From: Laspinema palackyanum D2a | Lineage (GTDB): Bacteria; Cyanobacteriota; Cyanobacteriia; Cyanobacteriales; Laspinemataceae | Reading direction: 5' to 3' | Assembly (NCBI GenBank): GCA_025370845.1 | Contig: JAMXFF010000018.1 | Location: 40,860 to 104,859, forward strand | DNA: 64,000 nucleotides | In this document: positions 1 through 64,000 of the stretch, piece by piece | Layout: each line of letters begins with the position of its first letter | How positions within the stretch are numbered: the first letter of the stretch is position 1 | Translations under genes and position numbers: made by a program | The notes under the pieces: generated by a model | Told to the model about the DNA's origin: nothing | Database searches by the model: none | What the model saw: the letters and a program-made list of their open reading frames with translations, nothing else

Positions 1-155
1 ACTGAAGTCGTTACTACAAACTCGGAAACGACTGAAGTCGTTACTACAAACTCGGAAACGACTGAAGTCGTTACTACAAACTCGGAAACGACTGAAGTCG
101 TTACTACGAACATCGGAAACGACTGAAGTCGTTACTACGAACATCGGAAACGACT
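1..155. repeat. Tandem 30/31-bp repeat array (left edge)
   Basis: Five contiguous units start at 1, 31, 61, 91 and 122. The first three are 30 bp and identical; the last two are 31 bp variants. Each unit contains ACTGAAGTCGTTACTAC, and with the preceding AACG the core forms the small palindrome AACGACT-GA-AGTCGTT. The array decays near 153 and is cut by the left window edge, so its true length is unknown. The same unit recurs at 10210-10511 and near 40779. There are no unique spacers, so it is not a CRISPR. Confidence 0.9.
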
Positions 156-265
156 GGGGGGGAGGACCCTGAACCCTAAGACCGATCGCAAAAGGTACAG
201 ACAAGGGGGGTTAAACAATGGCACAATGAGAAACGCTATAAACAGATAGAAATATAGGTAAAGTC

Positions 266-1357
266 GTGAGTCCGATTGCCCAAGCTATTCCAACTCAACC
301 CGCGATCGCGCGGCGTGCTGTGTTTCCCTTTACTGCTATTGTGGGGCAGGAAGAAATGAAACTGGCATTGCTGCTAAATGTCATTGACCCCAAGATTGGC
401 GGGGTGATGATTATGGGCGATCGCGGCACTGGCAAATCTACTACCATCCGCGCCTTAGCTGATCTGCTGCCAGAAATTGAAGTGGTGGCAGATGACCCCT
501 TCAACAGTCATCCCTCGGATCCTGAACTGATGAGTGATGTGGTCCGCGATCGCGCCTCTCGGGGAGAAACTTTGCCCCTGATGCAGCGTAAGGTGCAAAT
601 GATTGACCTCCCTCTCGGTGCCACAGAGGACCGGGTTTGTGGGACGATTGATATTGAAAAAGCCCTCTCCGAAGGGGTCAAAGCCTTTGAACCGGGTTTG
701 TTAGCCAAAGCCAATCGCGGTATCCTTTATGTGGATGAAGTCAACCTCCTCGACGATCACCTCGTGGATGTGTTGTTAGACTCCGCTGCTTCGGGATGGA
801 ATACCGTTGAACGGGAAGGGATTTCCATTCGTCACCCAGCGCGATTTGTGTTGGTGGGGTCCGGTAACCCGGAAGAAGGTGAACTGCGCCCTCAATTGCT
901 CGATCGCTTCGGAATGCACGCCGAAATCCGCACGGTGAAAGAACCCGCTTTACGGGTGAAAATCGTGGAAGAACGCTCAGGATTTGACCAAAATCCTAAA
1001 ACCTATTTGGAACAACACGAAACAGAACAACAAGCGTTACAGCAAAAGCTGATTGATGCTCAAAATCTGTTGCCTTCGGTGAATTTGGATTATGAAATGC
1101 GGGTCCAAATTTCCCAGGTTTGTTCTGAGTTGGATGTGGATGGGTTGCGGGGAGATATTGTCACCAACCGCGCTGCCAAGGCGATCGCTGCTTTAGAAGG
1201 TCGCACCGAAGTCACCCTAGATGATATTAGCCGGGTGATTACCCTCTGTCTGCGTCACCGCTTACGCAAAGACCCCTTAGAATCCATTGATAGTGGTTAT
1301 AAGGTTCAAAAAGTCTTTAGCAGTGTCTTTGGCGTAGAAATGCCAACCGAAGGTTAA
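266..1357 (+). CDS. chlI: Magnesium chelatase ATPase subunit I (ChlI/BchI)
   Basis: This is the AAA+ motor subunit of magnesium chelatase. With ChlD and ChlH it inserts Mg2+ into protoporphyrin IX, the first committed step of chlorophyll synthesis. The 363-residue product has the usual family length. Walker A is GDRGTGKST (51-59) and Walker B is ILYVDE (153-158); the stretch [19 protein letters not shown] carries the sensor and arginine-finger region of this family. The start is a GTG at 266 preceded by an AGGT-like site, and the N-terminus leading into [13 protein letters not shown] is what ChlI proteins normally show. The tandem repeat array ends about 110 bp upstream, so the promoter must lie in that short stretch. 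ruvC follows 67 bp downstream on the same strand and could be co-transcribed. Identification is very secure. Confidence 0.97.
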
Positions 1358-1424
1358 ATCGGTGTAGTGGCGCTAGGGTGGAGTTCATCAAAAAAGCCCT
1401 CAAGCGCCTCTACATCCAACCGTT

Positions 1425-1925
1425 ATGGAAAAGCGAATTTTAGGATTAGATCCCGGTTTAGCTACATTAGGATTTGGGGCGATCGCCGCTCAAACCGGAG
1501 GCACCGGCAGAAGTCGCAGCGAAACCGTTTCTCTGCTGGATTTTGGCATTATTCAAACCCCCGCCAAAACCGACCTCGGCCAGCGTTTATGTACAATTTA
1601 TGAAGATATGCACGCCCTAATTGAGCAATTTAAACCTGACTTAGTAGCAGCGGAAAAATTGTTCTTTTATCGCATGGGAAACACTATTTTAGTGGCCCAA
1701 GCGCGAGGGGTAATTTTGCTCGTGGTGGCGCAACATCAATTACCCTTGGTTGAATATACTCCTGCACAAATTAAACAAGGCGTTACCGGGTATGGCAATG
1801 CGGATAAACATGATGTGCAACAAGCGGTAGCCAGAGAGTTAAATTTAGAGACCATTCCTAAACCCGATGATGCAGCCGATGCCTTAGCTGTCGCCTTAAC
1901 CGCCTGGTTTCAAATGGAACATTAA
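1425..1925 (+). CDS. ruvC: Crossover junction endodeoxyribonuclease RuvC
   Basis: RuvC resolves Holliday junctions by paired nicking during recombination and repair, together with RuvAB. The 166-residue protein is of normal length and shows the RNase H-like fold motifs: [14 protein letters not shown] at the N-terminus with catalytic Asp9, Glu77 in AAEKLFF, and the C-terminal acidic pair Asp149/Asp152 in [12 protein letters not shown]. All four residues matching E. coli D7/E66/D138/D141 are present, so the enzyme should be active. The start is ATG. It lies 67 bp after chlI and converges on the membrane-protein gene that ends at 2017. The gap of about 90 bp holds an imperfect GC-rich hairpin around 1978-2005 that may help terminate both transcripts. 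Confidence 0.96.
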
Positions 1926-2016
1926 GGGGAATTGGCCGATAAGGAAGGGAGATTTAGTATAATCACACCTAAACCCGAGATTCCGGGGCGATCGCCCGGA
2001 TCTCAAGGCCGAAGTC

Positions 2017-3336
2017 TCAGAATGTGAGATGACAAATCACCAGAGAGGCGAGCATTCCCGTCACATCGGCTAACAGCGCAGCCGGTAAGGTGTGGCGGGT
2101 TCGGCTCACTCCTATACTACCAAAATAAACCGCCATCACATAAAAGGTGGTTTCTGTGGAACCTTGCATGGTTGAAACTAGGTAAGACAAGAATCCATCG
2201 GGGTCATTCTCCACAATTTCTGACATCACCCCAAATGCGCCACTGCCGGATAAAGGGCGAATTAGCGCCATCGGTAAGGCTTCCGGTGGCATGGCAATCA
2301 AGTTGGTGATGGGGGATAAAATTGCTGTCATTACATCCAATGCGCCACTGGTGCGAAACATCCCGATCGCCACAAAAATTGCCACCAGAAAGGGGATAAT
2401 TCTCACAGCAATATCAAACCCTTCTTTCGCACCTTCGGTTAACACTTCATAGACTTTCACTCCACGAAAATAGCCAATCAGCAGGAAGCTACAAATCACT
2501 AAAGGTAACAATCCATTAGAAATTGCCTCAATGATTTGGGTAGTGGCCAATCCCGCAGTTCCTGTGATGGTTAAGCGATAGAGAATTGCGCCAAAAAATA
2601 GCACAATTAACCCGCCAAAGAATAAGCGTCCCACCAGTCCCGGGGGTTCTAAGGGTTCAATGGGTTGGGCATATTCTGCGGGTTCTAAAGGGGTATCCGC
2701 GTCCGATTCTGGGGCGTTTACCGGGGAATTTGGGGCAAAGTCTTGGTTACGATGGGCGAGGAATTTAGCGGCTAAAATGGCTACAGTGGTGGAGGCAACC
2801 GTGGCAACAATTGAGGGAATAATAATAGCACCAGGATTGCTGGCCCCAGCGGAAGCGCGCACGGCGATCGCCCCAATGGGTAAAATGGTGACTGAGGAGG
2901 TGTTAATGGCTAAAAATAAGCACATGGCATTGGTGGCAGTGCCTGGGTCCGGATTCAGCCGATTCAGTTCCTTCATCGCCTTGAGTCCAATGGGAGTGGC
3001 GGCATTGCCTAACCCCAAGGCATTGGCGGAGATATTTAAGATAATGGCAGACATCGCCGGATGATCCGGGGGAATATCGGGAAATAGTCGGATCATCAAG
3101 GGACGAATCCCTCGGGCGATCGCCTCCATGAGTCCCGCCACTTCCACCACCCGCAGAATTCCCAACCACAAGGCTAAAGCCCCAATTAACCCGATCGCCA
3201 AGGTAACCGCATTCGCTGCCGACTCAAATGCCGCTTCTGTCAGTTCCGGCAGAGTCCCACGCATTGCTGCTACAACGGTAGACCCTACCATCAGAAACAG
3301 CCAAATGCTATTCAGGGGAGATTCAGATTTTTTCAC
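2017..3336 (-). CDS. Fused SpmA/SpmB-like nucleoside-recognition membrane protein
   Basis: The 439-residue integral membrane protein has two nucleoside-recognition (Gate) domains in tandem, matching spore maturation proteins SpmA and SpmB, which Bacillus encodes separately. The N-terminal half holds the SpmA-like segment with NISANALGLGNAATPIGLKA (about residues 104-123) and helices around IGLIGALALWLGILRVVEV. A charged Pro/Glu-rich linker spans about 200-235. The C-terminal SpmB-like half includes IAVRIIPFLVAIFVAIGMF and LIRPLSGSGAFGVMSE. Cyanobacteria do not sporulate, so the Bacillus role (cortex dehydration) cannot apply; the substrate is unknown. The gene lies 74 bp downstream of the FHA gene on the same strand and may share its transcript. 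Family assignment is firm; function is not known. Confidence 0.85.
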   Translation of the reverse strand: MKKSESPLNSIWLFLMVGSTVVAAMRGTLPELTEAAFESAANAVTLAIGLIGALALWLGILRVVEVAGLMEAIARGIRPLMIRLFPDIPPDHPAMSAIILNISANALGLGNAATPIGLKAMKELNRLNPDPGTATNAMCLFLAINTSSVTILPIGAIAVRASAGASNPGAIIIPSIVATVASTTVAILAAKFLAHRNQDFAPNSPVNAPESDADTPLEPAEYAQPIEPLEPPGLVGRLFFGGLIVLFFGAILYRLTITGTAGLATTQIIEAISNGLLPLVICSFLLIGYFRGVKVYEVLTEGAKEGFDIAVRIIPFLVAIFVAIGMFRTSGALDVMTAILSPITNLIAMPPEALPMALIRPLSGSGAFGVMSEIVENDPDGFLSYLVSTMQGSTETTFYVMAVYFGSIGVSRTRHTLPAALLADVTGMLASLVICHLTF

Positions 3337-3410
3337 AGACTTTTCACAGGGAAAGTTTCCGAGTTATGGTAGCATTAGCGACCCAACGCGAGGAACCCAT
3401 CTCTCTCCCG

Positions 3411-3971
3411 TCAATCCGCATGAGTTGACATCAAAACACTATTAGCTGAGTCCAGGGATGTGCCACACCAGGGACAACCAAAATCGAGCAGTTTATAATG
3501 AGAAATCTTCTGACAATTCGGACATTTTAAACCATAGGTCGGAAGCGGTTTGCGGGGAAGGCGACGGCGTAGGGGTTGACTGATAGAGGCTTCGCTATCA
3601 TCATCCTCTGGTGGACAAAGGGTTACTCCCGAAGAAAATCGAAGGTCAATGGCAATGACTTTGAGTTTAATTTGTCCCAAACAAATCCGACTGCCTAGGC
3701 TTAACATGATCTCACCCTGGGCCAAAATTTGCCCATCCACTTTAGAAGGATTGCTGGGTCGAAGATTTCTCAAATAAAAATGACTTTTCTGGGGGTCATA
3801 AAAGATTTCAACGTGCAACCCAGAGACTGTCGGATGAAGCAAAACGATATCGCAGCGAGTGGGATCGCGACCGATCCGAACGGTCCCCGGATGTTTGCTA
3901 GGTTGCTTATCCCATAAGGTTTGAGTTCTGAACTCACCGGCTTCAATCCACTTTAGGGTTAGTTCATGCAT
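3411..3971 (-). CDS. FHA-domain protein with C-terminal zinc ribbon
   Basis: A forkhead-associated domain occupies about residues 30-115: Gly34-Arg35 in VRIGRD, Ser50 and His53 in TVSGLHVEI, and the family NLRPSNPSKVDG turn. FHA domains bind phosphothreonine peptides, so the protein is probably a reader of Ser/Thr kinase signalling. After a short basic linker (RRRLPRKP), the C-terminus has two CxxC pairs, CPNC and CPWC, which look like a zinc ribbon. I start at ATG 3971 (MHELTLKW) because this begins right before the conserved fold; an upstream in-frame GTG at 4001 would add ten hydrophobic residues with no clear benefit. No kinase gene is adjacent. The large kinase/phosphatase at 33-38 kb is a possible partner only by inference. 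Confidence 0.8.
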   Translation of the reverse strand: MHELTLKWIEAGEFRTQTLWDKQPSKHPGTVRIGRDPTRCDIVLLHPTVSGLHVEIFYDPQKSHFYLRNLRPSNPSKVDGQILAQGEIMLSLGSRICLGQIKLKVIAIDLRFSSGVTLCPPEDDDSEASISQPLRRRLPRKPLPTYGLKCPNCQKISHYKLLDFGCPWCGTSLDSANSVLMSTHAD

Positions 3972-4559
3972 AGCGATCGCAAGTTTCCATAGTAGCAGCA
4001 CCTGTTTTCCGCCCCTGACTCGGGAGGATTTTTTTATTATCTAGCTTTTTTCGAGCCAGCGGCAAGTATAGAAGCACACCATTCCACGGATCCCTTCTCC
4101 TTTGTCCGTTTTCTGGAAAAGGTAGGAAGTTCACAGCGATTTCGAGTTTTGTACAGAAACGATTGAGTTTTGGCCCACATCAGGCCAAGAAACTCGGTTT
4201 CCCCTCCTCTGCACCGGCTGCCGATGCTTTGAGCTGTTTTCCGGTTGATCACTTCTCTTGAAACTGTACCTGGTTACCTCCCTCGATGGAGTAGGTTTAA
4301 CGAATCTTCATACTTGCGATCGCCTTCGGTTCTGGTTTGAGCATCAGTGGTCTTTTCCTTCCTAGAGCATCGGTAGGGGACGAGAGATCAAGGACAAGAA
4401 ACCGGGTTTTTGGCCCAAATTGGCTGCAAATTTCGCAGAAGTTTTGCAAAAAAACCCGGTTTCTAACCTTTCCTCGGTCACCCGGACCGATCGCCATCAA
4501 GTCGCACCCCTTGACCCATTTACCCGTCCCGATGAGCATGAAAAATTACCCTAATTTCC
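3972..4559. other. Spacer with GAAACCGGGTTTC-type inverted repeat
   Basis: No convincing gene is seen in this 588-bp spacer. Its main content is a long inverted repeat at 4397-4464, whose arms begin AGAAACCGGGTTTTT and end in the complementary AAAAACCCGGTTTCT. A weaker related copy lies near 4150-4202 (CAGAAACG, TTGGCCC, GAAACTCGGTTTC). A further relative sits at 53291-53360 and a decayed one near 47710-47780. Short reading frames here on both strands are read-through of these repeats and lack ribosome sites or protein-like composition. Confidence 0.6.
4397..4464. repeat. Inverted repeat, AGAAACCGGGTTTCT family
   Basis: The arms of about 16 bp (AGAAACCGGGTTTTTGG and its complement) enclose a spacer containing CCCAAATTGGCTGCAAA. 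The same layout, including the GGCCC-AATTGGCT part, occurs at 53291-53360. That places both in one dispersed small-palindrome family. Confidence 0.75.
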
Positions 4560-4769
4560 CTAGGGGACCGTCTCACTCAAATCCTCCCATAGGGTATTCA
4601 TCTTGGCAAAAGCATCTTCTAAAGAAATTTTTCCACCTGTTGCCAAACTGCTGAGGATACTGACGCGATTACTAAATTTTTGCAAATTTTGATGAAAAAT
4701 CAACTGTTCTGCGTCCCGATTTCCGTGAGAATGATTGGGGGAATCAATAAATTGGAAATGAGCTGTCAT
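4560..4769 (-). CDS. Small conserved cyanobacterial protein, DUF7219-like
   Basis: This 69-residue product is probably a real small gene. A good ribosome site (GGGAGGG) lies about 8 bases before the ATG. The core NLQKFSNRVSILSSLATGGK followed by ISLEDAFAKMNTLWEDL resembles the small cyanobacterial DUF7219 proteins, which have the pattern NLQEFAQRV...LETGGKISPEEAY..IK.LWK.L. The resemblance is from memory and was not searched. No signal peptide or membrane segment is visible. It stands alone in a 1.3-kb spacer, with no obvious operon partner. Function is unknown. Confidence 0.65.
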   Translation of the reverse strand: MTAHFQFIDSPNHSHGNRDAEQLIFHQNLQKFSNRVSILSSLATGGKISLEDAFAKMNTLWEDLSETVP

Positions 4770-5283
4770 GGCAGAACCCTCCCATCGCTGTTAATAATCA
4801 GCGATCGCTTCTTGAATATTATGATTATCTCCTAGAAACTCCCACGGCACAGCGATCGCCTGAACCTTCTAGCTGCGATCGTCATCAAGTCTAACTGTGA
4901 CCCAAATCTGGCCGGAGTGCGATCGCGATCGCACTCCGGAGGACCTCTGGACAAAACGGGGCGATCGCCTCCATGACTCCCTCGGGTTCCCCTGACCCCG
5001 CAACCATTCCCCACTGCCACAGTCCCGGGATAGGTCAAGTTTCATAACATTTTATAACATTTATAAGCCATTTCTTGAATTGCCGTTTACGATTTAAAGT
5101 GTGAATGAATCTGGAGCAAAGTTTGGGAGAGCCCTGTCCGATGGCCCATTCTTCCTCCCTTTAATCTCCAGAGTAGACCCCTCCGGACGCAACTTGTTAA
5201 TATTTCACGTCAAATTTCATAACCGTTCGGAATCAAGTGTTGAATAGAAACCGATAGCTTCACCCTCATCAAGGTTAATTCCC
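4770..5283. other. Spacer containing a 28-bp perfect palindrome
   Basis: No gene is supported in this 514-bp stretch. It contains a 28-bp perfect palindrome at 4912-4939, several HIP1 octamers, and then the upstream region of the SPFH gene at 5284. The only reading frame of note (4832-5038, minus) is rich in Arg and Gly and is a product of HIP1-dense DNA rather than protein-like. Confidence 0.55.
4912..4939. repeat. 28-bp perfect palindrome with overlapping HIP1 sites
   Basis: The left half CCGGAGTGCGATCG is followed directly by its exact reverse complement, with no loop. The centre consists of two overlapping GCGATCGC octamers. It lies about 350 bp upstream of the prohibitin-like gene and in no coding region. 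Confidence 0.85.
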
Positions 5284-6126
5284 ATGAAAGCTAAAACCAG
5301 TTATTCTTACGACGGAAAGACCCTTTTTTGGATTACCGGGTCAGTCATTGGGGCAATATTTTTTTTAATCTTAGCCGCCAATTTAAAGCCCTTTGTGATT
5401 ATCAACGCTGGGGAACGCGGCGTGGTCATGAAATTTGGAAAAGTCCAGGAAGGCATCCTGGATGAAGGGATTCACGGAATTATTCCCTTAGTCACTCGCG
5501 TGGAAACCCTCAGCGTTCGAGTCCAAAAAGATGAACTCAAAGCCGATGCTGCTTCTAAAGATTTACAGTATGTGACCATCAACGTTGCCCTCAATTGGCG
5601 CGTGGATGCCACTCAAGTGAATACCGTTTATCAGACCATTGGCGATGAAACTCAAATTGTAAATCTGATTATTTCTCCCGCCGTTTCTGAAGTTGTTAAA
5701 GCAGCTACGGCTAAAAACAATGCCGAAGAAATCATCACACGACGCCGGGAGTTAAAAGAAGAAATCGATAGCGATATTCGGCAACGACTGGCTAGTTATG
5801 GCGTTTTGGTTGATGATATTTCCTTGGTCAACATCGAATTTTCTCCCGAATTTGCCAAAGCCATTGAAGCCAAACAAATCGCGGAACAAGAAGCCCGACG
5901 AGCCACATTTATTGCTCAAAAAGCCGAACAAGAAGCCTTTGCTGATATTAATCGGGCCAAAGGTCAAGCTGAAGCCCAACGCTTGTTACGAGAAAACCTC
6001 ACTCCATCAATTCTCCAAAAAGAAGCAATTGAAAAATGGAATGGACAGTTTCCGATGGTGATGGGGGGTAATGGAGCATTGCCTTTTATTAATATTACTC
6101 CGCCTGCTTCTACCGCCAATCCCTAA
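5284..6126 (+). CDS. Prohibitin-like SPFH/Band 7 membrane protein
   Basis: The 280-residue protein has one N-terminal membrane helix (about residues 13-35, ending at KPFVIINAGERGVVMKFG). A Band 7/SPFH domain follows (about 38-205), then an Ala/Glu/Lys/Gln-rich coiled coil (about 195-235, with EAKQIAEQEARRATFIAQKA). This is the layout of prohibitins and HflC/HflK. Such proteins build large ring assemblies on the membrane and often chaperone or restrain FtsH proteases; in cyanobacteria the homologue is Phb (Synechocystis slr1106). The ATG start directly precedes the basic and hydrophobic N-terminus. It is likely monocistronic, since the P450 gene follows 114 bp later with its own spacer. Family is certain; the exact partner is not known. 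Confidence 0.9.
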   Translation: MKAKTSYSYDGKTLFWITGSVIGAIFFLILAANLKPFVIINAGERGVVMKFGKVQEGILDEGIHGIIPLVTRVETLSVRVQKDELKADAASKDLQYVTINVALNWRVDATQVNTVYQTIGDETQIVNLIISPAVSEVVKAATAKNNAEEIITRRRELKEEIDSDIRQRLASYGVLVDDISLVNIEFSPEFAKAIEAKQIAEQEARRATFIAQKAEQEAFADINRAKGQAEAQRLLRENLTPSILQKEAIEKWNGQFPMVMGGNGALPFINITPPASTANP

Positions 6127-6240
6127 CTCTAAAGGAGGCGGGAAAGGTAATCAATTCACCTAACAATATTGAGTCGGGTTTCACTTTCCCGCTCTCCAGT
6201 GTCAAAATAGAGGCGGAGTAGTTTCGAGACAGATAAACCC

Positions 6241-7575
6241 ATGACTTCCAACGAGACCCTGCGATCGCGTCCCCTACCCCCCGGAACATTAGGCTTACCC
6301 CTGATTGGCGAAACCCTGAGCTTTTTTCGCGATCGCGACTTCCATAAGAAGCGCCGCGAAAAATATGGAACCGTTTACAAAACCCATCTGTTTGGACAAC
6401 CCACAATCGTCCTAATTGGGTCCGAAGCGAATCGCTTTTTGTTCACCCATGACAATACCTATTTTACTGCCTCTTTTCCCCCAAGTACCCGCATCTTACT
6501 CGGTCCCAACTCCCTCACCATCCAAAGCGGCACCGAACATACCAGCAGACGGCGATTGATGGCACAGGCATTTTTTCCCCAGGCGATCGCCGGATACCTT
6601 CCCGGCATGGAACAACTCACCGATCGCTATCTGAAACAATGGGAAACCCTCCAAGAACTGACCTGGTATCCGGAACTCAGAACCTATATGTTTGACATTG
6701 CCAGTACCTTATTAATTGGCACTGAAACCGGATCCGAAACCATCTATCTCAGTCAAATTTTTCAAACCTGGGCTGAAGGATTATTTTCGATTCCCATCAA
6801 TCTCCCTTGGACACCATTTGGAAAAGCCCTCCACTGCCGGAAATTGCTACTCGAAAAAATCGAAGAAATTGTCCATCGCCGCCAACAAGAAACCGCACCT
6901 AGAAACGATGCCCTAGGGTTACTTTTAGCTGCCAAAGATGAAGAGGGAAATGGATTAAGCTTAGATGAAATCAAAGACCAAGTATTGCTACTCCTTTTTG
7001 CCGGTCATGAAACCCAAACTTCTTCACTCTCATCCCTCTGTCTACTTCTAGCACAACATCCCCAAGTGATTACCAAATTGCGGGAAGAACAGGAAAAAGT
7101 CGGGTTTACGGGGTCTCTCAATATGGAGATGCTCAAAGAGATGACCTACTTAGAACAGGTGGTCAAAGAAGTCTTGCGATTAGTGCCACCCGTTGCCGGG
7201 GGATTTCGCCGCGTACTTGAATCTTGCGAGTTTAATAACTATCAAATTCCCGAAGGTTGGATGGTTTTGTATCAAATTAATCAACTGCACAAAGATAGTT
7301 CAATTTATTCTAATCCTCAAGAATTTGACCCCGATCGCTTTAGTTTAGACCGCGCAGAAGATAAGCCCAAACCCTTTACCTGGATACCCTTTGGAGGCGG
7401 TGCGAGAGAATGTGTAGGTAAGGCATTTGCCATGTTAGCCTTACGGGTTTTTACAGCCCATTTAGTCCACGGTTATGACTGGGAATTGTTGCCGGACCAA
7501 AATTTAGAATTCTCCATGATCCCAACCCCCTCTCCTCGGGATGGATTGCGGGTCAAGTTTAGCCGACGAGGATAG
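6241..7575 (+). CDS. Cytochrome P450, CYP120-like
   Basis: The 444-residue P450 is of the bacterial CYP120 type, related to retinoic-acid hydroxylase CYP120A1 of Synechocystis and to the CYP26 group. All class marks are present: I-helix AGHETQTSS (254-262), the K-helix ExxR with Glu310/Arg313 (EVLR), the PERF-like DPDRF, and the haem loop FGGGARECVG with the cysteine ligand at Cys391. The proline-rich start PPGTLGLPLIGETLSFF is typical of this subfamily. There is no membrane anchor, so the enzyme should be soluble and need a separate ferredoxin or flavodoxin reductant; none is encoded nearby. The substrate is probably a retinoid or related isoprenoid. That is inference from the family. Confidence 0.92.
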   Translation: MTSNETLRSRPLPPGTLGLPLIGETLSFFRDRDFHKKRREKYGTVYKTHLFGQPTIVLIGSEANRFLFTHDNTYFTASFPPSTRILLGPNSLTIQSGTEHTSRRRLMAQAFFPQAIAGYLPGMEQLTDRYLKQWETLQELTWYPELRTYMFDIASTLLIGTETGSETIYLSQIFQTWAEGLFSIPINLPWTPFGKALHCRKLLLEKIEEIVHRRQQETAPRNDALGLLLAAKDEEGNGLSLDEIKDQVLLLLFAGHETQTSSLSSLCLLLAQHPQVITKLREEQEKVGFTGSLNMEMLKEMTYLEQVVKEVLRLVPPVAGGFRRVLESCEFNNYQIPEGWMVLYQINQLHKDSSIYSNPQEFDPDRFSLDRAEDKPKPFTWIPFGGGARECVGKAFAMLALRVFTAHLVHGYDWELLPDQNLEFSMIPTPSPRDGLRVKFSRRG

Positions 7576-7662
7576 AAAGGGAGGGAGGCGATCGCGGGTT
7601 TGGGAAAAAAGCAACAATCCTAAAGTGTCCGACCGTCGCACAAGAAACCCCTCAAACAATAA

Positions 7663-7684
7663 AGCGGGGGTCGAAACCCCCGCT
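7663..7684 (-). terminator. Hairpin terminator behind tRNA-Leu
   Basis: A perfect 8-bp stem (AGCGGGGG / CCCCCGCT) with a 6-base loop lies 10 bases beyond the tRNA 3' end. On the minus strand it is followed by the T-rich TTATTGTTT. It fits Rho-independent termination of the tRNA transcript and may also stop P450 transcription from the other side. Confidence 0.7.
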
Positions 7685-7694
7685 ATCTAATTAA

Positions 7695-7775
7695 TGCGGA
7701 CGGGGAGACTCGAACTCCCACATCAAAGACACTAGAACCTAAATCTAGCGCGTCTACCAATTCCGCCACGTCCGC
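7695..7775 (-). tRNA. trnL-UAG: tRNA-Leu(UAG)
   Basis: Read on the minus strand, an 81-nt cloverleaf is seen. The 7-bp acceptor stem pairs GCGGACG with CGTCCGC, with discriminator A. The D arm holds GGCGGAATTGGTAGAC. The anticodon stem CTAGA/TCTAG encloses the loop TTTAGGT, giving anticodon UAG. A short class II variable arm and the T arm GGGAGTTCGAGTCTCCC follow. CCA is not encoded. It reads CUA and other CUN leucine codons. Confidence 0.95.
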
Positions 7776-7846
7776 ATAAGTTCATCTTAGCAGAGGTTGC
7801 TCTCTTGCACAAGCATTTTGTGCCAACCCCCAAAAATCTGGATTCC

Positions 7847-8797
7847 TCATCCCTTCATCCCCATGAGGGTGACTTCCCAGACGAGGCGGGGACTGGCGTA
7901 ACTGAGGAGATACCTTCTAGCGCGATCGAGGAGATGGAGGGGGTTGGCGTTGAAGGTCCCGCGCTGTTGGGAGGATAACCAGTACGCCTGTTGCAGGTAT
8001 TCAATCAGCCAGAGTTGGGACTCGGTGTCAAGACTGCGATCGATTTCTTTGGCAATTTCTAATGCTTGTTTGGTGGAGAGGGAGGGTTTCAGGGGTTTTT
8101 CCAGAAGTTCGGCAGGGATTTCCTGGAGTTTTTCCCAACAGGCGATCGCCGTTCCCGGAGACCCCTGCGCCATTGCCAATACTGCCGGATTCTCCAAAAT
8201 CTGCGGGTATCCCACGGTTGCCAAAACTTCCCCCATCTGTGCATCGGTGAGGCGATAAAAGGGAATTCGCTGACACCGGGAAACTAAGGTGGGGAGGAGA
8301 GAATCAATTCCTGGTGCAATTAAAATAATACTCGCTCGTCCCGGTTCTTCCAAGGTTTTGAGCAATCCATTGGCAGCACTTTCTTTCATGGTTTGTGCCT
8401 CTTCGAGGACCACCACCTTGCGGAGGGCCTCTAAAGGATGGCGTCCCAAAAATTCTCCGATTTGACGGATTTGTTCCAGGCGAATTTGCGGGGGTGACTT
8501 GCGCTTAAACCCGGTTGCTGCCGCTTCTGTGGCGGTGAGCATTTTGCCTTTATCCAGATAAGTGGGTTCTATCCAAAGTAAATCTGGATGATTTTCCAGT
8601 TTGCGGGTGGAGGCAGGGGTTGCGCTAGGATTTCTGGCGGTGAGGAGGAGTTCCAGGAAATACCGCGCTGCCAAACTGCGACCCACACCGGGAGCACCGG
8701 CAAAGAGATAGGCGGGTGCAATGCGATCGCGATACACTGCCTGATTCAGCAGTTCGACAGCCTGGGGTTGTCCGATAAGTTTAGCAAAAACGGTCAT
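7847..8797 (-). CDS. holB: DNA polymerase III subunit delta' (clamp-loader, HolB-like)
   Basis: This 316-residue AAA+ protein matches the delta' clamp-loader subunit, which helps the DnaX complex load the beta sliding clamp. It starts FAKLIGQPQAVELLNQAV, carries the P-loop GAPGVGRS (34-41), the VVVLEEAQTM Walker-B-like segment, and the SRC motif in LVSRCQRIPF typical of clamp loaders. In the P-loop the invariant Lys is replaced by Arg40, in line with delta' being a non-ATPase arm of the complex. The zinc-binding cysteines of DnaX are absent, which argues against DnaX itself. It starts at ATG 8797 and is divergent from glcE, with a 74-bp shared promoter region. The C-terminal collar domain is only weakly conserved. 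Confidence 0.88.
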   Translation of the reverse strand: MTVFAKLIGQPQAVELLNQAVYRDRIAPAYLFAGAPGVGRSLAARYFLELLLTARNPSATPASTRKLENHPDLLWIEPTYLDKGKMLTATEAAATGFKRKSPPQIRLEQIRQIGEFLGRHPLEALRKVVVLEEAQTMKESAANGLLKTLEEPGRASIILIAPGIDSLLPTLVSRCQRIPFYRLTDAQMGEVLATVGYPQILENPAVLAMAQGSPGTAIACWEKLQEIPAELLEKPLKPSLSTKQALEIAKEIDRSLDTESQLWLIEYLQQAYWLSSQQRGTFNANPLHLLDRARRYLLSYASPRLVWEVTLMGMKG

Positions 8798-8871
8798 AAA
8801 TTTTAGTTTTTAAAATTTAGAGTGGAGAGTGCAAAGATAGTAAGAGATCTCCTAGGGTTCAACCTTCTATC

Positions 8872-10185
8872 ATGTCAGCGATCGCCCAAACTTTATCCAG
8901 TATTCTTGGTTCCGACGGTGTTATTGAGTGGGATAGTCTGGATTCGCCTACTCAACAGCGTCTCCGTCGCGCTTTTCCGGAGTCTTCCCTGCCACATTGT
9001 ATTGCCTATCCCTCAACTCAAGCTCAATTCGCTGAGGCGATCGCCGCTATTGCTGCCAGTCGCTGTGCCTTTGTCCCTGCTGGGTCCTTGAGTAAAATCG
9101 ATTGGGGTGGGGTTCCCTCGGGGGTGCAAGTGATTCTGAGCACCGCACGTCTGAATCGCCTCATTGAACACGCTGTCAATGATTTAACGGTGACGATGGA
9201 AGCGGGGATGAGTTTAGCCTCGTTACAATCTATTCTCGCAGATGCGGGGCAGTTTTTGGCTTTAGATCCAGCTTATGGCGATCGCGCTACTTTGGGTGGA
9301 ATTGTTGCCACCGGGGATACTGGCAGTTGGCGACAACGGTATGGGGGAGTGCGCGATCAACTGTTGGGGGTTTCCTTCGTGCGATCGGATGGGGAGTTGG
9401 CGAAGGCAGGGGGTCGCGTTGTCAAGAATGTGGCGGGATATGACTTGATGAAATTATTCACCGGGTCTTACGGCACATTGGGGATGATTTGTCAAGTCAC
9501 ATTTCGAGTTTATCCGCAACCGGAGGCATCGGGTACGGTGATGTTGTCCGGGGATACGGGTGCGATCGCCTCTGCGAGTCAAACTTTACTGGGTTCGGCC
9601 CTCACGCCGACAGCAGCGGATTTGCTGTCCCCGGGATTGGTGAAGCAATTGGGGAGAGCAGAAGAGATGGGACTGCTGGTGCGCTTCCAAAGTGTAGCCG
9701 AAAGTGTGCAAGAACAATCGGCGCGGTTGATGGCGGTGGGGGAAGCGTTAGGATTAAAGGGGAGTTGTCATACCGATAAGGACGAGGCGGATTTATGGCA
9801 AGGATTGAGAGAACGAATGCAACCCGATGGCACAGAAGAGGCGATCGGCTGCAAAATAGGAGTACGTCCTACAGAAGCGGTGGCAGCTTTATCCAAATTT
9901 GCGGCACTTTCTGATGGCAGTGGGTTGGGTCAAATTCATCTTAGTAGTGGGTTGGGTTGGTTGCGGTTTCCAGAGGGGACGGTTACGGAGTCGGTTTTAT
10001 CGATGCGGCAATTCTGTCAATCTTCTGGGGGATTTTTGAGTGTGATGGTTGCACCGATTTCCGTTAAAAATCAGGTCGATGTTTGGGGGTATCAGGGAAA
10101 TGCTTTTGAGGTGATGAGAAAGATTAAGCAGCAGTTTGATTCCGGTAATATTTTAAGTCCTAATCGATTTATTGGGGGAATTTAA
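8872..10185 (+). CDS. glcE: Glycolate oxidase FAD-binding subunit GlcE-like
   Basis: This 437-residue FAD-linked oxidase subunit belongs to the GlcE family. The FAD_binding_4 domain (about residues 45-210) contains PAGSLSKIDWGG, DPAYGDRATLGGIVATGDTG and KNVAGYDLMKLFTGSYGTLG. The shorter, more variable C-terminal domain ends DSGNILSPNRFIGG, the usual ending of this superfamily. With GlcD and GlcF it oxidises photorespiratory glycolate to glyoxylate and passes electrons to the quinone pool. GlcF follows after a repeat-filled gap of about 350 bp. The GlcD subunit is not in this window, so it must be elsewhere or replaced. The start ATG at 8872 is divergent from holB. Confidence 0.9.
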   Translation: MSAIAQTLSSILGSDGVIEWDSLDSPTQQRLRRAFPESSLPHCIAYPSTQAQFAEAIAAIAASRCAFVPAGSLSKIDWGGVPSGVQVILSTARLNRLIEHAVNDLTVTMEAGMSLASLQSILADAGQFLALDPAYGDRATLGGIVATGDTGSWRQRYGGVRDQLLGVSFVRSDGELAKAGGRVVKNVAGYDLMKLFTGSYGTLGMICQVTFRVYPQPEASGTVMLSGDTGAIASASQTLLGSALTPTAADLLSPGLVKQLGRAEEMGLLVRFQSVAESVQEQSARLMAVGEALGLKGSCHTDKDEADLWQGLRERMQPDGTEEAIGCKIGVRPTEAVAALSKFAALSDGSGLGQIHLSSGLGWLRFPEGTVTESVLSMRQFCQSSGGFLSVMVAPISVKNQVDVWGYQGNAFEVMRKIKQQFDSGNILSPNRFIGGI

Positions 10186-10209
10186 TTATTATTTAGCTGT
10201 CAGTCCCCC

Positions 10210-10335
10210 GTTTGTAGTAACGACTTTAGTCGTTTCCGGGTTAGTCGTAAGTTGGGGTTAAAATGAGACTTTGTTTGTAGTAACGACTTTAGTCGTTTCC
10301 GGGTTAGTCGTAAGTTGGGGTTAAAATGAGACTTT
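10210..10335. repeat. 63-bp tandem duplication carrying inverted repeat units
   Basis: Two 63-bp copies (10210-10272 and 10273-10335) are adjacent. Each starts GTTTGTAGTAACGACTTTAG and ends GTTAAAATGAGACTT. The first 30 bases are the reverse complement of the 31-bp unit that follows at 10359-10511, so the two blocks face each other. Confidence 0.9.
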
Positions 10336-10358
10336 TGAATTGATGAAGAGGGAAAGAG

Positions 10359-10511
10359 AACGACTGAAGTCGTTACTACGAACTAAGAGAACGACTGAAG
10401 TCGTTACTACGAACTAAGAGAACGACTGAAGTCGTTACTACGAACTAAGATAACGACTGAAGTCGTTACTACGAACTTGGACAAGAGAACGACTGAAGTC
10501 GTTACTACGAA
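10359..10511. repeat. Tandem 31-bp repeat array between glcE and glcF
   Basis: Five copies of AACGACTGAAGTCGTTACTA followed by CGAACT begin at 10359, 10390, 10421, 10452 and 10488 (periods 31, 31, 31 and 36). It is the same unit as at the left edge of the window. The last copy ends about 20 bases before the likely glcF start. Confidence 0.92.
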
Positions 10512-10533
10512 CTTTGGAGAATCTATTGAGTTG

Positions 10534-11934
10534 ATGAATATGAAACCTGTGGAATCTACTATTGCGGCTAAATCTAGTAACTTTTTGGGTCAAAATCCCC
10601 ATTTGAATGAGTTAAGCGAGTCGGAAGGGTTGCCTGGATTTGATGCTCAACATCCACCGGATCCGAAACTGATTGATACTTGTGTTCATTGTGGATTTTG
10701 TTTGTCTACTTGTCCGAGTTATCGGGTGATTGGCAAGGAAATGGATTCGCCGCGAGGACGGATTTATTTAATGGATGCGATCGCCACTGGGGAAGCACCT
10801 CTGGCAGAGGGAACGGTAGAGCATTTTGATACTTGTTTGGGATGTTTAGCTTGTGTCAGCACTTGTCCCTCGGGGGTGCAATATGATAAATTGCTGGCGG
10901 CGACTCGTCCTCAAGTTGAGCGGAATTATGAACGGTCCCTAGGCGATCGCATAATTCGCAGTCTCATTTTTAATTTATTCCCCTATCCCAACCGTCTGCG
11001 TCCTTTATTGGTTCCGCTTTATGTTTACCAAAAGTTAGGAATTCCCAAATTAGTGCGTCAGACGGGATTATTAAAGAAACTCTCCCCACGATTGGCGGCA
11101 ATGGAGTCAATTTTACCCAATATTACCGGGGAGTTCTTCAAGGGGAACTATCCCGATGTGATTCCGGCACAAGGGGAGAAACGGTATCGAGTGGGGATGT
11201 TACTCGGTTGTGTACAGCGGTTATTTTTTAATCCGGTGAATGAGGCAACGGTGCGGGTTTTAACCGCCAATGGCTGTGAGGTGGTGATTCCGAAAGGACA
11301 AGGCTGTTGTGCTGCCTTGCCTGCACACCAAGGACAAGAAGAACAGGCACAGGCGATCGCCCGTCAGATGATTGATAGCTTTGAAGGCACTGAGGTTGAT
11401 TTTATCATAATTAATGCGGCAGGATGTGGTCATACGCTCAAAGAATATGGTCACATTCTCCAGGATGACCCGAATTATCGCGACAAAGCACAAGCCTTTG
11501 CAAATCAGGTGAAAGATATCCAAGAATTCTTGGCAATGGTGGGATTAACGGCTAAACTTTCACCTTTAACGGAAGGGAAATTAACCGTGGTGTATCAGGA
11601 TGCTTGTCATCTCTTACATGGTCAAAAAATTAGTCAGCAACCGCGCCAGATTCTCAAACAAATTCCGGGGGTGGAACTGAAAGAACCGCTTGATGCGGCG
11701 TTATGTTGTGGCAGTGCGGGGGTTTATAATATGCTACAGCCGGAGGTATCCGAAGAGTTGGGTCAGCAAAAAGTGGAGAACTTGCTGAATACAGGTGCGG
11801 AGTTAATTGCCTCTCCTAATCCGGGTTGTGCGTTGCAAATTCAAAAGCATTTGCAGTTAGCGGGAAAAGATATCCCGCTGATGCACCCGATGGAATTATT
11901 AGATTTATCAATTCGGGGGGTGCGGTTGAAATAG
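10534..11934 (+). CDS. glcF: Glycolate oxidase iron-sulfur subunit GlcF
   Basis: The 466-residue iron-sulfur subunit transfers electrons from glycolate oxidation. Two [4Fe-4S] ferredoxin motifs are present, CVHCGFCLSTCP and CLGCLACVSTCP. Two CCG domains follow, with GCVQRLFF, GQGCCAALPAHQGQ, DACHLLHGQ and CCGSAGVYNML. Length and order match GlcF and related heterodisulfide-reductase-like proteins. I place the start at ATG 10534 (another Met is two codons on), preceded by GGAGA at 10516-10520. An upstream in-frame TTG at 10477 would make the protein begin inside the tandem repeat (residues such as TTEVVTT) and is unlikely. The gene is paired with glcE, with GlcD missing from the window. A 13-bp perfect inverted repeat lies just after the stop. 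Confidence 0.92.
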   Translation: MNMKPVESTIAAKSSNFLGQNPHLNELSESEGLPGFDAQHPPDPKLIDTCVHCGFCLSTCPSYRVIGKEMDSPRGRIYLMDAIATGEAPLAEGTVEHFDTCLGCLACVSTCPSGVQYDKLLAATRPQVERNYERSLGDRIIRSLIFNLFPYPNRLRPLLVPLYVYQKLGIPKLVRQTGLLKKLSPRLAAMESILPNITGEFFKGNYPDVIPAQGEKRYRVGMLLGCVQRLFFNPVNEATVRVLTANGCEVVIPKGQGCCAALPAHQGQEEQAQAIARQMIDSFEGTEVDFIIINAAGCGHTLKEYGHILQDDPNYRDKAQAFANQVKDIQEFLAMVGLTAKLSPLTEGKLTVVYQDACHLLHGQKISQQPRQILKQIPGVELKEPLDAALCCGSAGVYNMLQPEVSEELGQQKVENLLNTGAELIASPNPGCALQIQKHLQLAGKDIPLMHPMELLDLSIRGVRLK

Positions 11935-11941
11935 GGGTGGG

Positions 11942-11997
11942 GGTGCGTCAGAATTTGGATCTCCTGATGGTAGGAATGAGTGAGATTCTGACGCACC
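11942..11997. repeat. 13-bp inverted repeat after glcF
   Basis: The arms GGTGCGTCAGAAT and ATTCTGACGCACC match perfectly across a 30-base loop. The structure starts 7 bases after the glcF stop. It has only TTT behind it, so it may be a weak terminator, an mRNA 3'-end stabiliser or a dispersed repeat. Confidence 0.7.
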
Positions 11998-12066
11998 TTT
12001 GACGGCTAAAAAACCAGCACACTGATTAAGAGTAGACACATTTTCGATGGGGTTGGGGAAATCGGG

Positions 12067-12633
12067 TTAAGTCAAGTCTTGGATCAGTCTTTCCAACTCG
12101 TTGCGGAGTTGGCGGGTATTGGGGTTGGCGGGTTCGATTTCCAGGGACTTATCAAAGGCGAGGAGGGCTTGTTGGAGCAGGGGAACGGCTTGGTTGGGAT
12201 TGGGTTTTTCTGCCGCAAACCGGATGAGGGACCCGCCAAACTTCAGCCAGCCACTGGCTTCGGTTCTGTCTCCCCAGTTGCCATCGCCGGTGAGGGCACG
12301 GCGACAAGAGTCTACGGCGTCTTGATAGCGATCGAGTTCCAGAAGGGCCATGCAGCGATGGGTTAATGCCAGGGAATAGTCAGGTTTGAGGGTAATGGCT
12401 CGATCGCAAGCGGCGATCGCCTCGCTGAAGCGCTGTTGCTCAACGAGATTGCTACATTCGTTTCCCCAAGCGTTATAGGTGTTTTCTGGGGCTTGGGCGA
12501 TTTCAGCCGTGGCATTCACCGCTACCTCAAAGTCCAGTTTTGAATCAGCGGCAGTGGCTGCTAAGACTGGCATTTTCAGACAGAGGCAGGCTGCTACCGT
12601 GAGGAGTCCAGATCCAATAAGAGTCGGTTTCAT
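12067..12633 (-). CDS. Exported TPR-repeat protein
   Basis: The 188-residue protein starts with a signal peptide (basic KPT, hydrophobic core to about residue 24, Ala-rich cleavage region VLAATAA). Tetratricopeptide repeats follow: one around WGNECSNLVEQQRFSEAIAA, a second around ALTHRCMALLELDRYQDAVD, and a degenerate third near the C-terminus (ALLAFDKSLEIEPANPNTRQ). It is therefore predicted to act in the periplasm or thylakoid lumen as a protein-protein adaptor. No partner is evident from the neighbours, and no specific family is recognised. It is single, with the glcF terminator region behind it and a repeat-bearing spacer in front. Confidence 0.75.
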   Translation of the reverse strand: MKPTLIGSGLLTVAACLCLKMPVLAATAADSKLDFEVAVNATAEIAQAPENTYNAWGNECSNLVEQQRFSEAIAACDRAITLKPDYSLALTHRCMALLELDRYQDAVDSCRRALTGDGNWGDRTEASGWLKFGGSLIRFAAEKPNPNQAVPLLQQALLAFDKSLEIEPANPNTRQLRNELERLIQDLT

Positions 12634-13100
12634 TGTTACGATTTGTGAACGGAGGAGTTTACTTTGACTATGAAACCATACCTGTTACCTAAAATGTCAA
12701 GTTTAATGATAAGATTTTAGCCGATTTTTCTCTGATTAGACAAAGTTATAGGCAGCGGTGAGGATCACTTATATAGCGCCTCTAAATCATGGTGACCCTC
12801 AAAGTTAAGGAGTGGGAGCATCTTGCTCCCTTTTATTGAGAGGCGCACTCTTAAAATGGCCCAATTTTGGCAAGGTCATCCAGTCAGTAGGGGCTAAACC
12901 GGAATGGCCTCGACTCAGGATCGGGTGGCATTTCCCCCGATCCTGGACCCTGAACGGAAAAAATAACGACTGTATCAGTCGCTATTGCGTTGAGTGAGAT
13001 AAAAAAGTTTCGCTCGCCCAGTAAACCGAAGCGGACCTCAGTGGCGATCGCGCTGTCAAAAAATCAGGTGAGGAATCAGCAAGATTCGCCTGGGAATAGC
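12634..13100. other. Repeat-bearing spacer
   Basis: No gene is supported. Two hairpins are visible: GGGAGCA-TCT-TGCTCCC followed by TTTTATT at 12814-12837, and a wider GCGCCTCT / AGAGGCGC pair around it at about 12777-12846. A CGACTG-TAT-CAGTCG hairpin lies near 12967-12981. The short reading frame at 12812-12997 runs through the first hairpin and has no ribosome site. These look like dispersed palindromic repeats rather than gene parts. Confidence 0.5.
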
Positions 13101-13301
13101 TTACGCACTCACTTTTAGCCATCCGCGACGGACCGCATAAAACAAGCGATGAACGAGCAACGCATCTTCCCGACTCAGAGCGTTATTGAGTAACGCAACC
13201 TGAAGGCGATGCTGTTCGATCGCGGTTAGTTTCCCGGAAAACCAGGCTTGGGCGAACAGATCAGTGAGGTTATCTTCCAGATTCAGAGTAGGTGCTGGCA
13301 T
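13101..13301 (-). CDS. Small conserved cyanobacterial protein
   Basis: This 66-residue helical protein is of a type I recall seeing in many cyanobacteria next to unrelated genes. It is acidic at the N-terminus (LNLEDNLTDLFAQAWFSGKL), with the helix-turn-helix-like run ALLNNALSREDALLVHRLFY and the basic end AVRRGWLKVSA. No signal peptide or membrane segment is present. The protein-like composition and single ATG support a real gene, although the ribosome site is weak. Function is unknown. It lies alone between two repeat-bearing spacers. Confidence 0.65.
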   Translation of the reverse strand: MPAPTLNLEDNLTDLFAQAWFSGKLTAIEQHRLQVALLNNALSREDALLVHRLFYAVRRGWLKVSA

Positions 13302-13489
13302 AAGTTCGGATTCAACTCGACTGCGGTTCTAGTTTGCAGCACCGGGTGCAAGTGAGCGGTGATTTGAGTATTACTTCCCCCGTGGATTAATCACCGTCAC
13401 TTGTGATTCAAATCGCAGCACATTGCGATCGCCTGTAGAGGCGGGGTGGATTCTCAAAATCTGCGTAAGTCCTTATCCAGTGTTGTTTT

Positions 13490-13735
13490 TAGTCGGATTT
13501 ATCTGACATCTTGCACCAGGCAACACCCGGCGGGGGATAAATCAAGCGCCTAACAGCTCAAGTCGGTTGAAACCGACTGAAAGTCTTATGCGATGGTGTT
13601 TTTAGTCGGTTTTTAACCGACTTTAGCTATGAGGCCGCCAATCGATTTATCCCCCGCCGGTGTTGAGAATGGTGCAAGATCTCAGATTTATCCGACTTGA
13701 GCTGTTAGGCCGCCAATCGTTTGAACCCCCGCCGG
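13490..13735. repeat. Nested palindromic elements downstream of murD
   Basis: An inner element at 13521-13665 has near-perfect 22-bp terminal inverted repeats (CAACACC, then CGGCGGGGGATAAATC, and the complement). Its body carries AAGTCGGTTGAAACCGACT and TTTTAGTCGG palindromes. On both sides lie the halves of an outer element, ATCTTGCACCA on the left and TGGTGCAAGAT on the right. Continuing outward are AGTCGGATTTATCTGA and TCAGATTTATCCGACT. An uninterrupted version of the outer hairpin is at 60811-60835. The right end stops about 10 bases from the murD stop codon. Confidence 0.8.
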
Positions 13736-13745
13736 TCCTCCTTGC

Positions 13746-15122
13746 TCACTCTGGCAGCATTTCCAAACAGAGTTGACGGAAATGATCCCCGCGTTGCTCA
13801 AAATTTTGATATTGATCAAAACTGGCACAAGCGGGAGACAACAGGACCACCTGTGCCTCCAGTTCTTCCGCTAATTCGGCCCCCCGAATTACCGCCCGTT
13901 CCATGCCATAGACAATTTCATAGCGCTCATTCCCCACTTGTTCTAAGCGTTTGGCAAAGGCATCGGCAGCATCGCCAATCAGCAGCACTTGGGCAACTTT
14001 CGCCTCAATGGTTTGCAACCAACCCGTATCATCCCCTTCTTTCGCTTCACCGCCAGCAATTAGAATCACCGGCGCAGCAACGGAGGCTAATCCCACTTGT
14101 GCCGCATCGTAGTTGGTGGCTTTACTATCATTAATAAAGTCAATTCCATGCCAAGTGCGAATCAGTTCCAAACGGTGAGCAACACCGGGGAAGTTGGCAA
14201 CAGCATCGGCGATCGCCGCTTTATCAATTCCCGCCAATCGCGCCACACCCACGGCCATTAACAGATTCGTCAGGTTATGTTCCCCGGGCATTTTTAATGC
14301 ATCAACTGGGACGATCGCCTCGCCCATTGCCACCGCCCAACCGTCTTCAATATAGACGCCTTTATCAGGATTTCCTAATAACTCACTTTTGCCTTTAATG
14401 CTCGTCCAGCAGGCATTCGGCCAGCGATCGCTTAAACTTTTTCTTAAGTAAGGGTCATCCCCATTTAAAACTTTTTGCTCAGAGCGTTCCAACAGAGACG
14501 CCTTAATATTAAAATAATTTTCTAACGTACCATGACGGCTCAAATGATCCGGCGTAAAGGTCGTCCAAACCCCAATTTGCGGCGCTACAGTTTCTGATGC
14601 CTCCACTTGATAGCTACTAATTTCCGCAATCACCCAATCGGGATACTGGGGGGTTGCCGGGTCCGAGTCAAATCCTTTTAATGCCAACTCCGTCGCTGCA
14701 TATCCGATATTGCCACAAGCCGGTGCATTCAATCCGGCAGCTTGAAAAATTGCGGCAATTAAAGCGGTAGTCGTCGTTTTCCCATTGGTTCCCGTAATCC
14801 CCACCCAGGGACAAGCGTTGAGATTGCGCCAAGCTAATTCCATTTCCCCCAGGGTGGTAATTCCCATTTGCCGCGCCTTCACCAAGGCGGGAAGATCCCA
14901 GGGAACTCCAGGACTGACGACCACCCAATCTAAAGACTTCTCCGGTTCAAAGGACTGATTTAGATGTACATTGATGCCATCAGCAGCCAACAGTTGTTGT
15001 TGTTGTCGCAAGGAGTCATTGTCTGAGCGATCGCTCAAGGTGACATCCCATCCTTGCTTTTTTAATAACCGCGCTGCGGCAACCCCTGACCGTCCTAGTC
15101 CAATGATATGAGCCTTTGGCAT
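13746..15122 (-). CDS. murD: UDP-N-acetylmuramoylalanine--D-glutamate ligase MurD
   Basis: MurD adds D-glutamate to UDP-MurNAc-L-Ala in the cytoplasmic phase of peptidoglycan synthesis. The 458-residue product has the usual three domains. The N-terminal Rossmann-type domain begins [17 protein letters not shown]. The central ATPase carries GTNGKTTTT (111-119), and the C-terminal ligase domain holds [16 protein letters not shown] and [12 protein letters not shown]. These are the diagnostic Mur ligase motifs. The start is ATG 15122. The gene stands between two palindromic repeat elements, one 10 bases beyond its stop and the other about 130 bases upstream of its start, and is otherwise unlinked to cell-wall genes. 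Confidence 0.97.
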
Positions 15123-15253
15123 ACTTTTATGGATCGCATTTTTTCAAAGTCTAACCTTCATCTTACCGTTTGTTGCTCCGTCTAACGGGGGTTTTCTCTG
15201 CAAAAAGATTTCAGGCAATAACCAGCAGGGGTTTTAACCCCCAGCTCAGAGTG

Positions 15254-15465
15254 GCAACAACCGGCGGGGGTTAAAACCCCCGCCTAACAGCTAAAGTCGT
15301 CTAAAGACGACTGAAAACACCACTGTATCAGACTTGCAGTCGGTTAAAAACCGACTCGCAGCTCTTAGGCGGGGGATAATCAAGTCTTATCCCTTGGTGT
15401 TTTTAGTCGGTTTTCAACCGACTTGATTCTGTTAGGCGGGGGATTTATCCCCCGCCGGTTGTTGC
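15254..15465. repeat. Palindromic element abutting the glyS stop codon
   Basis: A 212-bp element is bounded by GCAACAACCGGCGGGGG and its near complement CCCCCGCCGGTTGTTGC. Internal hairpins include AAGTCGTCTAAAGACGACT and AGTCGGTTAAAAACCGACT. Its last base is the first base of the glyS stop triplet (15465-15467). A shorter partial copy precedes it at about 15222-15245. It belongs to the same family as the elements at 13490, 40568 and 60700. Confidence 0.85.
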
Positions 15466-17627
15466 TATTGGGGCTTGACAATCGGACCGAAATCCGCTAA
15501 AACCCGAGCGTGATTTCGCAGTAAACCAATGGAGTTGAGGCGGTTGCGCCGGATTTCTGGATCCGGATCCATCACCAGTACGCTGTCCTCCCCATCAAAA
15601 AACTGACTGACGATTGGGGTAATTTCTGCTAAAGCATCCACCAACTGCTGATAGTTGCGCTGCGATCGCGCCGCTTGAGTCGTCGGCATTAACCGGATCA
15701 AAGCATCATAAAACCCTTGTTCTGAGGACTTTTGGAACAATTCCGGTTTCAGCACTTGACTCGGATCTAAAACCGTCGTCTCCAAATCCCCCTGTTTCGC
15801 CAATCTTGCAGACCGATTCACGGTTTCATAGATAGTATCTAATCTGCCATTATTACGAATGGATTGGAGAAATAAAGCCCGATCGCGAACATCCAACACA
15901 TCCTCTAAAGCGCGTTGGCTATATTCCTGGTCCTCTTCCCCCAGAACCGCATTCACCAAGTCATAATCAATCCCCCGTTCCTCTTGCAACAACGTCCGAA
16001 TTCGTTGTAAGAAAAACTCCTGTAATTGCCCCAGCAACTCCGGGGAGGTTTTCGGATGGGTTGCCGTAAATTCAGCCGCAATCCTCTTGAGTAATTCCCC
16101 TAAGTTTAAGGGTAAATTCGCCGTCCAAGTTAGATTAATCACCGCATTGGCAGCCCGTCGCAAAGCAAAGGGGTCCGATGAACCTGTGGGAATCATCCCC
16201 AAGCCAAAAATACTGACTAAGGTATCTAATTTGTCCGCTAATCCCACCACTTGACCCACGGGAGTTTCCGGTAATTTATCTCCGGCATTCCGGGGTAAAT
16301 AATGTTCATAAATAGCAGTAGCGACGGCTTCCGATTCCCCACAGGCCCGGGCATATTTTTCGCCCATGACTCCTTGGAGTTCCGGGAATTCATAGACCAT
16401 TTGCGTGACTAAATCGGCTTTGCAAAGTAAGGTGGCCCGAGCAATTTCTTCTTTTTGTTCGCCTTGAATGGGCAATTGGTCCGTAATCAATGCGGCCACT
16501 TGACAGAGGCGATCGACCTTCTGGCGCATTGAGCCTAAAGCTTCCTGGAATGTGACTTCTTCTAATTTAGGCAGGTACGCTTCTAGGGGTTTGGCCCGGT
16601 CGGTTTCATAGAAAAATTGACCATCGGCTAATCGGGCGCGAATGACTCGTTCATTTCCGAGCCCAATTAGGTCTGATTTGGCCGGATCACCATTAGAAAT
16701 GGTGATAAAATAAGGGAGAAGTTCGGGAGTTTTCCCGGAGGTTTCTGCGGATTTTAAAACAGGGAAATACCGCTGATGGCTGACCATGACTGTGGTAATG
16801 ACTTCGGCGGGTAAAATGAGAAATTCTTCATCAAATTTACCTAAAACTGCGGTCGGCCATTCCACTAAGTTGGTGACTTCTTGGAGTAAATCTGGGGAAA
16901 TTTCGGCAGTTCCACCGACTTTTGCTGCTGTTGCTTTGACTTGCTCTTGAATGATGGATTGACGGCGGTCCGGATCTACGGAAACAAAGGCCTTTTCTAG
17001 GGATTTGACGTAATCTGAGGCGGTGGCAATTTCTACGGGTTGGGGATGTAAGACGCGATGACCCGAGGAAATGCGATCGCTGGTGAGACTTTCGGACCCG
17101 TTGTCCAGTTGAATGGGCAAAATATCCTGGTCAAATAATGCCACCAACCAACGCAAGGGGCGAGAAAACCGCATTTCGCCATTCCCCCAGCGCATGAGGC
17201 GTTTGCCTTCGAGTTTGCTAATCCATTGCGGGATCAGTTCCTGGAGAATGTCCGTGGTGAGACGTCCGGTGATGGTTTTCCGCAGGAAGACAAAATCCCC
17301 TTTATCCGTGGGGCGAATTTCTAAGGCATCGAGTTCGACGCCTTGTTTTTTGGCAAATCCTTCCGCAGCTTTGGTGGGTTTGCCGTCTTTATAGGCAGCG
17401 GAGGCGGGAGGGCCTTTAATTTCTTCCTCGCGATCGCCTTGTTGAACCGGCAACCCTTCTATCACCACCGCTAATCGGCGAGGCGTGCCATATACATGAA
17501 CTCCGTCATTTGTCAAGAAATTTTCAGCCAAGGAGTCGGGAATGCGCGATCGCCACTGGGTAATCGCGCTATCGAGAAATCCTGCGGGTAATTCTTCTGT
17601 ACCGACTTCTAATAGAAAGGTAGCCAT
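15465..17627 (-). CDS. glyS: Glycyl-tRNA synthetase beta subunit
   Basis: The 720-residue protein is the beta chain of the bacterial alpha2beta2 glycyl-tRNA synthetase, needed for tRNA-Gly recognition. It begins [20 protein letters not shown], the family signature, and has the HD-like segment [17 protein letters not shown] followed by [13 protein letters not shown]-terminal anticodon-binding/DALR-like part covers about 580-690. Length is typical. The alpha subunit glyQ is not adjacent, which is usual in cyanobacteria. The stop codon coincides with the end of a palindromic element, so the natural 3' untranslated region has been replaced or displaced by that repeat. Confidence 0.97.
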
Positions 17628-17995
17628 ATCGGATCGTACTCTAAAGGACTAGAGGGTGATTGTGCTTTCCAACTGAAGCCAACAGCCAACCCCATTGAAC
17701 AACTCTTTCCAGAATACGCCAAGAAAGTCCCGGGATTCTACCCGCCTCTCCCACTTTACTCCGGATCCCCTTCAAAGGGGTTATGGAGTGAAATCCGTAG
17801 AAAGGCTGTTTTTTTCTACCCCACTTCCCGGATTGAAAATGTTATTGTAGAACAGATTGTCCCAACCGTAGCGATTTTTAAACCCAATCAGCGATCAATC
17901 AGAGATGCTCAAAGCGGGAAGTTTTTAAAATCCCAGGAATCAGCAGGGTTTTTCTAAAAGCGAATCCGGTTAAATTAGAAAAGACAAACGGTTCT
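17628..17995. other. Divergent promoter spacer between glyS and histidine kinase
   Basis: This 368-bp spacer must hold the promoters of both divergent genes. A hairpin-like region ACTCCGG-ATCCCCTT-CAA-AGGGG-TTATGGAGT is visible near 17759-17791. No small gene or RNA family is recognised. Confidence 0.4.
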
Positions 17996-20023
17996 ATGGC
18001 GGTTCATTTGAAAGATTTTGGACAAGTTAAAAACGCCCTGATGGGAATCCGGACCTACCTTCCAGTTGGGCTAACTCTACTCGTTGGTTCGTCACTGTCT
18101 GCGATCGCTGCCACGGGAGTTTATGAATGGGAACGAAGATCCGCACAGGACAACTTAGTGCAACGCCGGGAAACCGTGAGCGTCACCTTACAAAGCGATA
18201 TAGAGGAATATCTTCAAGTAACCCGATCGCTGGGTGCATTTTATGATATTTCCGGCCAGGTGAGCGAGGAAAATTTTCAGCGCTTTTCCCAATCCTTTTT
18301 TGAGAATTATCCAGGAATTTTTGGGATGGCATGGCTACAAAAAGTGCCCCGGTCACAACGGAGGGCTTTTGAGCAACGGATGCAAGCTCAAGGGAAAGAA
18401 AATTTCCAAATTCGCGAGCGCACCGTCGATGGCAAGTTAATCCCTGCGGGCGATCGCCTAGAATATTTTCCCATTCTCTATGGACAACCCGCCACTCGCT
18501 ATACAGAAACGCTGTTGGGACTGGATCCCAGTTATGAGCCCCGGGTGAGGGCGGCGATCGCCCGGGGAAAAAACGAGGGCAAGATCTCGCTCACGGAACG
18601 ATTTCTATTAGCCGATGGCAAGACTTATGGGGTGGCAATGTTTCGCCCGGTGTACCAGGGAGGCGATCGCCCCGCCGGAATCGGCGATCGCCGCAACAGC
18701 TTTATGGGAATGACTTACACCGTCTATAGTCTCTCCAATTTGTTGCAAAGGTCCCTCGGCGGATTAACCCTGAATCACCTAGATTTTTACTTACTCGATC
18801 AAGCAGCGGATCCAGATCATCAAGTCCTCATCTTTTATGACTCTAGCACTCAACAATTTATTGCGGATAACCGTCTGAAACCCCCGGGTCCCCTGTCTCC
18901 TCAGTCTTTGTGCTACAACAATCCCCGCCTCTGTACCCAGACCCTTCAGGTTGCCAATCGCCAATGGACCCTTTTACTCCGTCCCACCTCAACCTTTCAG
19001 GGAGTGATGGAGAACACCATCGGGACCCTGACGATCGGCTTGTTACTCACCGGACTCATCGCCATTTATTTGGGATTATCCATCCGCCGGACCACCGATT
19101 TAGAAGCGGCGATGCAGAAGTTGCAAACCACCCAAGGTCAACTGATTCAAGCCGAAAAAATGTCTTCCATTGGTCAATTAGTCGCCGGGGTGGCCCATGA
19201 AATTAATAACCCCGTGAGTTTTATCTACGGCAATGTTAATCATGCGGATGAATATGTAAAAGACTTACTTTTATTGCTGGCGCTCTATCAACAACATTAT
19301 CCCAACCCCGTAGTGGAAATTCAAGAAGAAGCCGAAGCAATGGATGTAGATTTTTTGATAGAAGATTTACCGAAAACCATTAAATCCATGATGGTCGGGG
19401 CGGAACGGATTCAAAATATCGTCTTGAGCTTGCGAAATTTTTCCCGTACCGATGAAGCAGAAATCAAGGCCGTAGATATTCATCAAGGTCTGAATAGTAC
19501 CTTGATGATTTTGCAACATCGACTCAAAGCCACCGCCGGACATCAGGCGATTCAGGTGGTTAAAAAATACTCAGAGTTACCTTTGGTGGAGTGCTATCCA
19601 GGGCAACTGAATCAGGTGTTTATGAATCTGTTGGCCAATGCGATTGATGCCTTAGAAGACACCCTAGCTCAAACCCCTTCAAAAGACTATATCCCTACCC
19701 TCACCCTCTGTACGGAAGTCTTGCAAAAAAGTCCAACGGAAACCCCCATTGATGGGGGGGATGCGGTGAACCCCGAATTCATTGTGATTTGGATTGAGGA
19801 TAATGCTTCGGGGATTCCTCCGGAGATTATCCCCAATATTTTCAACCCATTTTTTACCACTAAGCCTATCGGAAAAGGAACCGGATTAGGGCTTTCGATT
19901 AGCTACCAAATTATTGTGGAAAAACATTTAGGAAAGTTAAACTGTTTTTCAAAACTGGGAAAAGGAACAGAATTCCGGATTCAACTTCCGGTGAGTCAGA
20001 CGGGTCAAACCAAGTCATCCTAA
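17996..20023 (+). CDS. CHASE-domain sensor histidine kinase
   Basis: The 675-residue membrane histidine kinase has a first helix at about 19-42 (YLPVGLTLLVGSSLSAIAA). An extracytoplasmic CHASE domain follows at about 75-260; RTVDGKLIPAGDRLEYFPIL and the run LSLTERFLLADGKTYG-like stretch are typical. A second helix lies at about 341-361, then a coiled coil, a HisKA domain with phospho-acceptor His401 in GVAHEINNPVSF, and a HATPase_c domain ending KGTGLGLSISYQIIVEKHLG. CHASE domains bind small extracellular ligands; which one cannot be told. There is no receiver and no response regulator next to it, so it is an orphan kinase. The N-terminus MAVHLKDFGQVKNALMG lacks a clear ribosome site; the internal Met at residue 17 is an alternative start. 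Confidence 0.88.
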   Translation: MAVHLKDFGQVKNALMGIRTYLPVGLTLLVGSSLSAIAATGVYEWERRSAQDNLVQRRETVSVTLQSDIEEYLQVTRSLGAFYDISGQVSEENFQRFSQSFFENYPGIFGMAWLQKVPRSQRRAFEQRMQAQGKENFQIRERTVDGKLIPAGDRLEYFPILYGQPATRYTETLLGLDPSYEPRVRAAIARGKNEGKISLTERFLLADGKTYGVAMFRPVYQGGDRPAGIGDRRNSFMGMTYTVYSLSNLLQRSLGGLTLNHLDFYLLDQAADPDHQVLIFYDSSTQQFIADNRLKPPGPLSPQSLCYNNPRLCTQTLQVANRQWTLLLRPTSTFQGVMENTIGTLTIGLLLTGLIAIYLGLSIRRTTDLEAAMQKLQTTQGQLIQAEKMSSIGQLVAGVAHEINNPVSFIYGNVNHADEYVKDLLLLLALYQQHYPNPVVEIQEEAEAMDVDFLIEDLPKTIKSMMVGAERIQNIVLSLRNFSRTDEAEIKAVDIHQGLNSTLMILQHRLKATAGHQAIQVVKKYSELPLVECYPGQLNQVFMNLLANAIDALEDTLAQTPSKDYIPTLTLCTEVLQKSPTETPIDGGDAVNPEFIVIWIEDNASGIPPEIIPNIFNPFFTTKPIGKGTGLGLSISYQIIVEKHLGKLNCFSKLGKGTEFRIQLPVSQTGQTKSS

Positions 20024-20062
20024 CCCGTCGCCATCGCCCGGTTGTCAACAGATATCCAGGGA

Positions 20063-20968
20063 TTAGGGATTGCGCGATCGCTCTAACAGTCGTTCAGCAT
20101 TCATCGCCCGTTCTGTATTTCCCTCCAAAGTATAAAGGTCTCGGGCATATTCCAACACGCGTTGAGCCTCAGTGAAATTCCCCTGACGCAGAAACACTAA
20201 CCCCGCCCCATAATAGGCATTCGCATAATTGGTATTCCCTTCCGCCGCCCGCCGAAATGAGTCTAAAGCCCCATTCAAATCCCCTTGATTATAAGCAATA
20301 AACCCCAAATGATAGTGAGCCGGAGCATGATTAGAAGTAATGCTGATTGCCCGGTTAAACGCTGATTTAGCCGCCTCCAGTTTCCCTTGTTCGAGATAAA
20401 CCAGTCCGAGATGATAGGGGGGTTCTGGAGTCGTTGGACTATACTGCATCGCCTGCTGAAACGAAGCCGCAGCAGCATCCCATAACTGCTGTTGCTCCAG
20501 GACCAAACCCAGATTATAATGAGCTAATCCCATTTGGGGGTCCAAGGCGATCGCCCGTTGTAAATAATCCCGGGCGCGATCGAGATTATTCCCTTCAATC
20601 AGGGCCGCCCCTAAATTGGCAAAGGCCAGGGTAAACCGAGGATCCGCTTGAGTCGCTTGGTAGAACGAATCCGCCGCCCCTTGTAAATCTCCCGATTGCC
20701 GCAGAGCCAAGCCCAGATTATAATGAGCCACAGCCAGGGTCGGGTCCAGTTGAGCCGCTTGACGAAACGCCGCGATCGCCTCAGAGACCTGACCCGCTTG
20801 AATCGACCCCAGTCCCCGGTTTACCCAATCCAGGGCCGCCTGGGAACGTCCCTGGGCGACGGCGCCCATCCCTAGCACACCCTCCCCCGGCATCCACAGC
20901 AACGGCATCATCAAAATCCCCAGCGTCACGCCCACGATTCCTGCCCTTATGTTCCGTTGTAATTGCAT
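20063..20968 (-). CDS. TPR-repeat protein with N-terminal signal/anchor
   Basis: The 301-residue protein consists of a hydrophobic N-terminal segment (about 10-28, IVGVTLGILMMPLLWMPG) and seven consecutive 34-residue tetratricopeptide repeats. These begin about residue 44 and each shows the pattern W/Y-LG-A/Y-F-P, for example AHYNLGLALRQSGDLQGAAD. It should be an exported or membrane-anchored scaffold. Two of the repeats carry the YNLGL motif almost unchanged, showing recent internal duplication. The gene converges on the histidine kinase, 39 bp apart, with no obvious terminator between. No specific function can be given; TPR proteins of this size are common in cyanobacteria. Confidence 0.8.
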   Translation of the reverse strand: MQLQRNIRAGIVGVTLGILMMPLLWMPGEGVLGMGAVAQGRSQAALDWVNRGLGSIQAGQVSEAIAAFRQAAQLDPTLAVAHYNLGLALRQSGDLQGAADSFYQATQADPRFTLAFANLGAALIEGNNLDRARDYLQRAIALDPQMGLAHYNLGLVLEQQQLWDAAAASFQQAMQYSPTTPEPPYHLGLVYLEQGKLEAAKSAFNRAISITSNHAPAHYHLGFIAYNQGDLNGALDSFRRAAEGNTNYANAYYGAGLVFLRQGNFTEAQRVLEYARDLYTLEGNTERAMNAERLLERSRNP

Positions 20969-21331
20969 CGCCCCTCCTGGAAATGAGTCGAGGTGGTTTA
21001 ACCTCGTTTTACCCTAACATCCCTGCCTCTGACTACAGTCCGCCAGAATTTTAGAGCCAACACTTACCCGCCACGATAATTTTCAAGGGATAACACTGCT
21101 TTAAAATTCAAAAAAAAAGGATTAAGCTTAGAAAAATAAGTCCCTCAATCAGTAATTCTTTGGTTCAAAAATACGGTAATCTAAAATACATCAAGACCCA
21201 TCCGAGAAGTGCTGATGCTGATCACCTTGTTTCCCATAGAGTCAGGATAAGGATTTTACTTTAAATAGGCTATCCCCTTGGCCCTCTTAAAAATTTTTTA
21301 ATCTTTAGTAACTAACTCACAGGAGTGAATC
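20969..21331. other. Divergent promoter region, TPR gene and EF-G paralogue
   Basis: This AT-rich 363-bp spacer has no gene. A good ribosome site, AGGAGTG at about 21321-21327, precedes the ATG at 21332. The A/T-run at 21107-21140 may act as an UP-like or curved element. No RNA gene is recognised. Confidence 0.4.
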
Positions 21332-23380
21332 ATGACCGAAAACGTTGTCTCCGACGTGCGAAACGTCGCTATTGTAGGCCCGTATCTGAGTGGAAAAACC
21401 ACCTTACTCGAAAGCCTGTTGTTTGTAACCGGTGCAATTAGTAGGAAAGGAAACGTCAAAGAAGGGACAACCGTTGGCGATAGTTCTGCCGAAGCGCGCG
21501 ATCGCCAAATGAGTGTAGAGATATCCGCCGCCTCCACCGAATACAAAAATGTCCGCTTCACCTTCGTAGACTGCCCGGGTTCCATAGAATTTATCCAAGA
21601 AACCTACAACGCCCTCAAAGGAACCGGCGCCGCCGTTGTCGTCTGCGAACCGGAAGTCAGCCGGGTACTCACCTTAGCCCCCTTATTTAAGTTCTTAGAT
21701 GACTGGGAAATCCCCCATATCGTCTTTGTCAACAAAATGGACCGCGCCAAAGATAGCTTTATGGACGTCCTCCACGCCCTCAAAGCCGTCTCCACCCGGC
21801 CCTTAGTCCCCCATCAATATCCCATCCTCAAAGGCTCTGACCCCGTGGGATTTATTGATCTAGTCACGGAACAAGCCTATCACTATCATGGTGGCAGTGA
21901 CCCCGACCCCGTACCCATCCCCGAGGAGCTCAAACAACAAGAACATGAGGCTCGTCAGGAGATGTTAGAAGAGTTGGCTAACTTTGACGATCGCCTCCTC
22001 GAAGAACTCCTCGAAGAGATTGAACCCTCCCAAGATGAAATCGTCGCCGACCTCAAAATGGAATTAGGGGCCGATTTAATCGTTCCCGTCTTTATGGGCG
22101 TAGCGGATTCAGATTATGGCGTCAGACCCTTGCTCGATGCCCTGATTCGGGAAGCGCCGGAACCCACCACCACCGCCGATCGCCGGGGAATTCCCCTGCA
22201 TTCTGGTGAACCCTTAGCCCAAGTGATTAAAACTTACTACACCCCACAAGGAGGCAAAATGTCCCTCGTGCGGGTGTGGAAAGGGGAAATCACCGATAAC
22301 ATGAGCCTCAACGGCGTTCGCATTGGCGGAATGTATCGGATGAAGGGACAGCAAACTGAAACCATTCAGAAGGCAGTCGAGGGAGATATTGTCGCCCTCT
22401 CGCGTATGGAAGGGATTCAAACCGGAGATACCCTCACCACCGGGGAAGGCAAGCTCAAATCGGAATTACCCAAAGCGGAACAACTGCCTCCGGTTTTTGC
22501 CCTGGCGATCGCCCCAGAACGGCGCAGCGACGAAGTGAAAATCAGCGCCGCCTTAACCAAACTCTTGGAAGAGGACCCCGCCCTCGCCTGGGAACAAAAT
22601 CCCGATACCCACGAAATTATCCTCTGGGGTCAAGGGGAAATTCATATCAAGGTCACCTTGGATCGTCTGCGGCGCAAGTACAACCTGCCGATGATTACCC
22701 AAGTCCCCCATGTGCCCTACAAGGAAACCATTCGCAAAGCAGCGCCCCGGGTTCATGGGCGCTACAAGCACCAAAGTGGGGGTCATGGCCAATTTGGCGA
22801 TGTTTACCTGGAAATCAAACCCATGCCTCGGGGGGAAGGGTATCACTTCAACGATAAAATCGTCGGCGGTGTTGTCCCCAAACAGTATATTCCGGGGGTA
22901 GAAATGGGGGTGCGCGAGTTCCTGAATCAGGGACCTTTGGGATTCCCCGTGGTGGATATTGCGGTTACCCTCACCGATGGGTCCTATCACTCCGTGGATA
23001 GTTCAGAACAGTCCTTTAAACAGGCGGCACGTTTGGCAATGCAAGAGGGGTTGGCCCAATGTGAACCAACCTTGCTTGAACCGATCGCCTCGGTAGAGAT
23101 CTGTGCACCGACAGACTTTACCTCGAATATGATGCAACTGATCAGCGGACGACGGGGCCAAATTTTAGGCTATGAACCCCTAGAAAACTGGAAATCATGG
23201 GATAAGGTCTTGGCCTATTTACCCCAGGCTGAAATGCAGGATTTGATTGTGGAGTTGCGATCGCTGACGATGGGAGTTGGGTTTTTCCGATGGAAGTACG
23301 ATCACCTTCAGGAAGTCCCAGATAAACTCACCGATCGCCTCTTAGCTGCTGCCGCTAATGGCAATGGAAATTCTAAATAA
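21332..23380 (+). CDS. EF-G-like translational GTPase paralogue
   Basis: At 682 residues with GTPase, domain II and EF-G III-IV-V regions in order, this is an elongation factor G paralogue, probably not the main FusA. The P-loop is GPYLSGKTT (16-24) rather than the usual GHxDAGKTT, and NKMD is intact (134-137). The switch II motif is DCPGSIEF (80-87) instead of DTPGHVDF, so the catalytic His of translational GTPases is Ser84. The switch I RGITI motif reads RQMSVEI. Domain IV is well conserved (GGHGQFGDVYLEIKPM). The protein may hydrolyse GTP slowly or act in ribosome recycling, stress or assembly; this is inference. Strong ribosome site before ATG 21332; strong terminator behind. Single-gene transcript. 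Confidence 0.88.
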   Translation: MTENVVSDVRNVAIVGPYLSGKTTLLESLLFVTGAISRKGNVKEGTTVGDSSAEARDRQMSVEISAASTEYKNVRFTFVDCPGSIEFIQETYNALKGTGAAVVVCEPEVSRVLTLAPLFKFLDDWEIPHIVFVNKMDRAKDSFMDVLHALKAVSTRPLVPHQYPILKGSDPVGFIDLVTEQAYHYHGGSDPDPVPIPEELKQQEHEARQEMLEELANFDDRLLEELLEEIEPSQDEIVADLKMELGADLIVPVFMGVADSDYGVRPLLDALIREAPEPTTTADRRGIPLHSGEPLAQVIKTYYTPQGGKMSLVRVWKGEITDNMSLNGVRIGGMYRMKGQQTETIQKAVEGDIVALSRMEGIQTGDTLTTGEGKLKSELPKAEQLPPVFALAIAPERRSDEVKISAALTKLLEEDPALAWEQNPDTHEIILWGQGEIHIKVTLDRLRRKYNLPMITQVPHVPYKETIRKAAPRVHGRYKHQSGGHGQFGDVYLEIKPMPRGEGYHFNDKIVGGVVPKQYIPGVEMGVREFLNQGPLGFPVVDIAVTLTDGSYHSVDSSEQSFKQAARLAMQEGLAQCEPTLLEPIASVEICAPTDFTSNMMQLISGRRGQILGYEPLENWKSWDKVLAYLPQAEMQDLIVELRSLTMGVGFFRWKYDHLQEVPDKLTDRLLAAAANGNGNSK

Positions 23381-23392
23381 TCGGTGAATTTC

Positions 23393-23441
23393 AAACAGGC
23401 AAAAGGTTCGAGTTTTTCCTCAACCTTTTGCCTGTTTTTTT
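23393..23441 (+). terminator. Strong Rho-independent terminator of the EF-G-like gene
   Basis: A perfect 16-bp stem (AAACAGGCAAAAGGTT and its complement) with a 13-base loop is followed by further T residues. It begins 12 bases after the stop codon. Confidence 0.92.
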
Positions 23442-23890
23442 GTCTTTCAGGTCCTGTTACTACAATGGGAGGCGCTGAAAATCACGGCTCTTTCTTATTC
23501 TCAACTGCTCATCCATCATTTTCACCCCCAGTTGTTTGACGAGGCTTCCAGGGCAACAACTCCCCTTATCACTTTGGGAAAAGCGTGATAAAATTAGAAT
23601 TGTCAAGACAGTAAATCCGGTTTTTTGATATCGGGAGTTAGTTCGTTCAAATTTGGGGAAAACTTCTACTAATTTCTTAAGGTTCAGGCAGTTTATAGCA
23701 GTTTTCTCGCCCAGATTGCGCTTAACAAAACTTAAACTACCCTGATGGAGGAGAAGGTCAGGGTTACGGAGTGAATGGCGGCACCTGATTTTTCTTAAAA
23801 TTGCTATTTGGGGGTAAAAATCAAATACCGGATGAAGTTTTGAATTGAAATTAACCCGCCCGCTTTGAAAATAGCACGTGAGGAGTTTCC
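23442..23890. other. Upstream region of chemosensory cluster A
   Basis: About 450 bp without a supportable gene. A ribosome site (GAGGAG at 23879-23884) precedes the receptor start at 23891. The region presumably holds the cluster promoter; no known regulatory motif is recognised. Confidence 0.4.
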
Positions 23891-25216
23891 ATGTTGTTTA
23901 ATTTAAAGTTAAAAGCCAGAATTCTCTTAGGTTATTCCATCCCTTTAATATTTTCCATTAGTTCCGCTGCCTTAGTTTTTGTCAGTAGCCAGAAAGTTCA
24001 GCAAGAAGTCACCAATTTAGAAGAGGGGGCGGCTATAGTCCGGGAATCTGACCGTCTGGCTTTAAGGTTAATGTCCCTCCAACGCGCGGCAAGAGGTTAC
24101 GTTATCGACCGGGAAGAATTTATTCCCGAGGCAGTTGAGACCGACCTCACCCGCTTAGAAAATTCGGTAAACTATTTAAAAAGTCATGTAGAAGAACCCG
24201 GACAAAAAGAAAGATTAGAGCGAATTTTAACCCTGAGTGAAAGAACGATTGCCTTTAATAAAAATCTGATTAGTTTAGTCCAACAAAACCGAGTACCCGA
24301 CGCGATAAAAGCCTATGCCACTCCGGAACGAGAACAATTGAATCGGGAACTAGAAACGCTCCTGGGGGAGTTCAACCAACGGGAAGATGATTTGCAGAAG
24401 GAAAAAAGCGATCGCACCAATGATGTCCTCAACTTATTGAGCGTCTTGGTGTTAGTGAGTACCGCAATCACAGCGATCGTAGCCTGGGCATTGGGATGGG
24501 CGATCGCCAGCCGGATTACTGACACCCTCAGCGACACCACCAACACCATCGCCTCTTCCTCCACGGAAATCGCCGCGATGACCGAACAACAAGAGCGCGT
24601 TGCCAACCAACAAGCCAGTGCAGTCCATGAAACCTGCACCACAATGGAACAACTGGGCCTCTCCTCTCAGGAGTCCTCCGAACGTGCCGAAGCCACCACG
24701 GTTCAAGTCGAACAAATTGCCAATCAAATTTTACATTTGAGTGAGCAAGTCAACCAAATCGACAAAATTGCCGGATTAGTCAGCGATATCGCCAATCAAA
24801 CCAATATGTTAGCACTCAATGCTGCCGTGGAAGCAGTCCGGGCCGGAGAGCAAGGTAAAGGCTTTGGCGTCGTCGCTTCGGAAATTCGGAAACTGGCCGA
24901 TCGCAGCAAACAATCTGCCGAGAAAATTAGCGATCTAGTAACCGATATTGAACGGGCGACCAATTCAGCGGTGATGATCACCAAAGACGGAACTCGCAGC
25001 GTAGAAAGCGTGGTTTCTGCGGTCAATCACATCGCCGTCAACGCGCAACAAATCTCCTTGAGTGCCAAACAACAAGCCCTGGCGATCCAACAAACCCTGG
25101 ATGCCATGAATAGTCTGACTCAAAGCGCCCAAGAAACCGCCAGCGGGATTGCCCAAACCAAAATCAGCATTCAACAACTCAATCAAATCGCCCTCAAGTT
25201 ACAACGGGAAATTTAG
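23891..25216 (+). CDS. Methyl-accepting chemotaxis protein, CHASE3-type sensor
   Basis: The 441-residue chemoreceptor has a membrane helix at about 10-30. A four-helix CHASE3-like periplasmic domain follows at about 35-180, whose motif [15 protein letters not shown] is the CHASE3 signature. A second helix lies at about 185-205. A cytoplasmic signalling domain comes directly after, with no recognisable HAMP. The hairpin tip reads [20 protein letters not shown], then [18 protein letters not shown], all standard. Compared with usual receptors, the helix between TTMEQLG and VEQIANQIL is short by roughly four heptads. The GAGGAG site and ATG fix the start. It is the first gene of a cluster with a second receptor, a CheA hybrid and CheB, all on the same strand; probably a type IV pilus taxis or alternative output pathway. 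Confidence 0.92.
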
Positions 25217-25565
25217 GCGGGAGAATCCCTCAATTCTATTGCCACAATGAGTTACACTCGCTATATCACCAACCCCGGATCCGTAAGTCCGGTCGAGATC
25301 TCCGTGTCCTGAATGGGGAGGGGCTTTTCCGTCGGGGAAAGCCCCCGACTCTCCCCTGGATGCGAAAGTCCTAAGTTAAGATAATCGGCAAGCGGGAACA
25401 ACAATATAGCCGATGGGACAGTCAATCATCAGAATCCATAGATTCTGAGTTTACGCACCTCCTTCTGGGAAATCTCATCATAATTGAGGTAAGCCACTCA
25501 GGGCTGCAATAAACCCGGTTTAAATCGGTGGGTTGAGGTCAAAATTAAGGAGTCATCATCTGATT
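25217..25565. other. Spacer between two receptor genes
   Basis: This 349-bp spacer has no gene. It carries the ribosome site AAGGAG at 25547-25552, an AAACCCGGTTTAAAT palindrome near 25511-25525, and otherwise nothing recognisable. Its length suggests that the second receptor may have its own promoter. Confidence 0.4.
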
Positions 25566-27044
25566 ATGTTGGACAGCTTAAAACTGAGGGGACGAATTCT
25601 TGCCTGCATTATTATCCCATTGTTAGTGTCCGGTGTACTGGCTACCCTAATTGTTTCAACAGTTAAAAAAGCCGAGGAACTCGATGAACAGATTGGGCTT
25701 TCTTCAGAGGTCATTGATCATTTGGCCGAAGCCACCCTGCAAGCGATTCGCATGGAACGCTCAACCCGAGGATATTTGGTGAGTGCCACCGATCGCCATC
25801 GCCAAGGATTTGAAACAGGTAGCGAGTCCTATAGCCGGTTGATTAATAGCTTGGAGCCCAAAATTGCTCAACTGGAGGACCCGGTACAACGGCAGCGATT
25901 TCAGGAGTACACTCAGTTGGGAAATCAACTGCGACAAGCTGATCTGCAAATGCTCCAACTGGCACAAACGGGTCAAAGGGAGGCAGCGGTGGCCTTATTT
26001 TCCACGGACCAAAGTAGCAATATCGTCCGGGAGATCGAGTCGATTTATAATGCCTTTGTTGAACAAGAACGAGAGACTTTGGCGGCTAGAAAAGTACAAG
26101 CGCAAGAAGCGTTACATTTGTCCCTCGCCGTTGCCGGGTGGGGAAGTGCGATCGTGGGTTTGCTGACGATCGCCATTGGTGCGAAACTCGCCTCTAGCAT
26201 CCGCGATCGCATCGAACGTGCCATTCATGAAGTGGCAACCTCATCGACGGAATTTGCCGCTACCTTCAGTCACCAGGAAACTTCCACGAACGCTCAAGCG
26301 ATTTCCGTCAACCAAACGACGAGCTCAATGGAAGAGTTGAATGCATCCTCCAAAGCCACTGCGGAACAAGCCGAATCCGCTGCGGCTAACGCGATTCTGG
26401 TCTTAAATTTAGTGGATTCCTCCACCCATCATGAACTGCCGGTGCATCTGTCCTACGGTTTGGGTTCCCACCACTCCACCCTCCTCTCCCGCAATCGCCA
26501 GATTGGACAGCAAAATACCAGTTTAAAAGAAACCGTTCATCAGATTGCCAACCGCATCGAACAACTCACCCAGCAACTGTCCCAAATTGATGGAATTGCC
26601 AGTAACGTTAGCAATATCGCCAATCAAACCAATATGTTAGCCCTCAATGCTTCAGTTGAAGCTGTTCGGGCCGGTGAAGCGGGGAAAGGATTTGGCGTAG
26701 TTGCCACAGAAATTCGCAAACTGGCGGACCACAGTGGCCGATGTGCCGATCGCATTAATTCTCTGGTGAAAGAAATTCAATCGGCCACTTCCCTAACCGT
26801 TCAGGTTACAGAACAAGGGACAAAAACCGTAGAAGTCGTGGTGGAAGCGATTGATGAAATTGTTAATAATACCCAGCAAATTTCATTAACCGCCCAACAG
26901 CAGGCGATCGCCATTCAGCAGGTTTTTGAAGCCATGAATGCCCTAAATAGAATTGCCTCAGAAACTGTTAATAGTATTTCTCAGGCAAAAATGGGCACTG
27001 AAAAACTCAATCAAGCCGCCCTCGACCTCAAAGAAATGGTCTGA
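25566..27044 (+). CDS. Methyl-accepting chemotaxis protein, CHASE3-type sensor, with helical insert
   Basis: This is a second CHASE3-type chemoreceptor, 492 residues from ATG 25566. I choose this start because the N-terminus MLDSLKLRGRIL aligns with [12 protein letters not shown] of the upstream receptor. The longer reading frame from TTG 25533 would overlap the ribosome site. The layout is a membrane helix (about 9-31), a CHASE3-like domain (MERSTRGYLVSATDRHRQGF) and a second helix near 190-210. A standard signalling hairpin ([20 protein letters not shown]) follows. Between LVDSST and SLKETVHQIA there is a His- and Ser-rich stretch (HHELPVHLSYGLGSHHSTLL and on) about 20 residues longer than usual. 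That could disturb or extend the coiled coil. Paralogous to its neighbour. Confidence 0.9.
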   Translation: MLDSLKLRGRILACIIIPLLVSGVLATLIVSTVKKAEELDEQIGLSSEVIDHLAEATLQAIRMERSTRGYLVSATDRHRQGFETGSESYSRLINSLEPKIAQLEDPVQRQRFQEYTQLGNQLRQADLQMLQLAQTGQREAAVALFSTDQSSNIVREIESIYNAFVEQERETLAARKVQAQEALHLSLAVAGWGSAIVGLLTIAIGAKLASSIRDRIERAIHEVATSSTEFAATFSHQETSTNAQAISVNQTTSSMEELNASSKATAEQAESAAANAILVLNLVDSSTHHELPVHLSYGLGSHHSTLLSRNRQIGQQNTSLKETVHQIANRIEQLTQQLSQIDGIASNVSNIANQTNMLALNASVEAVRAGEAGKGFGVVATEIRKLADHSGRCADRINSLVKEIQSATSLTVQVTEQGTKTVEVVVEAIDEIVNNTQQISLTAQQQAIAIQQVFEAMNALNRIASETVNSISQAKMGTEKLNQAALDLKEMV

Positions 27045-27859
27045 GTATTCTTTCTCTTGGGGTTCTGGGGGATTCACAAGTTAGGGCTTTGCTCTCCCTT
27101 GGAGAGCGAATGGGAATCAGTCAGGGAGGCATCTTGTATTCCGGCTGAATTATCCTGAATCCGGTTATCCATGCGGAAATCAGGCATCCATCAGAGGTGC
27201 TTTCCCTTGCCTTTGTCCGCAAATTATGCGAAAATTGCAATAGGCCAAAATATCGCAGCCGTTTCGATGAGGCCCAGAGGTAGAGACAGTCCCCAGACCC
27301 AGACTTGGGCCTGAGAAAGAGCGGGAACCTGGGGGAATTGGGCCCCAATCTGCCGAGATTCAGGGAGAGAAAACTCCTGTGGGTGGGGTTTGCCGTCTGA
27401 ATCGGCGACTGTTCATTGAGCAACCTGTTCAGAAATCCAACGGGCGATCGCCTCGGGGTTTTGGCTCCTCACTGCTCCTCAATGGAGGTCTCTGCTCAAC
27501 CCGCAGTTAAATTACCAGAAAATCAGGGTGAAAACCATACCAGTAACGGCCAAGTTCACCATCAGTTCAGGAACTCAACCGGGGATGATAGGAGCAAAAA
27601 GATTGCCAATTTCACCCCCCAAAAGATTGGCCTTTAGAAATTGGCCCAAACTGTTAAAATGAGCTTATGAAAACTCGAATCAATCTGGAGAGTTTTGGGC
27701 CAGGATTGCCCAAATTAAACCTGTCCAAAACCGAGTCGATCACGCCGGGAAACAGGCCGAGGAGAACCGGGGGAAATTTGAGTAAAAAAGGGGAATCTTC
27801 AAGGTAGGGGAAATTATCCCCCAGGAATCCCTAAATCGGACTTTGGAGGAGCTAAAACC
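27045..27859. other. Long spacer before the CheA hybrid, possible gene remnant
   Basis: No intact gene is supported in these 815 bp. An inverted repeat (TTGGCCCAAACT / AGTTTTGGGCCA) lies at about 27639-27713. On the minus strand, bases 27417-27464 read AVRSQNPEAIARWISEQ and end VAQ-stop, which looks like the C-terminus of a lost protein, but a stop lies just upstream. A good GGAGGAG site precedes the CheA ATG at 27860. A cheW would normally be expected in such a cluster; none is visible here. Confidence 0.4.
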
Positions 27860-30463
27860 ATGATGATCGACGATGAAGAACTCAGAGTTACATTCAAAGT
27901 AGCCAGTGAAGAGCATTTGCAGAAACTCAACGAAGGGTTATTGCACCTAGAACAGCAGCCGGATGACTTGGGGAAACTCGAAGAATTGATGCGAGAAGCC
28001 CATAGTCTGAAAGGGGATGCGGGAATGCTGGGGGTGAAAGATATTGCCACCCTGGCACATCAGTGGGAACATCTACTGGGAACGGTGAAGCGCAAAGAAA
28101 CCCCCTTAACCCCAGAGTTGTGCGATCGCCTTTATCATGGCTTAGATGCGATCGCCAAACTCGTTGAGGAATCCGTCACCGGCGAAGATGCCGGAGTCAA
28201 TACCTTTTACGTCCTCGCCTACTTAATGGGCGCTTCCTCCGATACCAAGGAGAACGACACTAAAAGCGCGCCACCCCAACCCCAGGAAACCGAAAACTCC
28301 CCACCCAGAGAACCGATCGCCTCGGAACAGAGGGACAGTCTCCAAGAGACCTTAGACCCGGTAGAATCTGTAACGGAAACCGAAGGGACAGAAAGCTTCC
28401 AGGCAACGGAAGAACAGAGCGACCTAAACCGGGAACCAGCCCTAGAAGAAGCCCGCTTTGAAATGCTAGAGGTCATATCCCCGATAGAAATCGCCGCCAG
28501 TTCCCCGGCCACAGTCAGCGCCACAGCCAATGGGCATAATGTAGCTCAAAAACATCCGATTCCGGGGAACTCTAAACCCCTGGGTAGTAGCGCACCACCC
28601 CCACCCCTAGGGGGCGATCGCCGTCGAGAGTCCGGCCCCGCTCAACCTCCAGTCCTGCCCCCCCTCGTCCCCGTCACCCCAGCTCAAACCGATACCAGCA
28701 ACTACCGAATCGACACCATTCGGGTCGAAACCCGCAATCTCGATAGCCTGATGACCCAAACCGGGGAACTCACCGTCAGCAAAATCCGAATTGCCCATCG
28801 CCTCTCGGAAGTCGAAGAAATTGTCACCCTCTGGGAAGAATGGAGTCGCGATAGCTTTGTCAATCGCTTCGCCCTCGAAGAAGTCATGCGGGGCAACCGC
28901 AATGGCTCCTTAGACCGCTTGCAAAGCTTTCATCATCGCACCGAAGACCGACTCGAACGCCTCGGCCAAATTGTCAACCGCCTCAGAAATTCAGTTTATG
29001 AAGATAACGCCCGCCTCGACACCATTGCCGAGGAACTCGAAGAAGGCATCCGGACCTTGCGCCTGCTGCCCTTATCCACCATCTTTACCCTATTTCCTCG
29101 CATGGTGCGGGATTTAGCCAAACAAGAAGGCAAGCAAGTAGAACTGCTGATTGAAGGGGGAGAGACCCGCGCCGATAAGCGCATCCTGGAAGAAATGAAA
29201 GACCCCTTGATGCATATCATCCGCAATGCGATCGACCACGGCATCGAAACCCCGGGCGATCGCCAACAAAAAGGCAAACCCCCCAAAGCCACCATTATCC
29301 TCAAAGGCTACCAAACCGCCAACAACATCGTCATCGAAATCCGCGATGATGGGCGTGGACTAGACCTAGAAAAAATCAAACAAACCGCCCTCAAGCGGGG
29401 AATCTGCCGAGAAGAAGAACTCGCCGCCATGACCCCCCACCAAATCCATAGCCTCATTTTCACCCCAGGATTCTCCACCCGGACCTTCGTCACCGAGGTA
29501 TCTGGGCGGGGGGTGGGACTGGATGTGGTTCGCACCAACGTCGAACGGCTCAAAGGCAGTATTCACATTGACTCCACCCCGGGAGTGGGTACCACCCTGC
29601 GCTTATCCCTGGGCACCACCCTCGCCACGGCTCATGTTCTCCTCGTCGAGGTGGAAGGGATTGCCTACGCCCTGCCGGTGGAGTTCGTGCAACTGGCTCG
29701 TTTAGTCCCGGAGAGCGATATTTTTGCCCTAGAAGGACGGGAAACGATTATTTTAGAGGGACAACCCGTTTCCGTGGTCAAACTCGCCGATTTGCTGGAA
29801 CTGCCCCCGAGAGGCATTCTCAATTCCTCAAAAAGCATTAATACTTCCAGTCTGCCTTGTATTATTCTGCAAGTGGGGGAAGAACGCCTCGGTCTCCTGG
29901 TGGATGCCTTGGTGGATGAGCAAGATGTGGTGCTCAAACCCCAAAGCAAACTGCTCAAACGGGTCCGGAATGTGGCAGGAGCAACGATTTTGGGCACTGG
30001 GGAAGTCTGTATGGTGTTAAATCCCCATGACTTGCTCAAGTCGGTGCGAAAGCCGGGAAAATCTATTGCTGCCGCGAAACCGCAGCCCGAGAGCGATCGC
30101 AAGTTATTAGTGTTGCTTGTGGAAGACTCCATCGCCACCCGCACCCAAGAAAAACGCATTCTCGAAAATGCGGGATATGAGGTGGTCACCGCTGTGGATG
30201 GTGTCGATGGCTACAATAAACTTAGAACTCGGAACTTTGATGCGGTGATCTCCGATGTCCAAATGCCGAATATGGATGGTTTAGGGCTAGTCACCAAAAT
30301 TCGTCAGCATAAGGAATATTCTGAATTGCCGATTATTCTGGTGACCTCCCTGGCTAGTGATGATGATAAACGCCGGGGGGCCGAAGCCGGGGCTAATTCC
30401 TACATTCCCAAAAGCAGTTTCAATCAAGACCTATTATTACAAACGCTCAAACGGCTGATTTAG
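27860..30463 (+). CDS. CheA-type hybrid histidine kinase with receiver domain
   Basis: The 867-residue chemotaxis kinase starts with an HPt domain, phospho-acceptor His48 in REAHSLKGDAGML. A long acidic and Pro-rich linker follows (about 125-290), then the dimerisation helices and the HATPase domain (HIIRNAIDHGIETPGDRQQK, GRGVGLDVV). A CheW-like domain covers about 625-755, and a C-terminal receiver carries Asp799 (SDVQMPNMDG). The design matches CheA-CheY hybrids of Frz/Pil-type systems. Kinase activity should follow the two upstream receptors; phosphate could go to its own receiver and to CheB next door. It has a GGAGGAG ribosome site. The CheB gene starts about 80 bp later. Confidence 0.92.
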   Translation: MMIDDEELRVTFKVASEEHLQKLNEGLLHLEQQPDDLGKLEELMREAHSLKGDAGMLGVKDIATLAHQWEHLLGTVKRKETPLTPELCDRLYHGLDAIAKLVEESVTGEDAGVNTFYVLAYLMGASSDTKENDTKSAPPQPQETENSPPREPIASEQRDSLQETLDPVESVTETEGTESFQATEEQSDLNREPALEEARFEMLEVISPIEIAASSPATVSATANGHNVAQKHPIPGNSKPLGSSAPPPPLGGDRRRESGPAQPPVLPPLVPVTPAQTDTSNYRIDTIRVETRNLDSLMTQTGELTVSKIRIAHRLSEVEEIVTLWEEWSRDSFVNRFALEEVMRGNRNGSLDRLQSFHHRTEDRLERLGQIVNRLRNSVYEDNARLDTIAEELEEGIRTLRLLPLSTIFTLFPRMVRDLAKQEGKQVELLIEGGETRADKRILEEMKDPLMHIIRNAIDHGIETPGDRQQKGKPPKATIILKGYQTANNIVIEIRDDGRGLDLEKIKQTALKRGICREEELAAMTPHQIHSLIFTPGFSTRTFVTEVSGRGVGLDVVRTNVERLKGSIHIDSTPGVGTTLRLSLGTTLATAHVLLVEVEGIAYALPVEFVQLARLVPESDIFALEGRETIILEGQPVSVVKLADLLELPPRGILNSSKSINTSSLPCIILQVGEERLGLLVDALVDEQDVVLKPQSKLLKRVRNVAGATILGTGEVCMVLNPHDLLKSVRKPGKSIAAAKPQPESDRKLLVLLVEDSIATRTQEKRILENAGYEVVTAVDGVDGYNKLRTRNFDAVISDVQMPNMDGLGLVTKIRQHKEYSELPIILVTSLASDDDKRRGAEAGANSYIPKSSFNQDLLLQTLKRLI

Positions 30464-30543
30464 ACTCGCTATAGCGGGAGTTCCCGATTCCTAACTGAAC
30501 CCAGGTGATGGGTCCCAGGGTAAGCAGCAGCCAGAGTACAGAT

Positions 30544-31740
30544 ATGAACAAAAAGCCGATTCGAGTTTTGCTGGTGGAGGATTCTCTAGTGGCGTTGATG
30601 ATTTTTAAGCGCCTACTGGGATCAACTCCCGAGATTGAAATTGTGGGGACGGCAAGGACGGGAATTGAAGGGTTGGAGTTGATTCCCCAGATTCATCCCC
30701 AGGTGATTTGTACCGACCTGCATATGCCGAAAATGGACGGGTTGGAGTTTACCAAAGAGGTGATGGCAAGGTTCCCCTGCCCGATTTTGGTGATCAGTTC
30801 TTCGGTACAAGCGGAGGATACTCACACGGTATTTAATTTGCTCAAGGCAGGGGCGGTGGATGTGTTTCCCAAACCGCGTCAGGGGGTGATGGGGAATTTT
30901 GAGGCGATTCGTCACGAACTGATTTCTAAGATTAAGGTGTTATCTGGGGTGACGGTGTTTACGTTGCATCGTCGGGGTGCAGGTGTTCGGGAGACGCCAA
31001 GAGCATCCCCGGGGGTTGTTCCCCCTAAAAATGCTGGCAAAATCCTCATCCCGGAACAGAAGCGAGTTGAGCCCGTGGTTCAAACGGTGAAAATTCCCTC
31101 GTCTTACACCCCGACTCCTCGTTATCCCTCTGCGCCTGCGAGTCCAGATGCGGCGGGTTCATTTCGGGGGGTGAAAATTGTGGCGATCGGGGCTTCGACG
31201 GGAGGACCCCAAGCGTTACATACGATTTTGTCTCAACTGCCTCCGAAGTTTCCGGTGCCGGTGATTTGTGTGCAGCACATTAGTGAGGGATTTTTGAAGG
31301 GGTTGGTGGATTGGTTGGGTTCGGAATGTCATTTGCCGGTGAAAATTGCTCCGGCAGGAGAACGACCCGAAGCGGGAATTATTTATTTTCCCCCGGAACA
31401 AAAGCATTTAGAGTTGGATAATAGCGGTCGGTTTCTGTATTCAACTCTCGGTCCCGTTTCGGGACATCGCCCTTCGGTGACGGTGACGTTTAATGCCGTG
31501 GCGAAGTTTTATCGCCGTGCAGCATTGGGAATTTTGCTCACGGGGATGGGTCGAGATGGGGCGGATGGGATGTTAGAACTCTTCAAGCAAGGGGGGGTGA
31601 CGATCGCCCAAAATGAGGCCAGTTCTGTGGTGTTTGGAATGCCCCGAGAGGCGATCGCCTTAAATGCGGCGCAGTATATTCTCCCGATTACGGATATTGC
31701 TCCCCTGCTCCTCCATCGCCTAATGAGCGATCGGCATTAG
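30544..31740 (+). CDS. cheB: Chemotaxis protein-glutamate methylesterase CheB
   Basis: CheB removes methyl groups from, and deamidates, receptor glutamines for adaptation. The 398-residue product has an N-terminal receiver (Asp58 in CTDLHMPKMDG), a variable linker (about 135-210) and the methylesterase domain. That domain shows the catalytic Ser in AIGASTGGPQAL, His in CVQHISEGF and Asp in TGMGRDGADGM. I take ATG 30544 (MNKKPIRVLLVEDS) as the start; GTG/ATG at 30505/30508 would add a 13-residue tail without family resemblance. It is the last gene of cluster A. The partner methyltransferase CheR is not in the window. Residues needed for activity are all present. Confidence 0.93.
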   Translation: MNKKPIRVLLVEDSLVALMIFKRLLGSTPEIEIVGTARTGIEGLELIPQIHPQVICTDLHMPKMDGLEFTKEVMARFPCPILVISSSVQAEDTHTVFNLLKAGAVDVFPKPRQGVMGNFEAIRHELISKIKVLSGVTVFTLHRRGAGVRETPRASPGVVPPKNAGKILIPEQKRVEPVVQTVKIPSSYTPTPRYPSAPASPDAAGSFRGVKIVAIGASTGGPQALHTILSQLPPKFPVPVICVQHISEGFLKGLVDWLGSECHLPVKIAPAGERPEAGIIYFPPEQKHLELDNSGRFLYSTLGPVSGHRPSVTVTFNAVAKFYRRAALGILLTGMGRDGADGMLELFKQGGVTIAQNEASSVVFGMPREAIALNAAQYILPITDIAPLLLHRLMSDRH

Positions 31741-31798
31741 GGATTCTCACTTCATAGAAGGCGATCGGGAGCAATGGTAAAGTGAGACCGGTCTTTTC

Positions 31799-31843
31799 GG
31801 CTCCCCCTGCCCTCTTAGGGAAGGGGGCTGGGGGGTTAGGTCT
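31799..31843. repeat. Short dispersed repeat, CGGCTCCCCC...GGGGGGTTAGGTCT family
   Basis: The 45-bp unit has a GCCCTCTTAGGGAAGGGGGC-like palindrome core and ends GGGGGGTTAGGTCT. A near-identical copy is at 43824-43869. It lies about 60 bases after cheB. Confidence 0.8.
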
Positions 31844-32001
31844 CTCGGATTCGCCAAAAACCCCAGATGTTATAGACACCCGATTTTCAAAAGATGTTGT
31901 CTTTAGGGCTACCAAAAGCCCGCATCGTAACGCTATAGCGGTCGGTGTCGGGTAGTTTACCTGCTAGAATCTAACTGACTATGCTAAGTCTGGAGGTTGC
32001 T

Positions 32002-32235
32002 ATGGAACCGTTACGAATCATTACCAAAGCTATGAATGGTCAACTGGTGATTGACCTCCCCCCTTCATTGATGAGCGATCGCACTTATGAAGTCATCATC
32101 CTCCCAGTTATATCGGGGGAATCCGTTGCCACTTCACGACGCCGCCATCCTTCTGAAAAACTAGCAGGTACTGTGTACTTGCTTGACGATTTAACCGCCC
32201 CTGCCACCCCTGAATCAGATTGGGACTTATCCTGA
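32002..32235 (+). CDS. vapB: VapB-like antitoxin, putative
   Basis: The 77-residue product starts at ATG 32002, with GGAGG at 31992-31996 ideally placed five bases before it. An upstream ATG at 31981 is less likely. The N-terminal part (EPLRIITKAMNGQLVIDLPP) resembles the short beta-rich DNA-binding region of antitoxins of the DUF2281/AbrB-like kind. The C-terminal tail, with DDLTAPATPESDWD, is acidic and likely unstructured, as expected for toxin neutralisation. Its stop TGA abuts the ATG of the PIN-domain gene (TGAATG), the classic coupling of vapBC operons. The toxin partner is broken, so this antitoxin may now be solitary. Family assignment rests on context and fold pattern rather than a strong motif. 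Confidence 0.7.
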   Translation: MEPLRIITKAMNGQLVIDLPPSLMSDRTYEVIILPVISGESVATSRRRHPSEKLAGTVYLLDDLTAPATPESDWDLS

Positions 32236-32684
32236 ATGCTGTTACTGGATACTCATATCTGGATCCGCTGGCACAATCCCCAGCCCAGTAATAGGGCTCT
32301 TTCTCAACCTCTAATCGATTTGATTGAAACCGCTGATAGTGTTGCCATTAGTGCCATTTCCTGCTGGGAACTCGGACAATTGGTGAAACGGCAGCGGGTA
32401 CAGATTTCTCTTCCCCTTGATGAATGGGTACAAGCTGCATTGGAAGATATTCAGGTTTTACCCATTGAGCTAAAAATTTATTCTTCTGGCTTCCCCCTTT
32501 TTAAGGGGGACGGGAGGGGGATCGCGCAATTGCCCTAAAAGCCTCTCAACTACCAGAGCATCATCGGGATCCCGTTGATCGGATTATCATTGCCACAGCT
32601 TTAATCTATGATGCTTCACTCATCAGTCTAGATGCGATTTTTCCCACCTATACGGAGTTACAGGGACGTTTAATTTCCGGTTGA
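32236..32684 (+). pseudogene. vapC: VapC PIN-domain toxin, broken by small repeat insertion
   Basis: The start MLLLDTHIWIRWHNPQPSN and SAISCWELGQLV is a clear PIN-domain RNase beginning, with the first acidic site in LLLDTH and the Glu in CWELG. The frame then enters a short C/G-rich repeat (about 32490-32522) and stops at 32536-32538. In another frame, directly after the repeat, the family C-terminus continues: IALKASQLPEHHRDPVDRII, then IATALIYDASLISLDAIF, ending ISG-stop at 32684. The HRDPVDRIIIATA block holds the remaining acidic PIN residues. So a small palindromic repeat has interrupted and frameshifted the toxin, leaving a 100-residue truncated product without half of its active site. 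Confidence 0.85.
32490..32522. repeat. Small palindromic repeat inside vapC
   Basis: The CTTCCCCCTTTTTAAGGGGG palindrome followed by ACGGGAGGGGGAT is typical of cyanobacterial short dispersed repeats. It sits at the exact place where the PIN-domain frame shifts. Confidence 0.75.
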
Positions 32685-33101
32685 GGAGTAGGGTGGGCTT
32701 TTTCCCATCCTCCCCATCCCTTACAAAAGTAGGTTTTTTTACGCTCACAGTGATTTGCCTCACATTTAAGTAAGCCTCCGGTTCCCTCCCCTTGGCAAGG
32801 GGAGGGTTAGGGTGGGGTCCTCCAGACGTGGCAAAGCCACGTCTGGAAGAATGAGTGGGTAGGGTGTCGGCGGTAACGTGGCGATCGCGCGTCACAAAGA
32901 AAGAGGTTTGACTAGCCTACATATAGGCGTTTAAGCTGGAAAGAGGGCGTGAGGTGGCGATCACCCACGAAGAACCCCACCCTAACCCTCCCCTTGCCAA
33001 GGGGAGGGGACCGGAGGTGCAGTTCATAGAAAGGCGAATCACCATGAACATAAAAAACCTCCCCATCTCCCCCATCTCCCCCATCCTCCCCATCCCCCCC
33101 A
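32685..33101. other. Repeat-filled spacer between vapC remnant and giant kinase
   Basis: No gene is supported. Besides the inverted 44-bp pair, the end of the spacer (33060-33099) is a pyrimidine-rich run of CCCCATCTCC units, next to the kinase stop codon. Apparent short reading frames are repeat translations. Confidence 0.5.
32775..33017. repeat. Inverted pair of 44-bp repeats around a hairpin
   Basis: A 44-bp unit at 32775-32818 (CCTCCGGTTCCCTCC, core CCCCTTGGCAAGGGG) recurs in opposite orientation at 32974-33017 with very few changes. Between them lies a perfect 12-bp hairpin, TCCAGACGTGGC-AAA-GCCACGTCTGGA (32821-32847). No gene is found inside. The whole has the form of a small non-autonomous mobile element. 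Confidence 0.75.
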
Positions 33102-36100
33102 TCATCGCTGTTTCATCACCACCAAAGTAATATCATCAAACACCTTCTGTTCCCCAATAAACTCCCGCACATCCTGAATCACCCCTTCTCGAATCGCCTC
33201 CGCAGACTCCTGCCAATACTGCGACACTACCTCACACAATCGGTCCATCCCATAGAACTCTCCCGCCATATTTTCCGCCTCCGGTATCCCATCGGTATAA
33301 AGCACCACCCCATCCCCAGGATTTAACTCCACTTCTGCCTGAGTAATAAAATCAGAAATATCCAACTCTAACCCCACCGGAAATCCTAAATCAATCGTAT
33401 CCAGTCGCTCAATTTCTCCCGTTCCTCGGACTACCAAAACCTCCTCATGTTGTCCGGTAATCCGCAACACCCCATCAGCATAATCCAACAACGCCAACGT
33501 CAGATTCTTATCCGTTCGCATCCGCTGCACGTTATCATGAATCATCCGGTTGATGGTATTCAAAAACTTCACATAATCTTTCTCATCATTCACTAACAAA
33601 GTCCGCACTGCGGTTTGCACCATCACCATCACCATTCCCGCTTCTAATCCATGTCCCGTCACATCCCCAATCCCGATTTTAATATGTCCCTCATGGTTCA
33701 AGACATCATAATAATCTCCCCCGATTTCATCAGCCGGTTCCATAAATCCAGCAATTTCTAATCCAGGAATTGCCTGCAATTCTTCGGGGTTCGGCAACAT
33801 TTTCTGTTGCAGTTGGCGGGTGACATCCAGTTCCGCACTCATCCGCAGGTTGTCGGATTTGAGCAGTTCATTCAGGGCGCTGATTTCTTCGTTGGCTTCC
33901 GCAAGTTGGGCGGTCCGTTCGATGACTTTATCTTCTAAAGTGCGATAGAGTTGGGCATTTTCTAGGGAAATTGCGGCTTGGGCGGAGATGACTTGTAAGA
34001 GTTCGATGCGTTCCGGGGTAAATGCGCCAGTTGCTAAGTTATTTTCTAGGTAAATAATGCCGGTGAGTTGTCCTTGATTGAGGAGGGGCGCACATAAAAC
34101 CGACTTAGGTTGATTCTGAACGATATAAGAGTCGGTGGTAAAAGTGCCAGCATTAGAGGCATCATTTAAGATGACGCTGGACTGAGTGCGGGCCACATAA
34201 TGAACGATCGCACTCGACAGTTCCAGACTTTCTTCAATTGGCACCGACTGCACGGCAATTTCTTCTGAACCATTGATAATTCCCGTAGCTTCAATCGATA
34301 ATTTTCCAGCGTCGGGCAAAATCAGAAACCCTTTTTGAGCACCGGCATTCTCAATCGTCAGCCGCATCAATTTATCCAGCAATTGATCTAAAACAATTTC
34401 GCTGGCAATGGCTTGGGAGGCTTTGACAACCGTTTCGATATCTAACCCTTTGCCATCCCGACCCGTTGTCGTCACGGATACTGGCCCGGTTTCTCCACTG
34501 CGCTGGGTGACTTTAACTAGAAGGTTGGGATAGGTTTCTGATAAGGATTTGAGTTTGGCCGTTGCTCCCCAGCTTGCATAACAAGCGTAGGCATTTTTAA
34601 GATAAAACTGCCCAATTTCTTCTCGGTCCAGAGTCAGATAATATTCAGCCGCTCGTTCGTAGGCTAATCCTTCTTCATGAATAAACCCTTGTTTTTTGGC
34701 TCCTTGGATTGCTTTTTCGTACAGGGTTTGAGCTTCCAAATGGTTGCCCGCGATGCGAGCCAGTTCCGCTTGTACCAAATCGTATTTATTTTGATAATTC
34801 TCTGGCGCATATTTCGCCCATTCTTTCATTAATTCCTGATTTGAACGGGCTTTGTTCAGGAATTCTGCTTTTTTGAGGGGGGGGGGGGTAGATTCGCTCT
34901 GGCAAACCGATACAAGGGCTACAGAGTAATAGAATATATGCTGGGGAAACACAACATAAGAAGCAGAACTCTCTCCATAAAGGTCGGCTTTTTGAGCAGA
35001 TTCCAAAGCGCTATCGAACTGATTCAAATAGGAAAAAGCAATGGTTTTTGCTAAATAGGTGATAAACAACAGCCATAAAGCATTGCCTTCCACCCAGGCC
35101 GCTAAAAACTGTTCCTCTTCTTCCCAGGAATTGCCAATTATTAATCCGTAGTCCTCTAAATCTTCTTTCAGCAAATTAACAGCAATTCCCCTCGCCGCTT
35201 CTATGTAATAGACGGAATAGACTTGCTTTAACTTAATCGTCAATTGGGTATATTCTGCATAGCGCGGTGCGAACTCTGTTAGGTTATAGCCTGCAAAGGT
35301 AGAAAATAAGGTGTAATCGATGGCGTTATAACAGGCATTCTCTAAATTTCCCGTTTCGATTCCCACCTGAATGCCTTCTTGCATTTGTTCCAGGGGGATG
35401 GCGCGAAACGGGTCTTTCCAATGCCGGACAAACCCATTGCTGTAATGAGTAACAAGGGCCTTAAAATCTCGAACATCGAGTTGATCCACCAACGTTAAAG
35501 ACAGTTGCCCCACTTGATATCCGGAATCAATATTTTTCATGGCTCCACACAAAAGTTGAGCGTAAAAAATATACACGGCAGCAGCAAAAGGAGAATTGCC
35601 ATGTTGAATACAAAGCCTTACGGACGTTAGGGTGACAATCGGATATAAGAGAGGATTAGTAATAATGGCAGCCGAGGTGACAATCAGTAAAATTCGGACA
35701 GCCGCAAGCTGATAGGGGTCGGTCATTTCCGGCAGATTGGCTAAATCTTCAATCTTTCGGTCACCCAATAGCTCTTTGATTACATTCTGTTCTGCTTCTA
35801 TCTGTTCCGGGGTAGGAGTTCGAGGCAATACCACACCCAAGGGTTCTAAAATTTCCAAAGCAGTCTCGATCGCCAACTGTAGCTGAAGTTGCGCGTACTG
35901 GGATTGAATTTTTAGCTCGTAGATTTTGACCCGCTCAAGTAGAGATTGAGCTTCTTGCAAAACCACAGCCCCTAATTGTTCCGCCTCTTCAAACCGCGTA
36001 TTCAGATAATACACTTCTACAGTTTCCACATGAAGTGCCAGCGTAAACTCATATTCAGTTTGCCAGCTATCTGGAGGCAGAAGTGCTAACCCCGCTTCTA

Positions 36101-38456
36101 AATATTGGAGAGCGGGTTCATACGCGGTAGAATCCTTGGCTTTTTTTCCGGCTTTCAAATTCAAACGAGCCAGTTGATTTTTCTCAGAATCCGTCGCAAT
36201 TAATTCCGCCCCCTTATTGAGTTGGTTGACAATATCAAAGATATTCTCTTCCAAGCTCTCCGGTGAGGTATTCTGTAGGAATAACCGCCCAATATTGAGG
36301 TGGAATTCTTTTTTTTGGGCTTCGGGAATCAAAGAATAGGCCGCTTGCTGAACCCGGTCATGCAAAAATTTGTAGGGAATATAAGCAGGATAACTGGCAA
36401 ACAATTCCAGGGGTGAATCCGGACTTTCTAACATGAGCGCCTCTCGATCCCACAGCATCGGAGTTTTGTAGGCATCGGTCAAGGGGACAATCAACCCTTC
36501 CTGAAGCGCGGATAACAAATCGTTCGCGGTTGCTGAAAGAGATTTAGCATTGACTACGGACAAGGTGTCTAAATCAAATCGGTTGCCCATACAAGCCGCA
36601 AGTTTCAGAACGTTCTGGCTACTGGCATCGAGCTTGCCAATTTTATTAACCATTAACTCCACCACATTATCGGTGATTCCGACTTGTTGGATAGCGTCAA
36701 TATTCCATTCCCAATTACCAGAATTGTAGTTAAAAGAGAGAAACTGTTCCTGATATAAATATTCCAGTAATTGAGTCAAGAAAAAGGGATTGCCCCCAGT
36801 CTTACTGAAAACCAGTTCAGTTAACGCCTCTGATTCCGCAGGGGAAACATTCAAAGTATCCCCAATTAATTGGCTAACTTGTTCAATCAATAAAGGCTGA
36901 AGCTGAATCGCATCCACTTGAGTCCCGGCTTTTTGAATCCGCTCTACGGTTAAGATAAACGGATGAGTAGGACTCACTTCATTGTCTCGATAAGCGCCAA
37001 TGGTTAGCAGGTATTGGTTGTCCGCATCACTCAGGAGTTGTTCCAGCAACTTCAATGAGGCAGAATCGGCCCACTGGAGATCATCGATAAACATCACTAC
37101 AGGATGTTCGGCTTGGGCAAAAACACTTACAAATTGTTGAAAGACTAAGTTAAAACGATTCTGTGCCTCGGTTGGACCCAACTGGGGAACGGGAGGCTGT
37201 TTACCCATAATTAGTTCTAATTCAGGTATCACTTCAATGATGACCTGAGCGTTGTTTCCTAACGCATTTAAGAGCTTTTGTTTCCAGATTTGCAATTGCC
37301 CTTCACTTTCCGTGAGCAACTGGCGGATTAATTCTTGAAAGGCTTGAATCAGGGAACTATAGGGAATATTTCGTTTAAATTGGTCAAATTTACCGGAGAT
37401 GAAATATCCTCGGGATTTGACCAGAGGTTTTTGAACTTCATTAACTAAGGCTGATTTACCGACACCGGAATAACCCGCTACCAATATCAGGACGGGAGTT
37501 CCTTGACCGAGACTATCCCAACTGTTTAAGAGTTGTTGAACTTCCTGTTCTCTTCCGTAGAGTTTCTGGGGAATTTGAAACTTATCGGATTGGTCCTGAC
37601 GGGCTAGAGGAAATGTAGAAATTTCCCCGTTAGTTTGTAATTGATTTAAACAGGTTTCTAAATCTAATTTTAACCCTCTAGCACTTTGATATCGCTCCTC
37701 AGCAGTTTTTGCCATCAGTTTCATGACCAAATCAGAAACAACCTGGGGAATCTTGGGGTCAATTTGAGCCGGTGGTACTGGCTGTTTAGCGATATGAGAG
37801 TGAACCAACTCTAAAGGAGCAGTTGCTGTAAAAGGAAGTTGATGGGTCAGTAGTTCGTAGAAAGTCACCCCTAATGAATAAAAATCCGTGCGGTAATCGA
37901 TCGCCCGGTTCATGCGCCCGGTTTGTTCGGGAGAAATATAAGCTAAGGTTCCTTCCAGGCGATCGGGGTTGAGAATCGTCGGATTTTCCCGAGACAAAAC
38001 GCTGGAAATGCCAAAATCGATGATTTTAACTTCCCCAGTTTCTGGGTTATAGACAATATTCGAGGGGTTAATATCCTTGTGAATGATATTGGCAGCATGG
38101 ATTTCTCCTAAACTTTCCGCAATGGCGATCGCCACAGTCAGAAATTCCCCCAGGGGAAACGGGCGTTCCGTCATCCACCCCTTTAAAGATTTACCGCCAA
38201 AATCTTCTAAAGTCATCACCAGACTGTTCTGGTATCGGTGCAAATCGTAGACTTGAACCACCCCCTTCCCCGCCAAGGACCGGGTAATTTCATATTCCTG
38301 TTTGTAGCGGGTGAGTTCGGAGGGATTGGGATAATCTTGTTTAAGAACTTTCAAAATCATCGGTAGATTGTCCCGTTCGCGAATCCCCCGATAAACTAAT
38401 GAATTGGCACTTTCATAAATAGGGCTGAGGATTTGGTAGCCCGTTAAATCAGTCAT
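33102..38456 (-). CDS. Giant Ser/Thr kinase - AAA ATPase - GAF - SpoIIE phosphatase fusion
   Basis: This 1784-residue protein joins four modules. (1) A Ser/Thr kinase domain (about 1-270): Lys36 in MILKVLK, catalytic HKDINPSN (Asp128), DFG at 147-149. (2) A PknB/AcyB-type STAND ATPase (about 297-560) with Walker A GYSGVGKS (328-335) and Walker B VVMFIDDLQWAD, plus a helical TPR-like region to about 1330. (3) A GAF domain (about 1365-1510). (4) A coiled coil and a PP2C/SpoIIE phosphatase domain (about 1555-1784) with GGDYYDVL, GDVTGHGLEAGMV and DDITLVVM. Most relatives end in a histidine kinase instead. It probably phosphorylates and dephosphorylates an anti-sigma-like or FHA target; that is inference. 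A run of 12 C residues lies within the coding strand. Confidence 0.9.
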   Translation of the reverse strand: MTDLTGYQILSPIYESANSLVYRGIRERDNLPMILKVLKQDYPNPSELTRYKQEYEITRSLAGKGVVQVYDLHRYQNSLVMTLEDFGGKSLKGWMTERPFPLGEFLTVAIAIAESLGEIHAANIIHKDINPSNIVYNPETGEVKIIDFGISSVLSRENPTILNPDRLEGTLAYISPEQTGRMNRAIDYRTDFYSLGVTFYELLTHQLPFTATAPLELVHSHIAKQPVPPAQIDPKIPQVVSDLVMKLMAKTAEERYQSARGLKLDLETCLNQLQTNGEISTFPLARQDQSDKFQIPQKLYGREQEVQQLLNSWDSLGQGTPVLILVAGYSGVGKSALVNEVQKPLVKSRGYFISGKFDQFKRNIPYSSLIQAFQELIRQLLTESEGQLQIWKQKLLNALGNNAQVIIEVIPELELIMGKQPPVPQLGPTEAQNRFNLVFQQFVSVFAQAEHPVVMFIDDLQWADSASLKLLEQLLSDADNQYLLTIGAYRDNEVSPTHPFILTVERIQKAGTQVDAIQLQPLLIEQVSQLIGDTLNVSPAESEALTELVFSKTGGNPFFLTQLLEYLYQEQFLSFNYNSGNWEWNIDAIQQVGITDNVVELMVNKIGKLDASSQNVLKLAACMGNRFDLDTLSVVNAKSLSATANDLLSALQEGLIVPLTDAYKTPMLWDREALMLESPDSPLELFASYPAYIPYKFLHDRVQQAAYSLIPEAQKKEFHLNIGRLFLQNTSPESLEENIFDIVNQLNKGAELIATDSEKNQLARLNLKAGKKAKDSTAYEPALQYLEAGLALLPPDSWQTEYEFTLALHVETVEVYYLNTRFEEAEQLGAVVLQEAQSLLERVKIYELKIQSQYAQLQLQLAIETALEILEPLGVVLPRTPTPEQIEAEQNVIKELLGDRKIEDLANLPEMTDPYQLAAVRILLIVTSAAIITNPLLYPIVTLTSVRLCIQHGNSPFAAAVYIFYAQLLCGAMKNIDSGYQVGQLSLTLVDQLDVRDFKALVTHYSNGFVRHWKDPFRAIPLEQMQEGIQVGIETGNLENACYNAIDYTLFSTFAGYNLTEFAPRYAEYTQLTIKLKQVYSVYYIEAARGIAVNLLKEDLEDYGLIIGNSWEEEEQFLAAWVEGNALWLLFITYLAKTIAFSYLNQFDSALESAQKADLYGESSASYVVFPQHIFYYSVALVSVCQSESTPPPLKKAEFLNKARSNQELMKEWAKYAPENYQNKYDLVQAELARIAGNHLEAQTLYEKAIQGAKKQGFIHEEGLAYERAAEYYLTLDREEIGQFYLKNAYACYASWGATAKLKSLSETYPNLLVKVTQRSGETGPVSVTTTGRDGKGLDIETVVKASQAIASEIVLDQLLDKLMRLTIENAGAQKGFLILPDAGKLSIEATGIINGSEEIAVQSVPIEESLELSSAIVHYVARTQSSVILNDASNAGTFTTDSYIVQNQPKSVLCAPLLNQGQLTGIIYLENNLATGAFTPERIELLQVISAQAAISLENAQLYRTLEDKVIERTAQLAEANEEISALNELLKSDNLRMSAELDVTRQLQQKMLPNPEELQAIPGLEIAGFMEPADEIGGDYYDVLNHEGHIKIGIGDVTGHGLEAGMVMVMVQTAVRTLLVNDEKDYVKFLNTINRMIHDNVQRMRTDKNLTLALLDYADGVLRITGQHEEVLVVRGTGEIERLDTIDLGFPVGLELDISDFITQAEVELNPGDGVVLYTDGIPEAENMAGEFYGMDRLCEVVSQYWQESAEAIREGVIQDVREFIGEQKVFDDITLVVMKQR
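34877..34888 (-). repeat. Homopolymer tract, 12 C on the coding strand
   Basis: Twelve G residues on the given strand (12 C in the coding direction) encode the Pro run in ESTPPPLKKAEF of the giant kinase, with AAAAAA close by. It is the longest homopolymer noticed in the window. Slippage by one base would shift the frame and cut off the GAF and phosphatase domains. Confidence 0.9.
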
Positions 38457-38558
38457 CGTTAAACTCTCCTAAAATGATTGGTATAAATGAACGCGATATC
38501 AATCCCCATCTGGTTTTGATATCCGTTCATTCGTCTGGGTTATAAATGGGAAAAGGGC

Positions 38559-38972
38559 TTAAGCCAGAGCTTTAGAGGTGACTTCCGTATTGTCATAACA
38601 GTAAAAGGAGGTAATTTTGGACTCATCATTTAACTCAAATAACCAAGCCCCGTGACTGATATAAGCTTCTGCCATATTGGGTTCTTTTGAGCTAAAAACT
38701 TCTTCCACGAAAGCTACAACTTGTTTTTCTTCAGCCAAGCAATTGACCACTTTGATAGTTTGGCTGAGATTTTTTTGAGCTAACTTACCGAGGAGTAACC
38801 CAAAAAATTTTTCGACCCCTTCAAGTCCCGTAAATTCCCCAAAAATCGGATTTGTATTTGGACCGGGAATGCAAAAAACCACACTGGGATCTAAATCGTC
38901 CATCGGATTTCCTTGTCCGTGCAGTTTTTTTTCGATCCAGTCCGTGACAATTTGTTTATTTTTATCTGTCAT
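38559..38972 (-). CDS. SnoaL/NTF2-like small protein
   Basis: The 137-residue protein has the cone-shaped NTF2-like fold pattern. An N-terminal helix (NKQIVTDWIEKKLHG) leads into DLDPSVVFCIPGPNTNPI, then FTGLEGVEKFFGLLLGKLAQ, and beta strands VVAFVEEVFSS and GAWLFELNDESKITSFYCYD. SnoaL-like proteins are ketosteroid-isomerase-fold enzymes or small-molecule binders; the substrate here is unknown. No signal peptide is seen. It lies about 100 bp upstream of the giant kinase gene on the same strand, with a similar spacing, and could be co-transcribed. A good AAGGAGCG site precedes the ATG at 38972. No catalytic pair can be assigned with confidence. Confidence 0.75.
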   Translation of the reverse strand: MTDKNKQIVTDWIEKKLHGQGNPMDDLDPSVVFCIPGPNTNPIFGEFTGLEGVEKFFGLLLGKLAQKNLSQTIKVVNCLAEEKQVVAFVEEVFSSKEPNMAEAYISHGAWLFELNDESKITSFYCYDNTEVTSKALA

Positions 38973-39414
38973 AGAAAATACGCTCCTTCAAGGTCAGTAT
39001 CTAGCTGTTGTTACATTCAAATAGGAAAGGGTTTGAGTTGCTTTTCGGGAGTGCGTTCTTTTACCCAACCCCATTTAACCGGAACCTGATCCAGTCCTCC
39101 CTCACCCAGCCGTTTCCCAAAATAGCGCATCCCTGAAACAATCACTTTAACAGATCTTAAGTGAAATCGCCCCTCTGAGATTGGCATCAGTTAAAATTGT
39201 ATTCAAGCCCTTGGCAAAGGTCAAATCGGCCCTACTCAGAGGGACTGACAACAGCAGGTTTCCTCGTGACCCCCTGAAGCCAAGTCACCAGGACAGATGA
39301 CAAATGACCATCCCCATCCCCCCCATCAACCAAGGACAAATGACAAATGACCCATGACCCATGACCCATGACATAAAAAATGATAAAATCAGGTGAACGG
39401 TTCACGAGGTCAGC
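38973..39414. other. Spacer with ATGACCC/ATGACAA satellite and palindrome
   Basis: No gene is supported. At about 39295-39372 there is a low-complexity array of 7-base units (GACAAAT, GACCCAT), the type often seen in cyanobacterial spacers. A 6-1-6 palindrome GTGAAC-G-GTTCAC lies at 39393-39405, just before the Uma2 gene. Confidence 0.55.
39393..39405 (+). promoter_or_regulatory. Palindrome before Uma2 gene, possible operator
   Basis: A perfect GTGAAC-G-GTTCAC palindrome is located 10 bases before the start codon and overlaps the ribosome-site region (GAGG at 39406-39409). It could be an operator or a translation-blocking hairpin. No regulator is known. Confidence 0.35.
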
Positions 39415-39990
39415 ATGGGCGATCGCCAACTTAACAGTTACACCCTCCCTTCCCCGGATTTAGCACCGGAGAACGGTCTAGTTCTACCCCACTCCTTTAC
39501 CTTTGAGCAGACTCCCCCATCTGAGCAATCCCCCCATCAGGAAGGGGTTACCCAGACTCTCTCCCAGCTATTAATCCAGCACCTGCGCGGCACGAATTCT
39601 GTTGTTTCTCTTCATCCGAATCCCGTTTATATTGAAGCCGCATCAGCCTACTGTTATCCTGATTTAATGGTCAGCCATGACCCTCGGGATTGGGATTGCC
39701 GCCACGGACTTGACGGGGTAATTCAATATCCCTGTTTGATTATCGATGTGATTTCTCACCCCTGTCCTGGCAGTGAGAAAAGCGGTCAATTTGAGCAGTA
39801 TCGCCACATTGAAACTTTAGAGGAATATGTGTGGCTTGATCCCACTCAACCTAAACTGAATTGTTGGCGTCAAATTGAACCGGGAGTTTGGGAAGCCTAT
39901 CTCTATGAGTCTGGGGATGATGTTTATTTGGATAGCCTGAGTTTTCTAATTGAAATAGAGGCTATTTATGACCAGATACTGACCCGATGA
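39415..39990 (+). CDS. Uma2-family (DUF820) putative endonuclease
   Basis: The 191-residue protein is of the Uma2 family, very abundant in cyanobacteria. These have a PD-(D/E)xK nuclease-like fold of uncertain role. The acidic site is seen in AYCYPDLMV (PD), followed by IDVISHPCPG (strand with acidic residue and Ser) and the family run GQFEQYRHIETLEEYVWLDP. The usual E-V-x-S reads DVIS here, so the catalytic Glu is replaced by Asp. The N-terminal part (residues 1-65) is longer and Pro-rich (QTPPSEQSPHQEGVTQ) compared with standard members. Start is ATG 39415 with GAGG upstream. It is single; neighbours on both sides run on the minus strand. Confidence 0.85.
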   Translation: MGDRQLNSYTLPSPDLAPENGLVLPHSFTFEQTPPSEQSPHQEGVTQTLSQLLIQHLRGTNSVVSLHPNPVYIEAASAYCYPDLMVSHDPRDWDCRHGLDGVIQYPCLIIDVISHPCPGSEKSGQFEQYRHIETLEEYVWLDPTQPKLNCWRQIEPGVWEAYLYESGDDVYLDSLSFLIEIEAIYDQILTR

Positions 39991-40010
39991 GGTTGGTTTT
40001 CAAACAAGTT

Positions 40011-40505
40011 TTAATCGAGGAGTTTATCTAAGTTCAGATAGAAGGCAACAGTACCGTCCGGGGTGGTAATTATTTTTTCCACCGCTGCCGGTGCAGGATT
40101 GTTGCCTTCTCTGCCTTGTCGATAGGAGGTGGGAATTTCTGCAAATTTGTCTTCAGGGATGTCTAAAATGGCGGGTAAATTTTGGAGGGGAATACCAATG
40201 CGATCGCCATTGGTGAGGGTGCAGACAATTAAATAAGAATGCTCCTCCTGAACGGGGTTAAGGTTGAGAAATAGCCTGGATAAATCTAATAGGGTAATCA
40301 AATCTGCATCAATTTTAACTAAGCTGCGGCCTCCTTCGAGGGTTCCCTGGGGGGTAAAGTCGGTGAGGACGCGCTGCACCCGTTCGATGGCGATCGCATA
40401 GGTTTCTCCGGCGACTTCAAAGAGGACTAGCTTGCGCGTTGGGGTGCGCTGAATGGCGGCTTTTTTATTATGAAACCGGCGGCTGTATTTAGAGGGTGAA
40501 AACAT
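40011..40505 (-). CDS. CheW-like protein, last gene of cluster B
   Basis: The 164-residue protein has a CheW fold from about residue 25: LVLFEVAGETYAIAIERVQR at the first strands, then LVKIDADLITLLDLSRLF and YLIVCTLTNGDRIGIPLQ. It probably links receptors to the CheA hybrid encoded upstream at 40817-43666 or modulates another partner. The N-terminal 24 residues are basic and have no match in usual CheW. An upstream palindromic element separates it from cheA by about 310 bp, so it may be transcribed poorly or from its own promoter. It ends 20 bp from the converging Uma2 gene. Assignment as CheW-domain protein is good; adaptor role is inferred. Confidence 0.8.
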   Translation of the reverse strand: MFSPSKYSRRFHNKKAAIQRTPTRKLVLFEVAGETYAIAIERVQRVLTDFTPQGTLEGGRSLVKIDADLITLLDLSRLFLNLNPVQEEHSYLIVCTLTNGDRIGIPLQNLPAILDIPEDKFAEIPTSYRQGREGNNPAPAAVEKIITTPDGTVAFYLNLDKLLD

Positions 40506-40567
40506 AGCAGGGATGCTCCTTTAGGGAGGGAGTGGATTGAAAATGATTTGAGATTTAGGACAGGGAG

Positions 40568-40757
40568 TTCCAACACCCGGCGGGGGTTAAAACCTAACAG
40601 CTCAAGTTCCAACACCCGGCGGGGGTTAAAACGATTGGCGGCCTAACAGCTCAAGTCGGTTGAAACCGACTAAAAGTCTTATGGGATGGTATTTTTAGTC
40701 GGATTTATCCGACTTGAGCTATGAGGCGGGGGATTGATCCCCCGCCGGGTGTTGCTA
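40568..40757. repeat. Palindromic element downstream of cheA
   Basis: This copy is of the CGGCGGGGG...CCCCCGCCGG family: an AACACCCGGCGGGGGTTAAAA start (twice, at 40568 and 40609), AAGTCGGTTGAAACCGACT, TTTTAGTCGGATTTATCCGA, and the end CCCCCGCCGGGTGTTG. The left end is duplicated, about 41 bp apart, as if two copies overlapped. A single AACGACTGAAGTCGTTACTA unit follows at 40779-40803. Confidence 0.8.
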
Positions 40758-40816
40758 CTACTAGGAACATTGAAAGAGAACGACTGAAGTCGTTACTACG
40801 AACTAAGAAAGAGATG

Positions 40817-43666
40817 CTATAGTGTTGCTCCGAGTAATTGAGCGATCGCCTCTAATAACTGACGTTCATTATAGGGTTTGGTAAAATATTGAACTGCACC
40901 TAGCTCCATTGCTCTTTGCCGATGTTTAGCACCGCTGCGGGAGGTTAACATTGCTACTGGAATATGAGAAAACTGGGGATTGTCTTTGACTTCTGCTAGG
41001 AATTCAAACCCATCCATGCGGGGCATTTCAATATCTGCAATAATTAAACTACATTTTAACCCGTGATGCAATTGTTCCAAGGCATCTTGACCATCTTTGG
41101 CCTGAGCAACTCGATAGCGTGCGCGGGTGAGGGTTAATGATAGCATTTGGCGAATGGTATAGGAGTCATCAATCACTAGAATTTGGGGTTGAGAGGGGAG
41201 GGGAGGAAGTAGGGGGACGGGGGTGCGAGTTCCTGGGGGAAGGGGATGATTTCGTCCCTGGGTTTCATTGTGAATGACAACGGCTTTTTGGATGTGAGGA
41301 TGGAGTTGTCCAATTAAGTCATCGACATCGAGAATGCTGACGACTTCGCCATCGCCGAGAATGGTGCAACCGAGGATGCCGGTGGGTTTGGATAAGGGTT
41401 GGGGGAGGGGTTTGACGACGAGTTCCTGTTGTCCGACGAGGCGATCGACGACGATCGCCAGAATCCCTTCACTTGAGCTTAATACCAGGACTGGCATATA
41501 ATCTTCTCCAACGGGTATCGGCGAAGGAAAATCGTGAGAGGACTCGTTGTAATGGAGTAAATGATTCAAGGGAACTAACCGAATATACTCGTCGCGCCAC
41601 CGTAACATCGGTTGATGCATGGCCATCTGGATTTCACTGGCGTTAACGTGCAGAATCTCTTCCACGGCATCGAGGGGTAAGGCGAGGGTCTGATGTTCGA
41701 TGCGGACTAATAAGGCATCGGAAATCGAGAGCATCAGGGGGAGTTTAATGATAAAGGTGGTTCCCCGACCGATGCGAGAGTCTACTTTGACGGTACCTCG
41801 CACTTGGCGCAAGTTGTTTCGCACAATATCTAAGCCGACCCCACGTCCAGACAAGTCATTTACCTCACGTTGGGTACTAAATCCCGACCAAAACAGGAAG
41901 TCGTAGAGTTCGTTGAGGGAGAGTTCTAAAGCTTGTTCTTCGGAGACGAGATTTAATTCAACCAGACGGGAACGAATGGTTTCCGGGTCGATGCCTTGGC
42001 CGTCATCGGAGATGGTGATGATAGTTTGTCCCCCTTGATGGCGCGCTTCGATTTCGATTTGGCCGTTGGGGGGTTTACCGGATGCTTTGCGGTCTTCCGG
42101 GGTTTCGATGCCGTGGTCGAAGGCATTTCGCACTAAATGTACCAGGGGGTCGCGCAAGGCGTGTAATAAGCTTTCATCAATTTTGGTATCTCGTCCGATG
42201 AGGAGGAGGTTGACATCTTTATTATAAGTGCGAGACATATCGCGGATGGCGCGAGGCAGGTGGTCCACGGCGCGACTGAAACTGACGACGCGCAACTGCA
42301 TGACTTGGGACCGGAGACGATCGCAAATTCGTCGGAGGCGATCGGTGCTCCGGTCCAGATTGAGGGCTACTTCGTCAATTTTGGCACTGGAGTGGGCGAT
42401 CGCCTGGGTGGTTTCGATGGTTTCTCGGGCCGTATCATGGAACTCACTATAATGATCCATTTCTAGGGCGTCGAAACCCAGGGGATGAGCGGGACTTCGA
42501 CCCTGATGGCTTTTTTCTCCGGCAAGGCGGTCATATTCTTCCCGCAGTTGTACCCCAAATTGATTCAAATCGCGGATGTGCCGTCGCAGACGTTTGACTT
42601 CGGCGCGCAGTTGGGTTTCCTGGACTTCTAAATGGGTGCGACTGATCACTAATTCTCCCACAAGGTCCACCAGTTCCGTGAGGCGATCGAGTTCCACCCG
42701 GATGGTGGGTTTGACTCCGGATTCACTGGGGGAGGAAGTCGGGAGTAGGGAGGGGTCGGCAGGAGGCGCACTCGGGGGACTGTCCGAGGGGAGGATCTCC
42801 GTGGGAGGAGGGACTGGAGAAATTGCTACATCGGGGTTAGGAGGGGGAATATCCATCGGTTGTAAGACGATGGGTAATTCTTGTAATACTTGTTCCCGGA
42901 GGGTTTCTAAATTTTGGGCAATTATCCAGCCCACTTTCTTCAGGTCTTCTCCGGATAAATTGGGGGTATCCACAGCGGTCCGCAGAGATTCGGCAATTCC
43001 CCCCAGTTCCGGGACTTCCAACATCCCGGCTAATCCCGAAAGCTGATAATAAATTTCATTAAAAACCTGATAAGATTTCTCTAAATTTTCCTCTTGCATT
43101 TGCGAGAGTTCGGTTTCTAATCGGTTAAAGATGGGGGGTAAATCTTGTTTAAAAATGGTCTGAATTACCCCGGTATTGGCGGGATGTTTTTGCATCCATT
43201 CGGCGGGTTCTTTTAATCCACCACATTCGGCTTCTAACTCTTCTTTGATGAGGGCGATCGCCTCCAAATCCGCCTGGAAATCTTTGGGGTCTTCTACTTG
43301 CTTTTCCCTAACCAGTGCCGTAGATTGGGCGGTGAGTTTTTTTAACAGGTCAACCCCTTGGAGGAGTTGAGTAATGGAACGGCTACTCAGGGGAGTCTCT
43401 TCCGGGCGATCGCGCAAAATTGCAAAACAATCTTCTATCCGGTGTGCCGCAGTCGAAAGCGACTGAAAACCAAACATCAACGCCGAACCCTTAATCGAAT
43501 GGGCGGCCCGAAACATTTCCTTAATGGTGCTTTTTCGAGCTTCTGCGGTCTCAATTTGTTCCATCGCCAACAACTGAGTTTCTAACGCCTGTAAAAACTC
43601 ATCGGTTTCGGCGATAAATGCCCCCAGAAGTTCTTGAATATCGTTAAAGTCCATTAATGATGACAT
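40817..43666 (-). CDS. CheA hybrid histidine kinase (PixL/PilL type) of cluster B
   Basis: The 949-residue taxis kinase opens with an HPt domain (His56 in RAAHSIKGSALMFG). A second HPt-like helix bundle (about 165-270) has Tyr207 in place of His (EIYYQLSGLAGML). A Pro-rich linker (285-325) follows, then the P3 dimerisation helices, the HATPase domain (HLVRNAFDHGIETPEDR, DLSGRGVGLDIV) and a CheW-like domain. A C-terminal receiver carries Asp878 (ADIEMPRMDGFEF). This layout is that of cyanobacterial phototaxis kinases such as PixL/TaxAY1 of type IV pilus systems. It is preceded by two receptors, CheW and a CheY-like gene on the same strand. Start ATG 43666; MDFNDIQELL is an alternative at residue 5. 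Confidence 0.93.
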   Translation of the reverse strand: MSSLMDFNDIQELLGAFIAETDEFLQALETQLLAMEQIETAEARKSTIKEMFRAAHSIKGSALMFGFQSLSTAAHRIEDCFAILRDRPEETPLSSRSITQLLQGVDLLKKLTAQSTALVREKQVEDPKDFQADLEAIALIKEELEAECGGLKEPAEWMQKHPANTGVIQTIFKQDLPPIFNRLETELSQMQEENLEKSYQVFNEIYYQLSGLAGMLEVPELGGIAESLRTAVDTPNLSGEDLKKVGWIIAQNLETLREQVLQELPIVLQPMDIPPPNPDVAISPVPPPTEILPSDSPPSAPPADPSLLPTSSPSESGVKPTIRVELDRLTELVDLVGELVISRTHLEVQETQLRAEVKRLRRHIRDLNQFGVQLREEYDRLAGEKSHQGRSPAHPLGFDALEMDHYSEFHDTARETIETTQAIAHSSAKIDEVALNLDRSTDRLRRICDRLRSQVMQLRVVSFSRAVDHLPRAIRDMSRTYNKDVNLLLIGRDTKIDESLLHALRDPLVHLVRNAFDHGIETPEDRKASGKPPNGQIEIEARHQGGQTIITISDDGQGIDPETIRSRLVELNLVSEEQALELSLNELYDFLFWSGFSTQREVNDLSGRGVGLDIVRNNLRQVRGTVKVDSRIGRGTTFIIKLPLMLSISDALLVRIEHQTLALPLDAVEEILHVNASEIQMAMHQPMLRWRDEYIRLVPLNHLLHYNESSHDFPSPIPVGEDYMPVLVLSSSEGILAIVVDRLVGQQELVVKPLPQPLSKPTGILGCTILGDGEVVSILDVDDLIGQLHPHIQKAVVIHNETQGRNHPLPPGTRTPVPLLPPLPSQPQILVIDDSYTIRQMLSLTLTRARYRVAQAKDGQDALEQLHHGLKCSLIIADIEMPRMDGFEFLAEVKDNPQFSHIPVAMLTSRSGAKHRQRAMELGAVQYFTKPYNERQLLEAIAQLLGATL

Positions 43667-43823
43667 GATGGTTCAGAGTAGAAGTGTCCGTGACCAAATT
43701 CGACGAAACCGTCGGGGGATCCAGCCATTCCGTTTTGGAGATTTGTTGATGATGAAATCAGGAGATGCACTCTCTGATTTGGACCTCTCCCCGGCCCTCT
43801 CCTGAGAGGAGAGGGCGGCTTTC

Positions 43824-43869
43824 CGGCTCCCCCTTCCCTCCGAGGGAAGGGGGTTGGGGGGTTAGGTCT
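43824..43869. repeat. Short dispersed repeat, CGGCTCCCCC...TTAGGTCT family
   Basis: This is the second copy of the 45/46-bp unit seen at 31799. Just before it, 43786-43815 holds a related CTCTCC...GGAGAGGGC palindrome. Both occupy the spacer between the receptor stop (43876) and the cheA start. Confidence 0.8.
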
Positions 43870-43875
43870 GCTCAT

Positions 43876-46800
43876 TTAACTGCGGAAATTAGAAACCGAA
43901 TCTTGAAGTTGAGTCACTGCGATCGCCAGTCCATCTAAAGACTGACGAACTTGCAAAGATTTTTCTGCCGTTGTGGTAGAAATTGAACTCACTTTTTGCA
44001 TCACTCCCGCAATTTCTGAAGCATTTTCAGTTTGATTATTCGCGGCTCGCGTGATATTTTGAACCAGGGCATTCATCTGGCGACTGACTTCAATAATGGC
44101 CACTAAATGATGTTTCGCTTCAGCAGCTAATTTAGTTCCAGCAACCACCTCCTGAGTGCCTGCTTCCATTGCTTCGGTGACCCGTCCGATTTCGCTTCTA
44201 ATTTGTTCGACAATTTCGGAAATTTCCTCGGTAGCTGAACCGGAGCGATCGGCTAATTTGCGGATTTCTTCGGCAACTACGGCAAAGCCTAACCCCTGTT
44301 CTCCGGCGCGGGCCGCTTCAATAGTAGCATTCAGGGCCAATAGGTTGGTCTGAGCCGCAATTTGAGAAATGGACGTCACAATTTTACCAATTTGTTGAGA
44401 GCTTTCTCCCAACCGTTTAATCATTTTCCCGGTTTGGGAAATGGTTTGGCGCAGCTCGTTAATACCTTCAACGGCCCGGTCTACGGATTGGCCTCCCACT
44501 TCCGCAGTTTCGGCGGCTTGATGGGCAACCTTTTCGGCTTTTTGAGCCACGGTACAGATATCTTGAATTGAGTTAGCCATGCGCTCAATTTGGCGTAAGG
44601 AGAACTCAACTTGTTGAGCTTGTTCTCCCGCCCGTTCCGTTAAATCTTGGGTATTGGCGATGGATTCACGGGTGGCGCTGCGGACTTCCGTGGCGAGTTC
44701 TTGGATGCCGGTTACGACTTTTTTGAGGGAAGAAACCAGGAAATTAAAGGAGTCAGCTAAAGCCCCGAGAACACTATTAGTAACTTCAGCCCGCACGGTT
44801 AAATCCCCTTTAGCGGCCCCTTTAATTTCCATTAACAGTTTGAGAACCTGTTGAGTCAGTTCATCCGCTTCAGATTTGCGGTCTTGGGCGAATTGTTCCA
44901 ACTCTTGGGCGACTTGTTTGCGCCCGGTAATATCAAACCGGATGCCAATATATTTGACGACCTTGCCATGAGCATCAAAAATGGGAGAAATGGTGGTATC
45001 TACCCAATAATAGGTACCATTTTTGCACTGGTTTCTGAGTTCTCCTTTCCAGACGCGACCGGCGGTGATGGTTTTCCACATCTCCTCAAAGAGGGCTTGG
45101 GGATGATATCCGGAGTTAATCATCCGATGATTTCTGCCCAGGAGTTCGCCGCGAGAGTATCCAGAGATTTCGCAGAATTTATCATTCACAAAAGTGATGT
45201 TGCCCTCGCTGTCAGTTTCACTGACGATCGCCGCTTCATCGAGGGCATTTTGGCGAGTTTTGAGTTCTTGAAGCAGTTGGGCTTGTTCCGCAGCCAGCAA
45301 TCGAAATTGTTCCTCGGTTTGTTTGAGGGGGGTGATATCATGAGCAACAGCATAGAGCAATTCCTGTTGGTTGGAAGGATTCACACTCCAGGCTAACCAT
45401 TTATAAGAGCCATCTTTGCAGCGGTAGCGATTTTCAAAATAGATCGTTTCGACCCCTGTAGTTAGTTTTTGGGCTTCGGCAATGGAGGAGGCATGATCAT
45501 CCGGATGAATGAAATCGAAACAGGGTTTACCGAGGAGTTCGGCTTCACTATAGCCTAGGGTGCTGGTCCAAGCCGGATTAATCCGCTGAAATACGGCATT
45601 AAAGTCAAAGATAACCAGCAGATCTAGGGAAATGCTAAAGAATTGATCGCAGGTGACTTGGGCTAATTTGCGATCGCTAATATCGGTATAAACCCCTAAC
45701 CATTCCCGAATACTGCCATCGGTGGTATTGAGAATGGGGACAGCACGAACACTCATATATCGATACTCGCCATCGTGACGGCGCAGACGCTGTTCCACTT
45801 CATAAAGCACCCGATTTTGGACCGCGTGGTCCCAGGCTTGGGCCGTCTGTGGACGCTCATCGGGATGAACCGCATTGAGCCATCCTCGCCCCTTGAGTTG
45901 GTCGAAGGTTTGGCCGGTGAAGCTAGTCCAAGCCGGTTGTTCCGTGACGAATTCGCCATCGGCAGCGGTGTTCCAGATGATTTGAGAGGTGGCTTCAATG
46001 AGGGAACGGAAGCGCGCTTCGGACGTTTGGAGGGCTTTTTCGGCTTGTTTGCGATCGCTGATGTCGATGCCCATTTCCAGGACCAGCCGTTTCCCATCCA
46101 CATCATTACAGGGGTAATCATAGATTTGATAGGTGCGCCCGGTGTGAGGGTCTTGCCATTCCCACTGCTGCGGCTGTTTGGTTTCAAAGACTTGGGTGCG
46201 AATCTCGGAATGCAGTTTGCCACCGGGGTTCAAGAGGGTGGCAGCAGAACCCGAGTCACCAAAGAACTCGACAAATTGACGGTTGGCTAACTGGACTGCA
46301 TTGCTGCGATCGACCAGGTAGAGGAAGGCAGGAATCCCATCGAATAGGGTGGTGAGTCGCTGGCGTTCTGCTTCTAGGGCTTTTTCAATGGCTTTGCGAT
46401 CGCTGATATCCCGGACTAAAGCCAGCAGGAGGGTTTCTCCCTGGCGGGAAAATTTGCCTAGGCGGATTTCTACGGGGAAGGTGCTGCCATCGGCACGTCG
46501 GTGGAGACTTTCCAGGGTGAGGGCTTCGCTGGGATGTAACTGGGCCACAGCGAGGGTGCGTTCCTCACTGCGAAATCGCGGTTCGATCGCCTCTAAATTC
46601 AAGGTCAGGAGTTGATTCTGGCTATATCCTAAGCTCTCGCAAGCCCGCTGATTGACCGCTAAGATTTTGCCATCTAAGGTGGTCAAGAAGAAGGCATCCG
46701 CAGCATTTTGGACTAACTGCCGGAACCGTTCTTCACTCTCGGCGAGGGCGTTTTCTTGTTGTTTGCGATCGCTAATATCCCGAATCACCGTAGAAATACA

Positions 46801-47559
46801 ATCAATTTCCCCGTTGTCTTCTGTGTGGGCGACGAGCACTTGGGAGGCGGGAAATGATTCCCCATTGCGGCGTTTCATCAGGATTTCCCCAGTCCAGACC
46901 CCCTCAGCAATGGTGGTGGCGATCGCCTCTTCTAATTTCTGGCGATCGGGTCCTTCTTTAACGAAATCAAAAGCGGTGAAATCCGAGGCGGGTTGAGCTT
47001 CTGGAATCCCCGTCATTTTGCGGGAGGCTCGGTTCAGGTAATTGACCTTCCCCTGACTGTCGCAGACGCCGACAAAATCGGGGGTATTTTCAATAATCCG
47101 CGCCAGTCGTTTCAGGGCCGCTTCCGCTTGTTGGCGTTCTTTAATTTCCCCTTGCAGGGCTTGATTGGCCTGCTCTAGTGCGGCTTTCGCACTGGGGAGG
47201 GCCAGGGCTGCCGGTAGAGTCGGGACCATTTCGAGGGCCGTTAAGAGGGAAATACCAGCGGTGAGGGCTTTGATACTCCCGGAAATCCAATAGTCTGGAC
47301 GCCACAGGGTCCAGACTTCCATCACATGGGTGAATCCACAAGTAATAATAAAGGCCGCAAATAACAGAAAAATCCGACTAAAGGGTAAATCCGGGCGTTG
47401 CAAGACGAAATAAATCAACATCCCCACAATCGAAAAATAGGCCAAGGCGATCGCCAGGTCGGATCCGGCGTGCAGCCAAACTAACACCGGATTCCACAGG
47501 TAACAATGACCGTGGGGAATAAAATTTGCCGTGAGGAGGGTGGATAAGGGTTCCAACAT
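43876..47559 (-). CDS. Chemoreceptor with ethylene-receptor-like membrane domain and six PAS domains
   Basis: The 1227-residue receptor begins with a three-helix membrane domain (about 27-115) like the ethylene-binding domain of ETR1: Asp34, Tyr41 in ALAYFSI, Phe70, Ile71, Cys74 and His78 in [12 protein letters not shown]. Their spacing equals ETR1 D25, Y32, F61, I62, C65 and H69; C65/H69 bind copper and hence ethylene. About six PAS domains follow (about 148-895), then a HAMP-like segment ([15 protein letters not shown]) and an MCP hairpin tip [20 protein letters not shown]. Other known ethylene-type receptors end in a histidine kinase, so the signal here should go through CheW and the CheA hybrid. 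Second receptor of cluster B and paralogous to the one upstream. Family is secure; ethylene binding is predicted only. Confidence 0.88.
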
Positions 47560-47884
47560 ACAGGGTGCGTCAATCAGTAACGGCGTTTAGGGGGGTCAGA
47601 ATCACAGAGAGAATAGAGATGAGGGGCCGTATATCAACTGCCCCACCTCCCGAGCACAGACCCTCTCCAAATTGGGGGGTCCTAGGCATCGGTATCGTAC
47701 AGGGAAGATCAACTGGGTTTCTGGAAAAGCTTTCTAAATCAATTGCCACCCATTGAAAACAGCAACCCGGTTTTTAGTCCGCTTAAGTTGAAACTGTAGA
47801 TGCCCTCGGAAAATTATCTCCTTGAGGAGAAAAAGCATACAAAACCAAAAACCCTATCCGGTTGAGTTTTGGTTTACTCCTGGG
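47560..47884. other. Spacer between the two large receptors
   Basis: In 325 bp no gene is seen. A degenerate CTGGGTTTCT...AACCCGGTTTT pair at about 47711-47777 belongs to the AGAAACCGGGTTTCT family. This break makes independent transcription of the downstream receptor possible. Confidence 0.45.
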
Positions 47885-50800
47885 CTAACTTCGGAAATGG
47901 GCCACAGATTGCTGAAGACTCTCCACGGAGACGGCCAAGCCATCTAGGGAATTCTGAACCTGGACTGATTTTTCTGCCGTATTTCCAGAAATGGCACTAA
48001 CGGCACGAATCATACTCACAATCTCCGTAGCACTATTTGTCTGCTTCGTTGCTGCGAGGGTAATATTTTCCACCAGGGCATTCATCTCCCCACTGACTTG
48101 GATGATCTCAATTAAATGGGTCTTAGCTTCTGCGGCCAGTTTAGTTCCGATCGCCACTTCCTGAGTGCCTGCTTCCATCGCTACAATCGCCCGTCCAATT
48201 TCACTCCTGATCTGTTCGACGATTTCGGAAATTTCTTCCGTTGCCAATCCTGAGCGATCGGCTAACTTGCGGATTTCTTCAGCGACCACAGCAAAACCCA
48301 GCCCTTGCTCTCCGGCTCTGGCCGCTTCAATCGTAGCATTAAGTGCCAATAAATTGGTTTGAGCCGCAATTTGGGAAATGGAAGTTACAATTTTGCCAAT
48401 CTGCCCCGAACTCTCCCCTAACCGTTCGATGGTTTTCCCCGTTTGAGAAAGGGTTTGTCGCAGTTTGTTAATGGCCTCCACTGCCCGATCCACCGACTCC
48501 CCACCCACTTGGGCTTTTTCGGCAGATTGTTGGGCCACATTTTCCGCTTGTTGAGACAGGGCAAACACTTCTTCAATCGAGTTAACAATCTTCTGAATTT
48601 TCTGGATTGTCTCCTCAATTTTTTGGGATTGTTCTTGGGCTTGGTGGGCCAATTCTTGAGTATTGGAAATCGATTCCCCCGTGGCAGTATTGGCTTCCGT
48701 TGCCAGGTGTTGAACTCCTTTAACCACTTTTCGCAAGGAGGAAATCAAAAAGTTAAAGGAGTCAGCTAAAGCCCCGAGAATGTCGTTGGTGACTGCCGCC
48801 CGCACGGTTAAATCCCCCTTCGCTGCCCCTTTAATTTGTTCCAACATTTTCAGCACCTGTTGCGTCAGGGAATCCATCTCCGCTTGCCGTTGAGCAGACA
48901 TGATTTCTAGGTCCGCGATTAACTGAGTTTTTTCCGCTTCTGCACCAATGCGATCGCCCACTTCTTGTTGTAGTTTCTCGTTGATTTCCTGCAACTCCTG
49001 GGTGCGTTGGACCACTCGATTTTCTAAGTCGGTGGCTAACTGTTCTAGGGCTTCTTGATTCCGCCGTTGTTCGGTCACATCTCGGGTAATTTTAGAGAAT
49101 CCCTGCAACTCTCCTTGAGCGTCCCGTAAAGGGGTAATAATCACATTCGCCCAAAATTGACTCCCATCTTTTTTGACCCGATATCCTTCATCTTCAAATC
49201 TTCCCTCGGTTTGGGCCGCTTTGAGTTCGGCTTCCGGTTTGCCACTGGTGCGGTCCTCTAGGGTATAAAACCGCTCGAAAGGCTGACCTAGAATTTCTGG
49301 CGCACGATATCCTTTAATTCTTTGCGCCCCCATATTCCAACTGGCCACTCGACCCGCTAGATCCAATCTAATAATGGCATAATCCTTGACACTCTCTACC
49401 AAAGAACGAAACCCTTCTTCACTTTCTCGGCGCGCTTCTTCCGCTTGTTTGCGTTCGGTAATATCTAACCCCGAGGCAATATATCCGAAAAAATTGCCCT
49501 CGCTATCAAACCGAGGCAATCCACTCATCCAACTCCAACAATACTCCCCATCCCAGCGTTTGAATCGCACTTCTAATTGGAAGGGTTGCCGCTCCTCAAA
49601 TGCGGTTTGATAAATATTAACGTATCGGTCTCTATCCTCTGGATGCAAAATTTGCATCCAGCCATAACCGAGGTCTTTTTCTAACGGTCGTCCCGTAAAC
49701 TCGACCCACCGTTTGTTAAAATAGCTCACCTGTTTATCGGGTCCGGCAATCCAAATAATGGCCGGAACCGTATCCGCCATCAACCGAAATTGTTGTTCAC
49801 TTTCTTGTAAAGCGCGTTCGGCTTGTTTGCGTTCGGTGATGTCCAAGGCGATCGCCACACAGGAAAGTTTATGAGTCTGTTGAATGAGTTGAATATACAT
49901 CTCAATCGGATAGACACTCCCATCAGCTCGGCGATGCATGGCTTCAAACCGCATTCTCTGTTCGCCGCCCTCTAATAAGGGAGCCAAAGCAGTTTTAGCT
50001 TCCCCGAGATTCACCACTGCTGGATTGATATCCATTGCTGTTTTTTTAAGGATTTCCTCCTGAGAATACCCCAAATTTAGACAGGCTCCTTTGTTTACAT
50101 ATTCAAAGCGCAGGGTATCCACATCAAAAACATAAATCTCGTTCAGACTAGACTCGACGACATTAAACAACCGCATCCGTTCTTGTTCCCCTTGCACCCG
50201 TTCCGTAATCACTTCCGTCAACAGCATAATGCCGCCGATTTCTCCGGTGCGATCGCGCCAGGGATACATCTCCCATTTTACCCAATCGATGCTGCCATCT
50301 ACCCGGGTATAGCCTTCCGCATCACAGCTAAAGGATTCTCCCCCTAAGACGCGCTGGAGCATATCTTTCACATGATCCGGCAGTTCCGGAAACAGCTCGT
50401 GGTGCGATCGCCCAATAATGTTTTTAACCCTCTGGAAGTCTTCTCTTTTATCCAGTTTATAATCTTTCACCCACCGTTCAGAGGCGACTACATAGCACAT
50501 TTGGCGATCGAGCATCGCCACGGCTGCCGGAAGATGTTCCAGAAATAATTTGAATTCTTCTTCCCGTTGGTGCAATTCCGTTTCCAGCTTCAAACAACTG
50601 CTGATATCTCGCACACTCACCCAAATCACCTCACGGTTATCTACAAGGGTGAGGGGTTTTCCCGAAATTTCCAGTTCCAATACGCTACCCCGTTTCGGTT
50701 TGAGGGCTTTCCATCTTAACGAGCCTCCCTTGCTCACTGCCGCTTCCAAATCAGCCTGAGATTGCCCGAAACTGGATAACTGGTTAAAAAAGTTTTTGCC

Positions 50801-51655
50801 TCGGAGTTGGGTCCGTTCCATGCCGTACAATTGACAGGCTTTTTCATTGGCATCTAAAATCGTTCCATCCCGTTGCTGAATCAAAATTCCCTCATTCATT
50901 TGATTCATAAAATCCGTGAAATCCGAGGCAATTGCTTCTGTATATCCCGGAATTTTTTCGTAGGTTGAAAGGATTCCCACTGGTTTTCCCTGGGGAGTTT
51001 TAACCGGCCATTGATGAATTTTCCAAAGCGATTCTGACCCCTCGCTTGGGGGGGAATTCGGAACTTGTACTAACAGGGTTTGGGAATTCTCTGGGTTAAT
51101 TTTCACCCAATTTTTCAACAGTTTACCCCCCCAAGAGAGTGTGCCGTCAGTTTTGCCGATCAGTTGTGCTGGAGATGCCACACCCACTTGTTCTGCAAAG
51201 CGCTGATTTCCCCCCAGGTAAACTCCTTGGCAATCTTGCCAAGATACCGCCCAAGGTAAGCAGTCCAGGGCCATTTGTAGGAATGAACCCCTCGAAAAGA
51301 TGCCACTGCCGAGGGTTTCCCGGATGCCTTGACGGTAGGTGAATAGGGCAAGCATCAAGGCGATCGCACTTGCGCTTTCCAAAGCATAGCTTAGGGTTTC
51401 CCACAGGGTTGAAACCGGAAGGGCGGCGGTGGAGAATAAATGGAAGAACCGACTCCCGGTGGCGACTGCTAAAAAAGCACTAACTATCCATAAAAAACGG
51501 CAATGCAGACGAGATACTGTGATTTGCAGGAGGATTAAAGTCATCCCCAAATAGGACAAGGCAATGACCCATTCTGCCCGGTTCTGTATCCCGACCCAAT
51601 CCGGAGCGCTCCCGATGGCAAAATACAGTTGAGAACCTATCCCGTTTATTAGCAT
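47885..51655 (-). CDS. Multi-PAS chemoreceptor with degenerate ethylene-receptor-like membrane domain
   Basis: The 1256-residue receptor has a hydrophobic N-terminal domain (about 25-115, [38 protein letters not shown]). This lines up with the membrane domain of the downstream receptor but lacks the copper ligands (Ala and Arg at the Cys and His positions). About six PAS domains cover 130-865 ([36 protein letters not shown] and others). A coiled coil, a HAMP-like segment ([15 protein letters not shown]) and the signalling hairpin [20 protein letters not shown] follow. The C-terminal 350 residues are near-identical in pattern to the next receptor, showing tandem duplication. The gene lies 47 bp after cheW and so is in the cluster B operon. 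The ligand is unknown. Confidence 0.88.
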
Positions 51656-51702
51656 AATTCAGTCCCAAAGTAAAGTGAAATTTGCCCGATGTTTTCAAGG
51701 GT

Positions 51703-52224
51703 TTACCACCCTTCAGATTGGGCGATCGCTTCCACATCTAAAATCATCACTAAGCGTCCCGTCCAATCATATAATCCCCTTAAAAAAGGTGCGAGTTCTT
51801 CCCCCACGTCCATGCTAGAAACCATGCGGTCAAGATGAACCGAAATCACCCCTTGCACGCGAGAAACGGCCAAACCCATTCGCATCATCACCAAGTTTCC
51901 ATCTCGCGGATCCGGCGCTTCTAAAATTAAAATTCGACTATGCACCGAATGACTATCCACCCCGTCAGTCCGCAAAAACCGACCAAAATCCGCCACGGCT
52001 AAAATTTCTCCCCGCAAATTGGTCAATCCTAGGACAAAATGACGGGTATTCGGTACCGGTGCGATCGGTTGCTGCCCCAAAAATAGCACCTCCCGTACTG
52101 ACAGCAAATCCACCGCAAAGAGGCTCTCTCTTTGTCCAAACAACAGAAATTGCTTGAGGTTCCCGGCATTGGGGGAACCGGGCAACTCACTCATCCCAGA
52201 ACTGAGGGTCAATTTTCCAGCCAT
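51703..52224 (-). CDS. cheW: Chemotaxis adaptor CheW
   Basis: The 173-residue CheW links receptors to CheA. The fold is evident from QFLLFGQRESLFAVDLLSVR near residue 24, then LGLTNLRGEILAVADFGRFL with the conserved NLRG turn, and VSRVQGVISVHLDRM. The C-terminal WTGRLVMILDVEAIAQSEG completes the second barrel. It lies 47 bp before the first large receptor and about 190 bp after the CheY-like gene, all on the minus strand. The 20-residue N-terminal extension is Ser/Gly-rich, without known function. The start ATG at 52224 is followed by an alternative Met at residue 11. Confidence 0.9.
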   Translation of the reverse strand: MAGKLTLSSGMSELPGSPNAGNLKQFLLFGQRESLFAVDLLSVREVLFLGQQPIAPVPNTRHFVLGLTNLRGEILAVADFGRFLRTDGVDSHSVHSRILILEAPDPRDGNLVMMRMGLAVSRVQGVISVHLDRMVSSMDVGEELAPFLRGLYDWTGRLVMILDVEAIAQSEGW

Positions 52225-52410
52225 ACCGTCTTAAATTTTGAGAAAATACAGCCTTTAAATCTTAAAGACTTTCGGCTTAATTGGATGAATTTTTTTAAAA
52301 GAATCCAGCGGGAAAGAATCAAGTTAGAATGGACCAACTATTCTTCTATGAGATAAAAATAGATGATCATCGCCTGAGAATATCCGGTCTAATTCTTTCC
52401 GCTGACCTCT

Positions 52411-52770
52411 TTATAATAGGCGTTCGACAATATTGACCAATTGCTGGGGGTCAACAGGTTTGGTAATATAGGCATCGGCTCCCAAATCCATGCCCCAAGT
52501 CTTATCAATCTCTGTATTTTTTTGACTGCAAAACACCACAGGTAACTTGGACGTCTTGCGATCGCCCCGTAACTCTCGGATCACCTCAAATCCATTCATC
52601 CGAGGCATCACCACATCCAGAATCACCAGATCCGGTGCCGTCTCCTGAATCCGGGCGATCGCCTCCTCCCCATTCGTGGCCACAACCACCTCCATCCCGG
52701 CTTTTTTCAAAATCCGGCCAATCATCTCCAGTTCGCTCGGCACATCATCTACCACTAAGATTTTGCTCAT
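52411..52770 (-). CDS. CheY/PilH-like single-domain response regulator
   Basis: The 119-residue receiver has Asp52 as phospho-acceptor (LVILDVVMPRMNGF), the acidic pair Asp8/Asp9 (LVVDDVPSE), and the conserved Ser/Thr-Lys pair in FCSQKN and ITKPVDPQQL. It is the first gene of cluster B and probably the output or phosphate sink. In related type IV pilus systems PilG and PilH do this and act on the pilus motors. Only one such protein is here; a PilG-like partner with a PATAN domain is not seen in the window. Start ATG 52770, single and clear. Confidence 0.88.
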   Translation of the reverse strand: MSKILVVDDVPSELEMIGRILKKAGMEVVVATNGEEAIARIQETAPDLVILDVVMPRMNGFEVIRELRGDRKTSKLPVVFCSQKNTEIDKTWGMDLGADAYITKPVDPQQLVNIVERLL

Positions 52771-53452
52771 TGGGCCTTTCCCTCGCTTGGCATGAGTATT
52801 GCAATCTTATTTTAGCGTGAGAGTTAGCAATTTCCCCGCCCTATCCCCAACTTTAACCCCATTCATTTTTACCCGGGCAGTAGAACTAGGGCCAAGTCCT
52901 GCTTAAATCCGATTCTTCATAAAATCACCCCCCATTCAATCCCAATTAATCCCTGAAAAACCGAACCAAACCTAGTGACATGGCTCCGCCGTGGCAGGCC
53001 AAATTCGAGGATCTGCCTCCTAATACCCTTTTAATAAAATTAGCCCAATTCCATCCCAATTAACATAAGCAAAACCGAATAAAATCCACCCCTAAACCTT
53101 CTCTATAAAATTACAAACCCACTGTCCACCCCTCAATCCTTGATAAAAATTAGAAATCCCCGAAAGAAACCCGATCGCCGTTCCTCTATTGTAGCCACAT
53201 CTAAGGGCCGAACTCAAAATTACATCTTCTTAAGTTGAGTACCCCCACCCTCAAGAGCTTTCTTTGCCCGAGGGTTGAGATCCCGGGGACGAAAAACCGG
53301 GTTTCTGGCCCTAATTGGCTACCCAGCAGGCGGAGAGTTCCTCCAGAAACCCGGTTGTCTTCCCCCTCTACAACTCGCCAGACCCCGGCGAATTGTAAAG
53401 ATTTTTAAGCCAAATCACTCTTCCCTAAAAACAGTGATAGAATCCGAAATTG
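52771..53452. other. Long spacer before the thiC riboswitch
   Basis: In about 680 bp no gene is supported. A degenerate direct repeat of about 40 bp (ATTCAATCCCAATTAA near 52935 and ATTCCATCCCAATTAA near 53048) and a hairpin TGGCTCCGCCGTGGCA are visible. At 53291-53360 lies a member of the AGAAACCGGGTTTCT inverted-repeat family. The thiC promoter should be in the last 100 bases. Confidence 0.5.
53291..53360. repeat. Inverted repeat, AGAAACCGGGTTTCT family
   Basis: The arms AACCGGGTTTCTGG and CCAGAAACCCGGTT enclose CCCTAATTGGCTACCCAGC. The arrangement matches 4397-4464, including the AATTGGCT block. Confidence 0.75.
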
Positions 53453-54922
<1,470 letters not shown>

Positions 54923-54960
54923 GAGTAGAACAGTAGTAGCGCCTCCAAGTAAAATAGTAG

Positions 54961-54984
54961 GGTGGGCATTGCCCACCTTATTTT
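54961..54984 (+). terminator. Hairpin terminator behind thiC
   Basis: The stem GGTGGGC-ATT-GCCCACC is followed by TTATTTT. It ends about 20 bases before the next gene start. Confidence 0.7.
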
Positions 54985-55005
54985 CTGCTATAACCTGATA
55001 AATTA

Positions 55006-55659
55006 ATGACCGATGAACTCCAAAATGTTGAACGCATTCGCGCCGGATTAGAAGCTGCACTTAATGAATTGGTCCAGGATATTGCTACGCTGCAAATTTT
55101 CCCGCCCGATCGCTTTCCCTTGGGTTGGCGGAAAGCGGCAAAAGGACGGACGGTGTGGCGGTTGCTAGAGGAAATGATTACCCAGAATTTGGAAGTCAAG
55201 CATCAAGATATTGGGATTCAGAGTTTCAGTCCCGCCACATCAGAAGTCGGAGTCTATGACTTTATTTTTTCCCTGGATGGTCAAGAGCGAGTTTTTGTTA
55301 ATATTAAATCGGCCATTAAGGGAGAACGTCTCAGCAAAGATGATATTTCCAAGGCGAGAAAATTAGAAGAGTTTTTTAGTGCCGATGCCACACGAATTCT
55401 GTTGATTGCGACGTTTGAGATAGAGTTTCTCGCTAATATGACGCTGCAAATCAACAAATGTACCGTTTTGCCGGTAATGTGGATTGCCGATATTTATGTT
55501 AATCCCAGCAATAATGCCAATCTTCAATCTTCAAAGTACAAGTCGATTCAGACGGCAACTCGACGCACTGGATTAGAGTTTTTAGAACTGCTTAGAGGTG
55601 AAATTAAAAAGGCGGATGAAAAAGGGGCGACTAAGAGACGGAAGCAAGCCGATCGCTGA
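55006..55659 (+). CDS. Putative type II restriction endonuclease
   Basis: The 217-residue protein has a restriction-nuclease-like core. Asp85 in VGVYDFIFSL and Lys101 in RVFVNIKSAIKG form the spacing of a PD-(D/E)xK site, with Asn99 where Glu or Asp is usual. Its position supports the call. It converges on a DNA adenine methylase gene, with only 9 bases between the two stop codons. The C-terminus is basic (KKADEKGATKRRKQADR), suited to DNA contact. It is similar in pattern to type II restriction enzymes found in other cyanobacteria, but I cannot name the recognition site. Start ATG 55006, directly after the thiC terminator. The alternative reading, a generic nuclease of unknown role, cannot be excluded. 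Confidence 0.65.
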   Translation: MTDELQNVERIRAGLEAALNELVQDIATLQIFPPDRFPLGWRKAAKGRTVWRLLEEMITQNLEVKHQDIGIQSFSPATSEVGVYDFIFSLDGQERVFVNIKSAIKGERLSKDDISKARKLEEFFSADATRILLIATFEIEFLANMTLQINKCTVLPVMWIADIYVNPSNNANLQSSKYKSIQTATRRTGLEFLELLRGEIKKADEKGATKRRKQADR

Positions 55660-55668
55660 TTTTTACTC

Positions 55669-57141
55669 TTACGTCGCCCGAATCAGGTTTTTGCAAAAAT
55701 TCTGAATGATGGCAATGGTATCTGCTGTAAAATCGAGTTCCTTCCAGATAATTTGATTAATTTGTTCTACATAGTGAATCGCCGCTTTTGGTGCAACTTG
55801 TTTGTGATATGCTTCAAGGGCGATCGCACTCATCTGATGGAGAGCAATTGGGCTAAGTTTAGGAATCGGGATCCGCGCAACATAGCCCGAGGTAATCATA
55901 TTAGACCGATTTAAAAGACTTCGCACGATAAAGGTTACGAGATGACTGTTCAAATAAGCTAACAGCCACCAGGTATCCGAGTCCGAGGTAATAATATTAG
56001 CATTCACCCCATAAGTGGAATGGGCGGGAAGATAGCAAGCGGAGAAGGTGACTCCCATTGAGGAACAAGTAATCCCGGATTGATAGAGTAGAGATTTATT
56101 CCGAATGGTGAAATTGGGAATGATTTCCGCTATGGATAAAAAATCATCGATTAAGTAAGCATTTGGTTTCGTGAAAAAGCGACAGGACCCGGGATTTTTA
56201 TAAAAGGGAATGGTAAATCCCGGGCGAGGATGTTTGGATAAATAGGTGCGATCGCTGCCTGTAGAAATCCCAGTCACGCAAGGAAAGCGATTCCCCAGTC
56301 GCGGAGACTCGAACAGGTTGCGGATCTCATCGGGAATATCAATAATAAATTCCGAGTGATCCGCTTCCCCAGCTAGGGTGATTTTTGCGAGGGGTAATTC
56401 CGTCCATTGTTTCTGAATTAACATCCGCTGAAAATCCCCTTGATTCAGGGGACGATTCGCCACCTTAACCGCCCCTTGATAATCGGTTCCTTTTTGCAAT
56501 ATCATGATACAAGTCCGGACATCTGCCCCTTGGTCTAAAAATAAATCATTAGAACAAAGGAGCAGGTAATGGACGGCACAGTTTCGTAAAATTTTATGGC
56601 GTAAGTTTTGATGCGCTTTAGCGGTTAAGAATGAATCCAGGGTAATCAATCCGATTAAAGCCCCAGGTTTTGCACAATCAATTAAAGCCGCTATAAATAG
56701 GGCATACATATTATGCACACCGATATCCCGAAATAACCGAGATAGCTGGGTTTTGTTGTCCCGAATATAGGCTACTTCATGGCAATTGTAAGGTGGGTTA
56801 GCCAAATAGAAGTCATAGTCTAAATCAATTGGCGTATTTAAAATACTCAGCCGATTCTTTTGCTGATAAAATTGCAAAAAATCAGTTGGAGTAAAATTAA
56901 TCGTTTCCGGTAAATCAAACGGTAAAATATCCATTCCCGCCACGGAAATTCCCTGATTTAACAAGGGAATGACCATTTCACCTCGACCGACACAAGGATC
57001 CAGTGCAGTGCGCCCCTGGGGATTGAGTTCTATCAGCGCCTGGGTGATGAACTCAGCGACAAAATCTGGGGTGGAATAATATCCCGTTTCTCGTCGGTCA
57101 ATTCCCGCCTTTGTCTCGATTTTTTTAAAATGTCGTCCCAT
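55669..57141 (-). CDS. N6-adenine DNA methyltransferase, likely type II R-M partner
   Basis: The 490-residue amino-methyltransferase has motif I DPCVGRGE (48-55), motif IV NPPY (115-118), and the X/target-region order of gamma-class adenine methylases (TaqI-like). N-terminal YYSTPDFVAEFITQAL is the usual motif X for this class. Residues about 270-440 form a long C-terminal target-recognition region, including FTIRNKSLLYQSGITCSS and VNANIITSDSDTWWLLAYLN. The convergent neighbour is a putative endonuclease, so this is probably the protective methylase. Start ATG 57141 is divergent from the amine oxidase. Enzyme class is secure; the sequence specificity cannot be read from this. Confidence 0.88.
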   Translation of the reverse strand: MGRHFKKIETKAGIDRRETGYYSTPDFVAEFITQALIELNPQGRTALDPCVGRGEMVIPLLNQGISVAGMDILPFDLPETINFTPTDFLQFYQQKNRLSILNTPIDLDYDFYLANPPYNCHEVAYIRDNKTQLSRLFRDIGVHNMYALFIAALIDCAKPGALIGLITLDSFLTAKAHQNLRHKILRNCAVHYLLLCSNDLFLDQGADVRTCIMILQKGTDYQGAVKVANRPLNQGDFQRMLIQKQWTELPLAKITLAGEADHSEFIIDIPDEIRNLFESPRLGNRFPCVTGISTGSDRTYLSKHPRPGFTIPFYKNPGSCRFFTKPNAYLIDDFLSIAEIIPNFTIRNKSLLYQSGITCSSMGVTFSACYLPAHSTYGVNANIITSDSDTWWLLAYLNSHLVTFIVRSLLNRSNMITSGYVARIPIPKLSPIALHQMSAIALEAYHKQVAPKAAIHYVEQINQIIWKELDFTADTIAIIQNFCKNLIRAT

Positions 57142-57213
57142 ACTGCTTGTGATAAAATTAAACCTAATCTATAATAAAAACACTCATTCATTCCCGATTT
57201 ACCCCGGATTAAT

Positions 57214-58605
57214 ATGTCCCCTATCCCTCCGGTGAAATGGTTGGTTAACCGCCGTCGGTTCTTGCAGTTGAGTTTGTTTGCTAGTACCTGGGGTTTGAGT
57301 TTAGCTTGTACGGAAAATCAAGCGCAATCTTCTGGGCAAAAAGTGTTAGTCATTGGTGCGGGAATTTCGGGGTTAGCAGCAGCGCGAGAACTTCAGGGAC
57401 AAGGGTTTCAAGTGACGGTGTTGGAAGGACGCGATCGCATTGGCGGCAGAATCCACACCAGTCGCACTCTGGGGTTTCCGGTGGATTTGGGGGCATCCTG
57501 GATTCATGGAATTACGGATAATCCCATTACGACTCTAGCGCGAGAGGGGCAAATTCCCATCTTACCCACGGATTTTGATAATATTATACTATACAACAGC
57601 CAGGGAAATCCAATTAGCGATCGCGATTTTGAGGTGGGTTATGGAGTCTACGAACAAATTCGCGATCGCGCTGCCTCTCTAGCGGAAGACTCCGAACAGG
57701 ACCTTTCCATTGCCTCCGCATTACAACAAGTTTTAGCCACGCAAACCCTTACCCCTCAACAAGCGCAACTCATTGAATGGGGGTTAAATTCTGAATTTGT
57801 GACCGAATTCGGGGCGGATTTAGAGAGTCTCTCCAGTTGGTATGTTGATGAAGGAAAAGAGTTTGACGGGGGGGATTATCTCTTTCCCCAAGGATATGAC
57901 CAAATTATCACAGGATTAGCGAATAATCTGGAGATTCAGTTGCAACAAAAGGTAACTGAAATCCGGTACAGCGGTTCCGGCGTATCTGTCACGACGGAAC
58001 GAGAAACCTTTAGTGCTGATGCGGCGATCGTGACCTTACCCCTAGGGGTTTTAAAATCTGGATCTATCAAATTTTCTCCTGAATTACCAGCCAATAAACA
58101 AGCGGCTATCAATCGCTTGAACATGGGAGTTTTAAATAAAGTCATCTTGAAATTCTCAAAACAATTTTGGCCTGAAGACTATCAGGGATTGGGCTATCTT
58201 CATGAGAATGGTCCCGATTTGTCGGAATTTTTAAATTGGCAATTTTATAGTCAACAACCGGCATTAATCGCTTTGATGGGGGGTAGTTTTGCCCGGGAGA
58301 TTGAACAACTTTCTGAGGGGGAAATTCGCTCACGAATGCTGCGAGTGTTGCGACGGAGTTATGGCGATCGCATTCCCGAACCCGACAGCATGATGGTGAC
58401 GCGATGGAGTCAGGATCCGTTTGCCTTTGGGTCTTATTCTCATATTGCCGTCGGGGGAGAGAGTGGCGATCGCGATATCTTGGCTGAACCCATCGGCGAT
58501 CGGCTCTTCTTCGCGGGAGAAGCCACCTCTAGGGACTATCCCGCCACCGTACATGGCGCTTACCTCTCCGGCATTCGGGAAGCGAAACGATTGATTAACC
58601 ACTAA
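57214..58605 (+). CDS. Tat-exported flavin amine oxidase, possible lipoprotein
   Basis: The 463-residue flavin monoamine oxidase family protein begins with a twin-arginine signal (NRRRFLQLSLF, Arg13-15) that ends in a lipobox-like LSLAC (Cys32). It should be exported folded and may be lipid-anchored. The FAD Rossmann motif is IGAGISG (47-53) with the second glycine set in EGRDRIGGRIHT. Further motifs are DLGASWIHG and the C-terminal FAD contact LFFAGEATSRDYPATVHGAY. Such enzymes oxidise amines, polyamines or amino acids with release of hydrogen peroxide; substrate unknown. It is divergent from the methylase gene. Start ATG 57214; a Met further on would remove the Tat motif, so this start is preferred. 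Confidence 0.9.
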   Translation: MSPIPPVKWLVNRRRFLQLSLFASTWGLSLACTENQAQSSGQKVLVIGAGISGLAAARELQGQGFQVTVLEGRDRIGGRIHTSRTLGFPVDLGASWIHGITDNPITTLAREGQIPILPTDFDNIILYNSQGNPISDRDFEVGYGVYEQIRDRAASLAEDSEQDLSIASALQQVLATQTLTPQQAQLIEWGLNSEFVTEFGADLESLSSWYVDEGKEFDGGDYLFPQGYDQIITGLANNLEIQLQQKVTEIRYSGSGVSVTTERETFSADAAIVTLPLGVLKSGSIKFSPELPANKQAAINRLNMGVLNKVILKFSKQFWPEDYQGLGYLHENGPDLSEFLNWQFYSQQPALIALMGGSFAREIEQLSEGEIRSRMLRVLRRSYGDRIPEPDSMMVTRWSQDPFAFGSYSHIAVGGESGDRDILAEPIGDRLFFAGEATSRDYPATVHGAYLSGIREAKRLINH

Positions 58606-58714
58606 AAACCCCTTTCATACTCCTCAACTCTCACCGTGATCGAGTAAGATCTAAAAAGTACCCACAGCTAAAATAGCCAAGCGGTTACTGAGTCAAGCGC
58701 GAAAAACAGCAAAA

Positions 58715-60415
58715 ATGTCAACCCCCCATCGGCGTCAGAAAAATCGGCGAATAGAGAGAAAAAAAGCTGGGTTCAAGATTCTCAAGACAATCATGAAGTG
58801 GGGCATCGCTTCCCTTCCCGTAAAATTTTTTATCCGGAAGTTTCAGCGTTTTTTTGGCACGCCTTCCATGCAACCGGCAGCGTTCCCCCCTAATGAAGAA
58901 GAACGCTTACAAGCTCTCTATCGCTATAGTATTTTAGACAGTGATGCGGAAGACTCATTTGATGACTTAACCGCCTTAGCGGCTTCAATTTGCGGAACTC
59001 CCATTGCCTTAGTGAGCCTGATTGATTCCAATCGTCAATGGTTTAAATCTAAAGTCGGTTTAGACGCCTCCGAAACTCCCAGAAGTGTCTCGTTTTGCGC
59101 TCATGCAATTCTGAATCCCAATGATATTCTCGTTGTTCCGAATGCGTTAGAAGATGAGCGGTTTGTGGGTAATCCCCTAGTTACTTCTAATCCCAATATC
59201 CGCTTTTATGCGGGAACGCCGGTTGTCACCCCCGATGGATTTCCGCTGGGAACCCTTTGTGTGATTGATACCATCCCGCGCCATCTTACTTCCGAACAAT
59301 TGGAAGGACTGCGGTTGTTAGGACGACAGGCGATCGCCCAAATGGAATTACGACTCCAAGTTAAACGATTAGAACGTCAAATTGCTCGACAAAAAGATGC
59401 TACAGCCAAACTCCGTGCGACCGATTCCCAAATTGTCGATTCGTTAGAAAACATGACTGATGCTTTTTTCGCTGTTGATCGCCAATGGCGGTTTAGTTAT
59501 GCGAATCAAAAAGTTGGAGAAATTTTACAACGAGACCCCAATAAGCTGCTGGGAAAAATTATCTGGGAAGAATTACCTGAAACCGTGGGTTCTACATTTG
59601 AACGAGAGTATCGAAAATCTGCCTCGGAACAAGTCAGCGTCACCTTTGAAGACTGTTCTCCCATCACCAATCGCTGCTTTGAAGTGCGGGTCTTTCCATC
59701 CTACGAGGGACTCTCTGTATTTTTTCATGACATTACCCAACGAAAAGAAACTGAAGAGGCACTCTGCCGGGAACAAGAAAAAGTCCAGGAATTACTCTTA
59801 AATATTTTACCACCAACCATTGCTAAACAGCTTCAGGAACAACCGGGGCTAATTGCAGAAAAATTTGAGGCGGTCACTATTTTATTTGCGGATTTAGTTA
59901 AGTTTACGGAACTCTCCACCCAGGTTTCTCCCCAAGAATTGGTAACGCTTCTCAACGCCATTGTTTCCACCTTCGATCGCCTCACGGAAAAACATGGATT
60001 AGAGAAAATTAAAACCATTGGGGATGCCTACCTCGTAGTCGGTGGCGTTCCCCTCTCTCGACCGGATCATGCCGAAGCGATCGCAGAAATGGCCTTGGAT
60101 ATGCAAGAGGCGATCGGCCAGTTCAACACCGACTATCTCACAAATTTAAGTCTCCGAATTGGCATCAATACCGGACCCGTAGTCGCCGGTGTCATTGGCA
60201 TCAAAAAATTCACCTACGACCTCTGGGGAGATGCTGTAAACACTGCCTCTCGCATGGAATCCCACGGAATAACGGGAAAAATTCAAATCTCCGAAACCAC
60301 CTATCATTTATTACAACATAAGTATAAAATTGAGGAACGCGGTCTAATCGAAATTAAAGGCAAAGGAGAAATGAAAACCTATTTTCTCACAGGTCGAAAT
60401 CGGTCTGCTCTTTAA
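58715..60415 (+). CDS. GAF-PAS class III adenylate cyclase
   Basis: The 566-residue soluble protein makes cAMP. A basic N-terminal 60 residues is followed by a GAF domain (about 75-215, with SICGTPIALVSLID and FYAGTPVVTPDGFPLGTLCV). A PAS domain (about 240-345) and a class III cyclase domain (about 385-550) complete it. Metal-binding Asp393 (ILFADLVKFTELS) and Asp437 (KTIGDAYLVVGG) are present. The purine-selecting pair is Lys433 and Asp502 (TYDLWGDAVNTASR), the adenylate type, not guanylate. The GAF/PAS part presumably senses a small molecule, redox state or light signal. The start ATG 58715 lacks a strong ribosome site; an internal Met at residue 27 (MKWGIASLPVKFF) is possible. Confidence 0.9.
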   Translation: MSTPHRRQKNRRIERKKAGFKILKTIMKWGIASLPVKFFIRKFQRFFGTPSMQPAAFPPNEEERLQALYRYSILDSDAEDSFDDLTALAASICGTPIALVSLIDSNRQWFKSKVGLDASETPRSVSFCAHAILNPNDILVVPNALEDERFVGNPLVTSNPNIRFYAGTPVVTPDGFPLGTLCVIDTIPRHLTSEQLEGLRLLGRQAIAQMELRLQVKRLERQIARQKDATAKLRATDSQIVDSLENMTDAFFAVDRQWRFSYANQKVGEILQRDPNKLLGKIIWEELPETVGSTFEREYRKSASEQVSVTFEDCSPITNRCFEVRVFPSYEGLSVFFHDITQRKETEEALCREQEKVQELLLNILPPTIAKQLQEQPGLIAEKFEAVTILFADLVKFTELSTQVSPQELVTLLNAIVSTFDRLTEKHGLEKIKTIGDAYLVVGGVPLSRPDHAEAIAEMALDMQEAIGQFNTDYLTNLSLRIGINTGPVVAGVIGIKKFTYDLWGDAVNTASRMESHGITGKIQISETTYHLLQHKYKIEERGLIEIKGKGEMKTYFLTGRNRSAL

Positions 60416-60906
60416 ATGTTCCTGCATCAGGTTTGCGATCGCCTCCCACCGGAAGCAATTCCCGACCCCATTCAACGCGCCAACAATCAGGGGTTCGTCA
60501 ATTTTATTCCTTCACTGCGATCGATTAGCTCACTGCATACAACACAACACTTTATCCTTACTTATGGAAGATTGGAAAAAGAACATTCATCGGCTTTGCA
60601 AACAAAAAAGAACAAGAAAAACCACCCTATCCCTCATAGACAGCCACCTCCATTACCTGAATAGTTTTCAGGGAACCCCCATCCCTGAAAACATTTAACC
60701 CATAAGGCAACAACCGGCGGGGGATAAATCGATTGGCGGCCTAACAGCTAAAGTCGTCTAAAGACGACTGAAAACACCACTGTATCAGACTTGCAGTCGG
60801 TTTTTAACTGACATCTTGCCACTGGTGCAAGATCTGAGTTTTAACCGACTTTAGCTGTTAGGCCCCCAACGTTTCAACCCCGGCCCGGTGTCGCAACCTG
60901 GGAAAG
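60416..60906. other. Spacer with palindromic element after tsaE
   Basis: No gene is supported in 490 bp. An open frame at 60416-60664 starts directly at the cyclase stop (TAAATG) but has no protein-like or known features. The right half is the palindromic element at 60700-60895. Confidence 0.5.
60700..60895. repeat. Palindromic element downstream of tsaE
   Basis: The element starts GGCAACAACCGGCGGGGG and ends CCCCGGCCCGGTGTCGC, with internal AAGTCGTCTAAAGACGACT. An uninterrupted hairpin ATCTTGCC-ACT-GGTGCAAGAT lies at 60812-60834. This looks like the empty version of the site interrupted at 13520/13666. It ends about 12 bases from the tsaE stop codon. Confidence 0.8.
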
Positions 60907-61383
60907 TCACTCGATCGCCAATGGCATCAGAGCATCCAAATTAAAGTCCCCAACGGGGATTAATTCCGCTTGACGACCCTCTTCCTGATGAGTCAGGACC
61001 AGGCGTAAATAATCATCAGGCTTGTAGGGTAAGCGTTCCGCCCATTCGATCGCCACTAGACCCGGTTCCGTCTCCGTCCCTTCCCAGTAACTCTCCAAAT
61101 TCAGTCCCGAGACTTCCCTGGGGTCCAAACGGTAGAGGTCCAAATGATACAGGGGGATGCGCCCTTCCAGATATTCCACAATTAAAGTGAAGGTGGGACT
61201 GACAATGGATTCAGCGATCGCCAAACCAGACCCAATCCCTTGCACCAGGGTGGTTTTACCCGCACCTAAATCTCCTTCGAGTAAAATGGTAGTCCCTGGA
61301 AGGCAGCGTTGTCCGAGGATGAAGCCTAGAGATTTCGTCGCCTCTGCATCGGGCAACAGGAACTTAAGAATGGATTGACTCAT
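60907..61383 (-). CDS. tsaE: tRNA threonylcarbamoyladenosine biosynthesis ATPase TsaE
   Basis: TsaE is the small ATPase that works with TsaB and TsaD to make t6A at position 37 of ANN-decoding tRNAs. The 158-residue product has the P-loop GDLGAGKTT (37-45), the switch region SPTFTLIVEYLEG, and the motif LYHLDLYRLDPREV that names the family. The C-terminus with AIEWAERLPY is also typical. Start ATG 61383. It lies behind yvcK on the same strand with a 250-bp gap and so may be read separately. A palindromic element starts 12 bases after its stop. Confidence 0.96.
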   Translation of the reverse strand: MSQSILKFLLPDAEATKSLGFILGQRCLPGTTILLEGDLGAGKTTLVQGIGSGLAIAESIVSPTFTLIVEYLEGRIPLYHLDLYRLDPREVSGLNLESYWEGTETEPGLVAIEWAERLPYKPDDYLRLVLTHQEEGRQAELIPVGDFNLDALMPLAIE

Positions 61384-61636
61384 GGATGAAAAAATAAGCG
61401 AAGACCAGAACGGGGAAATCCGAGAGAAAAGTCTTAAAAATTATAACAGAATGACCGATAAAAAGACGATTAATTGGACTCCCTATTGAGCCGTTAACTC
61501 TTGAATAGTTTAGCGGTTAAATCGCGTGATTGGGTCCAGTTCAGTGCGGTAGCAAAAGGTTAGTAATTTATAAATCTGAACCGGAGAAACGATGTAAGCG
61601 AAAGGTGTGTGAGGAGACCGAAACAGTGAAAGCGCA

Positions 61637-63034
61637 CTAGCGGGCGGCAGAGAGGATACCCGCAGTGCTTTTAATATGAACGTGAGCATACCAGCGGATC
61701 AACACCTGGGCCAAGAGTTGGTGATCATGACGAACATAACCCGTTTCCCGGTCCTCCTGCATCACATTGGCGAACACCACACTGCGGCCAAGTTCAGTAA
61801 CGGTGGGGCGATCGACATATACGGGATGAGAGTTATCTTGGGAATAGCGAATCAAAGATTGAGCCGAAGGCATTTGCTGTTGTACTAATACAGAACTAAA
61901 CAGCTTTAATCCACAAGCGCGATCGATGGCTTTAATATGATCAGCAACAGTGTAGCCATCGGTTTCGCCCGGTTGGGTCATGATATTGCAAACATAAATT
62001 TTAGGAACATTGCGCTTGGCAATTTCTTCGGCAATTTCCGGCACTAATAGATTAGGAATTACGCTGGTATAGAGACTGCCCGGGCCTAAAATAATGAAAT
62101 CAGCCTCACGAATGGCTTGTATGGCTTTAGGTAGCGGGGGTGGATTCGCGGGAGTGCAGCCAATTTTGACAATTTTGCCATTGGCTTCCGTAATACTGGA
62201 TTCTCCCTCAATGCGACGACCATCAGCCAATTCTGCCCAGAGATTGACATCACAGAGGGTAGAGGGGAGGACTTGACCCCGGACCGCCAGAACCTTAGAA
62301 CTCGTGGCGATCGCCCGTTCCAAATCCCCACTAATATCGCTCATCGCCGTCAGAAACAGATTCCCAAAACTATGGCCCGTCAGACCATTTCCCGCCTTAA
62401 ATCGGTATTGAAACAGTTCCGTTAATAACTTTTCCTCATCGGCGAGGGCCGCTAGACAGTTGCGAATATCTCCTGGTGGCAGCACCCCATTTTCCCGGCG
62501 CAGCCGTCCCGAGGACCCGCCATCATCGGCTACGGTGACAATCGCGGTAATGTTAGCACTATAAGTCTTGAGTCCCCGGAGTAGGGTAGAAAGACCCGTG
62601 CCACCACCAACCACCACAATTTTCGCGCCGCGATTTAACTTACGGTGATGCAGCAAGACATCAATTAACTCATCCTCGGCACCGGGTCTTAACACTTCCG
62701 TAATCGAGCCTACAGTGCGGGTTTGGCCCCAGAGAATAAAGAAAATCCCAAACAGGAGGACAAAGGGACCGCTGATATAGCTGGGAATCACCGTTGCCAG
62801 TTGGGTGAGTGTTTTTTCAATTAACTGAATCGCGAAAAAAATCGGGGTCAGTTTAACCCAGATTGCCAAACCCAGCAGGGTTAATAAGACCCCAACCGCA
62901 CTTAAGAGCAGCCAGCGTTTGACGAATAATCCAGGGGCTAACCATTTAAACCAATGGTTAAATCGCATCCCTCGCCGGAACAGGGGGTCCGGCTTGAGGG
63001 CATGGAAAGCTTGTTTGAGTAAACCAATTGACAT
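61637..63034 (-). CDS. yvcK: YvcK/CofD-family gluconeogenesis factor with N-terminal membrane segment
   Basis: The 465-residue protein has two membrane helices in its first 115 residues ([19 protein letters not shown] and [16 protein letters not shown]). The YvcK/CofD nucleotide-sugar-binding domain follows: [53 protein letters not shown] and [20 protein letters not shown]. In other bacteria YvcK binds UDP-sugars and supports cell shape and growth on gluconeogenic carbon. The membrane extension is frequent in cyanobacteria but absent from Bacillus YvcK. The start ATG 63034 is divergent from the ABC ATPase gene by about 410 bp. Role is inferred from the family. Confidence 0.92.
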
Positions 63035-63444
63035 GATTAATTTTAGGAGAGGGGATTAAAAGAGGAGAGAGTCGAAAGTTACACCTTTTTGGTTTTGATT
63101 CTAATTGCAAAAGGTCTGTTCCGAACTCAACCGGACAATAGCCTGTCAGAGATCAGATGTCACCTCCTTGTGCCAAATAGGGGAATATGCTTACCAGGAT
63201 ATCGGGATTGTTCCCGAATGGCGAGAGAGCAGGGTCAGAATCGCCCCAGTAGACAGGAGGGAGTCCGGATTAGAATCGAGCAGGGTGAGGCTGTGTCGCG
63301 CAACAATCCGCCCGGTTGAGTTGAAGCTAGAGCTTTCAATCCCTAGGGAGAGAAGCAAAGATGGACTTCCCACCAGCCCGGTGGCTGGACTACTATACTT
63401 AACCTTTAGTGACCAGTCCGCAGAGCGTTACCGTAGTTGAGCCG
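63035..63444. other. Divergent promoter region, yvcK and Mla-type ATPase
   Basis: About 410 bp without a gene. Overlapping short frames around 63089-63440 have no protein-like features. It should hold the promoters for both divergent genes. No regulatory motif is recognised. Confidence 0.4.
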
Positions 63445-64000
63445 ATGAGTGAGCCGTTGATTGAATTGAAGGGAGTGTCTAAGTCCTTTGGGCGGAATGT
63501 GATTTTAAACGAAGTGGATTTATGCATTTACCGCAACGAGGCCCTCTCAATCATTGGACCCTCTGGGACAGGCAAATCAACAATTTTGCGGATTATTGCG
63601 GGATTGCTGGAGCCTGATGCCGGGGAAGTGTATGTACAGGGAATTCGCCGCGATCGCTGGATGGATGATTTAGCTGATCCCATTGGTATTGGTATGGTCT
63701 TTCAGAATGCGGCCCTCTTTGATTCCTTAAACGTGGATGAAAATGTCGGATTTTTCCTCTACGAACACTCCAAATTATCCCGCAAGCAAATTCGACAACT
63801 GGTCACGGAGAAGCTAGAAATGGTAGGGTTGCCAGGAATCGGCAATAAATACCCAGCCGAACTCTCTGGAGGGATGCGAAAGCGGGTGAGTTTTGCCCGG
63901 GCGATTATGGCGAATCCAGACGACCCCACCGCTAGTCCAGAAGTGTTGCTCTATGATGAACCGACGGCAGGTTTAGATCCGATCGCCTCTACGGTGATTG
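63445..64000 (+). CDS. MlaF/Ttg2A-type ABC transporter ATPase (partial, runs off the right edge)
   Basis: The open frame starts at ATG 63445 and continues to the window end, covering about 185 residues. The order is standard for an ABC ATPase. Walker A is GPSGTGKST (38-46), Q-loop VFQNAALFDSLN (85-96), signature LSGGMRKRV (140-148), and Walker B VLLYDEP (167-173) followed by TAGLDPI. The phrases ALFDSLNVDENVGF and LSGGMRKRVSFARAI are typical of the MlaF/Ttg2A group that moves phospholipids or other lipids between membranes. The permease and MCE-domain genes should follow downstream outside the window. Start is chosen as the first Met leading straight into EPLIELKGVSKSFG. Confidence 0.93.
   Translation, partial: MSEPLIELKGVSKSFGRNVILNEVDLCIYRNEALSIIGPSGTGKSTILRIIAGLLEPDAGEVYVQGIRRDRWMDDLADPIGIGMVFQNAALFDSLNVDENVGFFLYEHSKLSRKQIRQLVTEKLEMVGLPGIGNKYPAELSGGMRKRVSFARAIMANPDDPTASPEVLLYDEPTAGLDPIASTVI

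What the first reader, a model, noticed from the sequence alone, without database searches (positions are those of the whole stretch)
43876..47559. Chemoreceptor with an ETR1-like ethylene-binding domain
Seen: Asp34, Tyr41, Phe70, Ile71, Cys74 and His78 are present, each exactly nine positions after ETR1 D25, Y32, F61, I62, C65 and H69. Known: in ETR1 and SynEtr1 (Synechocystis slr1212), Cys65/His69 bind copper and so ethylene. Inference: here the sensor is fused to six PAS domains and an MCP signalling domain in a CheA/CheW operon. That would make it an ethylene- or copper-responsive taxis system rather than a two-component switch.
Basis: partly seen in the sequence, partly recalled or inferred. 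Interest (0 to 1): 0.8.

Follow-up and report, generated by a model that had tools for sequence, protein, structure and literature searches.

The report
Chemoreceptor with ethylene-receptor-type membrane sensor
A filamentous cyanobacterium carries a motility-control receptor whose membrane part is the same kind of copper-and-ethylene sensor that plants use, but one of the seven residues plants need is changed and several relatives have lost the copper cysteine, so ethylene sensing is plausible but unproven.

Summary
The 1227-aa protein at 43876-47559 (-) is a chemoreceptor with a genuine ETR1-type domain (PF25487, E=1.7e-36), six PAS domains and an MCP domain. It lies in a CheY-CheW-MCP2-MCP1-CheA/REC-CheW cluster of a Laspinema cyanobacterium. 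The six listed residues are present, but ETR1 also needs Pro36: here Val45, and V or M in all eight Laspinema orthologues. The cluster is conserved in the order; its receptor slot varies. I read it in 42 of 58 genomes with a close match: 11 have the domain with Cys and His, 7 without the copper Cys, 8 only a doubtful look-alike, 12 an unrelated membrane domain, 4 not judged. Oscillatoria sp. PCC 10802 and three other genomes keep all seven residues. I found no report of this fusion in the open-licence library (passages of 11 papers). Bacterial ethylene taxis is known, but its receptor TlpQ did not bind ethylene. Verdict: a new combination of known parts. Copper binding is likely; ethylene as the Laspinema ligand is about even odds. 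Oscillatoria PCC 10802 is the better test subject.

The parts
43876..47559 (-). MCP1: chemoreceptor, 1227 aa, ETR1-type domain + six PAS + MCPsignal
47197..47484 (-). ETR1_N domain of MCP1 (residues 26-121), three predicted membrane helices
   Evidence: PF25487 E=1.7e-36; AF2 helices 24-54, 61-86, 90-119, mean pLDDT 90
47326..47340 (-). codons of C74 to H78; C74 and H78 align with ETR1 C65 and H69 (copper ligands)
   Evidence: role from PMC6586836 and PMC11819568, passages
47425..47427 (-). codon of V45, at the place of ETR1 Pro36, an essential residue in ETR1
44893..45249 (-). PAS6 (residues 771-889), close to PAS domains of the 3ewk sensor protein, Aer and NifL
   Evidence: (query residues 755-890): 3ewk E=1.7e-48, 8dik E=5.6e-23, 2gj3 E=3.5e-17; that these hold FAD is recalled
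43981..44532 (-). MCPsignal domain of MCP1 (residues 1010-1193)
   Evidence: PF00015 E=2.7e-40
47885..51655 (-). MCP2: neighbouring chemoreceptor, 1256 aa, PAS repeats + MCPsignal
51311..51583 (-). N-terminal region of MCP2, possibly a decayed ETR1-type domain without the copper Cys (open)
   Evidence: ETR1_N 19 bits E=0.009, no match at E<=0.1; hhalign 31% against 0.2% for an unrelated domain; own profile 7.9 bits, E=0.38
51703..52224 (-). CheW
   Evidence: PF01584 E=4.5e-25
52411..52770 (-). CheY-like lone receiver
   Evidence: PF00072 E=8.7e-31
40817..43666 (-). CheA with C-terminal receiver (Hpt, dimerisation, HATPase, CheW, REC)
40011..40505 (-). second CheW-like protein
   Evidence: PF01584 E=1.6e-11

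Best explanation
MCP1 is a membrane chemoreceptor of a cyanobacterial chemosensory cluster of the kind that governs type IV pili. Its ETR1-type three-helix domain holds Cu(I) through C74 and H78 and lets an ethylene-like small ligand reach it from the membrane. Binding shifts the helix that runs into the coiled coil and PAS chain, and so alters CheA activity, the phosphorylation of CheY and of the CheA receiver, and gliding or twitching. PAS6 probably adds a flavin redox input. Shown here: homology, domain order, six of seven ligand-site residues, conserved gene order, purifying selection. Inferred: copper loading, ethylene as ligand, coupling to CheA, motility output.
For: ETR1_N E=1.7e-36. 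Six of seven essential positions, both copper ligands and Lys97 (ETR1 K91, AzoEtr1 K98) are kept; AzoEtr1, a tested ethylene binder, has the same six plus Pro. Cys and His are kept in 7 of 8 Laspinema species, and the domain is under purifying selection (mean pN/pS 0.19, 21 pairs of 7 species). Confident three-helix model with a fourth helix running on. The same fusion in the same kind of cluster keeps all seven residues in Oscillatoria sp. PCC 10802, G112, G097 and G081. Precedent: ethylene stimulates phototaxis of Geitlerinema and Synechocystis down to 8 nL/L (PMC6682694, abstract and passages). Three pilT-family genes over the cut-off in the genome.
Against: Pro36, essential in ETR1, is Val45 here; 10 of 86 other reference rows also lack Pro there, so this is not decisive. 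The copper Cys is lost in the receptors of G005, G009, G049, G089, G174, G161 and G142, so the cluster persists without it; ETR1-type domains of other proteins in the family genomes kept it in 23 of 24 full-length rows (best loci only). Twelve of 42 clusters read have an unrelated membrane domain in the same slot. No binding, copper or motility result for any of these proteins came up in this work.
Confidence: 0.48

Rival explanations
1. Copper or redox sensor, not ethylene: the domain holds Cu(I), but with Val in place of Pro36 it no longer takes ethylene; the receptor reports copper or redox state together with the flavin-type PAS6.
For: Pro36 is changed in all eight Laspinema species while seven of them keep Cys and His; PAS6 resembles PAS domains of the 3ewk sensor protein, Aer and NifL.
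Against: Position 36 also varies (S, A, T) in other cyanobacterial domains of this family that keep Cys and His, so it may not decide ligand choice in bacteria. I recognised no copper-handling gene by eye among the neighbouring ORFs (no domain scan of them).
Confidence: 0.22
2. Membrane anchor and dimer domain with a fading ligand site: the PAS domains do the sensing and the ETR1-type domain is kept mainly as an anchor.
For: The copper Cys is lost in 7 of 18 clusters read that carry the domain, against 1 of 24 full-length rows of other ETR1-type proteins in the family genomes; the slot is filled by an unrelated membrane domain in 12 of 42 genomes read.
Against: In Laspinema the ligand-site residues other than position 36 are fixed in 7 of 8 species, and the domain is under purifying selection like the PAS repeats (pN/pS 0.19 against 0.14-0.34). 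Three genera keep Cys and His.
Confidence: 0.23
3. Another hydrophobic gas or olefin is the natural ligand and ethylene only an analogue.
For: P36 of ETR1 lies in immediate proximity to the modelled ethylene sites (PMC6586836 passages), so its change could alter ligand choice.
Against: No direct evidence for any other ligand.
Confidence: 0.07

Closest known systems
SynEtr1/UirS (Slr1212, Synechocystis) and AzoEtr1 (Azospirillum): bacterial ethylene receptors
   Same: ETR1-type N-terminal three-helix domain. AzoEtr1 has D, Y, I, I, C, H at the same places; SynEtr1 was not compared here.
   Different: They are histidine kinases with a response regulator (PMC11819568 passages); PMC5812497 says UirS has no MCP-like domain (passages). 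Here the output is an MCP in a CheA/CheW cluster, and Pro36 is Val.
GeiEtr1 and GeiEtr2 (Geitlerinema PCC 7105)
   Same: Filamentous cyanobacterium with the same domain; ethylene changes its phototaxis (PMC6682694 passages).
   Different: Described as ethylene-binding + GAF + kinase proteins (GeiEtr2 also PAS and receiver) with all seven residues, not chemoreceptors.
TlpQ, the Pseudomonas ethylene-taxis chemoreceptor
   Same: An MCP needed for taxis to ethylene.
   Different: Its ligand domain binds polyamines and histamine and showed no ethylene binding by calorimetry (PMC6234866 passages); no ETR1-type domain is mentioned in the passages read.
Cyanobacterial tax/pil/hmp/pix chemosensory clusters
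   Same: CheY, CheW, MCP and CheA genes (PMC7076178 passages); known regulators of type IV pili (PMC12288463 passages).
   Different: In the passages read they answer to light or to unknown signals; none is said to have an ETR1-type receptor. I did not place this cluster on a tree with the Synechocystis ones.

Membership tests
ETR1_N / ethylene-binding-domain family (PF25487) | Score above the curated cut-off | tested here: met
   124.8 bits against 27
ETR1_N / ethylene-binding-domain family (PF25487) | Three membrane helices at the N-terminus | tested here: met
   AF2 helices 24-54, 61-86, 90-119, mean pLDDT 90; three hydropathy peaks before residue 122
Functional ethylene receptor (ETR1 sense) | All seven residues essential in ETR1 | tested here: not met
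   Six of seven; Pro36 is V45 (Y32 as one of the seven is recalled). Met in Oscillatoria PCC 10802, G112, G097 and G081 (read by eye)
Functional ethylene receptor (ETR1 sense) | Copper ligands Cys65 and His69 | tested here: met
   C74, H78
Functional ethylene receptor (ETR1 sense) | Saturable ethylene binding, copper loading | not testable with these tools
   needs protein
Methyl-accepting chemotaxis protein | MCPsignal domain | tested here: met
   PF00015 E=2.7e-40
Methyl-accepting chemotaxis protein | Partner CheA and CheW encoded nearby | tested here: met
   conserved gene order
Methyl-accepting chemotaxis protein | Methylation by CheR/CheB | not tested
   -
Two-component ethylene receptor (SynEtr1 type) | Histidine kinase output in the same protein | tested here: not met
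   no HisKA or HATPase match at E<=0.1 in the protein

The most novel reading that the evidence does not exclude
This cluster is a directly ethylene-sensing chemotaxis system: the kind of ethylene sensor that plants use also exists in cyanobacteria as a chemoreceptor that steers pilus-driven movement. MCP1 and its possibly decayed neighbour MCP2 would form mixed assemblies in one array. Lineages that lost the copper Cys would have retuned the same system to another input.
Probability: 0.35. Interest if true: 0.8.

Novelty: new variant of a known kind. Interest (0 to 1): 0.56.

Why it matters
Ethylene changes phototaxis in cyanobacteria, and Pseudomonas swims to ethylene, but the chemoreceptor needed for that, TlpQ, showed no ethylene binding; in what I read no chemoreceptor is shown to bind it. 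A fusion of the known ethylene-binding domain to a chemoreceptor makes direct ethylene taxis testable. The natural series of intact, Pro36-changed and Cys-lost versions in one conserved cluster is a ready set for asking which residues bacteria need to sense ethylene, copper or something else.

Tried and rejected
Considered and rejected: a chance match (one search rules it out); a fusion unique to this genome (searches show others). In plasmids 19 records match; only 7 have a named product under the match, none named a chemoreceptor, 5 have no gene listed there and 7 records have no annotation at all, so this says little.

Led nowhere: AF2 of the MCP2 N-terminus with three sequences gave pLDDT 41 and is not used. 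No solved structure resembles the domain by sequence (best E=0.26, xanthorhodopsin) or fold (none at E<=0.001, best E=0.45). That MCP2 carries a decayed ETR1-type domain stays unproven. For: 19 bits, E=0.009 in this genome, 22 bits, E=8e-4 in G006, hhalign 31% against 0.2% for an unrelated membrane domain. Against: no match at E<=0.1; hhalign falls to 12% when distant rows are added, and the unrelated domain reaches 5% against those rows; my own profile gives 3.4-8.5 bits in Laspinema, E 0.25-9.5, which is chance level. The eight genus-g6 receptors are no better: 2.8-8.6 bits in seven and no hit in L168, E 0.23-14; hhalign 46%; but C-x3-H is invariant in the seven aligned and present in L165. 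Their class, 'doubtful look-alike', is my judgement.

Limits of the trees and samples. The domain tree has few columns for its rows and an unsettled bootstrap; I left out the fragment L175 and the duplicate L053, and did not include L195. It does not show one origin for the chemoreceptor-linked domains. In the CheA tree I labelled L196 'out', though it belongs with g6. The 94 reference rows were partly picked by a pattern that contains the Cys, so their fixed Cys is no independent evidence; one search is less biased but holds only the best loci. In some searches the listed rows show at most two candidates scored per genome, so other fusions may be missed. Phyla other than cyanobacteria were not surveyed, apart from plasmids.

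Full report
What is there. The minus-strand ORF 43876-47559 encodes 1227 aa. Pfam gives ETR1_N at residues 26-121 (E=1.7e-36), PAS repeats and MCPsignal at 1010-1193 (E=2.7e-40). I count six PAS repeats from the six closing motifs of the translation. Same-strand neighbours, in transcription order: a lone receiver (52411-52770), CheW (51703-52224), a second chemoreceptor MCP2 (47885-51655), this receptor MCP1, CheA with a receiver (40817-43666) and a second CheW-like protein (40011-40505). The gap between MCP2 and MCP1 is 325 bases, so a single transcript is not shown; promoter-like sites (18, shuffles 13.1, sd 4.1) and terminator-like sites (18, shuffles 18.6) are not clearly above chance.

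Where it comes from. A relative in the same genus is named Laspinema olomoucense D3b: locus L053 lies on a contig of the same length, 237507, as G003:C68. The own genome has four ETR1_N proteins over the cut-off. The other three are histidine kinases (L044 and L045; L046). ETR1_N is common in the order: 148 of 194 genomes at E<=0.001.

The ligand site. ETR1 has seven residues essential for ethylene binding; a paper names I35, P36 and I62 beside C65 and H69 (PMC6586836, passages). D25 is supported by PMC11819568 (passages), and Y32 is recalled. On that list the window has D34, Y41, I44, I71, C74 and H78, but V45 in place of Pro36. The eight Laspinema orthologues have V (7) or M (1). AzoEtr1 of A. 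brasilense Sp7, read from the plasmid record L193 and a tested binder, has all seven. Of 94 reference rows 18 lack Pro at this place. Eight of the 18 are Laspinema chemoreceptor rows (one species counted twice, as L040 and L053); of the remaining 86 rows 10 have S, A or T. So the change departs from the plant rule but is not unheard of in the bacterial family.

Relatives. A full-length search of 388 genomes of the order found a match at E<=1e-95 in 58. I fetched and read the region in 42 of the 58, the window included; the 16 not read are all of genus g6 (classes). Domain with Cys and His: 11 (seven Laspinema, G128, G112, G097, G081). Domain present, copper Cys lost: 7 (G005, G009, G049, G089, G174, G161, G142). 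Doubtful look-alike of genus g6: 8. Unrelated membrane domain: 12. Not judged: 4 (G626, G655 and G533 start at a contig end; the short receptor of G016 lies beside a different CheA). G128 is Oscillatoria sp. PCC 10802: its contig length, 6929393, equals that of NZ_KB235948.1. That receptor and those of G112 and G097 keep all seven residues, and so does that of G081, read by eye. The receptors of G097 and G081 are short, 598 aa; Pfam sees only ETR1_N and MCPsignal over their cut-offs in that of G097.

How it evolves. Among seven Laspinema species the domain has mean pN/pS 0.19 over 21 pairs, against 0.14-0.34 for the PAS stretches and 0.04 for the signalling part. In G005 the copper Cys is Ala, F70 is Leu and I71 is Met, residues 267-381, about one PAS repeat, have no match, and MCP2 is gone from its place except for a relic matching its first 37 codons. 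A search of that genome, 92% complete, with MCP2 found no second copy: its two matches are MCP1 itself and a 41% identical signalling part. In G009 the Cys is Ala and the Tyr is Glu, while MCP2 is present. In the CheA tree, receptors with the domain lie in two parts: beside relatives with another membrane domain in family f20 (99/99), and in f28, f9 and f1, joined at 88/80 only. In the domain tree the intact domains of G097 and G081 group with the Cys-less ones of G049, G089 and G174 at 98/92, which speaks for loss from a working ancestor there; that tree has few columns and its bootstrap had not settled. As a control, ETR1-type domains other than this receptor in the family genomes kept Cys in 23 of 24 full-length rows and His in 24 of 24, two species having a broken gene besides (best loci only).

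MCP2. Its N-terminus may be a decayed copy of the same domain. For: 19 bits in this genome and 22 bits (E=8e-4) in G006, when no control genome matched at E<=0.001; hhalign 31% for the Laspinema rows against 0.2% for an unrelated membrane domain. Against: no Pfam match at E<=0.1, 12% with more distant rows, chance-level scores with my profile, no useful model. I treat it as open.

Structure. AF2 of residues 1-150 with 45 sequences gives mean pLDDT 90 (about 60-65 for the first 20 residues), three long helices (24-54, 61-86, 90-119) and a fourth (124-149), which I take for the start of a coiled coil. [quoted passage not shown] I had no coordinates to measure this here.

PAS6 is closest to PAS domains of the 3ewk sensor protein, Aer and NifL, which by recall hold FAD, so a redox input beside the membrane input is likely.

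Mechanism. The most likely working is a Cu(I)-holding membrane sensor that changes CheA activity through the PAS chain and the MCP hairpin, with pili as output. The genome has three pilT-family genes over the cut-off, and chemotaxis-like systems are regulators of type IV pili in cyanobacteria (PMC12288463, passages). Ethylene stimulates phototaxis of Geitlerinema and Synechocystis at nL/L levels (PMC6682694, abstract and passages). Everything after the domain homology is inference.

Literature. I searched for ethylene-binding domains or receptors together with chemotaxis, chemoreceptor or MCP terms. I opened passages in 5 of 5 listed papers for, 4 of 9 for, 6 of 17 for, 5 of 9 for, 0 of 1 for and 2 of 3; one search found no paper. 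No listing or passage describes this fusion (passages). The library holds open-licence papers only. The papers of 2006 and 2016 by the main workers were not held. A 2003 paper on sensory domains of cyanobacterial chemoreceptors (seen as a reference) and a 2017 review of the sensory repertoire of chemoreceptors (seen as a reference) were not read and could mention it. Pseudomonas is attracted to ethylene through TlpQ, yet its ligand domain did not bind ethylene (PMC6234866, passages).

Verdict. The reading as an ethylene or copper chemoreceptor is reasonable, weakened for ethylene by V45 and by losses of the Cys in relatives, and strengthened by the intact version in Oscillatoria and three other genomes. 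It is a new combination of two known parts.

Noticed in passing
window 23891-31740 (+): A second chemosensory cluster: two small MCPs (MCPsignal over the cut-off), a CheA with receiver (BLAST to the first CheA) and a CheB-like protein (by eye).
   Followed up: no
window 33102-38456 (-): A 1784-aa protein that reads like a Ser/Thr kinase, AAA-type ATPase, GAF and PP2C-type phosphatase in one chain (by eye from the translation, no domain scan).
   Followed up: no
L042 8880-8990: Relic of MCP2 (first 37 codons) in a Laspinema species whose MCP1 has lost the copper Cys: partner loss and Cys loss in the same genome.
   Followed up: partly
L163, L164, L165, L166, L167, L168, L180, L191 (N-termini of the long receptors): Genus g6 receptors of 1431-2095 aa with a conserved C-x3-H motif in a membrane domain that resembles the MCP2 N-terminus (hhalign 83%; seven of the eight aligned).
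   Followed up: partly
L176-L179, L181-L183, L185-L188, L192 (N-termini): An unrelated conserved membrane domain fills the receptor slot of the same cluster in 12 genomes.
   Followed up: no
L019 and L020 (G010, G011): ETR1-type domain gene broken by stops in two species of one genus, with the copper-site His changed to Tyr.
   Followed up: no
L169 9139-10902 and L184 7442-9202: Short receptors with the same MCP part (63-65% identical) but no large sensor region, beside a different CheA (sensor judged by eye).
   Followed up: no
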